Below are positions 1 to 64,000 of a DNA stretch of 64,000 bases, one piece after another. The notes under the pieces were generated by a model. The model was not told the DNA's origin and ran no database searches. It saw only the letters and a program-made list of their open reading frames with translations. The position numbers were made by a program, and so were the translations under genes. The DNA lies in NCBI GenBank assembly GCA_947044405.1, contig CAMRHE010000462.1:965001-1029000 (forward strand), given 5' to 3'. Position 1 is the first letter of the stretch; each line of letters opens with the position of its first letter. Source of the DNA: Leptodactylus fallax (Eukaryota; Chordata; Amphibia; Anura; Leptodactylidae).

Positions 1-239
1 TAATCCTAGTTGTATGTTATCAGTAGAGGCAACACTGTAACAATAGGGCTTTGTATCCATCCCAGAAGGGCTCCATTGTATTCCTACATAGCCCTGAGTG
101 ATCAAACATACATGCATTGTCCAGCCTGGGCTGTTAGATCAGACATGGTTGATAACATTGTATCATTTCACTTAATCCTATATCCCTACAAAGAATCTTG
201 ACTTGAGTTTGTTAATCAATCAGACTTCCCGTCGCCGGT

Positions 240-762
240 GACCTCATTCTGGGTGGTGTCATCAAGGGTATAAAAGATGAGGTAAGAGGTCAGTGAGAGA
301 GATTACAGACAGACTACCACTGGGAGATTACTATGAAGTTGCTACTATGAGGAGAGACTATTGGGATATACTGTGAGGAGCATGCAGGCTGAGATGCTGG
401 AGTTAATGCCGCTGCCTCCACAGGTGATCTCCACATGCTATGTGTGAGTGTTGGACTATAGAGCCACATCCAGGATATGTGTGGTAAAGTAATCATTTCA
501 CCTTTATTCCCTTTTATTTTATTGTACTGTATCTTGTAACTAGTAACTGTTAATGCTTGCATATATCTACATATCTGTTCTGAACTGCATGTGTTAGATG
601 TTAATACCGACCCATTTAGGGGTTAATAAATACATAAAATTTAGAAAGCTTGTCTTGTATTTATCTTGTGAACCCAACACTCACTGGCAGTGAGTGTGGT
701 TTTTTATGAAAGAAGTCTCAGGTGTGGGCCAGCGCGGTGTTGGCGCACTGAGGATCTTTCAC
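240..762 (+). repeat. LTR-like repeat, copy 1 (possible solo LTR)
   Basis: The segment resembles a retroviral-type LTR. A GTATAAAAG TATA-like box lies near 270 and a GGGTTAATAAATACATAAAA polyadenylation-like stretch near 620-640, and it ends in TTCACA near 762. The second half is clearly shared with 12750-12998 (TTAATAAATAYATAAAATTTA, then an ACTCAC...GTGAGTG hairpin, then GATCYTTCACA). No flanking gag or pol and no convincing target duplication were found, so the 5' border is a guess. It could instead be another kind of dispersed repeat. Confidence 0.35.
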
Positions 763-1328
763 ATGGACACTAACCAGACCCACAACAGCATATAAGTGGC
801 ATAGAAGCAATTTTAGTGGTGGTCGGGGTCGGATTAAAGGAAAGCATGCTCTGGGGTCTCCACCACTGTAGGATAACATGAGGGACTCCGCTAATCTAAA
901 AGTACACACTGCTAATGCTAAACCTGCAGACCTCAGTACAACTTTCAACTGTATGGGTATCTAGAAGATACATACAGTTGTAAACACCAGCAGAGCAGAG
1001 AAATATCTGCTTCCTGCTCCTCCACTTACTCCAGTAAGTCACAAACTGCATAGGGCCTGTGACCTACCAGAGGTCAGGAACATGCAGAGGATGTCAAGAA
1101 GCACAAGGTAGTGGCAGCAGAAGGAGTAGGAAGAGTACTCTGCAGGTTCTGCTCAGACTGAAGTTAGCTGATTTCTGGGTTAAGGGACATTATTAATAAT
1201 ATGGTGTACAGATGCAGCATTATTATTGATATGGGTGCACAGGGGGCATGATTACAGTTTAGGGCGCACTTTTACTGTGTGGTTTACCAGGGAGTCCCCT
1301 CTCCATTTGGTTCACTATGGATGGGGAG
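763..1328. other. No recognisable feature
   Basis: I see no credible gene, RNA gene or repeat border between the LTR-like repeat and the Tc1 element that follows. Short open frames here have no recognisable motifs. Confidence 0.5.
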
Positions 1329-1330
1329 TA

Positions 1331-2965
1331 CAGTCATATGAAAAAGTTTGGGCACCCCTATTAATCTTAATCATTTTTAGTTCTAAATATTTGGGTGTTT
1401 GCAACAGACATTTCAATTTGATATATCTAATAACTGATGGACACAGTAATATTTCAGGATTGAAATGAGGTTTATTGTACTAACAGAAAATGTGCAATAT
1501 GCATTAAACCAAAAATTTGACCGCTGCAAAAATTTGGGTACCCTTATCATTTTATTGATTTGAATACTCCTAACTACTTTTTACTGACTTACTGAAGCAC
1601 AAAATTGGTTTTGTAACCTCACTGAGCTTTGAACTTCATAGCCAGGTGTATCCAATCATGAGAAAAGGTATTTAAGGTGGCCAATTGCAAGTTGTTCTCC
1701 TATTTGAATCTCCTCTGAAGAGTGGCATCATGGGCTCCTCAAAACAATTCTCAAATGATCTGAAAACAAAGATTGTTCAACATAGTTGTTCAGGGGAAGG
1801 ATACAAAAAGTTGTCTCAGAGATTTAACCTGTCAGTTTCCACTGTGAGGAACATAGTAAGGAAATGGAAGACCACAGGGACAGTTCTTGTTAAGCCCAGA
1901 AGTGGCAGACCAAGAAAAATATCAGAAAGGCAGAGAAGAAGAATGGTGAGAACAGTCAAGGACAATCCACAGACCACCTCCAAAGAGCTGCAGCATCATC
2001 TTGCTGCAGATGGAGTCACTGTGCATCGGTCAACAATACAGCACACTTTGCACAAGGAGAAGCTGTATGGTAGAGTGATGCGAAAGAAGCCGTTTCTGAA
2101 AGCACGCCACAAACAGAGTCGCCTGAGGTATGCAAAAGCACATTTGGACAAGCCAGCTTCATTTTGGAAGAAGGTCCTGTGGACTGATGAAACAAAGATT
2201 GAGTTGTTTGGTCATACAAAAAGGCGTCAAAAAACAGCATTCCAAGAAAAACACTTGCTACCCACTGTAAAATTTGGTGGAGGTTCCATCATGCTTTGGG
2301 GCTGTGTGGCCAATGCCGGCACCGGGAATCTTGTTAAAGTTGAGGGTCGCATGGATTCAACTCAGTATCAGCAGATTCTTGAGAATAATGTACAAGAATC
2401 AGTGACGAATTTGAAGTTACGCCGGGGATGGATATTTCAGCAAGACAATGATCCAAAACACAGCTCCAAATCTACTCAGGCATTCATGCAGAGGAACAAT
2501 TACAATGTTCTGGAATGGCCATCCCAGTCCCCAGACCTGAATATCATTGAACATCTGTGGGATAATTTGAAGCAAGCTGTCCATGCTCGGCGACCATCAA
2601 ACTTAACTGAACTGGAATTGTTTTGTAAAGAGGAATGGTCAAAAATACCTTCATCCAGGATCCAGGAACTGATTAAAAGCTACAGGAAGCGACTAGAGGC
2701 TGTTATTTTTGCAAAAGGAGGATCTACTAAATATTAATGTCACTTTTCTGTTGAGGTGCCCATACTTTTGCACCGGTCAAATTTTGGTTTAATGCATATT
2801 GCACATTTTCTGTTAGTACAATAAACCTCATTTCAATCCTGAAATATTACTGTGTCCATCAGTTATTAGATATATCAAATTGAAATGTCTGTTGCAAACA
2901 CCCAAATATTTAGAACTAAAAATGATTAAGATTAATAGGGGTGCCCAAACTTTTTCATATGACTG
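1331..2965 (+). mobile_element. Full-length Tc1-like transposon (family A)
   Basis: A 1635-bp element begins CAGTCATATGAAAAAGTTTG and ends with the reverse complement CAAACTTTTTCATATGACTG. It is flanked by TA on both sides (1329-1330 and 2966-2967), the target duplication of the Tc1/mariner superfamily. The inverted repeats are long, about 210 bp each (about 1331-1540 and 2756-2965), and differ by only a few bases. One uninterrupted transposase frame lies between them. A second, fold-back copy of the family is at 8530-9170. Confidence 0.96.
1730..2737 (+). CDS. Tc1-like transposase, uninterrupted
   Basis: This 335-aa DDE transposase would cut and paste family A elements by binding their terminal repeats in the nucleus. 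Residues 1-110 hold the paired-like helix-turn-helix DNA-binding region, with a GRPRK basic motif near residue 59. The catalytic domain shows DD34E: D153 in WTDE, D239 in QQDNDPKH and E274 in IIEHLW. The glycine-rich KFGGGSIMLWGC segment is near 181, and the protein ends GGSTKY as relatives do. The ATG at 1730 was chosen because MGSSKQ is a typical family start; the frame also extends 15 codons upstream. Between LFGH and PTVK it has 15 residues, against 20 in the transposase at 18020, and lacks the YxWRK-type motif. A small in-frame deletion may therefore impair it. No stop or frameshift is visible; activity is unknown. Confidence 0.93.
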   Translation: MGSSKQFSNDLKTKIVQHSCSGEGYKKLSQRFNLSVSTVRNIVRKWKTTGTVLVKPRSGRPRKISERQRRRMVRTVKDNPQTTSKELQHHLAADGVTVHRSTIQHTLHKEKLYGRVMRKKPFLKARHKQSRLRYAKAHLDKPASFWKKVLWTDETKIELFGHTKRRQKTAFQEKHLLPTVKFGGGSIMLWGCVANAGTGNLVKVEGRMDSTQYQQILENNVQESVTNLKLRRGWIFQQDNDPKHSSKSTQAFMQRNNYNVLEWPSQSPDLNIIEHLWDNLKQAVHARRPSNLTELELFCKEEWSKIPSSRIQELIKSYRKRLEAVIFAKGGSTKY

Positions 2966-2967
2966 TA

Positions 2968-5115
2968 TGTGTAGAGAAGGGATGTGTTAGAAAAATGAGC
3001 TAAAGATAGGTCTGCATTAAAATTCTGCAGGGACTAATTGTGACTAAAAGAAGTTGTCATGGTGTTCTGGGCTGGATGGAAAAGAAATTTCATTTAGTAC
3101 CAGTATGGTGTCATTATTCATTTCACTACGCGGTTGCAATTTGTGGTCATGGACTAGTCGTATCGTTTGGCTTTTCATCGTAGCTTTATTGATAATACTA
3201 TACTGGTCTTAATATGCCGGGTTTTGTTCAGTATGTTCATAGTAGTTGCTCCATGCATAGTGAGTTTTTTTATTTTACTGTATGACGTATTATTTAGAGT
3301 TATATTATCATACTGTGCATAAACGATTTTCTCGTATCTATACTGACTTTACTTGGTGGAACATATATCTTTTTTTATCTTGTAGCGCCACAGTGTCACC
3401 TCCAGACAGCACTGTTGCAATTCAGCTGCCTTTCATTTCTATGGTTGCCAAGTTATAATAGCGTTGCTGGACCACTACACAATGTATTACACTGCTTGAT
3501 CTGTGCAATGTGCTGACAACAACTGATCGGCAGAAATACCGGGTTTCTGACCCCTACCAATCTCATATAGATGACCTAACTTAAGGATAGTCATGAATGC
3601 AGCCCAGGGATACCCCTAACTACAGCGGTTACAGTTACTTAAAAAGAAATTAATTGGGCTCTCACCAGATTTGCCGCTAAGGGGCCTCCACCAACTTGAA
3701 TCTGGCCCTGGTGCCTACAGACTCCCTTTAGCAAATATATAATAAGCTACAGAATTGCAGAAATGACTAATGGTTACTAGTACATTTTAAAACATGCTGG
3801 CCAGGTATGCAGATACTAAACCTGAACATGACAGTTAATACAGGTTTTAAGATATCTTTTCCGAATTTATCAGCATATTAAGTTTATTGATTGCTTTATA
3901 TTTTATTCAGCACATCTTCAGTATTCATTGAGTGCAGGTGCTAAACAAGGATAAACCAATGAGAATGCAAAGTTCTAATTTATTACCTGATATCATATTC
4001 ATTTGCCATAATTAATTGACTCAGTAGAATCTTAGTGCCCATAGGGATTGATGTTCATGTGGGAAGATTTTTGCTCTACAGAGAAATTTAACTCAACGGC
4101 TTCTGTTAGCGGACAGCTCTTGTCATGTTAGGGCACCTATGAAGTGCCCTATAAATGAATCACCCTCAGTCATTCTTTAGGGGTAACAAGTCCTATACAA
4201 TCTTTAGGGGTATCTCACACCTACAGGTTTAAGCTGACTAGCCACATTTTTTTCTTTTTTCTTTATTGTTTTGCAGATAGGAAATGCCATAAATCACTTT
4301 GGCTTAAATGTGATGTCAGCATCCCATTAATATCCCATTATTATAATTTTAAGACATTTGAGACATTAAAATTGCAGCTTGGTTAGGACTAGTAATTTAT
4401 TTGTCTTCTTATATAACATCTCAGGATCAGGCAAAAGTGGTACAACATTGACCATTTTATGACACACACACTCATTTTTATTGCTTGGACTAATAACTCC
4501 TAGATTCTAAACAAATACAATAAATCCTATTTGAAACCTTTTAGGAAGAAGGTCTTCTCAAACAAAGTGGCCAGAATACATAATATACGGTTAAACTAGT
4601 CATTCTGTCACAGGACATCTGGTCTAGATAATGGGATTGTATCCTTCTAGAGAAGGCAAAACACAAAAAATAATGAGAGAAATGTATGTTTTTTTTTTTC
4701 AAGTGGATATCCCAAAAACATATGTTAAAAACATAAAAAGCCCCATATGTCTTTGTCGACATACAAATAATGTTCTCTATGATCATTGCTGATGACTTTC
4801 ATTCTTGGCATTGGATTAACACATGTCTGAATGCTCTAGACCAGCAAACTGGTGAACACCTCTGCTTTTATAGAGGTGGTCACACTTATTGATCAATCTG
4901 GCATGTGGCTACTACTTACCCTTAATTTTTCACACACTGCTTCTGCATTTTAGCCTAGTTTTTGTTAAATAATGACACGGTGTACTTTGTTATGTTTGTC
5001 TTCCAAACATTTACCTAATTTTTAGACCAAGGACCAGATTTTTTTTAAATTATGTTATAATGTATAAAATCATAGTTTTTAAAATGTCTGTATTTTGTTT
5101 TCTCATGCCTGTATA
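2968..5115. other. No recognisable gene; mostly AT-rich unclassified DNA
   Basis: Nothing coding is recognisable. About 3385-3610 (TGTAGCGCCACAGTG... to ...ATAGATGACCTAACTTAAGG) has the look of a decayed dispersed repeat, but no border can be set. Poly-A/T runs occur at 4251-4262 and 4690-4700. Confidence 0.45.
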
Positions 5116-5960
5116 TTAACTCCTTCACAAAATATTACAGCAGATGTCGGGTATTTAAATATGATGGCCACTCAGGAGCTGAGCGGCTGCCACAGCCGGC
5201 TGGTCTTTGCTGTATTATACATGCATTAAGGCCCCGGGCACATTAGTCAGCCATTTTCCCAGCGGCGCATGGGGTTTGCCATTTTGGGGAGGATCGCAAG
5301 TGCCTTGAATGAGATCCAGGGTCAGCGAACTGTTGCGAAGACAGCCTTTTGAAGATTCCCAGGCTTGTCTGGCATATAGTTCTACTACAGGCTGCTCTAT
5401 GCAGCCTGTAATAAAAGCGCTGGTATTTTGCAATGCATTGTAATGCAATGCATTAGTGATCAGACTCTCTGATGTTCAAGACCCCTAGGAGGTCTAATAA
5501 ATACAGCATAAAAGAAAAAAAAAAGTCCCGAGTTCCCAAGAATACATATAAAATTAAAAAAACAATGGTGAAACACATACACATTAGATATCCCTGTGTC
5601 CGAAAATACCCGGTCTACAAACTTATTTTTTTTTAAATATTTTTCCTGTACGGTGAAAAAAAATCAGTGACTTTCAATAGACTTACTCCAAAATAGTATA
5701 ACTAAAAAGTACATCTGGCCACGCAAATAAAGACACCCTATGGATCCCTGTAAACGGAAATATAAAAAAGTTACGGGTGTCAGAATATGGCAACACTAAG
5801 AAAAAAATTTATTTTGCAAAGGTTTGGATTTTTTAAGGGGTTAAAATGTAAAAAAAAAAAAACTATTTAAATTTGGTATCCCTGGAATTGTAGTGACCCA
5901 TGGAATATAGGTGACTTGTCATTCTGGCTGAACAGTGAATGCTGTAAAAAAGGAAGCCAC
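5116..5960 (+). mobile_element. TTAA-flanked element (family X), 3'-truncated copy 1
   Basis: The copy starts TTAACTCCTTCAC and continues with GCAGATGTCGGGTATTTAAATATG, followed by long stretches shared with 58915-61270 and 27622-28230. Shared landmarks are GACCCCTAGGAGGTCTAATAAATA, ACACATTAGATATCCCTGTG, CCCGGTCTACAAAC and ATAACTAAAAAGTA. Similarity fades near 5960 and no 3' TTAA end was found, so it appears truncated. There is no coding capacity. Full copies elsewhere in the window have TTAA at both ends. Confidence 0.75.
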
Positions 5961-6226
5961 AGCACGTATCCACAGCATTGATAATAAATATGATTTCTGG
6001 AGGTTCCACATCTGAGACACTGATCAAAGATAAGAATGGAGGTTTCCACTGGTTGAAAAAAGTGATGGTTACCATAAACCACCTCTTTATTTAGACAAGG
6101 GGACACACGACCCCTATTTTTCTGATTGATGCAGATAGTTTGTGCTGTGAAACAACCCTTTTGGAGTACCTTTTTTTCTTCATGAATCAATAGTACAAAC
6201 AAAATTAAGAAATTTTGTAAAATATA

Positions 6227-7376
6227 CCATGTGGACAAAAGCATTGGGCTACTACCCAATATACCCACAGGCGTGTGTATGACATCCCATTGTAAATACA
6301 TAGTTATTAACATGGAGATGGTCCCTCCTTTTCAGCTAAAACAGCTTCCACTCTTATGAGAAAGCTTTCTACAAGATTTTGGAGTGTGTTTGTGGGAATT
6401 TTTTCTCATTCATCTAGAAGACCATTGGTAAGATCAGACAATGATGTTGGATGAGAGAGCCTTTCTTGCAATCTCCATCATAGTTAATCCTGAAGGTGTT
6501 CAGTGAGGTTAAGTGCAGGGTTCTGAACAGTCCAGTCAAGTTCTTCCACACCAAACTCACCCAACTATTCCTGCTTGGACCTTGGCCTGGCACACAATTA
6601 TGCTAGAACTATTCCCCAAATTGTTCCTACAAAGTCAGAAGTATACAACTGTCCAAAATGTCTTGCTATCCTTAAGCATGAAGATTTCCCTACACTAGAG
6701 CTGAGGCGTCTTGGCCAACCATTCAAAAACAACCCCATAGCATTATCTCTCCACCAAACTTTATGGCTGACACAATGCAGTCAGGTAGGCACCATTTGAA
6801 AAGCAGACTGATCCATCAGACTGATATGTGATATGTCACTCGACGGAGCATGGTTCCAAGCTCCAGAGTCTATTACACCAAAATTTACAGTTTACACCAA
6901 ACCACCTGACTTTTGGCATTGTATTTGGTAATGTAAAGCTTGCATGCAGCTGCTTGATGATGGAATGCCATGCTTTGAAGCTGATGTTAATGTCAGATAC
7001 GGCTTAGACCACTGCAACTATTGAGTCAGTAGACAGTTGGTGACTTTTATGTACAATGCACCTCACCATTGGGTTCTTGTTCTGTAACTCTATGTGGTTT
7101 GCCACTAATGGTTGTTTTGCACTCATTCCCAAGTGCTTCCACTTTTTGATATAAACTACTCACAATGGATGGTGTAATATATAGAAGGAAAAAAAATTGC
7201 AAACTGGCTTTTTGCAACAGTGGCATCCTTTTACAATATCACAGTGGAATTCAAGAAAGCTCTTTAGAATGACGCATTTTATCATAAATGTTTAAATAGG
7301 CAGACTGCAGACTGCTGGATTTTATACAACTGTGCCAATGGTTAATTGGTGTATCCTAATAGTTTCCTCTTTATAG
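6227..7376 (-). mobile_element. Decayed Tc1/mariner-type transposon, minus orientation (family I)
   Basis: Left end CCATGTGGACAAAAGCATTGGG and right end CCTAATAGTTTCCTCTTTATAG are imperfect inverted repeats. A TA precedes the left end; the right-hand target TA appears mutated to TG. Between them the minus strand carries a heavily mutated transposase, recognised by stretches such as AAGTTCTTCCACACCAAACT and CCCCATAGCATTATC. These match, from memory, a transposon family widespread in fish and frogs. Total length is about 1150 bp, shorter than a full copy, so internal deletions are likely. Confidence 0.75.
6330..7277 (-). pseudogene. Tc1/mariner-type transposase relic
   Basis: The likely start is ATG at 7277 reading leftward; the next codons give MRHSKELS followed at once by a stop. 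Several further stops and frameshifts follow toward about 6330. No uninterrupted catalytic domain remains. The call rests on nucleotide resemblance along the whole segment to a known transposase family and on its position between inverted ends. The C-terminal limit is approximate. Confidence 0.6.
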
Positions 7377-8529
7377 TGTATCTTATTACAATAAAGTTGT
7401 GCTCCTCCTTACCTGTTTGTTGAACTGGTGACTTCAATTCACTGCTCAAGCCCCTCTTTAGTGAGGGATCAGGTTACTTCTCCAGTTGCTCAGTACTGCT
7501 GTATAATGTCCTGCATACTGCTGCTTATGTGATTGGTGCGCTTCATATATAGGGGGGGGGGGGGGGTAAGCCCCACCATTTTTGCTGAACTCATTGAAAA
7601 AGGGGCTAAAGCATAAATGTGCATCATGCAGGGCAGTGTTTTGGCACAAATTATGCCAGAATGTTGATGCATTTATCTTTGTAAACCTCCCCCAATAAAT
7701 CTAATTTATTGCCTTTGCAAATAATGAATGGTTTTGTGAATATTATTGTATTTTATTACTATAAAGTTCTAAGGTGATTTTAATGTTTGTTGTGTATACA
7801 ACTAAAGAATGTGTGAAGAGGAAACCCAACAGGCCTTGGGTAAAGAGCCAATACAAAATGGTTGTGAAAGTGAAGAGCACTATTTTTTCATGGGGGGCCA
7901 GTTACATAGGGCCCCGGGAGCTCCAAATTTGATTGATACTACTATCGTACACATATCTGCTAGAATCCAGATCATATTTTACAGCAGAGCCCTTGTCTGT
8001 GGTACCTTTGGTTTTCGTTTTCTTTCTACTTGCCTTTATGCCTGCCAGCTGAGTCTCAAATCCCAGCTCACTTAAAATTCAGCTCCTGTGTTATGTTTTC
8101 TTTTGCTGGATCACAACTAGATGTAAAGATCTACCATTTGCAGTTTTACTGGCGATAGATGTACATGCATTCATGTATTTATTCCCTTGTTTCACAGTTT
8201 TTCAACTATGGTTTATCATACAGTTGACAGTGATCACTCAAATTTCCATTTATTACTTTAATACGTACATCCAAGGATATGTTCTTACTTGTGTTTTTCA
8301 GATTGATTCCAACCCTATTTTTAGTATTAAAAGGCATGGTATTGAGAAAGAGACATGACACTGTACATTGGATTGCAAAGTATTCTGACTGCATTACTGG
8401 GTCATTCAAAATACAATTTTTATGGGATATTACCACCTTAGAAACTTTTAGGATTGGGCATGATTATAAAAGATTACAATAAACTTCATACTGCTAGGCA
8501 TCTTTCTATTCTAAGTATTATTATTTATA
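7377..8529. other. No recognisable feature; contains a G homopolymer
   Basis: No gene or repeat border is visible. A run of about 16 G occupies 7551-7566. The frames open here (up to 88 codons) show no family motif. Confidence 0.5.
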
Positions 8530-9170
8530 CAGTCATATGAAAAAGTTTGGGCACCCCTATTAATCTTAATCATTTTTAGTTCTAAATATTTGGGTGTTTG
8601 CAACAGCCATTTCAATTTGATATATCTAATAACTGATGGACACAGTAATATTTCAGGATTGAAATGAGGTTTATTGTACTAACAGAAAATGTGCAATATG
8701 CATTAAACCAAAATTTGACCGGTGCAAAAATTTGGGTACCCTTATCATTTTATTGATTTGAATACTCCTAACTACTTTTTACTGACTTACTGAAGCACAA
8801 AATTGGTTTTGTAACATCACTGAGCTTTGAACTTCGTAGCCAGGTGTATCCAATCATGAGAAAAGGTATTTAAGGTGGCCAATTGCAAGTTGTTCTCCTA
8901 TTTGAATCAGTAAGTCAGTAAAAAGTAGTTAGGAGTATTCAAATCAATAAAATGATAAGGGTACCCAAATTTTTGCACCGGTCAAATTTTGGTTTAATGC
9001 ATATTGCACATTTTCTGTTAGTACAATAAACCTCATTTCAATCCTGAAATATTACTGTGTCCATCAGTTAGTAGATATATCAAATTGAAATGTCTGTTGC
9101 AAACACCCAAATATTTAGAACTAAAAATGATCAAGATTAATAGGGGTGCCCAAACTTTTTCATATGACTG
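8530..9170. mobile_element. Fold-back, non-autonomous derivative of Tc1 family A
   Basis: The element has the same ends as family A (CAGTCATATG...CATATGACTG) and TA on both sides (8528-8529, 9171-9172). The left 263 bp (8530-8792) and the right 263 bp (8908-9170) are nearly perfect inverted copies separated by a 115-bp loop. In the full-length relative at 1331-2965 only about 210 bp are inverted. Here the right arm also carries the left-specific subterminal sequence, ending CAGTAAGTCAGT, so the original right end was replaced by an inverted copy of the left end. The transposase gene is gone. Confidence 0.93.
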
Positions 9171-9172
9171 TA

Positions 9173-10013
9173 TAGTACCATTAATACCATGGTACTGTAC
9201 ATTTGTGAAGTGGTTTACGTACATAGTATAAGTACAACAGTAAATACAATAAACACAGAACTAACTAGATGACTAACTTTATACAAGTAGGGAAGAGGGC
9301 TCTGCCAGGAAGGGTTTACAATCCATTGACAACCAATGACTGGAACATTTTGTTTTAACAAACTGACAGGATGAGAAATATTTTATAATATTTACAAGGA
9401 CTAATATGACTGACAAACAGAGATAACAAATTGTCACATGCAGACAGTGTTAAACATGGCTCCAGATCTTCTTAGAACAGCCACACTCTACAGAAACATC
9501 TGCCGTCTCTCCACAGAATGCACTGTGTATACGAGGTATACCATGGGTGAACATTACAAGTACTGCAAAAAAAAAATCCCCATCACACTTTTCATTCTAA
9601 AACACCACACCCAATTATCATCCAGAGCCAAAGTAATATTTTTCTCATCCAGCAGATAGAAACAAAATATATTTCTTAATATCATGCTTTAAATTGATCC
9701 ATTTTGCTAATGCTGGGAGACATTCCATAAAATAATCTTTTATCTCTTACTTATAACAGACTCAGAATAAGGCCATTATCTTACCTAATTTTTATTAAAA
9801 TTGCATTCATTAACCGTGATTGAATCCTTTAATGATCAGGATTGCAAGATTTCCAGAGCAGATTATTAGCATAGAAATCTGAATTGTCTTGTGCAGTGTG
9901 TATGGGGACAATGCACAAAATAATTATTCTATATGGTATACTGTACATAAAGGGGTATGGAGAAAGTTTCATAATATTACACACAGTATATGCTATGATG
10001 TAGCAGTATTTGC
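9173..10013. other. No recognisable feature
   Basis: AT-rich DNA without motif-bearing frames or visible repeat ends, apart from a short palindrome around 9175-9200 (GTACCATTAATACCATGGTAC). Confidence 0.5.
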
Positions 10014-10385
10014 TTCACACATTGGGTGGACAAAAATGCTGCAAAGTAAGACTGCTTTCACAAATAGAAGGGTTAATATCTTATTTTTGTCAATTAGTAA
10101 ACTAAAGTCAGTGAAGAAAAGAGAAGCCTAAATCACATTAGTATTTGGCTGTGACCACCCTTTGCCTTCAAAATAGCAGAATTTCTTCTAGGTACACTTG
10201 CACACAGGTTTTGAAGAAACTTGGCAGGGAGGCTGTTCCAGACATCTTGGAGAACTAACTACAGATCTTCTGTGGATATAGGCTTGCTCAAATCCTTCTA
10301 TGTCTTCATGAAATCCCAGAAGGACTGGATGATGTTGAAATCAGGGCTCTGTGTGGGCCATATCATCACTTCCAGGACTCTCTAC
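10014..10385 (-). mobile_element. Fragment of Tc1/mariner-type family J
   Basis: The fragment matches the 3' end and C-terminal coding part of the element at 24210-24668, in the same minus orientation. Shared pieces include TGACCACCCTTTGCCTTCAAAA, TTCTTCTAGGTACACTTGCA, GGGCCATATCATCACTTCCA and GGACTC. It stops abruptly at a TG/TA microsatellite. Only part of the transposase end is present, with stops. Confidence 0.75.
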
Positions 10386-10428
10386 TGTATGTGTGTGTAT
10401 ATATTTGTGTGTATATATACACACACAC
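10386..10428. repeat. TG/TA/CA microsatellite
   Basis: An alternating TGTGTG, TATATA and ACACAC tract that is itself nearly palindromic. It sits exactly between the family J fragment and the next inverted-repeat element. Confidence 0.8.
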
Positions 10429-10865
10429 TTAAAGGGAATCTGTCAGCAATGGAATGGTTAATAAACAATGCCTAGTACCTTGTAATGTAAACCTTCCCAA
10501 TCACACTCATACCTTTATAATTGAAGATCATTGATCTGCTTTGAGGGAAAAAAAAATGTTTTTCAAAATACATCAATGAATGCCAAGTGCAACAGGGGCA
10601 TGTTAGGGGACACTCAAGATGAGTCTCTCAGCTAAAAGCAAGGCAGAGGCTGTCAATGTCCAGGGGGAAGCACTAGGATGTAGTGCTGGAAATGAACAGT
10701 CAGGCTCTGATACTTCCCCCATTGTACTTGGAAATTATTTGAATATTCTGAAAATGTACTTTTTTAACTACAATCTGCAATTACAAAGTTCAATTATTAG
10801 AGTTTACACTACAAGGTACTGGGGCTTGGCTAGTAACCATTTCATTGCTGACAGATCCCCTTTAA
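10429..10865. mobile_element. Palindromic TTAA-flanked miniature element
   Basis: It begins TTAAAGGGAATCTGTCAGC and ends GCTGACAGATCCCCTTTAA. The inverted ends extend about 57 bp (to CTAGTACCTTGTA on the left and TACAAGGTACTGGGG on the right). TTAA occurs at both borders, as expected for TTAA-target transposons such as Kolobok or piggyBac. It has no coding capacity. Confidence 0.85.
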
Positions 10866-11032
10866 TATACACATATTAATCTACCTTTCATCATTACATC
10901 TCAATTTTTTTTCAAGCTTTGGCCCATTTTCAATTTTTATTTCAATGTCTTTGTTATTGCTTGAAAAAAAAATAAAAATAGAGTTGGATACTGTATATTT
11001 CATGTAGGCTTCCTCGTCCTACCACCCAATAA

Positions 11033-11245
11033 TTAAAGGGGTTGTGCAGGATTAGAAAACATGAATGCTTTCGTTTTCTCAGGAAGTGACCTCATATCCA
11101 TTGGTCATATGGTAATGCTACAGCTCAGTCCCATTAAAATGAATGGGACTAACCAGCAGTGTGGCCATGTAACCAATGGACCTGATGTCTCTTCCTGAGA
11201 AGAAGAAATCAGCCATGTTTTCTTATCCTGCACAACCCCTTTTAA
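11033..11245. mobile_element. Palindromic TTAA-flanked miniature element
   Basis: It begins TTAAAGGGGTTGTGCAGGAT and ends ATCCTGCACAACCCCTTTTAA. Inverted ends of about 30 bp continue into further imperfect inversion, so the whole 213 bp can fold. A related, half-preserved copy lies at 53663-53830. Confidence 0.87.
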
Positions 11246-11519
11246 CTACAGTAAAGAAACTGTTGTTCATAGCTTGGGGTGGGAGAAGAAAGGGTGGGGC
11301 TAACATCGACCTCAGGATCTTGATGAAAATCAGAATCAAGCTTCTTTGAAATGGCGAAGTAATCATTCTAAGGCTCCATACATATCATGTCTCTACTGTC
11401 CGTTCAGCAGATCTGTTTAACAGATCTATTTTTTTTTTTTTTCTATAATAAAAATTAATACAAATATGCATACATTTTAATATTAAGAAAACAGATCCAT
11501 TTGGTTGAACAGGGCCGTC

Positions 11520-11865
11520 CTTTATGGAGCCCTGATGAATACTGGTGTGTAGAGATGGACATGCCGCAGCCCAGGTGGAGGGAACCGGAGGATGGGAGTA
11601 GTAGTGGCGAATGACGTGCCACCAGCTAGGCCGTGCACACTCAACCACTCTCCCCAGCTCTGCTTCTGATGGTGGTGGTAGTAGTTTTCCCCCAGAGCAC
11701 TTCCAGTTGGAGAGGGGACTTCTCTACTCTGAGGCGGTGTAATGCAAGTTGGAAGTGCCTTGATGGTAAGGCAGGAATAACTTAGGCAGACAGTTGTGCA
11801 GTTAAAACAGGGTGTCACTTTACTCAGCACCTGAATAGTAAAACAACAAGCAGCTTCCAAATGGT
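11520..11865 (-). repeat. Unclassified dispersed repeat, minus copy
   Basis: Reverse-complemented, this segment aligns with 33745-34077. Shared pieces include GGAAGCTGC, CAACTGGAAGTGC, the ACTACCACCACCAT block, GTTGAGTG, CCCATCCTCC and GTTCCCTCCA. No ends or coding motifs are visible, so its class is unknown. It might be part of a retroelement. Confidence 0.6.
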
Positions 11866-12449
11866 GGTTGTAGTTCTCAGTGTCCAACTGCCCAACTGTA
11901 ATGAGGAGAGACCGTCAGCTATGTATTTTCCAGATATGTATTTTGCGTCAGTGTGTTGTCACGTGCTCATGTTGCTCCTGCACAGTGGGGCGGCCAAGTC
12001 TGTAATCAAAACCAGTTTAGCTACAGGAACGTGGTCTGGCTGCTTTGTGCCCAGATCCTTTGCTGTTCTGTCCCTGGCTCAATTTGCATACCCTTGTTAC
12101 ACTCATTATCTCCACGGGTGTTTCCTGCAGAGATGTGGAATCCCCAGACAAGTTGGAGCCAGCGACAGAACAAAAGGGATATGGTTTTATGACAATATCT
12201 TCCCTGGGGAACCCCTTACAGTCGACCTGATAAATTCCTTAGGTGCGCCTGGCTAAGGCGCACATTTAAAGCCCACACAAGGTACAGTTCAAAGCCCGGT
12301 AAAGGTCCAGACACTGATCTCCTTACCCAAAGGGGATTGGGGTGTCATTCTTGGTGTCTGCACTTTGGGGAGCCCACCACGAGCCCCATCAGACCTCTTG
12401 CTTTACAATACGGTCATCTAGCAAGGAGATATGACGAATCCTAGTTCTG
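11866..12449. other. No recognisable feature
   Basis: Non-coding as far as can be seen; frames of up to 131 codons have no family motif. The base composition is more GC-rich than the neighbouring DNA. Confidence 0.45.
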
Positions 12450-12998
12450 GGATGCCAGGTTGGGGGGCGGGACTTCTCATTTTTGGTGACATCACTTAGA
12501 CCATGGATAGTAAAAGACTCAGACCAGGGGAAGGGTCTCGCTTCTTGTTCCTGGAGAGGATGTGAGGGCATGCCATTCAGTGGACTGTAGCATGGGCCCT
12601 GAGACCTAACAAGGAGGCCTGAAGCCTTCCCTTTGTTCTGGACAGCACGTAGGAAACACATGCTCTGTAACGTGCTTAAGGAAGAACCCTGAGGCCTACC
12701 ACATGGGGGCCCAGAGAAACTGAATACAAATTTGCTCTGGTATTTTCCTATCTTTTATTTTCCATATTATTTTCTGTACTGTATTTTGCTTTTACCCGTA
12801 TTTGTTTGATAATGCATTGATATGTATTTCTGTATATGTTAATGCCTAGTACGACGCACTTGGGTTAATAAATATATAAAATTTATAAAGCTCGTTTCAT
12901 ATTATCCTATGAACTTGGTCACTCACAGGTGTGAGTGGAAGATAAGAAGGTTGATCGCAGGTGTGTCAGGTAGTGTGACAAGGCGGGATCCTTCACAC
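12450..12998 (+). repeat. LTR-like repeat, copy 2
   Basis: Related to 240-762. Both have a TGACATCA/TGTCATCA element and a GTATAAAAG/AGTAAAAGA motif. Both then carry GGGTTAATAAATAYATAAAATTTA, a CTCACAGGTGTGAG-type hairpin and a GGATCYTTCACA end. The 5' border and target duplication were not found. It is interpreted as a second LTR-like copy with moderate doubt. Confidence 0.35.
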
Positions 12999-13629
12999 CA
13001 GCCTTGGTCTTAGGAGGGTGCCCAGGGATGTTAAGGCTCTAAAGCTAAACTCCACTCCACCTCGAACTATAAATACTCTTCTCCGCCTCTCCCAGCAGTA
13101 GATACTGGTGGCTGTAGTGCAGGGTAGTTCTGACAGGGATCTGGTTACCTTATATAAGGTGCCAGGCCAACTCCTCCTGTCATGGAACTCCACTGTTCCT
13201 CCTGGCACAAAGTCCAATATTTAGACAGTTGAACTCCCTAGCTCAGGATTGACTCTGGTTGAGCCTTGGGCTGAATTTTCCTCCTAGGAGCTGTATGGAA
13301 AGCTGTTGAAGCAAAACTACTGACACACTGACTACTACTGAGCTCCAACGGATCCCCAGGAGACAAAAGTCTCCTCAGACCCCGCCCCGTGGCCTGTGAT
13401 AGGCCAGGGCTGTACCAAGCCTAGGGTTTTAAACACAAGGGGGGAATTACAGGGAACAACAATGGGAAAGCTGCACTGCACTATATACAGTACACTGAAC
13501 ATGGAACATAGAACACAGGACATACAAACACAACCCAGAGTCACAAGAGACAAACAAATAAAGAAGGAGCACTCTGGGTTGCTGCAGATAAACCTCACAA
13601 AATTAATTTTGACAAATGTCTATGAGGTT
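12999..13629. other. No recognisable feature
   Basis: No credible gene and no repeat border. The open frames here lack recognisable motifs. Confidence 0.45.
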
Positions 13630-13870
13630 CGGCCCTAGTGAACCGAAAGTGCTATACTCATCTCTCCTGGACATCTGTTGACGCAATGTTATGGGGGAAG
13701 TGTCCCCATGTGACCGCTGAGGGCCAATCATAGGTCTCGACGGTGACCCCGGGCACATGACATTACTGATGGGCCAGAAAAAGCCAGAAGAGGATGCCAG
13801 TGGAGGTGAGGCAAGGTTATTTCTACTCAACCTCCCTGGGCTTCCTCTTATTATACTCTGGGGTCTGTTT
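13630..13870. repeat. GC-rich dispersed repeat family M, copy 1
   Basis: Shares a block with 25140-25380 (CATGTGACCGCTGAGG, CCAATCAYAGG, GAGGATGCCA, CCTCTTATTATACTCTGGGGTCTG) and, more weakly, with 20510-20830. No ends are defined. Confidence 0.55.
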
Positions 13871-14165
13871 GCATTTATTATATATCAACTGTAATGTAAA
13901 AAAAAATGGATTAATGGTGGACACAAAAGTGTGGTAGGATTAATTTCTCTGTCCATCAAAAACAAAAAGCAGACAGGGACAGACAGTTGACCAAAGGAAG
14001 TCAAAAGCAACAGTCTATATGTCTATACATTTTTGTTTTTTTTTATAAAAATATATCTGTCAGTTGGAGTGCAGTAACATAGTGTAGACATATTATGAGC
14101 TGCTATACAGGTGTAACCGCCCTCTACTGCATATCTATATGCAACTCATTTCATATGGAGGCATA

Positions 14166-15704
14166 CAGTGGATTGCAAAAATATTCATACCCCTTGAACT
14201 TTTTCACATTTTGTCACCTCACAACCACAAACTTAAATGTATTTTATTGAGATTTTAAGTGATAGACCAACACAAAGTAGCAGATAATTGTGAAGTGGAA
14301 CAAAAATGATACATGGTTTTCAGAATTTTAATCAAATAAAAATCTGAAATGTGTGACGTTGAAAAATATTCATCCCCCTGTACTCTGATACCCCTAAATA
14401 AACTCCAGTGCTATCAATTGCCTTCAGAAGTCACTTAATTAGTTAGTAGAGTCCAACTGTGTGTAAATTAGTCTCACTATAAATACACCTGTTCTGTGAA
14501 GGTCTCAGTGGTTTGTTAGAGAACACTAGTGAACAAACAGCATCATGAAGACCAAGGAACTCACCAGACAGGTCAGAGATAAAGTTGTGGAAAATTTTAA
14601 AGCAGGGTTAGGTTATAAAACCATATCACAAGCTTTGAGCATCCCAAGGAGCACTGGTTCAATCCATCATCCAAAAATGGAAAAAACAGTATTTTACAAC
14701 TGCAAACCTACCAAGACATGACCGTTCACCTAAACTGACAGATCGAGTAAGGAGGGCACTGGTCAGAGAAGCAGCCAAGAGGACCATGGTCAATCTGGAG
14801 TTGCTGCAGAAATCCACAGCTCAGGGGTAGAATCTGTCCACTGACAACTAAAAGTCGTGCACTTCACAAATCTGGCCTTTATGGAAGAGTGGCAAGAAGA
14901 AAACCATTGTTGAAAGAAAGACATAAGAAGTGCTGTTTGCAGTTTGCCACAAGCTATATAGAGGACACAGTAAACATGTGGAAGAAGGTGTCTGGTCAGA
15001 TGAGACCAAAGTTGAACTTTTTTGACCTAAATGCAAAGTGCTTTGTGTGGCAGAAAAGTAACAATGCTCATCACCTTGAACAACCATTTTCTTCAGCAGA
15101 GACAAGGAAGCTGGTCAGAATTGATGGACTGATGGATGGAACTAAATACAGGCCAATACTGAAAGAAAATCTGTTGAAGGCTGCAAAAGACTTGACTGGG
15201 AAGGAGATTCACCTTCCAGCAAGACAAAAACCCTAAGCATACATCCAGAGCTACAGTGGAATGGTTTAGATCAATGAATATTCATGTGTTAGAAAGGCCC
15301 AGTCAAAGTCCAGACTTAAATCCCATTGAGCATCTGTGGCAAGATATGAAAATTGCTGTTCACAGACGCTCTACATCAAATCTGGCTGAGCTTGAGCTAT
15401 TTTGCATAGAAAAATGGGCAAAAATCTCAGTCCCTAGATGTGCAAAGCTGGTAGAGACATACCCCAAAAGACTTGCAGCTGTAATTGCAGCGAAAGGTGG
15501 CTCCACAAAGTATTGATATAGGGGGGCTGAATATTTGATTAAAATTTTGAAAACCATGTATCATTTTTGTTCCATTTCAAAATTATGTGCTACTTTGTGT
15601 TGGTCTATCACTTAAAATCTCAATAAAATACATTTAAGTTTGTGGTTGTAAGATGACAAAATTTGAAAAAGTTCAAGAGGTATGAATACTTTTGCAAGGC
15701 ACTG
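14166..15704 (+). mobile_element. Tc1-like transposon (family C), decayed
   Basis: Begins CAGTGGATTGCAAAAATATT and ends with the related inverse AATACTTTTGCAAGGCACTG, with TA at 14164-14165 and 15705-15706. Inverted ends are roughly 200 bp. The element is 1539 bp and contains a frameshifted transposase. It belongs to the same family as 61271-63145 and is a relative of 17628-19259. Confidence 0.92.
14545..15516 (+). pseudogene. Tc1-like transposase pseudogene (family C)
   Basis: The start MKTKELTRQVRDKVVE is intact at 14545, but a frameshift near 14655 (an extra base after GAGCACTG) leads to a stop. Further frameshifts move the reading frame at about 14830, 15000 and 15200. Recognisable pieces are VARRKP (about 14890), [15 protein letters not shown] with the catalytic glutamate (about 15300), and the terminal KGGSTKY (ends 15516). 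QDNDPKH is altered to QDKNPKH. It cannot encode a working enzyme. Confidence 0.9.
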
Positions 15705-15856
15705 TACATAGGAGCTTTCTGTTTAATTCAATAATAACTGAACAACAAAAAAAATGCCAGGATCCATCAGTCTCTGTACACACACATTGCTTCTAGGGGA
15801 AAATAGAACTGTAGAGTCAGAGTCTATGGGAGTGCTTATGGCATGCAAAGAGGTTA

Positions 15857-16483
15857 CAGTGGGTACGGAAAGTATTCAGACTCTAAATTTTTCACTCTTT
15901 GTTTCAAGGCAGCCATTTGCTTAAAGCAAAAAAGTTCATTTTTATTTCTCATTAATGTACACTAAGCACCCCATCTTGACAGAAAAAAAACTGAAATGTA
16001 GGAATCTTGAATGCTGCAGAAATTCTTTTGTGCCTTGCCACAATTCTGTCTCTGAGCTCCTTGGGCAGTTCCTTTGACCTCATGATTCTCATTTGCTCTG
16101 ACATGCAGTGTGAGCTGTGAGGTCTTCTATAGACAGGTATGTGCCTTTCCTAATCAAGTCCAATCAGTTTAATTAAACACAGCTGGACTCCAATGAAGGA
16201 GTAGAATCATCTCAAGGAGGATCAGAAGGAAATGGACAGCATGTGAGTTAAATATGAGTGTCACAGCAAAGGGTCTGAATACTTATGACCATGTGATATT
16301 TCAGTTTTTCTTTTTTAATAAATTTGCAAAAATATCTACATTTCTGGGGTTTTTTCTGTCAAGATGGGATGCTGAGCGTACATTAATGAGAAGTAAAATG
16401 AACTTTTTTGCTTTTAGCAAGTGGCTGCAATGAAACAAAGAGTGAAAAATTTAAAGGGATCTGAATACTTTCTGTACCCACTG
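15857..16483 (-). mobile_element. Internally deleted Tc1-like element (family K)
   Basis: Begins CAGTGGGTACGGAAAGTATT and ends AATACTTTCTGTACCCACTG, with TA on both sides (15855-15856, 16484-16485). It is 627 bp. Reading leftward, only the first codons of a transposase remain (MSEQMRIMRSKELPKELRDR around 16020-16100). They then run into the other terminal repeat, so the DNA-binding remainder and catalytic domain are deleted. Mobility could only come from an enzyme made elsewhere. Confidence 0.92.
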
Positions 16484-16485
16484 TA

Positions 16486-17156
16486 TATGGTCCATACGAA
16501 AGGCTCCATGTACAGCCATACATGAATGAAGTCTAGTTTTGTGTAAAAGTAGAAGGAACAGTGAGGAGAAATAGCAGGAGATAAGTTTTTTTGCTTGGCC
16601 TCAGAAAAAAAAGTAAATATTAAATTGCCAACTTCTACAGAATATCATTTATCGACTCTCTCCATAAAATAACTAAATTTTAATTGTGGTAAAAGTATTG
16701 ATGGTAAGCAGGTAACTATGTAAGAGCTACAGACAAGAGTCAGCTGATTACTGTCCATTGTGAACAAGCACTTTCCATTCGGCTGGTGCAGATACAAGAT
16801 GATTGCGTCCTGTCCCTGCAGCAACAACTGCTCTCATCATGGAGACCGACTAGTACACCAAGCATTACATGGCTGCCACTGAAATGGCTGTATGAATAAT
16901 GTATGTATGCCAGCAACTCAGAACTAAAAATTAATTCCAGGTGTCCTCCTGGGCAAAAACCTTTTCTCTGGCTAAAACAGAGAGACCCCTTTATTACCGT
17001 AATATATCTCTTAATCCAGCATAATGATTAGAGAACTACAAACCAAACATATACATTGTTATTCCCATTTACTTCTATATAAATGGAGTTAACCACAATT
17101 TTTAGGACTTAATAACTTTGCTAACCAAGTCAGGCCATTTGCTGAATGTACAATGT
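16486..17156. other. No recognisable feature
   Basis: No coding motif and no clear repeat end. Confidence 0.5.
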
Positions 17157-17507
17157 AAGGCTTAGGCCCCATATAGCGAAACACAGCTAAAAAACACAGC
17201 GGAAAAAAAACACAGCAATAACGCATTGCTTTATTTCCACAGCTTTTTTCATTGATTTTTTTGCTGATTTTTTTCTCTGCTTATTTTCTTCCCCTATTAA
17301 AGCTATAGGGAAAATGCTTCTGATTCCGCAGCTAAAATTATCATGTTGCGTTTTTCAAAATTGCAAGATTTTTGAAAAAGCAGCTTTTCCACAGCTCTTA
17401 TTTTCCACAATGTTTGGATGAGATTAACCAGAATCTCATTCACTTTACTGGTACTGTAAAATGCATTTTTTTTCTGTTGCATTTCTGCAATATGGGGCCT
17501 TAGCCTA
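17157..17507. repeat. AGGCTAAGGCCCC-type inverted-end repeat (family N), copy 1
   Basis: Left end AGGCTTAGGCCCCATAT and right end ATATGGGGCCTTAGCCT are inverted. The interior is rich in imperfect CACAGC/GCTGTG and poly-A/T stretches. Related copies occur at 45528-47912 and 58255-58498. Non-coding; its transposon class is unclear. Confidence 0.75.
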
Positions 17508-17627
17508 CTTGGGTTTTCATCAGTGCACAGTATTCATTCTTGCTCTGTACCATAAACAAAGTTTTTAGCTCTTGACAATTTAGTTTTATGTGCATCATTT
17601 ATCAAAAAAATTCTGCACCAATATATA

Positions 17628-19259
17628 CAGTGCCTTGCGAAAGTATTCTGCCCCCTTGAACTTTTCAACCTTTTGCCACATTTCAGGCTTCAAACATAAG
17701 GATATAAAATTTAAATTTTTTGGTGAAGAATCAACAACAAGTGGGACACAATTGTAAAGTGGAACGAAATTTATTGGTTATTTTAAACTTTTGTAAAAAA
17801 TAAAAAACTGAAAAGTGGGGCGTGCAATATTATTCGGCCCCTTTACTTTCAGTGCAGAAAACTCACTCCAGAAGTTCAGTGAGGATCTCTGAATGATCCA
17901 ATGTTGTCCTAAATGACTGATGATGATAAATATAATCCACCTGTGCGTAATCAAGTCTCCGTATAAATGCACCTGCTCTGTGATAGTCTCAGGGTTCTGT
18001 TTAAAGCGCAGAGAGGATCATGAAGACCAAGGAACACACCAGGCAGGTCCGTGATACTGTTGTGGAGAAGTTTAAAGCCGGATTTGGATACAAAAAGATT
18101 TCCCAAACTTTAAACATCCCAAGGAGCACTGTGCAAGCAATCATATTGAAATGGAAGGAGTATCAGACCACTGCAAATCTACCAAGACCCAGCCATCCCT
18201 CTAAACTTTCATCTCAAACAAGGAGCAGGCTGATCAGAGATGCAGCCAAGAGGCCCATGATCACTCTGGATGAACTGCAGAGATCTACAGCTGAGGTGGG
18301 AGAGTCTGTCCATAGGACAACAATCAGTCGTACACTGCACAAATCTGGCCTTTATGGAAGAGTGGCAAGAAGAAAGCCATTTCTCAAAGATATCCATAAA
18401 AAGTCTCGTTTAAAGTTTGCCACAAGCCACCTGGGAGACACACCAAACATGTGGAAGAAGATGCTCTGCTCAGATGAAACCAAAATCGAACTTTTTGGCC
18501 ACAATGCAAAACGATATGTTTGTCGTAAAAGCAACACAGCTCATCACCCTGAACTCACCATCCCCACTGTCAAACATGGTGGTGGCAGCATCATGGTTTG
18601 GGCCTGCTTTTCTTCAGCAGGGACAGGGAAGATGGTTAAAATTGTTGGGAAGATGGATGGAGCCAAATACAGGACCATTCTGGAAGAAAACCTGTTGGAG
18701 TCTACAAAAGACCTGAGACTGGGACAGAGATTTATCTTCCAACAAGACAATGATCCCAAACATAAAGCAAAATCTACAATGGAATGGTTCACAAATAAAC
18801 GTATCCAGGTGTTAGAATGGCCAAGTCAAAGTCCAGACCTGAATCCAATCGAGAATCTGTGGAAAGAGCTGAAAACTGCTGTTCACAAACGCTCTCCATC
18901 CAACCTCACTGAGCTCGAGCTGTTTTCCAAGGAAGAATGGGCAAGAATTTCAGTCTCTCGATGTGCAAAACTGATAGAGACATACCCCAAGCGACTTGCA
19001 GCTGTAATCGCAGCAAAAGGTGGCGCTACAAAGTATTAACCTAAGGGGGCCGCATAATTTGGCTCGCCCCACTTTTCAGTTTTCTATTTTTTACAAAAGT
19101 TTAAAATAACCAATAAATTTCGTTCCACTTCACAATTGTGTCCCACTTGTTGTTGATTCTTCACCAAAAAATTAAAATTTTATATCCTTATGTTTGAAGC
19201 CTGAAATGTGGCAAAAGGTTGAAAAGTTCAAGGGGGCTGAATACTTTTGCAAGGCACTG
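17628..19259 (+). mobile_element. Full-length Tc1-like transposon (family D)
   Basis: A 1632-bp element with ends CAGTGCCTTGCGAAAGTATT and AATACTTTTGCAAGGCACTG, TA at 17626-17627 and 19260-19261, and inverted repeats of roughly 215 bp with few differences. It sits against a TA microsatellite, a natural TA-rich target. The transposase frame is uninterrupted. From memory, close relatives of these ends are common in teleosts and frogs. Confidence 0.96.
18020..19039 (+). CDS. Tc1-like transposase, uninterrupted (339 aa)
   Basis: The length and layout are those of a complete Tc1 transposase. A helix-turn-helix DNA-binding region occupies residues 1-110 (GYKKISQTLNIPRSTVQAII near 23-42), followed by a DD34E catalytic domain with D152 (SDETK), D243 (QQDNDPKH) and E278 (PIENLW). 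The glycine-rich KHGGGSIMVWAC segment is near 186, and the protein ends GGATKY. The ATG at 18020 follows the typical spacing from the left repeat and gives the family start MKTKE. Two conserved tryptophans appear changed to cysteine: C150 just before SDE, where relatives have W, and C168 in YVCRK. Activity may therefore be reduced despite the open frame. Confidence 0.94.
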   Translation: MKTKEHTRQVRDTVVEKFKAGFGYKKISQTLNIPRSTVQAIILKWKEYQTTANLPRPSHPSKLSSQTRSRLIRDAAKRPMITLDELQRSTAEVGESVHRTTISRTLHKSGLYGRVARRKPFLKDIHKKSRLKFATSHLGDTPNMWKKMLCSDETKIELFGHNAKRYVCRKSNTAHHPELTIPTVKHGGGSIMVWACFSSAGTGKMVKIVGKMDGAKYRTILEENLLESTKDLRLGQRFIFQQDNDPKHKAKSTMEWFTNKRIQVLEWPSQSPDLNPIENLWKELKTAVHKRSPSNLTELELFSKEEWARISVSRCAKLIETYPKRLAAVIAAKGGATKY

Positions 19260-19266
19260 TATATAT

Positions 19267-19315
<49 letters not shown>
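19260..19315. repeat. TA microsatellite
   Basis: An almost pure (TA)n run with short ACAC interruptions, directly at the right border of the family D transposon. Confidence 0.95.
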
Positions 19316-19318
<3 letters not shown>

Positions 19319-20449
19319 CATTTTTTAGTGGTTGATACTCCATTTTTCTGATACAGACCTCCTAATGCCCCTCACATTTATGGAGATAAATGATAACATT
19401 CTTTCTGCCTACAGTCTCCACTAGGAGGAGCTGGGAGAATGTTTAAATAGTAAGCAGTAAACTCCCCATAGTGGTAACATCAGGCAACCAGAATGTTTTT
19501 CTTAAAGATAATATTCTAGGCTATGCCATAATATTATGATCAGTGAAGATTACACTTTTCAGATCCTAAGTCTCACTCCGTTTCACCAGCTGTGCAGTGA
19601 ACTGTATTTCAGTGAATGGGCCTTTGCTGATCTCTCTCACAGCTGGTGTCCCAGCAGTCAGAGGCCTTCAATCTCTGAGCATTGACACATCCTAGTGATA
19701 TGTTATCATTTACTATGATGAGAAAAGACTATGAAATAGGAATGACTAAGAGATTTGGTCCTTTGCGTCATAAAAATAGAAGTTTAATATAAGACTGGAA
19801 ACACTCATGCAGTTTTCAATGCAGTTTTTAAGCCAGAAGTGGATCCAGCAGAAAAGAGAAGGAACAGTCTTTCCTTTGGATTTCCTATTTTTTTTTAATC
19901 AACCCCTGGCTTTGGCTCAAAAACAGCATCAGGCACTGCTTGTGTGATTCCAACCCAAATTATATTATAATCTGAAACTAATTGGCACAATGTTTTGATC
20001 TATTTAGGTTAAAATACAACAAAGTTTAACAATGTGATTCATTATATTGCTGCAAGTAAACAGTCTGCCCATTTTTGTGGTCGAGTAATGGTAAATGTCT
20101 ACATTGTTATTGCATTTAGAAGCTCTTGTCTATTTCACCACCAAAATAGTAATTTAATAACCTATTACCTGACCATATAAAATAGGAATTCCTAAAAGGA
20201 AATGGCACTATTGTTATTATTTTCATTATTCATTATTTTTATATGTCGCACAACCATATTCCAAGTACTTGTATACACTAAACACTGTGCTGTTTGGGCT
20301 TGTGGTCGCTAGAAGCTGAATTTCATGCTTGTCTTTATACTCTAGTACCCTAAAACAGTCTGCACCCTGGAGGCAGAAGCAGAGGCCAGATGCTACAGGA
20401 GCGGGGATCGGTGAGTAATATATTGGCCGCTACCTGTTGGAATAATCAA
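19316..20449. other. No recognisable gene
   Basis: A fragment near 19797-19930 (GCAGTTTTCAATGCAGTTTTTAAGCCAG..., GGCTTTGGCTCAAAAACAGCA) resembles the interior of the family N copy at 46107-46323. Otherwise nothing can be assigned. Confidence 0.45.
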
Positions 20450-21090
20450 ACAGGTAGCCTCTGAATTTGTGCAACTCCAGGGTTGGTGAGTAAGAAAAAA
20501 CAAAAAGCTATACTCACTTCTGCTGGGCATCCTTCCATTCCTTGGCTTCCTCTTGAGGCCTCTTCCAGCCTGTTCCTGATGTCACACACCGGGGTCACTG
20601 TTGAAGCCTGTGATTGTGTCTCAGCAGTCACGTGGAGGTGTGCCAAACGTCATGACATCAGATACTGAACTGAAGAGGACGCCAAGGTGTCATGGCATGC
20701 CACGAAGATGCCCAGGAGAGGTGTGGCAAGTAGAGTATAAGTGTTTATTTTTTTCTTAATCCACCCAACCTCAATTTATTTTACTCTAGAGTCTGAGGAT
20801 TTACTCTAGTGCTTCATGGATGACGGACCCCAAAAGTTTTGGGTTTGAGCCGAGCCCAAAACTTTTGGAAAATTACGGTCTCAGACTAACATAACTAAAA
20901 ATCTAAGACTAATATTTCACTGTGTGGGGGCTTCAAAAGGGACAATATACTGTGTGGAAGCCAGTAAAGATGTGTTATACTGTATGGGAGTTAATATAGT
21001 GGGTAATACACTGTGGGAGCAAGTAAAAGGGGTGTTACACTGTGTGGGGGCCAATAAAGGGGACGAACAGTAAATGAGCCAATAAAGTGG
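20450..21090. repeat. Dispersed repeat family M, copy 2, with decayed tandem tail
   Basis: Positions 20510-20830 share order and short blocks with 25080-25380 (GTCACGTG near GAGGCC, GATGACATCAG, ACTCTAGAGTCTGAGG). From about 20900 to 21090 there are degenerate direct repeats of an ACTGTGTGGGGGCC-AATAAAGG-type unit. These parallel the clean 31-bp array behind copy 3. The copy is old and diverged. Confidence 0.5.
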
Positions 21091-22264
21091 ATAAACATAA
21101 GTCCATGATCATGTGATGGGCAGTCCATGGTCATGTGATGAACACACAAGTGCACAACTCATTACAGTCACAACATAGTAATCAGAGATCTGTCTTGTAA
21201 AGAACTATGTGTTAGGATTCAGATGCAAGGTAAGAAATGTACGAGTCTATAGGAGAGCAGCAGCAGAAAAAGGATGACAACTGCGAGCAGTAGAAAATGC
21301 TACTTAAAGGCAAAACACTACTGCAAGCCAAGACCGGCCTCAGATGCCTTCACCAGAGCTCCTCGCAAGAAGAGGTGGCCTTCCGCTGAATCTGAAGACC
21401 GGAATTGTCCCCAGAACAGAAAGTGTATTACAAATAAATGCACTGCAGCAGAAGCCTACACCAAATCCACACACTACTCACAGGGACAGAGAAAACAGAT
21501 TAGTCGTCAATCTGGGTGAGCAACTGAGGAGAGTAACACAGATCCAAATCACGAGACGAAGACAAATCCAGGAAACAAAGCCAATAGTCAGAACCAAATG
21601 CCAGAATAAAATCACAAGACAAAAGAGGAATCCAGGTACACAGCAACAGGTAAGGTCTAGGAGAAGTCAAATCACAGTCAGCCGTTTAGCAGGAGTTTAG
21701 GAAACTGATTAGCCAGCACAGCTGAGTAATAGTGAGTGGATTAAAAAGGCCTGCTCATGAAGCTTCCCTATGTTATCATGGCAACCTTAAAGCAGCAACC
21801 ACCAACCCTTCTTTATGTAGACCCGTCAACTTTAAACAATAGGTGTAACATCCCTGACACTATGCACCTGTATGTCACATGACCATAGACTGTATATCAC
21901 ATGACCATGGATTGATTTTTATCAACTGGAACTAAACAAAGAATGACAGCAAGCAGAGATCTAGAAAACTGTGAGGAATTGAAACAGAAAGTATATTGGA
22001 AAATTCTATAACTTGCATTCTATAAAAATTATATTTATTTGCTGAAACTGGACAACCCCTTTAATTGCACCCAGCTTCATGTTTCATGGCTGTTCTATTC
22101 ATGTCATAAATTGTAAATGAGAAATATCTATGTACTAGGAATTAAGAAATTATAAATTGAAAATTTGAGTTATTTGTGTCATAGTATTTTTAAACCTACA
22201 CAGTCTTCCAACAAGCTATTTGTAGGTAGATGGATGCCAAGTTTTGTCCCTGGATTACCACCTA
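21091..22264. other. Unclassified, possibly repetitive
   Basis: About 21200-21790 is purine-rich (AGGAATCCAGG, CAGAAC, AAATCACAAG motifs repeat loosely) and looks like decayed retroelement or repeat sequence. No ends or protein motifs can be shown. Confidence 0.35.
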
Positions 22265-23861
22265 CAGTGGGAAAAAAAAAGTATTTAGTCAGCCACCAAT
22301 TGTGCAAGTTCTCCCACTTAAAAAGATGAAGCCGGCCTGTATTTGACATCATAGGTAGACCTCAACTATGAGAGACAAAATGAGAAAACATATCTAGAAA
22401 ATTACATTGTCTGATTTTTAAAGAATTTATTTGCAAATTATGGTGGAAAATAAATATTTGGTCGCCTACAAACAAGCAAGATTTCTGGCTCTCACAGACC
22501 TGTAACTTCTTTAAGAGGCTCCTCTGTCCTCCACTCATTACCTGTAGTAATGGCTCCTGTTTGAAATTGTTATCAGTATAAAAGACACCTGTCCACAACC
22601 TCAAACAGTCACTCTCCAAACTCCACTATGGTGAAGACCAAAGAGCTGTGGAAGGACACCAGAAACAAAATTGTAGACCTGCACCAGGCTGGGAAGACTG
22701 AATCTGCAATAGGCAAGCAGCTTGGTGTGAAGAAATCAACTGTGGGAGCAATAATTAGAAAATGGAAGACATACAAGACCACTGATAATCTCCCTCGATC
22801 AGGGGCTCCACGCAAGATCTCACCCCGTGGGGTCAAAATGATCACAAGAACGGTGAGCAAAAATCCCAGAACCACATGGGGGGACCTAGTGAATGACCTG
22901 CAGAAAGCTGGGACTAACATAACAAACGCTACCGTCAGTAACACACTACGCTGCCAGGGACTCAGATCCTGCAGTGCCAGATGTGTCCCCCTGCTTAAGC
23001 CAGTACATATCCGGGCCCATCTGAACTTTGCTAGAGAACATTTGGATGTTCCAGAAGAGTATTGGGTGAATGTCATATGGTCAGATGAAACCAAAGTAGA
23101 ACTGTTTGGTAGAAAAACAACTCGTAGTGTTTGGAGGAGAGTGAATGCTGAGTTGCATCCAAAGAACACCATACCTACTGTGAAGCATGGGGTTGGCAAC
23201 ATCATGCTTTGGGGGCTGTTTCTTTGCAAAGGGACCAGGACGACTGATCCATGTACATGAAAGAATGAATGGGGCTATGTATTGTGAGATTTTGAGTGCA
23301 AACTTCCTTCCATCAGCAAGGGCATTGAAGATGAAACATGGCTGGGTCTTTCAGCATGACAATAATCCCAAGCACACCGCCAGGAGTGGCTTTGTAAGAA
23401 GCATTTCAAGGTTCTGGAGTGGCCTAGCCAGTCTCCAGATCTCAACCCCATAGAAAACCTTTGGAGGGAGTTGAAAGTCCGTGTTGCCCAGCGACAGCCC
23501 CAAAACATCACTGCTCTAGAGGAGATCTGCATGGAGGAATAGGCCAACATACCAGCAACAGTGTGTGCCAACCTTGTGAAGACTTACAGAAAACGTTTGA
23601 CATCTGTCATTGCCAACAAAGCAAAGGATATATAACAAAGTATTGAGATGAACTTTTGTTATTGACCAAATGCTTATTAGCCACCATAATTTGCAAATAA
23701 ATTTTTTAAACATCAGACAATGTGATTTTCTGGATTTGTTTTCTCATTTTGTCTCTCATAGTTGAGGTCTACCTATGATGACAATTACAGGCCGGCCTCA
23801 TCTTTTTAAATGGGAGAACTTGCACAATTGGTGGCTGACTAAATACTTTTTTTCCCCACTG
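22265..23861 (+). mobile_element. Tc1-like transposon (family E)
   Basis: A 1597-bp element with ends CAGTGGGAAAAAAAAAGTAT and AATACTTTTTTTCCCCACTG, TA on both sides (22263-22264, 23862-23863) and long inverted ends (about 200 bp). It contains a broken transposase. The deleted relative at 59280-59906 shares its ends. Confidence 0.94.
22628..23646 (+). pseudogene. Tc1-like transposase pseudogene (family E)
   Basis: The frame is open for 193 codons from ATG 22628 ([14 protein letters not shown]). It covers the whole DNA-binding region and the first catalytic aspartate ([12 protein letters not shown]). One extra base near 23210 in a G run then shifts the frame (GNIMLWG is followed by nonsense). 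The next frame carries FFAKGPGR...QHDNNPKH, a second shift near 23390 restores [19 protein letters not shown] sequence, and TAG near 23540 replaces a tryptophan codon. The final KGYITKY is recognisable at 23625-23646. In QHDNNPKH the second aspartate of DND is lost, but the presumed catalytic one is kept. The damage looks recent: few events, each local. Confidence 0.9.
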
Positions 23862-23863
23862 TA

Positions 23864-24209
23864 TTTCACATTATGTGACTGATCAAATATTTGACTCCTC
23901 TTAAAGAATACATCCCTTTTGTAAAATAATAAAATATCTCAACAAATTATTAACATTTCTCAAATGCAACAATGAAGAACAAAGGAAAAGAACAGAATGC
24001 AAACAATAAATATGTACAAAACAATGTTCCTTAAGGCTCTATATACATATATTTCATATGAACACAATGTGCATAAAAACACCAGCAGCTATAATGATAA
24101 CATATTTACAACCAAACTGCTAAGACTTATGAATTATAACCAATTGTTTAGAAAAATGTTTTTTCCTTGTTCATATTATTACGACTATGATTGATCAAAC
24201 AATATGAAA
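23864..24209. other. No recognisable feature
   Basis: A short AT-rich stretch between two transposons, with no motif seen. Confidence 0.5.
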
Positions 24210-24668
24210 ACTGCATGCTGTGAAAAGATGACTTTCGTATATAAACTGTCCATAAGTCCCTGAACAAAAGAAAAATCTAAATCAAATCAATTTGTGGTGT
24301 GATTACCCTTTGCCTTCAAAACAGCATGAATTCTTCTAGGTACACTTGCACTCTTGTAAATTGGCAGGAAAGTTGTTCCAAACATCTTGTTGAACTAACC
24401 ACAGATCTTTTGAGGATTTAGGCCTGTTCACATCCTTCTGTCTTCACGTTTAATTGCAGACAGACTCGATGATATAGAAATCAGGTCTTTGTGGGGACCA
24501 TATCATCACTTCCAGGACTCCTTCTTCTTCTTTATATTAAAGATAATTCTTAATGACATTGGCTGTATGTTTGGGGTAGTTGCTCTGCTGCAGAATAAAT
24601 TTGAAGTCAATCAGATGCTTCCCTGATAGTAGTGCATCATCAATAAATATTTGCCTATAAGGACACCA
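24210..24668 (-). pseudogene. Family J transposase, C-terminal part (left arm)
   Basis: The minus strand carries the last third of a DDE transposase. The segment reading MIWPPQSP-like corresponds to plus-strand GGGACCATATCATCACTTCC near 24500. The terminal GKGGxTxxH-type region matches CACCCTTTGCCTTCAAAAC near 24310. Several stops and small indels are present. The gene continues at 28264 beyond the inserted TTAA element. Confidence 0.7.
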
Positions 24669-25029
24669 TTAACCCATTCTGATCACCGTTGTAATATTAC
24701 AGTGGATGTCTGGTGTTTAAATATAGCAGAGCTGAGTGGCTGCCGTAGCCAGGGTCGGACTGGCCCACCGGGGAACCGGTGAATCCACCGGTGGGCCTCG
24801 AGCCCCGACTATTAGTCCTCATGTCATGGGGGCCCGATCGGGATGGTCAGGATCCCCTGACCAGAGGCGTTACGATTGCGGTCGCACCCGGCTCAGGCCC
24901 GCGGCCAGCTGGAGATGGCCGGGCCCCGGACCATTATGATAGCGGTCGGGGAAAGCCTGGTTCCCCGACCACTATACATACTGTTATTGGAAAGGGGCCC
25001 TGGCATATTGCAGGCCCCTTTCCAATAGA

Positions 25030-25400
25030 TGGCAGCCCAGGGGAGGTGACTGAAAATAATAAACACAAATTCTCACCTCTCCAGGGCGCAGCGTCCTCTC
25101 CGGCGCTCCTCTGTCATGTGACTGAGGCCTGTGATTAGGCCCCAGCGGTCACATGGGGCGCGGCCGCGTAATGACATCAGTGCGCCCCCACGTGACCGCT
25201 GAGGCCCAATCACAGGCCTCAGCAGCGACGTCAGAAAAGGGCCTGAAGACACCGAAGACGGCAGGATGGAGCGAGGATGCCAAGAAAACGTAAGGCAAGG
25301 TGAATATGAATGTTTGTTATTTTTAGTCACTTCCCCTGGGCCTCCAATTATTATACTCTGGGGTCTGAGGAGACCCCAGAGTATAGTAATAGCACTGAAG
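25030..25400. repeat. Dispersed repeat family M, copy 3
   Basis: A GC-rich block with the inverted pair TGAGGCCTGTGATTAGGCC and CGCTGAGGCCCAATCACAGG. It is followed by ATTATTATACTCTGGGGTCT, shared with 13840-13868. It leads straight into the tandem array. Confidence 0.6.
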
Positions 25401-25419
25401 TGGAGCGGAGGGGGCTATT

Positions 25420-25866
25420 GGGCGCATATAATACTGGATGGGGGCCATTGTAGAGAGCATATAATACTGGGTGGGGGCCACTGTGGAGTTATAATACTGG
25501 GTGGGGGCCACTGTGGAGCTTATAATACTGGGTGGGGGCCACTGCGGAGCTTATAATACTGGGTGGGGGCCACTGTGGAGGTTATAATACTGGGTGGGGG
25601 CCACTGTGGAGCTTATAATACTGGGTGGGGGCCACTGTAGAGCTTATAATACTGGGTGGGGGCCACTGTGGAGCTTATAATACAGGGTGGGGGCCACTGT
25701 AGAGCTTATAATACTAGGTGGGGGCCACTGTGGAGCTTATAATACTGGGTGGGGGCCACTGTGGAGGTTATAATACTGGGTAGGGGCCACTGTGGAGCTT
25801 ATAATACTAGGTGGGGGCCACTGTGGAGCTTATAATACTGGGTGGGGGCCACTGTGGAGCTTATAC
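25420..25866 (+). repeat. 31-bp minisatellite array
   Basis: About 14 head-to-tail copies of a 31-bp unit beginning ATAATACTGGGTGGGGGCCA and ending CTGTGGAGCTT. Most copies differ by one or two bases; the first two are shorter and more diverged. It lies inside the hAT-like element. Frames through it are repeat artefacts, not genes. Confidence 0.95.
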
Positions 25867-26306
25867 TCCATACAGTGGCTCCTTTCATTTTTTTTAAAAT
25901 TACGCCGGGGCAGGTGAAAAAAACAAAACAAAAAAACCCCCAAACTTTCTTTCCTGTCCCCAGTGTCTCCCAGCGCGGTTCGGTCCTGCAGTTCTGTTGT
26001 TTTCTTCCAGCTGAAGTTCCCTCTGCACATGACTACCTGTGACATCACGTGACCCCAGAGGCCAATCAGCGGCCTAAGGGAAGGGACCTGAGATGTCACA
26101 GCGGAGCTGCAGGACCGGACCGTGCTGGGGGGACACCAGAGCAACGGAGACAGGTGAATATGTTTAGTGTGTTTTTTTGTTTTTTTTTTTTGGGGGGGGG
26201 AGTAGGGGGGATTCACCTTCCCCGGACTAATTATTAAAAAAGAAAAAAAATTATACTGAACAACCTCTTTAAAGTGTGGCACATTAAGGGGGCCCTTGGG
26301 GGTATA

Positions 26307-26725
26307 TTAAAGGGATTGTCCAGGCATAATTTGTTATGGTTTATTCTCAGGCTAGGCCATAGATACCTGATCTGTAGGGGGCTGACCACGGACCGATCAG
26401 CTGTATGGAGCCACTTCTGATGCCCATCCTGTACACAATACAGGGCCAGAAGCAGAAAGCTCTGTCCACTGTATATGGGCCGGGCACCTTCACTGCATCT
26501 CAGCACTTATTGAAGTCAGTAGGGGCTGAGCTGCAGTGAAGGCGCCAGGCAACTATACAGCGGATGGAGCTTTCTGCTTCCGGCCCTGTGTTGTGTACAG
26601 AATGGGCTCCGGAAGTGGCTCCGAACAGCTGATGGGGCCGTGTGTCAGCCCCCTACCGATCAGGTATTTATGGCCTATCCTGAGCATAGGCCATAAAAAA
26701 GATTAACCCTGGACAACCCCTTTAA
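26307..26725. mobile_element. Palindromic TTAA-flanked element inside the hAT-like element
   Basis: Begins TTAAAGGGATTGTCCAGG and ends CCTGGACAACCCCTTTAA. The inversion continues inward for about 80 bp (GGCCATAGATACCTGATC versus GATCAGGTATTTATGGCC). TTAA is present at both borders. Non-coding. Confidence 0.85.
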
Positions 26726-26897
26726 TATGCATCACACAGTTTAATGTCCCCCCCACAGGATGTTAGCCCCATCACTGCTCCCACACAATATAATGACCAC
26801 ATCACTGTTCCCCATACAGTATGGGGGATCAGTGAAGAGGCCACTATGTGGGGGGACCAGTGAAGTGACCATAGAAATATTTGGCCCAGACAACCCC

Positions 26898-27261
26898 TTA
26901 AAATAGGTTGTCCATAAACTGGAGCGACCACTGTGTCGGCCGCCAGGGAGGTGTAAAAATAAGAAAATTAAAAAAAAAAAAAGCATACTCACCTGTCCCC
27001 AGCACCCGGTGTCCCCTGCCTGTGTCTGTTCGGTCTCATGGCGGCGCCTCATTTCTGCAAATCCTGTACCTAATTGGTCTTAGCGCTCACATGAGGTGCA
27101 GGACTCCCAGCAAGGAGTCACCGGCACGAGACTGAATGGACACTGACAGCGGACAACGGAGCACCGGGGAAAGGTGAGTATGCTTTTTAATTTACTTATT
27201 TTTTACTTTACACCTCCCACCAGCTACATTAGTTGTTCCAATGCCTGGACAACCTCTTTAA
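26898..27261. mobile_element. Second palindromic TTAA-flanked element inside the hAT-like element
   Basis: Begins TTAAAATAGGTTGTCCATAA and ends AATGCCTGGACAACCTCTTTAA. The interior has an inverted GC-rich core: AAAAAAAGCATACTCACCTG at 26976-26995 against CAGGTGAGTATGC-type sequence near 27174-27190. Non-coding. Confidence 0.7.
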
Positions 27262-27370
27262 AGGATTTATCCATCTTTCTAATATTGATGGCCTGTCCTT
27301 AGGATAGGCCATCAATATTACATCTGCGATGATACAACAGCCAGGACCTCTGCAGATCAGCTTTTCCAGG
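27262..27370. repeat. Short palindromic repeat with ATTGATGGCC arms
   Basis: AATATTGATGGCCTGTCCTT and AAGGATAGGCCATCAATATT are nearly exact inverted arms around 27281-27320. Related sequence occurs at 45800-45825. Confidence 0.7.
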
Positions 27371-28263
27371 ACAGTGCAGCTACAGGTAAAGGTAACAATT
27401 CTTGGAGCCACACTGCTTACTTGCCATACAAGGTATAGCAGTAGGTTTAGGTAGTGCAGTGGTGCACATGGTATAGTGGGTGAGCAGCATGGCTCCCAAC
27501 ATGTTATTACCTTTAGCCACCCTGTCTCGGTACCGCTGATCTGCAGGGGTCCTGATGGTGGGCCCCTAGAAACAATTCCACTGGTGGGCCCTAGACATCC
27601 CAGTCCGACACTGGCCGTAGCTGATGGGTCTCTGCTGTATTATAAAGAAAAGAACCGACAGCAATGCCCCTGGCACTATATCAAGGCTGATCCAGGTGCC
27701 ATTTTCCAAGGGGCGCATGTGTGCTGCCACTTCCCATGGATTGCCAGCCCTGGGAGTGAGATGTAGGGCTGGTGATCCATTGCTATGACAGCCAAGAGCC
27801 TATTAAATGCATTGTAATGCATTTCATTAGTGATCAGAGCCCCTAGGGTATTTAGATCCCTAGGGGGTCTAATAATTACAGTACAAAAAAAAAGGTAAAA
27901 ATATTAATATAAAAAATACATAAAAAAGTAAAAATTCAAATCACCCCCCTTTCCTTATAACCTATATAAAAAATAAAGTGAAACACAAACACATTAGGTA
28001 TCCCTGCATCCAAAAACACCCGGTCTAAAAATTTATAAAATATTTTTCCCATATGAATGCTGTAATGGAAAAAAAATCAAAAGCACCAGTTTTTTTTCGC
28101 TATTTCACCTGCCATAAAAATTCCCAAAAATGATATAACTAAAAAGTATATCTGGCCTCACAAAAAATACGCCCTATGCATCCCTGGAATCATACTGACA
28201 CATGCAGGCGACATGTCATTTTGGTACCATTGATCAGTATTAACACTGGTGGAAAGGGGTTAA

Positions 28264-28740
28264 TGCTAATCAAATCTTTAACTCCATTTGCTGAAATGCT
28301 GCACCAAACTTTTAAGGAACCTCCACCATACCTCACTGTTGCCTACAGACATACTCACTGTCACTCTCTCCAGTCCTTTGGCAAAAAACTGCCTTTTATG
28401 ACTCATCGGTCCAGAGCACCTGCTGCCATTTTTCTCCATCCCAGTTCCTATGCTTTAATGCATAGTTGAGTTGCTTAGCCTTGTTTCCATGTCGAATGTA
28501 TGACTTTTTGGTTGTAATTCTTCCGTGAAAACTACTCCTGGCCAAACTTCTATAATGGTGCTGCAGGCCAAATTTTGATTTCAAAAGAAAGTAAGCATGA
28601 TATGTCTTTTATCTGCTGCAAGTTTGCTTGGCCAACCACTGCATCTATAGCCCTCATTGTTACCTGTTTTTTTATGTATCTTCAAATTTGGCTGTAACAG
28701 AAGGCAGTTTGTACCATTAGAAAAGCATGTGATTGGATCC
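28264..28740 (-). pseudogene. Family J transposase, central part (minus arm)
   Basis: Reading leftward from about 28740, the frame includes KSKFGLQHHYRSLARSS, then RNWDGEKWQQVLWTDES (28396-28584). The last of these holds the first catalytic aspartate of a Tc1/mariner-type DDE domain. The sequence then continues through degraded codons to 28264 and onward, across the inserted element, at 24668. The N-terminal DNA-binding part is missing because the element folds back at about 28745. Confidence 0.78.
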
Positions 28741-28754
28741 AAATTTATAATGTA

Positions 28755-28989
28755 GCTGAACAACTACCCCAAACATGCAGCCAAAGAACAAGAAGTTCTG
28801 GAAGTGATGATATGGCCCCCACAGAGCCCTGATCTTAATATTATCGAGTCTATCTGGAATTACATTAAGAGACAGAAGGATATTAGCAAGCCTACATCTC
28901 CAGAAGATCTGTTGTTAGTTTTCCAAGATGTTTGGAACAGTCTCCCTGATAGGTTTTTTCAAGGCAAAGGTGGTCACACCATATATTGA
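28755..28989 (+). pseudogene. Family J transposase, C-terminal part on the opposite strand
   Basis: Plus-strand codons read NYPKHAAKEQEVLEV and then MIWPPQSPDLNIIESIWNYIK, followed by PTSPEDLLLVFQDVWNSLP and a stop at 28989. NYPKH stands where DNDPKH is expected, so the second catalytic aspartate region is damaged. The glutamate in IIESIW is present. It duplicates the region encoded on the minus strand near 24310-24520, in opposite orientation. Confidence 0.8.
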
Positions 28990-29096
28990 TTTAACTTAGA
29001 GTTCTCTTTTGCTCATTCATTTTGTATTTTATTAATTCAAAAAATAAACTATTAACACTTATAGCGTTCTTACTTTGCTAAATTTTTCCACATCTG

Positions 29097-31189
29097 TGAA
29101 AAATCTGTGGGTCAGGAGGCATACAAGAAAAAATACTCACCTCTCCTCTGTACCCCTGATGCTCTTTTAGTGGCTACAGGCTTCAGAATAGAGTGGGTAT
29201 GAGCATAGTTATTGGGGGTGTTATGCAGAGGTTGTAGTTCCATCTGAGCCCAGATATCTGAGGGAACCCCGCTGTCCCATAACAAGATACTAATATAAAA
29301 GATGGCACATAGTTGGTAGAGAACCCAATAGCAGATTTTGAATTGAAACCCAACGCCAGTCCATCACCACAGAGTAAAACTTCTAAAATTAAACATGCTG
29401 TTAAAGGGATGAGAATACTGTATATGTGAATCACTACATTGTTTGATGCTTACCTGCTAATTGGTTTGTAGTGCTCTCTGCTTTTCTGCTCTGCCCCCTT
29501 ATGGATCTCTGATTAGCACCTCATATGTTATCCGCTAAAGTCTGTTAACGTTAGTAATCCACATCATATCTTATTTCTGAAAATGTTGGATGCTCAGGCT
29601 ATTGCTGTCTCACTTATAGTGTGTTTACTGTAGCTTAGCTGGTAGGTCATATAGACTGAGGCAATAAGGAGGGATCCTTGTAGTAGTATATGCTTTGTAT
29701 ACATTTACTATGTTACCTCAGTTGTGCCTCTTTAAATTGTAATCATGGATCCATCTGTAGGATAAGTAAAATACCTTCACCAGTATCTTAACACTTATAC
29801 CATTCAAATATTTGGGGCAGGGGCGGGTACTACATATAGTTAGCATAGGGCATCCTGATATACAAAGGTGTAATTTGAAGCTCCTGGGACCCAATGCAAA
29901 ACTGGCAACGGGGCTCCAACTTTCCTTCTATAATACTGGTGTCTTTTTAGCTACTGCTACCTCTGAACCCCCTTATAGCTACGCCCCTGATGATAGGTGA
30001 TTGAGTTCCTATTAAGTGCACTTCACCCCAGACATCTTTAGAGAGCTTGAAGACCTCACCAACCTATAAAAGGAATTGGCTCCAAGTTCCCTATAAGGGG
30101 ATACGAATGTAAGTCGTCATTACATTGATGGGCTTCCCTGCCTCCCTTTCTCTTTTCTCTAAAGTTGCAGGCCATTGCATAGATAGCAACAGAATAGATA
30201 TAGTAGGTTAAAATGTCACAGTCATGAGAAGATACCAGTCTTATAAATGGCACATGATATGTTAGGGGTCTTGGTGCAGATTTCACACTGGACAAGGAGC
30301 TAACATGTCTGCAGAAAGTCATATGTGAACTGTTTAGATGTAGATGCAGCCCAAACTGGAGAATGCCTGTGATGTTACGTCAACTATAATGAATTAACTC
30401 AATTTATTAGTTAATTACCCCCATCGATGCAGATGTATCCACTAACTTTTGTTTGTCATTATTTAGCCTTAAATATATTCCATTTACCAATAAACATGTT
30501 AAGTAAATACCAAATACATATAAGCAGGTGTTCCCTACCTAAGTTACCGAAGCAAAAGTAAACATTGTAACTCATTTTTTTGAGAGAGTGAATTTTTCCA
30601 CTGTCTCTTTTAGTGATCCTCAGGCTGCAATCATTCTTTTTTGTGACATCATTACTTTAAATCTGAGCGAGGGCTGATGTCACTTGTATGATTAATAGAA
30701 TTTCAGGTCACACAACATGATTAAATCCCCAGCTAACCACCCATGTGTGCTGCATTGTAAGGAGACATAGAGATGCAGACATTTACAGCTTCATGTTGGA
30801 ATTATATCTTTGAATTCAGGTGTCACAATAAACAACTTGGAAGTTTACTCCTGTGGTTTGGCAAGATGTCTCCCAAGCTCCTAGATGTAGTTGTCAGTGT
30901 GTAATTCATTGTACTCATCATTTATAGTGTAGTGACAAGCAGAGTATAACACAATTAAATTGAAACATAGTTTCTACCACTTGTTTGTATTAAAGAATAT
31001 GTATTTTATTTTAATTCCTATGCATTGCAGTGCAGAAACATCTATGTCTAAATTGGGATCTATAGTATTGGACTGGCTATTAAATGTAGATAAAGATTGC
31101 CTAGAGAGTTCAGCTGAAAGGGCACTCCAGAAGCATATATCTTACAATGAGTAAGGGGAAGTAGAAGATTTCGTACATTGGGGTAGATT
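29097..31189. other. No recognisable gene or repeat border
   Basis: Possibly low-copy DNA. The stretch about 30360-30950 is AT-rich and free of obvious repeats. Whether it is conserved among species cannot be judged here. Confidence 0.45.
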
Positions 31190-31206
31190 TAAAAGATAGT
31201 GCAAAG
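31190..31206. repeat. Probable target duplication, left copy
   Basis: TAAAAGATAGTGCAAAG is repeated with one mismatch at 32763-32779, immediately after the LINE 3' end. Confidence 0.7.
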
Positions 31207-32300
31207 CCTTCACTAGATTCATCTGGGCGTCGAAGCCTTCGCTAATCGCAAAAAGTACTCTTATCAGGCCTAAATGGGGAGGAGGTTTGGCAGTCCAAGA
31301 TTGCTCTAGCTGCTTCCTACCAGCAGTCATGGCCCGCATTCTGGACTGGCACCATTCTGCACATTCTAAGCTCTGGGTTGCCCTGGAGGAGTCTCTGAGC
31401 CCTCTTCCGCTAACTGCTCGCCCATGGCTTCATAAATGCTTGTGGTCAGACAGTAAAACTCATGTGCTCCCTTATGTCACGCGCCAGGTACTCGGGTCTA
31501 TGGTGCTGTGCGGAGGCTTTTCCGTAACAATGGCCCTATGACCCCAGTTTTGGGCAACCCAGACTTCCCTGCTGCACTTCACTCCTCCTTCCTCTTCCAG
31601 TCAGTGGGTCAACCCACTCTTAGATTCCATCGGGTTATGTCGGCCTCCTCCCTCCTTCCCCGCTAAGAGCTACTCGCTACAACCCCAAACCCTGATTCTA
31701 TTTCCTCTCATCTGCAGTATGCCCATCTTTCCCATTTCTATACTACTCTTAAGACGTCTCATCACCTTCATAGGGCATTATTGCCTTTTGAACGTTTGTG
31801 CCTCTCATCTAGTGCTCCAACTCATACCGTCTCGCTCACCTATGGCATGCTCATGGAGGATTCAGCCAATAGTCTACCAGTAGTTGGGAGAGGGAATTGG
31901 GGGTCTCTTTCCCACCAGACGTGTAGTCCTCAGCTTTCCAGGTGTATCATAAGTTTTCGATATCTTGCAAAGCGCAGGAGATGAGCTATAAGATCTTGTC
32001 TAGGTGGTACAGAGTGCCCTCTGTCCTTCATGAGATCTACCCCTCCACTTCGGACTGATGCTGGAGGTGTAACAGCGACCGTGGCACGATGGCGCACGTC
32101 TGGTGGGGATGTACTGTACCTTACTACGCCCCTTTTGGTGGGATGTCCGTCATATTATTCAGACGGTCACTGGCATTGCTTTGGAAGATGACCCTGCTCC
32201 CCTGATCCTCTCTATCTTCCCATGTAAGATTAGGAAGCACACCCGCAAGCTTTTAGGTTTCCTATTAGTAGTGGTGAGGTCCGTTATCTCTAGATTGTGA
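31207..32300 (+). pseudogene. LINE ORF2 C-terminal fragment
   Basis: The translation begins FTRFIWASKPSLIAKSTLIRP and continues KWGGGLAVQD...LPAVMARILDWH. This is the post-reverse-transcriptase region typical of L1-like elements, where an FIWGGK and GGLGLPD pattern is usual. Frames change several times between 31540 and 31990. At 32060-32113 comes CWRCNSDRGTMAHVWWGC, the C-terminal cysteine-histidine motif of L1/Tx1 ORF2, followed by a degraded end near 32300. The endonuclease and polymerase core are absent through 5' truncation. It cannot be functional. Confidence 0.82.
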
Positions 32301-32762
32301 AAATCCCCAAATCCTCTTCTCTGCTGTCTTGGCTTCAGGAGGTCTTAACATACGCAGCATGGAGAATTTGCTCGCTGAGCTGAAACATGACGATAGCGCC
32401 CATCAGCAAACGTAGCTCCTGTGGAACCATTTCTACTACTCCACTGAATTTCAGTCTGCCTTCCCTCTATGTCCTCTTGATTTCTCCTTTTTCCCCTCCT
32501 CTTAATACCTCTCTTTTTTCCCTTTCAACATGTCATTAGGAATGTTTACCATTGTTTTTGTTCTTGATTTAAGTACCTGACAGTGTTATTGTTTCCCTCC
32601 TTCCCCTATGTTCCTCCCTACTCCCTACCAGCTATTTTCTGTTCTCCCTTCCCTCCGCTCCATCCCTTGACCTTCCCTACACTATGTACACTCTTTTTTA
32701 TCGATGTTTTGTTTGACCTGTTTTTTGTGTTATAACAAAAATTTCAATAAAACTTTTAATGT
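31207..32762 (+). mobile_element. 5'-truncated L1/Tx1-like LINE with 3' end
   Basis: The segment starts inside ORF2 directly after the left 17-bp repeat and ends ATTTCAATAAAACTTTTAATG, a typical LINE tail, directly before the right repeat. The second copy of the 17-mer (one mismatch) marks a target-primed insertion. Only the last part of ORF2 and the 3' untranslated region are present, about 1.56 kb. Confidence 0.82.
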
Positions 32763-32779
32763 TAAAAGTTAGTGCAAAG
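32763..32779. repeat. Probable target duplication, right copy
   Basis: TAAAAGTTAGTGCAAAG matches 31190-31206 with one mismatch. Confidence 0.7.
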
Positions 32780-33744
32780 TTTGACTAATCATTCATAACC
32801 CCTTTCCTACATCTGCTGTAAAAGTACAGGACTTTAAACAAGATCCTGTGAAGGCTCCATAATCATCAAGTCTCCACTGTTTTATCACAAGGCATTATGG
32901 TAAAGGAGCTGGGGAGCTCATGAGACTTAGCAGCAATGCCTGCAATCACACTAACTGATTGCAGGCATGTAACTCTATAGATGCCTCTGTCAATTGCGAC
33001 CAAGGGATCTAAAGAGACAGTATAGCCAACACAATATTGCTTGAGACTGCTGCCACCCATAGCATGTCCCTGTGTGGTGAATAGTTACTATTAAAGCTGG
33101 GTGCCTATCGCTTACTGACAGACTGTCCTCATGCAGCATGCCAGTGGACACTGCTAAACTGTTTTATATATGTTTGCAATGTTTTTCATTTATATACTGT
33201 CTTTACTACTATGTGTATGGTTCTTCAGCTTTCACGTGTATGTTTTCCCCCTGTTAGGGAGCATTCTACTCTAGATGGTACATCCCAATGGTTGGCTGGG
33301 GTAAAGGGAAAAGGCTCTGAATCTTCAGTTCAGTCTTCTGTGAACAGCTGAACTGAGCAGTTTTAAGAGAGAGCCCATTACAGCCTCTGATGAGGGAAGT
33401 GGTATTCAGGGATTATTTCTAAAGCCTTAACCCAGCAACACCATTGCTGCAGCCCTGAGACATGGAAGATACCTGCTGTCAGCCTACAGAGAGGAATGAG
33501 ACTGCCAGTTTGGAGGAGAAGTTGAGGTGTTGCAGAACCTCATAGCCTGGGCCCTGTATTACTCAGATAGACAGTGTGCCATTTACTCATTTACAACCCC
33601 CATATCTATTGGGAGATGAAGGAGTATAGTTATATTGGAGAGGAGAAACTAGACACTGGATTTAACATCTTTCTGGGCCTTCCCTTGCTGAGAAAAACCA
33701 TTACCAGGCTCAGTACCATCTTCTACAGTAGAACTCCCATTACA
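32780..33744. other. No recognisable feature
   Basis: No gene motif or repeat border seen. Confidence 0.45.
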
Positions 33745-34077
33745 CTACTACATCCATCTGGAAGCTGCATTTGTTTCTATAAAGTTACATCTTTTTATTC
33801 AATAATAACTACTGTCTCATGAGTGATTCCTGTACTTACCATGGAGGGCCCTTCTGACTACTATCACCTAACTCAGTGAGAGTAGAGGACTCCTACAACT
33901 GGAAGTGCCCTGGAGGAACTACCACCACCATTTAGCACACCGCAGGCCCCCTCAACAATGCTCCAACAAAGGAGGTGGGCTGAAGAAGTCGGTTGAGTGC
34001 TCTTGGCCACTGTTGACAATTAGTCCCATCCTCCAGTTCCCTCCAGTGGGTTGTGGCACTCAGATTTCCTGTATTCC
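33745..34077 (+). repeat. Unclassified dispersed repeat, plus copy
   Basis: Aligns with the reverse complement of 11520-11865 (CATCTGGAAGCTGC, CAACTGGAAGTGCCCT, ACTACCACCACCAT, GTTGAGTG, CCCATCCTCCAGTTCCCTCCA). The retrotransposon that follows inserted into it after GTATTCC. Confidence 0.6.
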
Positions 34078-35053
34078 TGTGAACCGAGAGCAAGGCAGGT
34101 GGTTTGGACTCCGCAACCAGAAATGAACGCACATGCGGTAGTTCAAGAAAAAAATATATATTTACTATAAGTTAATAAAGGCTAGTTAAAGGTAAAATGA
34201 CAGGGCTAAAGACAAGCAAAATATACAATATAGCATGAACAATTTCAAGGCAAATTCTGCAATGGTTTCTACTTTTACTCTGTCCACTTCTGCAGTATGG
34301 ACACTGAATGAACAATATACTCAAAACTATCCCTAACTGACCCTGACTTCACATTTGGGTGCACCCCCTTTTCCCCAGTGGTCCAGGTGGACCGCTTACA
34401 GTCCGTAGAAGCGCGCGGTGGGGCCCAAAGTCGGTCCTTTCTTTTATAGTGAAGCGTCCTCTCCTCACGGTTATCAGGATCTTGGGAGAAATGAAGTCCT
34501 CTTTAACAGACAGGGAAACCAACTGAATGCAATGTAATCCAACAGCAGATTCCACTCAGCACACTGACAGTCCTGCCGAATCCATACACTGAGCTGGGAT
34601 GTAAGCCGGGATTTAGCAGGTGCCGTCCAGTACATCAACAGCACTGCGAGTCTCTATCTGTGGTATCCATATACACAGTCACAATGTCAGTCTCACTGAT
34701 CAGCCACTGAGCACAGTTCCTTTCACGTGGACTCACTAGTCCTGTTGTCTCTTTACACTCTGTTTGTCTCTGGACCAAGATACAGCTTAGCTGTACAGAA
34801 AAATCTCCACACCAGTTCAATACAACACTTGCCAAGATGGCTGCTGCTCTCTGTCTCGTCACTTCCTGCTTCTCTGCTCACACTCTGTCTGCAGAACAGG
34901 CAAGCTGACATAAAAGGGGGGGGGTCTCACTCCAGCATCATGTCACAATTACAATGGCTGCTGTCTTAAAGGAACAGAATCACAGAAATACATTCAACAT
35001 TAACAGTTTATACAGACAAATGAAGCTTAAGACAACATTGGCTGTCTCTTACA
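34078..35053 (-). repeat. 3' LTR of the Ty3/gypsy element
   Basis: 976 bp. Read on the minus strand it begins TGTAAGAGACAGCCAATG (a CCAAT motif close to the start) and ends CTCGGTTCACA. A CTATAAAAG TATA-like box lies at 34441-34449 in the middle third. It differs from the 5' LTR only by two 1-base homopolymer indels (7 versus 8 A near 34150; 9 versus 10 G near 34920). No AATAAA was found just downstream of the TATA box; AGTAAA is a possible substitute. Confidence 0.96.
34441..34449 (-). promoter_or_regulatory. TATA-like box in the 3' LTR
   Basis: The minus strand reads CTATAAAAG. The same box is present in the 5' LTR at 40630-40638, where it would drive transcription of the element. Confidence 0.6.
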
Positions 35054-35067
35054 TATTCCCCCCCACT
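35054..35067 (-). promoter_or_regulatory. Polypurine tract
   Basis: The minus strand reads AGTGGGGGGGAATA immediately before the 3' LTR. It is the expected plus-strand priming site of an LTR retrotransposon. The pol stop codon lies just upstream (35068-35070). Confidence 0.88.
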
Positions 35068-38000
35068 TTAAGATTGGCAGTCCCTGCCTATGACTGTATA
35101 TCCAGAGGGTTGTACTTTTATGCACAGGGTGGTAGTATACCGATGTATGGCAGGCCAAACAAACTCATCCTGCGCATACCGAACAGGGGGAATACCAGCA
35201 TTTGGCCTAGTGGTCCGTCTGAGGACCGGTGGTATATTATGGGGTGCTGCAGCTATGGGCTGAGAAGGACCAGCGGATTCCGCACCAGAGGGGGCACAGG
35301 CCGGAGATACAGTAGTCACAGGTGGAACATCCCCAGGAGCAGGGATCGGCCAACAATCATCCTCCTCGTCGGAGGCCCATTCCGCACCTCCATTCTCTGA
35401 CTGTGGGAGCTCATTCACATTGGCAGGCCCATCGTGATTTGTCCCTTCAGAATGACACAGGCGCAACATATTTCGGTGAAGTACTCGAACACAATCAGTT
35501 CCTTCTTTCTGGACCTGGTACACTGGCCCATTCGCATACTTGCGGCCAACAACACGATACGGCAAAGCCTCCCATCTGCTTTCCAATTTCCCTTGGGGTT
35601 TCTTGACACGAACTAGCACCAGGTCGCCTGGTTGCAATGGTGCTTCTTGCACTGGGGTCTTATCAGGATGGGGATGTTCTTGCAGGTGCTGCCGCACCAA
35701 TCGATGGATCGTCTCAAGTCTCTGCCGATGCGCCCGCACCCAAGAGGTTGGATCCCTCGGAGGGAACCCATCCACATCATTCAACTGTAATTCTCCTATA
35801 CTTCGCCCAGACCGCCCAAAGAGAAGTGTATAAGGAGAGTACCCCGTTGTAGAATGGACCTGATTGTTATAGGCCCACACCATTTCAGACAAGAACTGAG
35901 GCCACTGTAACTTCTTGTCTTCCTCCAGAGTCCGCAGCATCTGTAGCAGAGTTCTGTTGAATCTTTCACAGGCCCCATTTCCCTGAGGGTGGTATGGAGT
36001 CGTGTGCGACTTCTTTATCCCGTAGATACGTTGAACTTCTTTCATTACGTGTCCCTCAAAGCAGGCGCCCTGGTCAGAGTGGATGCGTTGGGGGCACCCA
36101 TATACTCGAATGAAATCTTGGCACAGAGCACGAGCTGCTGACTCAGCTGTCTGGTCCTTGGTGGCGGTTACCACCGCAAATTTGGTGAAGTGATCCACCA
36201 TTACGAGGCAATACTGGTGTCCGCTATTGGATGGGCCCACCATTAGATAGTCTATCATGACGATTTCTAAAGGTTCCTGGGTCACGATGGTTTGCAGGGG
36301 AGCTCTCTGTTCTATTGCCTTATGGATCTCACAAGTTCGACAGCTGCGGCATACTTCTTCGACCATTTGACGAAGACCAGGGCAGTAAATCAGTCGCTGT
36401 AACCAACGAAAGGTCTTCTCATGACCAAAATGTCCATTCTTATTATGAGCCTCAACTGCCAACGAGCGAGCCAGTTCACTAGGCACCACAATTTGGTATC
36501 GAATGTCGATCTCAGAAGGTAAATAGACCTTTCGGCATAGCACTCCATTTTTCATCTCCAACTTTTCCCACTGACTCAAAACAGATAATATCTCACGTGT
36601 CAGTCGTTCTCTTTCCTCTCTACAGGGCTTCTGGCCTTTCTCAACACACTTGATCATCTGCGCCAGCCCCTCATGGGTCTGTTGTATCTGTGCCCATTCC
36701 TGTCGTGAGGGACCAAAGAAAGGAGCCATTTCAGTCCCCTCCATCTCAAACTGATTAGTGGCGGTCAAGGCCTGTGAAAATCTGCTGAAATCGGGCATCT
36801 CCACATGCTCCAACTCATGATCCACGTCTTCTGTGGGGGTCTGGGCAGTTACCCTAGAAAGTCCGTCAGCATTCTGGTTCTCTGTCTTGGACCGATACTT
36901 AATGCGGTAATTGAATGTAGACATTCGGGCTATCCACCTCTGCTCTAACGCCCCGAGCTTGGCATTTTCCAGGTGAGCTAGTGGGTTGTTGTCAGTCAGT
37001 ACTAAAACTTCAGCACCGGTCAAATATTCAGAGAATTTCTCGGTCATGGCCCATACCAGTGCCAACAGCTCCAATTTAAATGAACTATAATTCTCGGGGT
37101 TTCTTTCAGAATCTCTCAAAGACCGGCTGCCGTACGCTATGACCCTCTCCTGGCCATCCTGAAGCTGGGAAAGCACTGCTCCAAGACCATACAGGCTTGC
37201 ATCTGTATATAGCTGGAACGGCAAGTGGTAATCAGCATATGCCAAGATTGGGGCTGTTGTCAGTGCATCCTTCAATGCCTGGAAGGCTTGTTCCTGTTCA
37301 GGTCCCCACTTCACGGACCGGTTCTTTGGACCACCGGATGTGCCTCGTAGGAGAGCATTAAGTGGTGCTGCTACCTTGGCGAAATCCTTAATAAACCGTC
37401 GATAGTAACCGGCTACTCCAAGGAACGCCCTCACTTCTCGCAGGGTAGTCGGTATCGGCCAATCTTGAACAGCCGCTATCTTGTCTCTTGATGGTCTCAC
37501 CCCTTCTCCTGATACGCGGTGACCCAAGTAATCAATTTCAGATTGGAACAACCGACATTTACTGGGTTTCAATTTGAGCCCATGTTCCCGCAATCTTCGA
37601 AATACTTGCCCCAACTGGTGGAGATGGTCTTCAAAGGTCGCAGAATACACTATAATGTCATCCAAGTAGATGAGAGTGAACTCAAAGTTGAAGTCACCGA
37701 GACATTTCTCCATCAACCGCTGAAACGTTCCGGGTGCATTTGTCAACCCGAAGGGCATCCGGTTAAATTCGTATAGTCCCATGGGCAAGATGAATGCCGT
37801 CTTCTCCTTGTCTTTTGTGGCCATCGGCACCTGCCAATACCCACTAGCCAGATCTAGTGAGGAGAAGTACCGGGCTCTCCCTAGCGCTGAGAGGGACTCC
37901 TCAATCCGTGGCAAGGGGTAGGAATCTCGTACGGTGCAAGCGTTTAACTTCCGATAGTCTACGCAAAATCGGATGGACCCATCTTTTTTTCTTACTAACA

Positions 38001-39156
38001 CCACAGGAGCCGCCCAGGGACTCTGGCTTTCTTGGATGATCCCACCCTGTAGCATCTTAGCTAACAGTTCTTTCACTTCCTGATACAACTGTGGAGGAAT
38101 TTGTCGGTAGCGCTCTCTAATTGGAGGGGTGTCTCCTGTGGGAATCTCATGGTAGATCCCTGTGGTACATCCAAAATCTTCAGCATACCGTGCAAAGGTG
38201 GCTTGGTTCTCCCACAACAGCTCATCTACCTTCTGCACCCATTCCAGAGAACATGAACTTACATCCATCTTCATCTGTTCTCGAATTGCACAGCCATTCC
38301 ATTCAGAGGTGGGTTCCTCATCTTCTCCCATGGACACAGTTACGGTCCACTCATCCCTTTCAGTCGGCTTCAGCTGCATTGGAGTTACTTTCCTTACTTC
38401 CTCCGGAGTCACATAGATGTTAGCCAGCAGCCTCCCTGGGGTCAGGTCCACACTCTGGTCCTGAGTGTTTACACATCGAAGTGGTACTCTTCCATTGCGA
38501 ACTATTGCCAAGGAACGGGCCACTAGCGGATCAACACCTCCTTCGGCTGCCTGCAGTGGTTCTACCAACACAGCTATGCCCTCTAGTTTCCGACAGGTGC
38601 CTACGGGCATGGACACTATTGTCTCCCGACTGGGTGGCAGTGTAACTTTTGTATGCAAAGGAACTGAAATTCGAGCCAGAGGACGCTGTGCATCTGAACT
38701 TTTCTGTAAGCCACATGTCCGGATCAGCCGCTGGAAAGCTGTTTGAGTAGGCCGATGGGTGGTGGTTTCTTTCCAATAACCGTGACCTTTCTTTTCAAAG
38801 AGGATCTGATCTAATTCTTTTAACACATTCATCCCCAAAATGACAGGGACCTTTACTTCATGTGACTCCTGTACCACCACAATGCCTTTCCTACCTAGAT
38901 CTTGGCCACATACCCGGACATTCACCCAGGCCACTCCCACAACCGGAACTGGTAACTGGTTAGCTGCGACCACTCGTACGAATGTATGGGGATCATATTT
39001 CACATGTTGCCGGAAGTACCGTTCATAACAGTCTCTACTCAAGGTCGTTACTTGGGAACCTGTGTCAATCATCCCGGTAACCGGAATACCCTCCATTTCC
39101 ACCTGTATGACAGGACTTGCAGCGATCAGGTCATCATCAGGGCATTCTCCCCACAT
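35068..39156 (-). CDS. pol: Ty3/gypsy Pol polyprotein (protease, RT, RNase H, integrase)
   Basis: A 1362-codon open frame makes the replication enzymes of the element. An aspartic protease has its active site DTGS at residues 31-34. The reverse transcriptase spans roughly 340-560, with SSLDLASGYW (D435) and YLDD at 497-500. RNase H lies near 640-770, with D652 in YTDAS, E696 and D722. Integrase starts near 895 with an HHCC zinc finger (H904, H909, C939, C942) and a DD35E core: D969, D1028 in SDQG, and E1064 in CERFNR. A GDLVLVR module follows in the C-terminal part. All catalytic residues are present and no stop interrupts the frame. The frame stays open for 23 codons upstream of the first ATG to a stop at 39226-39228 and overlaps gag. 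It is therefore most likely made as a Gag-Pol fusion by -1 frameshifting rather than from this ATG. Confidence 0.97.
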   Translation of the reverse strand: MWGECPDDDLIAASPVIQVEMEGIPVTGMIDTGSQVTTLSRDCYERYFRQHVKYDPHTFVRVVAANQLPVPVVGVAWVNVRVCGQDLGRKGIVVVQESHEVKVPVILGMNVLKELDQILFEKKGHGYWKETTTHRPTQTAFQRLIRTCGLQKSSDAQRPLARISVPLHTKVTLPPSRETIVSMPVGTCRKLEGIAVLVEPLQAAEGGVDPLVARSLAIVRNGRVPLRCVNTQDQSVDLTPGRLLANIYVTPEEVRKVTPMQLKPTERDEWTVTVSMGEDEEPTSEWNGCAIREQMKMDVSSCSLEWVQKVDELLWENQATFARYAEDFGCTTGIYHEIPTGDTPPIRERYRQIPPQLYQEVKELLAKMLQGGIIQESQSPWAAPVVLVRKKDGSIRFCVDYRKLNACTVRDSYPLPRIEESLSALGRARYFSSLDLASGYWQVPMATKDKEKTAFILPMGLYEFNRMPFGLTNAPGTFQRLMEKCLGDFNFEFTLIYLDDIIVYSATFEDHLHQLGQVFRRLREHGLKLKPSKCRLFQSEIDYLGHRVSGEGVRPSRDKIAAVQDWPIPTTLREVRAFLGVAGYYRRFIKDFAKVAAPLNALLRGTSGGPKNRSVKWGPEQEQAFQALKDALTTAPILAYADYHLPFQLYTDASLYGLGAVLSQLQDGQERVIAYGSRSLRDSERNPENYSSFKLELLALVWAMTEKFSEYLTGAEVLVLTDNNPLAHLENAKLGALEQRWIARMSTFNYRIKYRSKTENQNADGLSRVTAQTPTEDVDHELEHVEMPDFSRFSQALTATNQFEMEGTEMAPFFGPSRQEWAQIQQTHEGLAQMIKCVEKGQKPCREERERLTREILSVLSQWEKLEMKNGVLCRKVYLPSEIDIRYQIVVPSELARSLAVEAHNKNGHFGHEKTFRWLQRLIYCPGLRQMVEEVCRSCRTCEIHKAIEQRAPLQTIVTQEPLEIVMIDYLMVGPSNSGHQYCLVMVDHFTKFAVVTATKDQTAESAARALCQDFIRVYGCPQRIHSDQGACFEGHVMKEVQRIYGIKKSHTTPYHPQGNGACERFNRTLLQMLRTLEEDKKLQWPQFLSEMVWAYNNQVHSTTGYSPYTLLFGRSGRSIGELQLNDVDGFPPRDPTSWVRAHRQRLETIHRLVRQHLQEHPHPDKTPVQEAPLQPGDLVLVRVKKPQGKLESRWEALPYRVVGRKYANGPVYQVQKEGTDCVRVLHRNMLRLCHSEGTNHDGPANVNELPQSENGGAEWASDEEDDCWPIPAPGDVPPVTTVSPACAPSGAESAGPSQPIAAAPHNIPPVLRRTTRPNAGIPPVRYAQDEFVWPAIHRYTTTLCIKVQPSGYTVIGRDCQS

Positions 39157-39172
39157 AGTCTCCTTGTCAGTC

Positions 39173-39204
39173 TCCCCTACTACACGCCCTTCAGCAGCAG
39201 GGGA
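39173..39204 (-). promoter_or_regulatory. Candidate frameshift-stimulating stem-loop
   Basis: On the minus strand TCCCCT (39199-39204) can pair with AGGGGA (39173-39178) around a 20-base loop. It starts 5 bases after the slippery heptamer, within the usual spacing. Pairing beyond 6 bp and a pseudoknot were not established. Confidence 0.5.
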
Positions 39205-39206
39205 CT

Positions 39207-40232
39207 TCAGTTTAACGGCGGTCTCTCATAAGTTTGTCGCTGCTCTGGACATCTAGCAGCAACGTGGCCCATCCGTCCACACTCCCAGCAGCGTATCCCC
39301 CGTCGTTCTGGCCATCTGTTTGGGCCCCTTCGGTAAGCCCCTTCGATTTCTCCTGAGCACTGCACTAAATGATTTGGACCCCTTCGGTAGGTCCTATCCT
39401 CACCCCTCCAGCGGGGTGGTGGGTGATTCTGACTTGCTGGGTGTGGATGGCTCACCCTTTCATCTCCAGTCTTCTGGAAGTCTGCAATTTTCATAGACTG
39501 CTCATCACAACGAGTGTGCAAGTGTTCCATTTGTTCTTGCAGTTTCTGCATTACTGTGAGAATTTCTTTAACCGTCCCTTTTTCTACTGTCTCTGAGCCA
39601 GAACTAGCCCCCTGTGACAAAGTAACTCCAACTGCGGTCTGCGGCCTCGGGACCATACTATTGGCACGGGAGATGGCCTCTACCTGTACATCATGGAATT
39701 TAGCATCAGTCTCTCGTCGTATAAAATCCTGCATAGTCACAGTTAAACTGCCGTCACGTATCCCCAGGACAAACTGGTCACGGAGAGTCCGATCAGGGTT
39801 ACAGAAGGCTGGCGAGCCCCCTCTTTCCTTCCTTTGAATATCTCGGAGCAGTTCTTGTAGGGCATTTGCATATTGGGGAAGGCTTTCATCCTCCTGTTGT
39901 ACCCTCTGGAAGAACCGAGCCTGCAGAGACCCCAGCAATGCAGTTTCTCCATAGATGGTTTCTAGAATCTGGACTACTTGCTCAAATGTCTGCCTTTGTT
40001 CAAATGGCCTCAGTATCACCGTGGTCTTAGCATCCCCTTGTAATGTCAATGTTGCTAGCTCTACTAGTACTTCTGGTGCGGTCTGGTACATTCGCTGTAT
40101 CATTCGTATCTGTTCCACCCACATACTCACTGACATATTATTGCCATCAAATTTAGCTAACTGACTCATTATAGCCCCTGCTGGCATTCTTCCTCCAGCA
40201 CCATTCTCCCGAACGGGTGCGTCACCGTCCAT
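39207..40232 (-). CDS. gag: Ty3/gypsy Gag
   Basis: A 341-aa protein that would form the particle and bind the element RNA. The ATG at 40232 (MDGDAPVREN) was chosen because the primer-binding site ends only 12 bases upstream of it; the open frame runs further into the LTR but without support. Residues about 20-220 form an acidic, helix-rich capsid-like region (SMWVEQIRMIQRMYQ near 33, ESLPQYANALQELL near 130). The C-terminus has basic YRRGPN repeats and one CCHC zinc knuckle, CWECGRMGHVAARC, at residues 315-328. The stop TGA at 39207-39209 follows the slippery heptamer, and pol overlaps in the -1 frame. No disruption is visible. Confidence 0.95.
   Translation of the reverse strand: MDGDAPVRENGAGGRMPAGAIMSQLAKFDGNNMSVSMWVEQIRMIQRMYQTAPEVLVELATLTLQGDAKTTVILRPFEQRQTFEQVVQILETIYGETALLGSLQARFFQRVQQEDESLPQYANALQELLRDIQRKERGGSPAFCNPDRTLRDQFVLGIRDGSLTVTMQDFIRRETDAKFHDVQVEAISRANSMVPRPQTAVGVTLSQGASSGSETVEKGTVKEILTVMQKLQEQMEHLHTRCDEQSMKIADFQKTGDERVSHPHPASQNHPPPRWRGEDRTYRRGPNHLVQCSGEIEGAYRRGPNRWPERRGIRCWECGRMGHVAARCPEQRQTYERPPLN
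39210..39216 (-). promoter_or_regulatory. Candidate -1 ribosomal frameshift site GTTAAAC
   Basis: The minus strand reads G TTA AAC TGA in the gag frame, so the heptamer lies directly before the gag stop (39207-39209). Pol lies in the -1 frame, and slipping back one base gives GTT AAA CTG, which runs open into pol. GTTAAAC is a known functional slippery heptamer (described for equine arteritis virus). Use here is inferred. Confidence 0.78.
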
Positions 40233-40244
40233 TCTGGTAAGCGG

Positions 40245-40262
40245 ATCCTGCCGACTACGCCA
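40245..40262 (-). promoter_or_regulatory. Primer-binding site, tRNA-Ser type
   Basis: The minus strand reads TGGCGTAGTCGGCAGGAT, 3 bases after the 5' LTR. Its complement, ATCCTGCCGACTACGCCA, equals the 3' end of vertebrate tRNA-Ser of the AGA/TGA type plus CCA, recalled from memory; all 18 bases match. Confidence 0.85.
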
Positions 40263-40265
40263 ATT

Positions 40266-41243
40266 TGTGAACCGAGAGCAAGGCAGGTGGTTTGGACTCC
40301 GCAACCAGAAATGAACGCACATGCGGTAGTTCAAGAAAAAAAATATATATTTACTATAAGTTAATAAAGGCTAGTTAAAGGTAAAATGACAGGGCTAAAG
40401 ACAAGCAAAATATACAATATAGCATGAACAATTTCAAGGCAAATTCTGCAATGGTTTCTACTTTTACTCTGTCCACTTCTGCAGTATGGACACTGAATGA
40501 ACAATATACTCAAAACTATCCCTAACTGACCCTGACTTCACATTTGGGTGCACCCCCTTTTCCCCAGTGGTCCAGGTGGACCGCTTACAGTCCGTAGAAG
40601 CGCGCGGTGGGGCCCAAAGTCGGTCCTTTCTTTTATAGTGAAGCGTCCTCTCCTCACGGTTATCAGGATCTTGGGAGAAATGAAGTCCTCTTTAACAGAC
40701 AGGGAAACCAACTGAATGCAATGTAATCCAACAGCAGATTCCACTCAGCACACTGACAGTCCTGCCGAATCCATACACTGAGCTGGGATGTAAGCCGGGA
40801 TTTAGCAGGTGCCGTCCAGTACATCAACAGCACTGCGAGTCTCTATCTGTGGTATCCATATACACAGTCACAATGTCAGTCTCACTGATCAGCCACTGAG
40901 CACAGTTCCTTTCACGTGGACTCACTAGTCCTGTTGTCTCTTTACACTCTGTTTGTCTCTGGACCAAGATACAGCTTAGCTGTACAGAAAAATCTCCACA
41001 CCAGTTCAATACAACACTTGCCAAGATGGCTGCTGCTCTCTGTCTCGTCACTTCCTGCTTCTCTGCTCACACTCTGTCTGCAGAACAGGCAAGCTGACAT
41101 AAAAGGGGGGGGGGTCTCACTCCAGCATCATGTCACAATTACAATGGCTGCTGTCTTAAAGGAACAGAATCACAGAAATACATTCAACATTAACAGTTTA
41201 TACAGACAAATGAAGCTTAAGACAACATTGGCTGTCTCTTACA
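40266..41243 (-). repeat. 5' LTR of the Ty3/gypsy element
   Basis: 978 bp, otherwise identical to the 3' LTR by eye. It contains the same CTATAAAAG box (40630-40638) and would hold the promoter for the genomic RNA. Short open frames inside it recur identically in the other LTR and are not genes. Confidence 0.96.
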
Positions 41244-41946
41244 TTCCCATCTCCATTTTCCACCCAAAATCTGCAAGCCTGATATTGTCCTATAATCCAA
41301 TACCTTGAGATTGTCACTGTGACAATGATAATCCATCACTGTATATGGCACCTAAAAGAACCTGTACAGCAGTGCATGGAAGCCATGCAGCTACAAACTA
41401 GGCAGCCATATGTCGGTAGTGCAGAGCCATGTGCAAGGGACCTATCTTACTAATCACCCAAGATGTACAACACACAAAAAAAAAAATCACAATAAGATAC
41501 AAATATATAAACTAGAAAAATAAACTAATGTAAACTATTAACATTTCAAGAATTGATGTGCTATACTTAATATTTGATTCTTCCCTCTGCTGTTTCTCTT
41601 GAGGTTCCTGCAGGGAGATGGCCCCAAGCTTGTGACGGATGTTTGTTATACTGTTCCATTGTAAGAAGTGCTGAGTTATTCGTATTTCCCAGCATGCACT
41701 GTTTAAACTAGTGACGTGCTGTGCACTTGTGTTTATTCATGAATGGGTTTATTCATCCTGTCAATGACATTTCTGAATTATTATGAGTCCCTGCAAGAAC
41801 ACACTGTATGATTATATAAAATATTGTCAATTCTAGTGAATAGAGAGAGAAACATGTCATACCTCACTACACAATCAAAAACATGGCAGGTATGTACATG
41901 GTGATATTGCTGTAGTAGTCTTGACAAGTATTTAGCTTCCTTCTCC
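41244..41946. other. No recognisable feature
   Basis: Right flank of the retrotransposon. No gene motif seen. Confidence 0.5.
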
Positions 41947-42200
41947 ATTTATTTATTTAGCTTACTTGTATAGTGCCATCATATTCTGCAGCGCTTTACA
42001 GACCTTGTCAGTCACTGTCCCATATAGGGCTCACAATCTATATTCCCTATCAGTATGTCTTTGGAGTGTGGGAGGAAACCGGAGTACCCAGAGGAAACCC
42101 ACGTAAACACGGGTAGAACATACAAACTCCTTGCAGATGTTGTCCTTGGAAGGATTTGAGCACAGGACTCCAGTGCTGCAAGCCACCGTGTTGCCCATCT
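41947..42200 (-). mobile_element. tRNA-derived SINE, minus copy
   Basis: The reverse complement matches 61957-62230 along most of its length (GTGGGTTTCCTCTGGGTACT, TCCTCCCACACTCCAAAGAC, ATACTGATAGGGAATATAGA, GCGCTGCAGAATATGATG). The tail is an A/T-rich AAATAAATAAA at 41947. The promoter half is mutated: the B box reads GTGCTCAAATCC instead of GGTTCGAANCC. Confidence 0.85.
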
Positions 42201-42575
42201 ATAAGACCGACAATGGCTGAGTTACAGATTTGCAGTCAGAAATTAGTGTGAAGATAAAATTAAACTCGCTGCTTTCTATATCATTATTTGCTGTATGTTT
42301 CCCTACTTATACCAAAACAGGTATGTTTTTGTTTGTAAACTTCACTGTTTACTGGAGTGTATTATAATTTCCTGAAATATTTTACATTTATTGAATGCAT
42401 TATTTACTATTATGGTATATTTGTGATATGGCTTCATTAAAAAGCATTTATTCTCAAACCACCAACAGTGCATTGTAGAGCACATTATACTGAGCACCAT
42501 CATACCATATATAGATAGTCCAGTAGATACACCATCTCCTTGAAAAAGTTCCTTTTGGAAATATGCAAATTAGAC
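42201..42575. other. No recognisable feature
   Basis: AT-rich DNA without motif. Confidence 0.5.
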
Positions 42576-43000
42576 TTAAAGGGAGTCTATCACCTCCCCA
42601 AGCATATTCAACAGTGACCATCCTGTTACAGAGCACATTACGGTGATAAAAAAATGAAAAATTTTTTATGTATGTCACTTTTATAGATTTTGGAAAAACA
42701 ACTTTGAAGTCTTATATAAATCGTTGGTGTGCTGGGTGTGGGCCTTCAGTTCTTGGAGCACTGATCTTGCTGGTTAGGTAGGAAGGGTGATGTCATAGCA
42801 GTTGGCGGATCAACTTCCACTGCAAAGGGCAGGAAGTGATAGGGGTCTAAAAGGCAAGTGCAGTGCTCCAGAAAGCTGAAGGCTTGCCCCCAGTGACATT
42901 GACAGTGACAAAAGTGATATATATAATAAAGGTATGATGTTTATCATTGTAATGTGCTCTATAACATGGTGGTGGTATTTAAGATGGTTTGGGGAAGGTG
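42576..43000. mobile_element. Inverted-end miniature element (TTAA family)
   Basis: Left end TTAAAGGGAGTCTATCACCT and right end AAGGTGATAGTATAAAG, near 42980-43000, are inverted. The inversion continues inward for about 70 bp (CAGAGCACATTACGGTGATA versus TATCATTGTAATGTGCTCTA). The right TTAA is not preserved. Confidence 0.75.
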
Positions 43001-43026
43001 ATAGTATAAAGAACAAAGACTCTAGC

Positions 43027-43042
43027 ACCCCCCCCCCCCCCC
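43027..43042. repeat. C homopolymer
   Basis: A run of about 16 C just right of the miniature element; prone to length error. Confidence 0.9.
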
Positions 43043-43640
43043 ATTGCAGTTGAGTCTAATTTGCATAATTCTAAAAACAGCCTTTTCATGGAAATGGTGC
43101 TGTTGGACTATCTAAAGGTATGATGAAGCTCAGCATAACATCCCCTACATGCACTGTGTTTGGTTTGATATTGAGTGTCCTGGTGACATTTCCATTAAAA
43201 ACATAGGCCCAGGGAATCCCAAATCACAAAAAAGGTCATATGATTACTCAATTGGTTCAGTACTTTATCTTTCACCTGTGTAAGAGCTGTCATCCCAAAT
43301 CTGTACTGAATAATCATTACAATAAATGTAACAATAAATATGAGGAGGGAGTCTGAGAATATGACAGGTTTTAGAAACAATTAGCTACATTAACATAGAT
43401 AATCTGTATAATTTGAGATAAAATGTAAATTCATTTTGACAGGTACAATTTAAATTATGTATCAGAGGAAAAAAAAGCCATATTGTTCATTTGTTGGGAA
43501 ATTTGCAAAGGCAAATATAATTTGCTATTATGAGTTATCCAGCCGCCCCATTCTGGATCTTCAGATATTGGTCAGAGAAGAGTGGGTAGCAAATGGATCT
43601 CTAGATGTAGAGGACACAACAAGTCCATGCAGTAACCTCT
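43043..43640. other. No recognisable feature
   Basis: No motif seen. Confidence 0.5.
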
Positions 43641-43649
43641 TAATGAAAC

Positions 43650-44640
43650 CACCTCATTTGGCCTTCAGGATGAGGCAAACTTTTTGCTTTTTTCATCCCT
43701 GCCTTCCTAGAGCTATAACTTTTAAATTTTTTGATTTATTAAGTTGAAAGTTGAAATATTTAATGACACCATTTTAGAGTACGTATAATTCATTAAAACG
43801 TTTTATTATTTTTTGAGGTGGGGAAATTTTTTGGGTTTCATTTTTACATTGTTAACTGTGTGTGGTATAAATGACATGTTAACTTTATTCTGTGGGGCAG
43901 CTATACCCTATATCTAAAGTTTTTTTTTTTTAGTTTTATTACTTTTTCACAATAAAATTTTTTTTTTAGAAATTAACATTTTGTAATTGTATTGAACTGT
44001 GTAGCAGCATATTTTTTCCTGGATGTGCTGTCGTTTTTATTGGTATTCTTTTGTGGTGCATTCAACTTTTTGATCACTTTTTATTACATTTTTATGGGTG
44101 CCGAGGTTAACAAAGACAACACTTTGTGCTGTTTTCTATTTAATTTTCTTATGTTATCACAATAACATGACATCTTTTAGTTCAGATCATTTCGGTAATG
44201 GCGATACCAATTGTGTATAAGGTTTTTTATTATTCTTTGTTTAACATATTAAAACTATGTGTTAGGGTAAGTTACAATTCATTGTGATATTTTCACTTTT
44301 TATAAAATATTTTATTAAAGTATTTTGTTATTCTTTTTTTTTTTTTTTTTATTACTAGTTCCACTAGTGGACTTGAACATATGAACACTTGATCACTTGT
44401 ATAATACTTTCCAATACTTCTGTATTGTAGGGTATTGTACACGTGAGTTTTACACTGACATCCAGTCTATTAGAACCAACCTCTGACTTAGTAGGCTTCT
44501 GTACATGGCAGAGTCAGAGGCCACGGCAGACCTCTGGCTGCCATGACAACACTCTTAAACCCCTTCCCTCTGTCTAATCGCTTTACATGCCACGGTTGCT
44601 ATTGACTGCAGCATATAAGGGGATAAACTGCCCTTTAATG
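43650..44640 (-). repeat. AT-rich repeat resembling TTAA family X on the minus strand
   Basis: Long T-rich stretches, GGTGCCGAGGTTAACAAAG, CATTTCGGTAATGGCGATACC and a GACACCATTTT block mirror, in reverse complement, pieces of the 48-49.6 kb copy (AAAATGGTGTCATTAAAAAGT, GGTATCACCGCATC). The ends are not defined, so the family assignment is tentative. Confidence 0.4.
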
Positions 44641-45527
44641 GTAACTAGATAAAAAAAAATCAACATTATTAGTGAAAATTTGCTTTGGTGATGTTTCCAC
44701 AAAACCAGCTATCGGTTTGTTTAAATGTCAACAATACATATAGGTTTTGGTATTTGTTTTACTTATTTGTTGTATACATCATCATATTATATGCCCTGCA
44801 CATATCACTTCTCTACTTAAATATAACACATATAAATACACTGGCCAACAGTCAAAGAAATTGGCAAGCCTATAATAGCAAAAGGGGGGGAAATTATGCT
44901 TGCTTTTAAAGGAAAACCAAAGCTACTTTATGCAGCAAGCTGAAGAAACATTCTGCGACAGCTGGGCTTGCGGACATTGATGATTATATTTTATCATCAT
45001 AGATATGATAGACTCATATAACCAGCTGTCTTGGCACATTGAGCCAGGTGGCTTTGAATTAGGGAAGGAATTTGAAAAAGCTGGTGAAATCTCAGGGTCC
45101 CATGAGATCTTTAAAATCTAGTGGATTTCTGTTTGAACAGCCTTGAGCAGTAGCCTGAGCCCTGCCCTGTTCCAAAGTATATATCTTTTCAGAAACATTC
45201 TTCATACCGCAAAGGTGATTGTAGTCACTAGATATACTTATATCCCCACAGAGTAAACTATCGTCAAAAATAAAGGGATTGTCTCAGTAAAAAAGATGAT
45301 TTTTTGTAGTATTACATGGAATCCTTCAAACTTACCTAGACAACTCAAACACAGCATTGATACAGCAGTTATTTAAAAGTCCTTCATTGTATTAATAAAC
45401 CATTAAAAGGAAATGCAGTGAAACTCTCACTAACACTTTGGTTAGGAAAACCACATCAAAAACACTCATCCTCAGGTATTTTTTTTCTTCCCAAAAAATG
45501 TGTGAACATACCATACATATTTTTTAG
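44641..45527. other. No recognisable feature
   Basis: No gene motif or repeat border seen. Confidence 0.45.
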
Positions 45528-45653
45528 GCTGAAGACCCACATTGCGAAAACGCAGTGTTTTACAGTAACTGCAAATTGAATGGGATTCTGGATAATCCCA
45601 TCCACACATTGCAGAAAAAAATCTGCAGCGGAAAAGCTGTGTTTTAACATGAA
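45528..45653. repeat. Family N repeat, half copy
   Basis: Begins AGGCTGAAGACCCACATTGC, followed by GAAAACGCAGTG and ATCCCATCCACACATTGCAG as in other N copies. It is cut off by the TTAA element that follows. Confidence 0.6.
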
Positions 45654-45851
45654 TTAAAGGGGTTATCTGGTTCCGAACATTGATGTTAGAAAAATATTTG
45701 ATCTGTCTGGGGTCTGATACCGGGCAACCCTGCAGATCACCCTTACCGAGACAGTACAGCTCTTGATAATGTTTACATACTGTGAACCAGGTTGCTTACT
45801 CACTGTCCTAAGGATAGGCCATCAATGTTAGAAACCTGATAACCCCTTTAA
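45654..45851. mobile_element. Palindromic TTAA-flanked miniature element
   Basis: Begins TTAAAGGGGTTATCTGGTTC and ends AACCTGATAACCCCTTTAA, with CATTGATGTTAG and GCCATCAATGTTAG also inverted inside. TTAA at both borders. It lies within a run of family N repeats. Confidence 0.82.
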
Positions 45852-45865
45852 GGAATCTTCAGCTT

Positions 45866-46105
45866 TAGGGTGGGTCTCAGGTTGTGAAAATGCAGTCACT
45901 GGCTAATCTCATCTACACATTGCAGAAAAAAATCTACAGTGGAAAAGCTGCGTTTTCAAAAATACTTGCATTTTTGAAAATCGCAACATGTCAATTATAC
46001 CTGCAGAAACACTGCCGTTTTCCATATAGGTATAAGCTCTGCGAAAACGCAATAAAAAAAAATTTAAAAAAAAAAAGTGATGCGCTTCCGTTTTAGCCTT
46101 AAGGA
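45866..46105. repeat. Family N repeat
   Basis: Related to the neighbours through AAAATGCAGTCACTGG, CACATTGCAGAAAAAAATCT, GAAAAGCTGCGTTTTC and the TACCTGCAGAAACAC, TATAGGTATAA core. It ends near CTTCCGTTTTAGCCTTAAGG. Confidence 0.6.
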
Positions 46106-46106
46106 T

Positions 46107-46323
46107 GTGGCCCCATGTTGCAGAAACACAGCTTCTTTTGTTGCAGATTTTGTTGCAGTTTTTTGAGCCAATGCCAAAAATGGCTACAGAGGGAATGGGA
46201 AATATATAGGAAGTTCTTATGCTTCTACCTTTTGCTCAATCCACTCCTGGCTTTGGCTCAAAAAACTGAAACAAAATCTGCAACAAAAGAAAATGCGTTT
46301 CTGCAACGTGGGGCCTCAGCCTA
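46107..46323. repeat. Family N repeat, near-perfect hairpin copy
   Basis: The left arm (GTGGCCCCATGTTGCAGAAA, then TTGTTGCAGATTTTGTTGCA) and the right arm (TGCAACAAAAGAAAATGCGT, then TTTCTGCAACGTGGGGCCTC) are inverted over about 70 bp around the centre near 46210. Non-coding. Confidence 0.8.
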
Positions 46324-46966
46324 AATGTTTTTTTGACCAGAATGAAACTTTTATACTCAGGGGTGCAGCATTAGCAGTTGCTACTGAGCGCTGGACCCTG
46401 TACTTCTTCCACATAAAATGTACCACTATTCTAAACATATCAAGGTAAGTAGGGGCTCCATTAAAGATTTTGCATTGGAGCCAAGGAGCTTTCAGCTACG
46501 CCTCTTTTGTTACTAATGCACATTTCTAATAATAATATAAAAAGAATAAGATTTGTAAAACTGGACTGGCACAATATATGACTAGATATCTTTGGTCAGT
46601 TGATCAAAATAAACCAACAATTTTATTGGCATGAGAACATAACAGACTCTTACTGTATTTGCAAATGTGCATTTAATGTATAGTTTATGAAAAAGATACT
46701 TAGAATTCTTAGAATGTGCTAAAGAGTATTATAATTCTGCTAATATATGTTAATGGCATGCAAACTAACAACAATTTTGGATATTTATGCAAGATGTAAT
46801 CATTGATTGATGTAAATGCATATGGCGAGGAAAGTAGATATAAAGTTTTTAATCTGAATCAATGTTTTACTGTGAGTATATACTTATAAAAATGTGATGG
46901 GTTATGATCCAGAAGAATTTTGAAGGCTGAATCTACAGCCTTATGTTGACATTTTTTTAACCATTT
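46324..46966. other. No recognisable feature
   Basis: AT-rich DNA between family N copies. Confidence 0.45.
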
Positions 46967-47218
46967 AAGGCTGAAGCCCCATGCATCGCGTTTTTTTCTG
47001 CAGCATTTTTTATTGCGATTTTGCAGAGTTTTCCTCTGCGAACTTTCTGACCCTATTATACCTATACGGAAAACACCATGGTATAATTGACATGCTGCGA
47101 TTTTAAAAAACGCAGCTTTTCTGGCAAATTTTTTCTGCAATGTGTGGACAGCCACAATCCCATCCATTTTGCAGGTACTGTAAAACGCAACATTTTTGCA
47201 ATATGGGGCTTCATCCTA
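46967..47218. repeat. Family N repeat
   Basis: Begins AAGGCTGAAGCCCCATGCAT and ends GCAATATGGGGCTTCATCCT, inverted ends. It shares the TTCCTCTGCGAACTTTCTGA and TATACCTATACGGAAAACACC core with 47694-47760 and 58352-58395. Confidence 0.8.
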
Positions 47219-47593
47219 AAGGGTTTTTTTTGAGGGGGGAGTTACATTCACCTGAGTGCTACTGCTTCAAGATGCTGGTCTGTGGGGGCTGAGGATAGGA
47301 CATTAATGTGTAACTCTCAGAAAATCTCTTAAAAATCACAAGCAGTGTTTTTACTGTGGCGATTAAGAGGCTGTATTGTAGATGGTGCTACATGATTAGT
47401 GTGATGAAAGTTGGGTATATACATAATACGAAACATGGCACATTGATGAAACAAAAACTGGGTTTGCACAAAAATTTTACCATTTTATACTTTTTTCACC
47501 AGTCCCACCATTTTCTAAAGAAGTAGGTGCTTGTGGGTGGAATGTGGGTGGGACCGTGTGGAGAAGGGAGGGGCCCTCCACATTTAAGCATTC

Positions 47594-47912
47594 TTAGGCT
47601 AAGGCCCCATGCAGTGGACCGCTGTCAAAAGGCGCTGCAGGAAAAGCTGCAATAGAAACGCATTGCGGTTTTTCCCGCAGTTCTTTTCAGAGAAAGCCTG
47701 CAGAATTTTCCTCTGCAGACTTTCTTCTTCAATTATACCTATACGGAAATCACCAGCGTATTTACACTTCAGGTATTTTTCTGCAATGTATATTGGTGGG
47801 ATTTGCTAGAATCCCATCCACTTTGGAGGGACTGAAAAACACTGCAGATTTTTTGCAGCGTTTCTGGCACGGCCAAACTGCAGTATTTATGCCCTGTGGG
47901 GCTTCAGCCTTA
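47594..47912. repeat. Family N repeat
   Basis: Begins TAGGCTAAGGCCCCATGCAG and ends TATGCCCTGTGGGGCTTCAGCC. The CTCTGCAGACTTTC core and ATTATACCTATACGGAAATC match other copies. Confidence 0.82.
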
Positions 47913-47981
47913 CACGGAAAACTGGTGCAAGAAAAACCTGAAAACTACTTCAGCACAACCTTCCTGAGATGCTCCAAATTA

Positions 47982-50181
47982 TTAACCCCTTCACGACATC
48001 CGTCAAAATAGTATGGCACAGCAGGGAAGGACTTACTTACAGTAGAAGCATAGTGCGCACACAGAAACTGTATATGACTGACACTTTTCTTAAACATGGT
48101 CACAGCATCTCAGGGTGTTTGTGCCTGGATCAGCCCCCTGCGATGTGTTCGCAGCCCGGGGTCTGATCAGTGACTCTGGGTCTGCCCCACCGCATACCTG
48201 GTTGATCCTGCCCAAAATAGAGTCTGTTAGTTTATATGTCTGCATTGGCTGACAGCTTCCTATACACTGTAATACATGTGTATTGCAGTATATACTATTA
48301 AACCAGCAATCAAAATATTCCCTATCCCCCCAAAAAAAAATGGCAAAAAAAAAGTTTAAAAGTGGTAAAAAAAAATAAACGAATAATGCCAAAAAAATCC
48401 CATTTTCCCATATAAAATGTTTTATTATGTAAAAAAAGAAAAATAATAATAAAAAAAGTATGTATTTGGTATCACCGCATCTCTAAAAACCCTAACAATA
48501 AAACTAAAAAATTATTGAACCTGCATGATGAACCTCATAAAAAAAAACAAAAAACTTAGCAATCCGCAGCAAATAATAATTTTTCTCCATCTTACCGCAC
48601 AAAATGTCCATTTAAAAGGATCAAAAAGTCAGATAAACCCTAAAATGATACCAATAACAAAAAGCACAGCTCGCTCCAAAAAAATAAGCCCTCAACTAGC
48701 TCTGTCAACAGACAAATAAAAATGTTATGCCTCTCAGAAGGTGGCAATGAAAAATGTATTGATTTTTTTTTCCCCCTAAGTTAGTAACACATAAAAAAAC
48801 ATCATAAATTAGGTATCACTGTAATTGTACTGACCCATAGAATAAATGTAACATGTTACTTATGCTATATGGTGAAAAAAAAATTAAATGTTAAGCAATT
48901 ACAGATCTGATGTTTTTAATTGATGATTTTTAAATCCCACCCAGAAAGAGTAAATAAAATTTAGTCAATAAGTTATGGGCACCCAAAATGGTGTCATTAA
49001 AAAGTATATCTCATCCCGCAAAAATAAAGCCCTCATATGGCTACATCATCAGAAAATATAGCTCGCACAATGTGAAGACAAAAACAAAAAAAATCACCAA
49101 ATCATTAGGACACAATTGGCGGCAGGAAGGGAAATGCATAAGCTGTGTGAGTGTATATCAGGGTAATCCCTATGGTTAGAGCTTACGAGAGAAAATACAC
49201 CAGCACTGACCCCCCAGAATGCCCCCCACGTGTGTAGTGGGAGCTAGTGGTAAAATAGCATGGGATTTGGTGTACCCAATTTTTCATTTTCACATCCCAA
49301 TGTTAAGAAATTTAGTGACAAATCGGTAGGATCAAAATACTCACTATACCTTTTGATAAATTCCTTGAGGGGTCTAGTTTCCAAAATGGAGTCACTTTCT
49401 GGGGGGTTTCCACTGTTTTGGCAACTGAGGGGCTCTGCAATTGTGATATGGTGCCTGAAACTAATCAAAGCAAAACCTCACTGGCACTGCATCTTGCTGT
49501 GTGCCAATATATCAGTTTATATTCACAAGTGGGGTAGTATGGAAGTGGGGAGAACTTGCATAACAAATTGTGTGATGCATTATATCCTTGCGACTATAAT
49601 AGTAAAAATTTGACCTCCATTTTGTCTTAATTCCTGTTAAATTCTTATAGGGTTAAGATACTTTGTATATGCTGTTTTGACTTATTTAAGGGGTACAGTT
49701 TTGAAAATGACAGGCCTTTCAAAAGCCCTTCAGAACTTAATTAATCCCTTTAAAAATGGGTTTTAGAAATGTTCTGGAAAATTTTGAAAATTGTTACTCG
49801 TAAGCCTTATAATGTCCGTAAAAAATTAAAGGGTGATTAAAGTTTGATGCCAACATACAGCAGAGATATGGTAAATTAGATTTATGAACTAATTTGGGTG
49901 GTATGACTATCTGTATGAAAAGCAGATAATTTCAAAATTGTTAAATTGTATATTTTTCAAAATTTCCACCAAATTTCCTATTTTTCATAATTAACACAAA
50001 ACCTATTTACCAAAATTTACCACTAAAACAAAGAACAACATGTCACGAGAAAACAATCTCAAAATCACCTTGGTGAGTTAAAGTGTTCCAAAGTTATTAC
50101 CACATGAAGTGACACATATCTCATTTGAAAAATCAAGCTCTGTCAGGAAGTCTAATACTGACTGTGGTGGGAAAGGGTTAA
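47982..50181 (+). mobile_element. TTAA-flanked element (family X-like), complete 2.2-kb copy
   Basis: Begins TTAACCCCTTCACGACATCC and ends GTGGTGGGAAAGGGTTAA, so TTAA lies at both borders and the CCCCTTC/GAAAGGG ends are inverted. The interior is AT-rich with long A runs. It includes TTGGTATCACCGCATC, ATAAGCCCTCAACTAG and AATTAGGTATCACTG, and no coding frame. The interior differs from the copies at 5116 and 58890, so it may be a separate subfamily. TTAA target and CCC ends point to a piggyBac-like class (inferred). Confidence 0.78.
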
Positions 50182-51469
50182 TAATAATTATTGTGGCACA
50201 TCTGATACCAGCATGCCACAAATTACAACCATTGTATAAAAAAGCGAATCTTAATGAAAGTTTCCTATTGAATACAGTACCTCTTAATAAATTTGGTGCA
50301 TCTCACTTTAGTGCTCCTGTTATTAAGACTGGCATATTAAAGCGCCATGCTTAATAAATTCCCCCAATTATTTTACTGCCTTTTTACTAACTACATGGAT
50401 CTTACAACACTGTTGATAAATCTTGCACAATATTGTTGTCTGCTCATATTGCTGAATGTCCATTGGCATCTCTATATTAGTCTGCTGTAGAGTCAGGGAA
50501 ACACACACCATATGTGCAAGCTTTGCAGTTGCAGAGGGGCACAGTTTGTAGAGGCCCTACCCACATTTAAATATCTTCATTCAGTCTATTAGATTGCTAA
50601 TGAATTTCATGATCCATTACTGGACTATGCAAATAGGATAATATAATATTCTGAACATACAAGCTAGAAGCTATCCACATATTGAGTATCACACTCAGCC
50701 AAAGCCTATATGTTAACTAGTAACAACACACAACACAAGCATGCTACTCTCCATTCTGTGAAAAAATAAATAATATTCTTGAATTATGTATTTACGTTAC
50801 CTTTCCTGCTATTTATATTTGTGTCCTGAAGTCATTAGATTCTTGCCAGCTTTTTCTTGTTACAGCTCCAGTAGCCCAGTCTGTCAGATGTCATAGCTAT
50901 GTTATTGGAGAAGAGCCATACACATGTTCTAAGCTTCCTGTCACCGTCCCCTGAATGTAAAAAGCTATAACCAGATGCTTTCACTTAGGTGACAAAACCC
51001 ATCAGGTAAACATATCCCTATTTATAAAGAAGAGGACAGGTTTTCATTCTAGAACTGTTCAAGTTTAATGGGAAAAGGTGTTTATTAGATTTGCACAAAA
51101 TGATTCCCTATTTCAGAAGTAATGTTATTAGGTATGGCTCAATTTAGCTTATTTCCGACTTTTATGTATTTTGTATAAATGCATATTTTTTAAATGTACT
51201 AGATATGGCAAATCTTGGATATTGCAAAATAGTAGAAATAGATTTACAAACAAGGACAAGCTATAGCAGCAGAACATGTGGTTCTTATCCGTGCCATGGA
51301 GTAAAGGGATCCAGTACCTCTACTATGTACATCACTCTTTCCAAAATGCAGGAAAGACAATAACAAAGATTTGTAATGTGCTTTCTCATGGGAATTCAAA
51401 GTACAGGGAGTGTTGTGGTTGCTGTAATGGCGCTCATCCCCAACACCCACAAGGGTGAATTATTTTTAC
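50182..51469. other. No recognisable gene or repeat border
   Basis: Possibly low-copy DNA. No motif seen. Confidence 0.45.
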
Positions 51470-51615
51470 AGGAAGTCAATTTACCTATCAGTATATTTTT
51501 GGCATGTTGTAGGAAACCCCGATTATCCAGAGGAATCCCACACAAACATGGGGAGAAGATACATCTGTTGCCCTTGGGCAGATTTGAAACCAGCACTGCA
51601 AGGCAACAATGCTAG
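51470..51615 (-). mobile_element. Degenerate SINE fragment, minus copy
   Basis: The reverse complement follows 61990-62135: TTTACCTATCAGTATATTTTTGG, GTAGGAAACC, CCAGAGGAATCCCACACAAACATGGGGAGAA and AGCACTGCAAGG keep the order of the intact copy. Both ends are missing. Confidence 0.65.
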
Positions 51616-53225
51616 GTGGTGTCCTTAACAGGTATTACAATAATGGCAGCCACCAGACATCACAGCAGCTGTTATGGATATTAGGACTCTTACAGACCTA
51701 TTGTACCCAATATGCTCCTCTCATTACTGAAACTGCCCCTTTTCGTCATGATGCTGTACAAGTTGGTGCTGTGATTCCTGCAAATGTACTGCCGCAAAAC
51801 TACTCAATTTCAGATGATTTTTTTGGGCTAGCAGCTTTCAGGAAAACATGAAAACAGCTTTCAGGAAAACTTTAGCACCATTTAAAAACATCACATTGGT
51901 ACGTTCAGTAAAACAACTTAACATTCCATTTGTATTCACAACCTGCTTTACATGCTTTCTTATGTAGAACGGATTTCTAATTCAACTTTATATCAATATA
52001 ATGTTACAATTCTGTGGGGTCTCATGACGAGTACTTTTGTTGTTGCCTCTCATTCGGTCAAGGAGTTACATTCTAGGTGTGCTAAGGATATCATTTAAAT
52101 GAAAGAACAAAGGATAAGAGAGCAGAATCTGCATCCAGTCACTTGAATTTCAAGGGATTTCATATTTGTATTCCTATACATGTGGCCTTGATGCCTCTCA
52201 AGGCAGCTTTATAATCTACAAAAGGAATAAGTTAGTACTGACAGTAAATTTCAACACCGTGGAACAGCTTGTAAATGCTGACAGAACTCAGAGCTGCCTT
52301 ATGATACAGACAAACTGAAAGGAAGCAGACACACAAAAATGTGTATTTTTATTCTCCTGTATGACAAGTGTGTCAAGTGAACATCATGTTTAGAAAATAA
52401 AGTCAGTATGACTCACCCGCCTTCTCTTTTTCTTTATTCTTGAACTCACACATTATGTCATAGGATACTTTCATCCCATGCTGCTTATGCAGGAGCAAGT
52501 AAAATTGTGATGCTTATGAATCCCATAAAAGTAAGAAAACAGTTATGGGTTCCATACAATTTGTTGCTTGATTTATGACAGAGCAGGGGAAGCAGAGACG
52601 ATTAAACCTATAGATTAGCTTTTCCACATTTTTATGGGTATAATTTTCTTTTTTATGAGCATCAGCTTCGCAGATCTGCCCTTCAATGAAATGTTTGGTG
52701 GAAACCTTTGCTGCAGATAGATCACTTATCCTCATTCTTTTTATGCAGTACTTACACCTGCACACTATCTTAAGCAGAAGTATTGATTCAGAATGTTGTA
52801 CGTGATGTAAGGGTTAGAGATCTGGTACGTTTTCTTGGAAGAAAATGTTGCCTGATTTTCACAATTTTAATATAGTCACATTTGTACACATATGACAGCT
52901 TATCATGAAAATTCATCAGAAAGGTTACGTACATTGTACATACAATTCACCAGTGTGCTGCCTGTGTAAATATCCAAACTACATTCTATAAGTTTGAATG
53001 ACTGTAATGAGTTCTTAAAATGGGCTACTTTATTTGTAAGGCATGCTTTAAAAAATATATAGAAAGTCATAGATTGAAGATGTCTCAAATTTTTTTAGAT
53101 CTTTATGTGGATTGTCACTGACCCGAATAAACAAATAAAATTGAAGTAATTTTTGTTAATTGATGCTGTTTTCTGTCCTTTTTTCCATTCCACATTACTA
53201 TACATCTGTAAGAAAAAAATTATTC
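51616..53225. other. No recognisable gene
   Basis: No repeat border and no motif-bearing frame. A candidate low-copy stretch. Confidence 0.45.
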
Positions 53226-53664
53226 AAGAAGACCTTTCACCACCTCTACCAATTCAAGCTCTTAGCACTTTTTAATAGGCGCTGTTCCACTGATTTCAGT
53301 CCAGTTGGAATTTTCTCTGTAGCCTCCACCATTCCTGAGCAACCAGCACAGGTAGTTTTGGTACCTGATGTGCTATTTAAGCTCTGTAATGTCAGAAGAT
53401 CGGTGTCAGGAAGAGGGTGTGATTCAGATCTCCAATCAGAGGCAGCCAGTGTCACAGCTCTGAATCAAAACCCCTTGTCTGCTCTTGCCTGACACCGCCT
53501 TCCTGACAGTACAGTCTAAATAGTATATCAGGCACCAAAGATAACAGCATTGATTGCTCAGGAACGATGGGGGCTAGAGGGAAAATTCTAACTGTACCAG
53601 AATCAATAGAGCAAGACCTATTAATTGATATGAGGAGCTAGAGGTGGTGAAAGGTCCTATTTAA
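53226..53664. mobile_element. Palindromic miniature element
   Basis: Left GACCTTTCACCACCTCTACC and right GAGGTGGTGAAAGGTCCTAT are inverted ends, and inverted similarity continues inward (ATTTTCTCTGTAGCCTCC versus GGGGCTAGAGGGAAAATTC-like). It ends next to TTTAAA, where a second element starts. Confidence 0.78.
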
Positions 53665-53830
53665 AGGGGTTGTGTAGGATTAACAAACATGGATGCTTTC
53701 TCCGTCTCAGGAAGTGACTGCATGACCACATGGGAATGCTACATGAATGGCACTGAGAGGCAGCATGGCCATGTGACCAACGGACGTCACTTGCTGGGAA
53801 TAAAAAAGGGGTTTTATAGGATTAGCCTTC
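53663..53830 (+). mobile_element. Partial copy of the 11033-type TTAA element
   Basis: TTAAAGGGGTTGTGTAGGATT, AACATGGATGCTTTC, CTCAGGAAGTGAC and GGCCATGTGACCAACGGAC follow the order of 11033-11245. The right end is degenerate (GGGGTTTTATAGGATTAG). Confidence 0.7.
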
Positions 53831-54229
53831 CAAAAACAGGACCACACCTACCTATAGTCTGTGCATGCTATTACATATCATGCCCTTTCACTTTGGTACG
53901 GCTGACCTGCAATACGAGACTTATAGCCACTTGAGGAGCTCTATCTGAAAGTTGCCATGTTTGCCTAATTCTCGACTATATCTTCAAATGTTGCAGTTTT
54001 TATATTGCCCCCTACATTTTCACAACATGCTGATACTTCCTTTTCATGTTTCAGCTTGTTCTATGTACTTAGAACAAGACCAGCATACCACAAATCGCTT
54101 TGAAAAAGGAACGGAAGAGATGGATTGGGACCATCTGTAAGACATACAGAATGCATGGAAGGATGTATGATTTTAATACATTTAATCATTCATGACGCAA
54201 AGGGGAGTTTAAGGTCTCGAAGTTCTTGG
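53831..54229. other. No recognisable feature
   Basis: No motif seen. Confidence 0.45.
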
Positions 54230-54850
54230 GTTATGCTGAAGAACAGGGGGCATAGTTCATTGTGTATGTTCTCACAATTCCTCTGGAATAAAAGTCACAG
54301 TAGGTATTCCTACAACCAACAGAACCAAAAAAGAAGGGAGGATTTGCCCTGCCAGATGTATTTTCATACTGCATTGCCATTCAAATGACTGGATGGGTTC
54401 TTCTGGCCTCTCAACGCTCTCTACATGTAGATATTGAGAATTATCTGCTGGGCTTACCAACCTATATATATCTCTGGACATCCCTGAAATCCAGCATTCC
54501 CTGACAGTTTTATAGTTCATAATCTAAAGGTGTAATTGAGGCCTGGAAATTCCAAAAATCATCTCACTACTCGTGGTAGAAACCTTCACCCATGCTACCA
54601 TCTTCACTGATCCCGACTCTGATAGTCCCTGTCCCACTGTTGAACTCATTACACAAGATCCAGATAAAGTCTTTAACCAAGAACAACAATTTTAGAGACA
54701 TTACAGAAGTTTGCCCCACAGTTGACCTACAGCACCCCCTGTTCCTCGAACAATTAGGCTTTAGACGGCTATATAGGACATTCAACAAACTCTTACAATT
54801 ACTCTATGCAAACTGAATTGGCTTAGCAGTCTCCTCCTTCTTCTCAAAAC
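54230..54850 (+). pseudogene. L1-like LINE ORF2 fragment
   Basis: The plus-strand translation gives FSQFLWNKSHSRYSYNQ, and after a frame change near 54335 GGFALPDVFSYCIAIQMTGWVLL. This is the FIWxxKxPRI...GGLALPD region that follows the reverse transcriptase in L1-like ORF2. Further frames with FRDITEVCPTVDLQHPLFLEQ-like text continue to about 54816. Multiple stops and shifts; no ends or target duplication seen. Old fragment. Confidence 0.6.
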
Positions 54851-55349
54851 TCCACAAAAATTCCTCTCAAAGATATTTAATAAGCTAGTGTTGTCGGGAG
54901 TGATATCGTGGCCTCTACAGATTCACAAATAGGAGAACGAATGACCTGAAGTTCTCGGACCAGGAGGTTTCCTTTATTCTCACCAGCTCACATGGATTTC
55001 CCAACTGTGTGAGAGCCCAGGAGAGTTCATTTAAAATGATAACATGAAGTTACAGAACACCGATATTTTTTAAATGGATGGGACTATCGTCAGAAGATAC
55101 ATGCTGTTGCTGCACCCTGGCTTCCTTTATCAAATATAGTATTTACGCTCGAAACTCAGCTCCTGCTGGAGCCATATAGACTCTCAGATCCACTCTGTAG
55201 GATAGGTTGACTTTGTCCTTACCCTGGAACTGGTCCTCCGCTTGGATATCCACTACCAACTTCACACTGCAAAGTGCGACCTAGCTACATGGCTACTTTG
55301 TGAACTAAAAAAGAGGGGCTATTAGTACTAAATATGGATAAATACTAAT
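54851..55349. other. No assignable feature; possible continuation of the LINE fragment
   Basis: No clear motif. Weak coding-like text may be the decayed tail of the preceding LINE. Confidence 0.35.
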
Positions 55350-56515
55350 AAATAAACCAAAGACATAAGCTCACAGATAAAATATTGATAATACCATACA
55401 TCTTTATTCATAAATACATAAATTACAGTAAATACATAAGGAAGACAAAGATAACCACACATTGATATATTCCACAATGGTGAGATTAATTAGACTCATC
55501 ATTCAGTTGCTGTACCCATCCAAACATAATATTCTATAGTATCAAATCAATACCCAAGAAAGAGTAAAATGCAATTAATCAAGAAGTAGTATAGCCAAGG
55601 GTCAGGGAAAGCAACTAATATTATATAAATATAATGACCCTATACAAACCATTTGGAAGGAACGTGCCCCCTACACAAACCATGTGAAAGGAACGTGCCC
55701 CCAATACAAACTGTGTGGAAGGAATGCACCCCTCTATACAAACCATGTGCAAGGAACACACTCCCCTATACAAACAATTTGGAAGAAACACGCCCCCTAT
55801 ACAAACCAAGTGGAAGTAATGTGGCTCCCATGCAAACCATGTGGAAGGAATGCACCCTGTACGCAAACTATGTGGAATAAACGTGCCCCCGATACAAGCC
55901 ATGTGGAAGGAACGCGCCCCCTATGCAAACCATTTGGAAGAAATGCGTCCCCTATACAAACCATGTGGAAGGAACGCGCCCCCTATGCAAACCATGTGGA
56001 AGGAATGCAACCACTATACATACCATGTGGAAGGAACATGCCCCTATACAAACCTTGTGGAAGGAACATGCCCCTATACAAACCATGTGGAAGAAACACG
56101 CCCTCTATACAAATCATGCGGAAGGAACGTGCCCCCTATGCAAACCATGTGGAAGGAATGCAACCACTATACATACCATGTGGATAATGCATGTTCCTTC
56201 TACGTGGTTTGTATAGGGTTATTTTATTTATATACTATCAGTTGCTTTCCCTGGACCTTGGTTATACTACTTCTTGATTGATGTGCATTTTAGCCTTTCT
56301 TGAGTTGATACTAGCACTCTGTGTATTGATTAGATACTATGGAATAATATATTTGGATGGGTACAGTAATTGAATGATGGGCCTTATTAATTCTCTATCT
56401 CACCATTGTGGAATATATCCTTGTGTGGTTTTTAACTTTGTCCTCCTATGAATCTATGAATAAAAATGTATGGTAATATCAATAATTCCTATGCTTATGT
56501 CTTTAGTTTATGCAA
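55350..56515. mobile_element. Large inverted-repeat (fold-back-like) element enclosing a minisatellite
   Basis: The left arm (about 55350-55640) and right arm (about 56186-56515) are inverted over roughly 300 bp. Examples are AAAGACATAAGC versus GCTTATGTCTTTAG, TATATTCCACAATGGTGAGA versus TCTCACCATTGTGGAATATA, AATCAAGAAGTAGTATAGCC versus TATACTACTTCTTGATTG and GGGAAAGCAACTAATA versus ATCAGTTGCTTTCCC. Arms are about 80-90 percent alike by eye, with small indels. No target duplication could be fixed, so transposon status is inferred. No coding capacity. Confidence 0.82.
55633..56186 (+). repeat. Minisatellite of about 31-bp units
   Basis: About 18 copies of a unit such as CTATACAAACCATGTGGAAG followed by GAACGYGCCCC, mostly 30-31 bp. 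It occupies the loop of the inverted repeat. One reversed unit (CCTTCTACGTGGTTTGTATA) occurs at 56193-56213, showing that the arm itself carries the unit. Confidence 0.93.
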
Positions 56516-56873
56516 TAGCTACTTTCTGAGGCAAAATTAATAATCCAAATGAGGTGGTGGGCCCAAGACGACCCTACAATTAAACAGTAACTTGTGAAAG
56601 TGAGCTGTGCAGATACAGAAATACTTGCATCAGAATCTCATTGCATACCTCCCAACTTTCAAAGGACAGAAAGAGGGACAAAGTATGTGGCGCAGGAAAT
56701 TTAGCTCCACCCACCTCTACGTTGACTCCGCCCATTCTCATCTATTTTTCCATTTGCCCCCACACAGAATAATGCTCCTACAGTCACCCTAACATTATAT
56801 GCCCCCACATTATAATGGTCCCCTCCAATTTCCCCACGGTACTAAGTCCCTCTCCTCGTGCCCCAATTTAAAC
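56516..56873. other. No recognisable feature
   Basis: A short non-coding stretch between two tandem-repeat loci. Confidence 0.45.
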
Positions 56874-57045
56874 TGGCAGAAACTAGAGGGAGACATTAAA
56901 CTGGGGCAGCTGGAGGCGGACATTAAACTATGGGGCAGCTGGAGGGTGACATTAAACTATAGGGCAGCTGGCGGTTGACATTAAACAGTGGGGGTAGTTG
57001 GAAGGGGACAATAATCTATGGGCAGCTGGAGGGTGACATTAAGAA
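56874..57045 (+). repeat. Degenerate 29-30-bp tandem repeat
   Basis: About six units of the type GACATTAAACTATGGGGCAG followed by CTGGAGGGT, each with one to four differences. Confidence 0.9.
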
Positions 57046-57987
57046 GTATAAAAAAAGTAGGCCTCATCATTTTTGATCCATTTCTAGTCATCTGTTCCAT
57101 GTGTTTCTATGTCCAACAAATAACTGAGCCATGAAAGCTACTTCAGATTCTTTTTTAAATTATTCTAAATCCTGACAGATTCAATTAACTTATAATGGAA
57201 TCCATCAGATTTTTGTCAAGACCCCAAGAATAAAGCTGCAGACTGCATTTTTGCATTCAAAAATACTAAAAGCCATAATGGAAAGCATAAAAGGCAAATG
57301 TGAATACAGCATTTCCCTTTTTTATAAGTGAAATATATTAAATAAAAAAGAGGGATTAAGTGTATACTTTGCACATTAGGGACTGAAAGTATATATTTCT
57401 ATGCAGGAGATGACAAGTGCCATACAGCACATGCAATTATTTTATTCCCATCCCTCAAAGTGTGACCTCTCCCATAATATTAGAGGGGTATGGCTCATGT
57501 TTCGAGTCAGGGTGGTTACCTAGCAGGCAGCTCCCACACCTTTGCCTGAATCACTTATATTTGATTTTCAAAACCTTTGTGCACAAGTTCAGTCTTTCAT
57601 TTGTTAACAGGTGCATACAGAGTATCTATCGATGACCTCATGTAAGCAAGTTACTCTACACTAAATTAAAGTCTGTGTGTAATACTAAAACTAATCTACT
57701 GAAAAATTGTGGAATAAGAAAGAATTTGAAAGTCATCTCTGAATTATGAGAACTCTAAATGTGCAATAAACCCACCCGGCACCAGTGGAACATTACATGC
57801 TGGATGTATTCAGTACTGATTAATCTTGTACAGTATGTACTATCATAATCTGACAAAAATGTCAATGTTGTAAACTGGTCTATACATGATGTGGGAGGAT
57901 GTATTATATTAAGGAATTAAGTGTCAAATTGTCTTCCAAGTTGAATCAATATGGTGTTTCAAAAAGCTTATACCAACCTTACCAGAA
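57046..57987. other. No recognisable feature
   Basis: No motif seen. Confidence 0.45.
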
Positions 57988-58254
57988 TTAAAGGGGATAT
58001 TCAGTACGATAGTTGTCAAAATGTAAAATAAACCTTATTGATAATTATCTTTAATTCTGTTTAATTAAGTCCTCCCTCTTGTCAGTCTCTGCCTCAGCTA
58101 TGACAAGAGGGAATCTGAAATCAGACCAACATGGCAGTATTCGGAGTTACACTACATTAGTAAGGTTTATTATTTTACATTTTGACTACTTATTTTTTAT
58201 TATTTGACGTTTGTTGACAAGAACTTTTTTTATCTCTCTAGATAACTCCTTTAA
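57988..58254. mobile_element. Palindromic TTAA-flanked miniature element
   Basis: Begins TTAAAGGGGATATTCAGTAC and ends CTAGATAACTCCTTTAA. Inside, GTCAAAATGTAAAATAAACC is inverted as GGTTTATTATTTTACATTTTGAC. TTAA at both borders. Confidence 0.78.
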
Positions 58255-58498
58255 TGCTAAGGCCCCAAGTAGCGAGCCACAGCTAAAAAGCACTGCGGGA
58301 AAAACCGTGGCGGAAACACAACACTTTTCATGGAAAGTCAGTAGAGTTTTCCCTCTGCGGACTTTCTGTTTTAATTATAACTATACAGAAAACCAGAATC
58401 CCATCCAATTTGCAGGGACTGTAAAATGCCATGGTATTTGCTGCAGCGTTTCCACCACGGCATAATCGCAGTGTTTATGCTACGTGGTGCTGCAGCCT
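58255..58498. repeat. Family N repeat
   Basis: Begins TGCTAAGGCCCCAAGTAGCG and ends TGCTACGTGGTGCTGCAGCCTTA. It shares the CCTCTGCGGACTTTCTG and AATTATAACTATACAGAAAACC core with 46967-47912. Confidence 0.8.
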
Positions 58499-58886
58499 TA
58501 AGTGGTTTTCCAAGCTAAAAATATTTATGACCAATACTAAGGATAGGTCATCAGTATCACATTGGTAGCAGTCCAACACCTGGCACCGCCACCAATCAGC
58601 TGTTCTCAGAGAATGGAGCAGGAATCAGACAGCTCTGTTCTCTGTTAATAGCCTGATCAGGTACTGCTGATCAGCTCCCACTTATTTCAATGGGACCTAG
58701 GTTGCAGTGACTCAGCTCCACCACTACACAGACAACATAGTTGTCTGCTTCCTTCCACATTCTCCCTGTATAAGTTACTGAGAATAGCTGATCAAGATGT
58801 TGGGTGTCAGACTTACAAAGATCTGATATCAATGACCTATATTTAGCATAGAACATCAATATTTTTAGCCTGGAAAACCCCTTTAT
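58498..58886. mobile_element. Inverted-end miniature element
   Basis: Left TTAAGTGGTTTTCCAAGCTA and right TTTTTAGCCTGGAAAACCCCTTTA are inverted. AGGATAGGTCATCAGTATC on the left is mirrored by GATATCAATGACCTATAT on the right. It abuts the next TTAA element. Confidence 0.75.
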
Positions 58887-59279
58887 GTATTAACCTCTTC
58901 AGGACATCCGCCATAATAGTACGGCAGATGTCGGGTATTTAAATATGGCGACTGTTCTAGCAGCCGGGTCTCTGCTGTGGTGCCCACACTGATGGCGGGC
59001 ATTAAGGCCCCTGGGCCTTGGTCAAAGTTATGGCGCATGGACGCCGCCATTTTGTGTAGGATCACCAGCACCCAGAATGAAATCCAGGGCCAGCGATCCT
59101 TGACATGACAGCCGGAAGCCTATTAAAGGCTCCCAGGCTTGTCTGACATTCATTTGTATGACAGGCCACTTAATACAGTATTTTGCAATGCATTAACATT
59201 GTAATGCATTCCATTAGTGATTATTGGGTTGAAGACCCCTAGGGGGTCTAATAAATAACGTATAAAAAATATATATATA

Positions 59280-59906
59280 CAGTGGGGAAAAAAAGTATTT
59301 AGTCAGCCACCAATTGTGCAAGTTCTCCCACTTAAAAAGATAAGAGAGGCCTGTAATTGACATCATAGGTAGACCTCAACTATGAGAGACAAAATGAGAA
59401 AGCAAATCCAGAAACTGCTCCCACAGTTGATTTTTTCACAACAAGCTGCTTGCCTATTGCAGATTCAGTCTTCCCAGCCTGGTGAAGGTTTACAATTTTG
59501 TTTCTGGTGTCCTTCCACAGCTCTTTGGTCTTCACCATAGTGGAGTTTGGAGTGTGACTGTTTGAGGTTGTGGACAGGTGTCTTTTATACTGATAACAAT
59601 ATCAAACAGGTGCCATTACTACAGGTAATGAGTGGAGGACAGGGGAACCTCTTAAAGAAGAAGTTACAGGTCTGTGAGAGCCAGAAATCTTGCTTGATTG
59701 TAGGTGGCCAGATACTTATTTTCCACCATAATTTGCAAATAAATTCTTAAAAAAAAATCAGACAATGCGATTTTCTAGATATGTTTTCTCATTTTGTCTC
59801 TTATAGTTGAGGTCTACCTATGATGTCAATTACAGGCCTCTCTTATCTTTTTAAGTGGGAGAACTTGCACAATTGGTGGCTGACTAAATAATTTTTTTCC
59901 CCACTG
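59280..59906 (-). mobile_element. Internally deleted Tc1-like element (family E), minus orientation
   Basis: Ends CAGTGGGGAAAAAAAGTATT and ATAATTTTTTTCCCCACTG with TA on both sides (59278-59279, 59907-59908). Reading leftward, ATG at 59538 opens [20 protein letters not shown] and stays in frame to KKSTVGA (near 59418). It then joins the far terminal repeat, so nearly all of the transposase is deleted. 627 bp. Confidence 0.94.
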
Positions 59907-59917
59907 TATATACTATA

Positions 59918-60832
<915 letters not shown>

Positions 60833-60836
60833 TACA

Positions 60837-60872
<36 letters not shown>
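60833..60872. repeat. TA microsatellite
   Basis: TACAG followed by an uninterrupted (TA)n run at the right border of the family G element. Confidence 0.93.
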
Positions 60873-60873
<1 letters not shown>

Positions 60874-61956
60874 GAATTAGAAGTTCAAATGACCCCACTT
60901 TCCCTATAATACCTATAAGTAGAAAATTACAGTAAAACACATACACATTAGGTATCCCTGTGTCTGAAAATGCCCGGTCTACAAACTACAAAAATATTTT
61001 TCCCGTACAGCAGAAAAAACCATCAAAAGTGCCAAATCGACGTTTCGCCTCTGATAAAAATTGGAATAAAAAGTGATCAACGCAATAGACATTCCCCAAA
61101 GTGGTATAACTAAAAAGTAAATCTGACCCTGAAAAATAAGATGCCGCATGCATCCCCGTACACATAATTATAAAAAAGTTGCGGGTGTCAGAATATGGCA
61201 ACTTTAAGAAAACATCTTTTTTGCAATGTTTTGTATTTGTAAAGGGGTTAAAATGTAATTAAAACTATATACAGTGGCTTGCAAAGGTATTCATACCCCT
61301 TGAACTTTTTCACATTTTGTTACCTTACAACCACAAAGTTAAATGTATTTTATTGAGAGTCTAAGTGATAGACCGACACAAAGTTGCAGATAATTGTGAA
61401 GTGGAACGAAAATGATACATGGTTTTCAAAATTTTAATAAAATAAAAATCTAAAAAGTGTGATGTGCAAAAGTATTCAGCCCCCTGTACTCTGATACCCC
61501 TAAATAAAATCCAGTGCAATCAATTGCCTTCAGAAGTCACTTAATTAGTTCATAGACTCCAGCTGTGTGTAATGTAGTCTCACTATAAATACACCTGCTC
61601 TGTGAAGGCCTCAGTGGTTTGTTAGAGAACACTAGTGAACAAACAGCATCATGAAGACTAAGGAACTCACCAGACAGGTCAGAGATAAAGTTAAGGAGAA
61701 GTTTAAAGCAGGGTTAGGTTATAAAAACATATCCCAAACTTTGAGCACCCTAAGGAGCACTGTTCAATAGATCATCCAAAAATGGAAAAAGTATTCTACA
61801 ACTGCAAACTACCAAGACATGACCGTCTACCTAAACTGACAGATCGAGTAAGAAGAGCACTGGTCAGAGAAGCAGCCAAGAGGCCCATGGTTACTCTGGA
61901 GGAGCTGCAGAAATCCACAGCTCAGGTGGGAGAATCTGCCCACAGGACAACTATAA

Positions 61957-62230
61957 GGGCAGCACGGTGGCTCAGTGGTTAGCACTACAGCCTTGTAGCA
62001 CTGGAGTCCTGGGTTCGAAGCCTGCCAAGGACAACAACATCTGCAAGGAGTTTGTATGTTCTCCCCGTTTTTGCGTGGGTTTCCTCCGGGTACTCTGGTT
62101 TCCTCCCACACTCCAAAGACATACTGATAGGGAATGTAGATTGTGAGCCCTATATGAGACAGTGACTGTCAATGTTTGTAAAGCACTGCAGAATATGATG
62201 CGCTATATAAGTAAGCATAATAAATAAATA
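61957..62230 (+). mobile_element. tRNA-derived SINE with intact A and B boxes
   Basis: The head GGGCAGCACGGTGGCTCAGTGG is tRNA-like. The A box TGGCTCAGTGG (61968-61978) and B box GGTTCGAAGCC (62012-62022) fit the RNA polymerase III consensus, with tRNA-like spacing of about 33 bp. The body (TTTCCTCCGGGTACTCTGG, CACACTCCAAAGACATACTG) and an AATAAATAAATAA tail follow. It interrupts the transposase codons between ACAACTATAA and GTTGTGCAC. Two further copies are at 41947-42200 and 51470-51615. The target duplication is unclear. Confidence 0.92.
61968..62022 (+). promoter_or_regulatory. Internal RNA polymerase III promoter of the SINE
   Basis: A box TGGCTCAGTGG and B box GGTTCGAAGCC, both matching the tRNA consensus at every defined position. 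Confidence 0.8.
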
Positions 62231-63466
62231 AGTTGTGCACTACACATATCTGGCCTTTATGGAAGAGTGGCAAGAAGAAAACCATTGTTGATAGAAAGAC
62301 ATAAGAAATGCTGTTTACAGTTTACCACAAGCCATGTAGGGGACACAGCAAACATGTGGGAGAAGGTGCTCTGGTCAGATTAGACCAAAGTTGAACTTTT
62401 TGGCCTAAATGCAAAGCGCTATGTGTGACGGAAAAGTAACTATGCTCATCACCCTGAACACCATCCCCACTGTGAAACATGGTGGTGGCACCATCATGCT
62501 GTGGGGATGCTTTTCTTCAGCAGTGACTGGTAAGCTGGTCAGAGTTGATGGGAAGATGGATGGAGATAAATACAGGGCAATCCTGGAAGAAAACCTGTTT
62601 GGAGGCTGCAAAAGACTTGAGACTGGATAGGAGACCCAGTCACCTTCCAGCAAGACAATGAGCCAGAGCTACAGTGGAATGGTTTAGATCAAAGAATATT
62701 CATGTGTTAGAATGGCCCAGTCAAAGTCCAGACCTAAATCCCATTGAGCATCTGTGGCAAGACATGAAAATTGCTGTTCATAGTCGCTCTCCATCCAATC
62801 TGGCTGAGCTTGAGCTAATTTGCAAAAAAGAATGGGTAAAAATCTCAGTCTCTAGTTGCGCAAAGCTGGTAGAGACATACCCCAAAAGACTTGCAGCTGT
62901 AATTGCAGTGAAAGGTGGCTCTACAAAGTATTGATATAGGGGGCTGAATACTTTTGCACGTTACATTTTTCAGATTTTTATTTCATTAAAATTTTGAAAA
63001 CCATGTATCATTTTCATTCCACATCACAATTATCTGCTACTTTGTGTTGGTCTATCACTTAAAATCTCAATAAAATACATTTAAGTTTCTGGTTGTAAGG
63101 TGACAAAATGTGGAAAAGGGGTATGAATACTTTTGCAAGGCACTGTAAATTTGGTATCCTCAGAATCATACTGAAACATAGAATACAGATTTGGCTGCAC
63201 AGTGAATGCCATAAAAATGAAGCCCATAATAAAGTTGCACAAATGCACTTTTTCTCCAATTCTCCACCCCATTCTGAATTTTTTTCTAGCTTCCCAGTAC
63301 ATTGTACATAATAATAAATGGTACCATTATGAAGAACAATTTGTCCCGCAAACATTAAGCTCTCATATGACTTTGTGAATGGAAAAATAAAAAACTTCTT
63401 ATGGGGTCTGGTAGGTGGGGAGTCAAAAACAAAAATCAAAAAATGCCTTCGGTGGGACGAGGTTAA

Positions 63467-64000
63467 TCAAGACCTCGCAGAACAAATAATTCTAAATAAA
63501 TATGCCCGATCCGTCCCCTGCCCCCCCCCCCCAACATCTACAAAATATGTATAATGCAATAATTTATGTTCTCATTCAAGAGTGGTCCAATGACCACCAA
63601 AGTTGACCTAATCTTATAAAGGCCGATGCTGCAGTCATTACGATATAAAATGCATTTCACCACTGAACCATTGCTTTTCAATCTGTATGTAGATCCTTCA
63701 GTTATATCCTATTCTACTGAGGTTTCTGTTTCCCTACCACCAATATTTATTTAAAAACCTGGCAAACTTTTTATAATTATAAATAAAACAGGTTAACTGA
63801 GAAATACTGGCACTGCATGATATGTCAACTGAAGACCCTTAGGCAAAATGTGTGAAAAACCACAAGGATACATTCAGTTGTACTTTATTTTGTGCTTTAG
63901 CCTCAGAATTTCTTTCCTGTCTCTTTCCTGTCACTAGTTTATTAGGACGTGATTCAGCTTCCCACATAACAGCACCATCCCCCTCCCTGTGCTTTAGTCC
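63467..64000. other. No recognisable feature; C homopolymer at about 63520-63532
   Basis: No gene motif seen in the last 530 bp. The poly-C run is length-unstable. Confidence 0.5.

What the first reader, a model, noticed from the sequence alone, without database searches (positions are those of the whole stretch)
34078..41243. Structurally complete, very young Ty3/gypsy element
By eye the two LTRs (976 and 978 bp) differ only by one A and one G in homopolymers. Gag and the 1362-codon Pol have no stop. PBS, PPT, TG...CA ends and a TTCC target duplication are all present. All protease, RT, RNase H and integrase catalytic residues are visible. This is the signature of a very recent, possibly still mobile insertion, unlike the decayed neighbours.
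Basis: partly seen in the sequence, partly recalled or inferred. Interest (0 to 1): 0.75.

Follow-up and report, generated by a model that had tools for sequence, protein, structure and literature searches.

The report
Young frog Ty3/gypsy jumping gene copy
This is a complete, very recently inserted copy of an ordinary virus-like jumping gene (an LTR retrotransposon) in what looks like a frog genome, where several equally fresh sister copies show that the family has been spreading lately.

Summary
Window 34078-41243 holds a full-length Ty3/gypsy (Metaviridae-type) element on the minus strand. Its LTRs (978 and 976 bp) show no substitution and two one-base homopolymer differences. It has a 4-bp duplication (TTCC), an 18-nt PBS-like site, a PPT, open gag and pol, and the PR, RT, RNase H and IN catalytic motifs.

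"Young" is supported by the window's own 2.5-Gb assembly: 40 LTR matches scored of 104 candidates. Including the window's, 26 LTR pairs were compared; 18 have 4-bp duplications, with 0-13 substitutions (median 2.5), and 3 of these 18 have none.

Additions: Pol is probably made as Gag-Pol by -1 frameshifting (GTTAAAC, 5-nt spacer, 11-bp stem); the Gag capsid is of the PNMA kind; the nearest RT relative found is from the frog Leptodactylus fuscus (84%).

Correction: not all neighbours are decayed; two Tc1 elements also have open transposase frames. No empty allele, transcript or movement was shown.

Verdict: a genuine, well-preserved new member of a well-known kind. Recent Ty3 activity in frogs is already published, so interest is low.

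The parts
40266..41243 (-). 5' LTR (978 bp), TGTAAGAG...GGTTCACA; TATAAAAG box about 607 bases in (read by eye)
34078..35053 (-). 3' LTR (976 bp), no substitution against the 5' LTR
34074..34077 (.). TTCC, left copy of the 4-bp target duplication
41244..41247 (.). TTCC, right copy of the 4-bp target duplication
40245..40262 (-). primer-binding site TGGCGTAGTCGGCAGGAT, 3 bases downstream of the 5' LTR; that it matches a tRNA-Ser 3' end is recalled, not confirmed
   Evidence: attempts at confirmation: 0 papers; not answered
39207..40232 (-). gag, 341 aa: PNMA-type capsid (best Pfam stretch 34-135) and one CCHC knuckle (314-330)
39210..39216 (-). slippery heptamer G_TTA_AAC directly before the gag stop (TGA 39209-39207)
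   Evidence: identical in 18 of 19 matched sister copies, 20 places fetched
39173..39204 (-). 11-bp hairpin (arms 39194-39204 and 39173-39183), 5 nt after the heptamer: proposed frameshift stimulator
35068..39225 (-). pol open frame (-1 relative to gag): PR, RT, RNase H, IN, then about 250 aa without a Pfam match
35055..35069 (-). polypurine tract AAAGTGGGGGGGAAT, overlapping the pol stop codon; only 14 bases lie between that stop and the LTR, so there is no env gene

Best explanation
A full-length, recently inserted, probably autonomous Ty3/gypsy LTR retrotransposon of a frog, without env and without a detectable chromodomain, belonging to a family that has been spreading recently in this genome. 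Proposed cycle: the LTR promoter drives a genomic RNA; most ribosomes stop after Gag, a few slip back one base at G_UUA_AAC (helped by the hairpin) and make Gag-Pol; a PNMA-type capsid packages the RNA; a tRNA (probably tRNA-Ser) primes cDNA synthesis at the PBS; the PPT primes the second strand; IN inserts the copy with a 4-bp target duplication. Shown: anatomy, open frames, catalytic motifs, the 4-bp duplication at many sites, and recent spread to many sites. Inferred: promoter use, frameshifting, primer identity, present-day activity and the frog host.
For: LTRs 0/976 substitutions. Pol domains in Ty3 order. RT-RNase H: the best solved relatives are Ty3 chains (4ol8 E 3.4e-77, 7q5b 8.4e-77), then 'Enzymatic polyprotein' 8r0s (5.9e-45) and Gag-Pol 8wus (5.3e-28). 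Own assembly: 40 LTR matches among 40 scored of 104 candidates. Of the 39 other LTR places, 30 have internal sequence beside them (two of them are the two ends of one copy) and 9 do not. 17 of 25 other LTR pairs, and this one, have 4-bp duplications, with 0-13 substitutions. The -1 frame upstream of pol's ATG is conserved in P0035, whose RT is 67% identical (FKLKVPVAEG against VKLKSPAAEG). A slip-residue motif occurs in 9 of 25 eligible relatives against 0.41 by shuffling. The capsid profile matches PNMA2 structures (8rb3 E 1.7e-8, 8uyo 6e-8). The RT tree joins window and Leptodactylus fuscus (99/94) inside a set of frog and unnamed rows.
Against: No RNA, small-RNA or population data. A search of the own genome with an RT piece returned nothing, not even the window itself, so internal copies could not be counted that way; the gag-piece search did not complete. 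The slip-motif pattern was written after looking at the rows, and 16 of 25 rows lack it. The hairpin's z-score falls from -2.65 (51 nt) to -1.01 (119 nt). The Gag structure prediction failed (pLDDT 33.5). LTR identity could in principle be helped by gene conversion or assembly collapse.
Confidence: 0.93

Rival explanations
1. An older insertion whose LTRs were made identical by gene conversion between LTRs, or by assembly collapse.
For: Only the two LTRs of one assembly can be compared; the two differences lie in homopolymers, where sequencing errors are common.
Against: Two other loci with different flanks and different 4-bp duplications (TGTG, TACT) also have 0 substitutions, and eight more copies with duplications have 1-3. 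In 29 of 30 sister places the internal stretch beside the LTR is at least 98.0% identical to the window's. CpG in the internal part is less depleted (0.58) than in the surroundings (0.27-0.28).
Confidence: 0.05
2. A still-mobile element, moving in today's germline, rather than one that stopped some hundred thousand years ago.
For: Zero substitutions (95% upper bound K 0.0031, that is at most 1.5 My at 1e-9 or 0.5 My at 3e-9 per site per year, rates from passages of PMC12822217); open frames; recent sister copies.
Against: No expression, piRNA or polymorphism data; the left-flank search shows no second allele of the locus in the assembly.
Confidence: 0.5
3. Pol starts on its own at ATG 39156 (reinitiation or a spliced RNA) instead of through -1 frameshifting.
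For: An ATG stands 50 bases after the gag stop; several relatives' predicted Pol proteins begin with a Met shortly upstream of the protease.
Against: The frame upstream of that ATG is conserved in some relatives; heptamer, 5-nt spacer and 11-bp stem sit exactly at the gag stop; the heptamer is identical in 18 of 19 matched sister copies, although these are too young for that to weigh much.
Confidence: 0.1

Closest known systems
Unnamed Ty3/gypsy Pol proteins of frogs (P0003 Leptodactylus fuscus, 84% RT-RNase H identity; also Eleutherodactylus coqui, Ranitomeya imitator, Anomaloglossus baeobatrachus, 74-75%)
   Same: RT-RNase H sequence; the tree joins window and P0003 at 99/94
   Different: 16% or more divergent in RT-RNase H; several of those records are partial or composite gene predictions
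PNMA-type Gag metaviruses of amphibians, reptiles and fish (PMC11011659, passages read)
   Same: Capsid profile matches PNMA2; a CCHC knuckle follows the capsid
   Different: The capsid match begins at Gag residue 34, which leaves no room for the N-terminal RNA-binding domain described there
Amphibian chromoviruses (Amn-san; PMC4131045, passages read)
   Same: Ty3/gypsy elements of frogs, reported as the most active type there
   Different: No chromodomain found in the last 259 aa of Pol at E up to 10; that paper reports one in about 80% of Amn-san elements
Human PNMA3/PNMA5, domesticated Gag genes with -1 frameshifting (PMC5009743, passages read)
   Same: PNMA-type capsid; PNMA3 shifts -1 at a heptamer with a 3' pseudoknot
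   Different: Host genes without any Pol domain; here the shifted frame is a whole Pol, and a pseudoknot is not established

Membership tests
Ty3/gypsy (Metaviridae) | Pol order PR-RT-RNase H-IN with RT closest to Ty3 | tested here: met
Ty3/gypsy (Metaviridae) | LTRs with TG...CA, PBS, PPT, target duplication | tested here: met
   the tRNA that fits the PBS is recalled, not confirmed
Ty3/gypsy (Metaviridae) | active-site residues of PR, RT, RNase H, IN | tested here: met
   (sequence only; RNase H and IN read by eye off the alignments)
Chromovirus branch | chromodomain at the IN C-terminus | tested here: not met
   no Pfam match at E up to 10 in the last 259 aa (HMMER's filters drop most matches above about 0.1)
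Errantivirus / Retroviridae | env gene after pol | tested here: not met
   only 14 bases between the pol stop and the LTR
PNMA-type Gag | PNMA capsid domain | tested here: met
   profile of 9 capsid pieces: 8rb3 E 1.7e-8; by itself the window's Gag scores 24.2 bits, just under Pfam's cut-off of 25, and PNMA2 only E 0.87
PNMA-type Gag with RNA-binding domain | N-terminal RNA-binding domain before the capsid | tested here: not met
   capsid match begins at Gag residue 34; no separate search for that domain was made
-1 programmed frameshift cassette | slippery heptamer, short spacer, 3' stem | tested here: met
   GTTAAAC, spacer TGAAG, 11-bp stem; GUUAAAC with spacer 5 is listed for equine arteritis virus in PMC3835772
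-1 programmed frameshift cassette | pseudoknot | tested here: inconclusive
   loop AGGGC could pair with GCCCU downstream (by eye); not scored
currently mobile element | transcripts, polymorphic insertions | not testable with these tools
   no reads or second genome held

The most novel reading that the evidence does not exclude
A living, still-spreading frog retrotransposon that joins a PNMA-type capsid to Pol by a -1 frameshift. It would be a present-day representative of the kind of element from which mammalian PNMA genes, including the frameshift of PNMA3/PNMA5, were domesticated.
Probability: 0.3. Interest if true: 0.45.

Novelty: new member of a known kind. Interest (0 to 1): 0.2.

Why it matters
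Recently active Ty3 elements are reported to correlate with frog genome size (PMC12822217, passages read). A datable family with sister copies, solo LTRs and a clear 4-bp target rule is a good case for measuring that activity. Its PNMA-type Gag and proposed frameshift give a natural comparison for the domesticated PNMA genes. Nothing here is of a new kind.

Tried and rejected
Structure of Gag from a two-row alignment: pLDDT 33.5, not used. IMG/VR scan with the RT piece: no match to its patterns. Paper search for the recalled tRNA-Ser 3' sequence: 0 papers. Rfam at gathering cut-offs and ARAGORN on the window: nothing. Chromodomain: none found. Other copies of this element elsewhere in the window: only chance-level DNA matches (best E 0.32) and no protein-level match. 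Empty site: the left flank is an old dispersed repeat (1499 candidates, 40 scored, next best 74% over 575 bases, parts of others 70-83%); only this locus matches at 100%, so no empty allele was seen. Against three repeat copies the match stops 18, 24 and 78 bases before the insertion, and the right flank does not match them. The right-flank search did not complete, nor was the gag-piece copy search. The RT-piece copy count returned nothing, not even the window itself, and is not used.
Full report
Observation. The element lies on the minus strand at 34078-41243. Self-comparison gives two LTRs, 40266-41243 (978 bp, 5') and 34078-35053 (976 bp, 3'). MAFFT shows no substitution in 976 columns and one-base differences in a C run and a T run. 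The flanks read ...GTATTCC and TTCCCAT..., a 4-bp duplication. Three bases downstream of the 5' LTR is TGGCGTAGTCGGCAGGAT, a PBS-like 18-mer. The tract AAAGTGGGGGGGAAT ends one base before the 3' LTR. Gag (39207-40232) has 341 aa. The pol frame is open from 39225 to its stop at 35070-35068, 1385 codons, 1362 of them from the first ATG. Pfam places protease, RT, RNase H, IN zinc-binding and IN core in Ty3 order. DTG and YLDD are present, and alignments to Ty3 RT and PFV integrase show the RNase H and D,D35E residues.

How Pol is made. Pol is in the -1 frame relative to gag, and its open frame overlaps the end of gag by 19 bases (39225-39207). In that overlap stands G_TTA_AAC, followed at once by the gag stop; a 5-base spacer after the heptamer leads to an 11-bp stem. 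GUUAAAC with a 5-base spacer is listed for equine arteritis virus (PMC3835772, one passage). The stem is in the best fold of all three lengths tried; the fold is more stable than shuffles at 51 and 89 nt (z -2.65 and -2.23) but not clearly at 119 nt (z -1.01). Residues read in the -1 frame before pol's ATG are conserved: P0035, whose RT is 67% identical, has FKLKVPVAEG where the window has VKLKSPAAEG. Of the 121 proteins held from the first two protein searches, 69 have a D-T-G-S/A protease motif by my pattern; 25 of these reach 45 or more residues upstream, and 9 of these 25 carry [FVLI]K[LR] followed by P after 1-4 residues, against 0.41 expected by shuffling. The pattern was chosen after seeing the rows; 16 of 25 lack it, among them Gag-Pol proteins in one frame such as P0101 of Engraulis. 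P0001, a Gag 83% identical to the window's, ends in the same ...ERPPLN. Of 20 junction pieces fetched from sister places, 19 matched; 18 of 19 have the same heptamer and stop and the other has ATTAAAC; 18 of 19 keep both stem arms exactly and the other has a C-to-T change that leaves a G-U pair. These copies are too young for that to be strong evidence.

Gag. Pfam PNMA scores 24.2 bits, just under its cut-off of 25, and a CCHC knuckle passes its cut-off. With Gag alone PNMA2 appears only at E 0.87. A profile of nine capsid pieces finds PNMA2 structures first (8rb3 E 1.7e-8, 8uyo E 6e-8), then MOAP1 (E 0.0063); the remaining three hits look unrelated, at E 0.4 to 0.65. The structure prediction of Gag failed. 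PNMA domains in frog Ty3 elements are already reported (about 30% of Cer and 16% of Gmr elements; PMC4131045, passages), and metaviruses with the PNMA-family architecture, said to be still active in amphibians, reptiles and fish, are described in PMC11011659 (passages). Which named Ty3/gypsy clade this element belongs to was not tested.

Relatives and host. A search scored on RT-RNase H alone gives 7963 matches among 7964 scored candidates, 120 listed; the highest identity listed is 84%, to Leptodactylus fuscus. A 42-row tree, the window and 41 rows that I picked from 118 usable ones, joins the window and that row at 99/94; the nine-row set around it (100/98) holds two further L. fuscus rows, Ranitomeya, Eleutherodactylus, Anomaloglossus and two unnamed rows. 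That the host is a frog of the hyloid group is inference, and 'hyloid' for these genera is recalled; the assembly is unnamed.

Copies in the same genome. The LTR piece 34078-34900 was searched in the window's own assembly (2,504,722,884 bases, 2215 contigs): 104 candidates, 40 scored, 40 matches, 20 of the 40 (this locus included) at 99-100% as printed. I fetched the 39 other places. 12 are left LTRs and 17 right LTRs with internal sequence beside them, 1 (C427) has internal sequence on both sides, and 9 have none; L017 and L025 are the two ends of one copy. Of those 9, 7 have a 4-bp duplication, 1 has 6 matching bases in a TG repeat, and 1 is a partial LTR with 2 matching bases: mostly solo LTRs. 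Partner LTRs were examined in 27 cases and found in 25 (not in L030 and L039). L020 and L023, and the right partner of L010, were dropped because the partner ran off the contig. With the window, 26 pairs were compared. 18 have a 4-bp duplication, with 0-13 substitutions and a median of 2.5; 3 of the 18, the window's included, have none. The 8 pairs without a full duplication include two contig edges, two shortened LTRs, the C427 tandem and probable recombinants; their substitutions run from 2 to 25.

Age. Zero of 976 gives a 95% upper bound of K 0.0031, at most 1.5 My at 1e-9 or 0.5 My at 3e-9 per site per year; the rates are quoted from PMC12822217 (passages). CpG observed/expected is 0.53 in the element (0.58 internal, 0.37 in the LTR) against 0.27-0.28 in the rest of the window, where 2-kb stretches outside the element run from 0.11 to 0.46. 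This agrees with youth for the internal part, but coding composition also plays a part and the LTR does not stand out.

Insertion site. The 600-base left flank matches at 100% only at this locus. The next best match is 74% over 575 bases; with 1499 candidates, 40 scored, it is an old dispersed repeat. Against three of its copies the match stops 18, 24 and 78 bases before the insertion. No second allele was found, so polymorphism is untested.

Neighbours. Two Tc1/mariner elements, 1329-2968 and 17621-19266, have transposase frames of 335 and 339 aa from the first Met, with HTH and DDE domains, and terminal repeats about 98% and 96% alike. So the LTR pair is the most alike of the element-end pairs compared in this window, but this is not the only element with open frames.

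Verdict. A correct observation with a mostly correct reading: an ordinary, very well preserved young Ty3/gypsy copy. The frameshift cassette, the PNMA-type capsid and the dated sister copies are additions; none makes it a new kind. Whether this very family has been named in print was not settled.

Noticed in passing
1329-2968: Tc1/mariner element with about 214-bp terminal repeats (98% alike), TA ends and an open 335-aa transposase; its protein is 88% identical to one from the fish Fundulus heteroclitus and 90% over 41% of its length to one from Ranitomeya imitator.
   Followed up: partly
17621-19266: Second Tc1/mariner element with 225-bp terminal repeats (96%) and an open 339-aa frame from the first Met; apparently broken relatives at 14163-15711 and 61265-63150.
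   Followed up: partly
8526-9174: 649-bp palindrome (arms 268 nt, 99%, 113 nt between them) made of the ends of the Tc1 element at 1329-2968: a fold-back derivative.
   Followed up: no
25396-25953 and 55606-56197: Two tandem arrays, both with a 31-bp period; the self-comparison, shown in part, lists no similarity between them.
   Followed up: no
39336-39389 (Gag residues 282-299): Gag carries an 18-residue stretch absent from its 83%-identical relative P0001; it begins with a YRRGPN motif that recurs right after it, like a short tandem duplication.
   Followed up: no
L010 with L048 (G000 C427): Sister place in which an LTR has internal sequence on both sides, as in an LTR-internal-LTR-internal tandem; the right end runs off the contig.
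   Followed up: partly
L015 with L053 (G000 C83): Full-length LTR pair with 8 substitutions and no target duplication: probably a recombinant between two copies.
   Followed up: no
window 36912-37912 against the own assembly: A 1001-base RT piece found nothing in the own assembly, not even the window, whereas the LTR piece did; the reason is unknown (perhaps a filter for common words).
   Followed up: no
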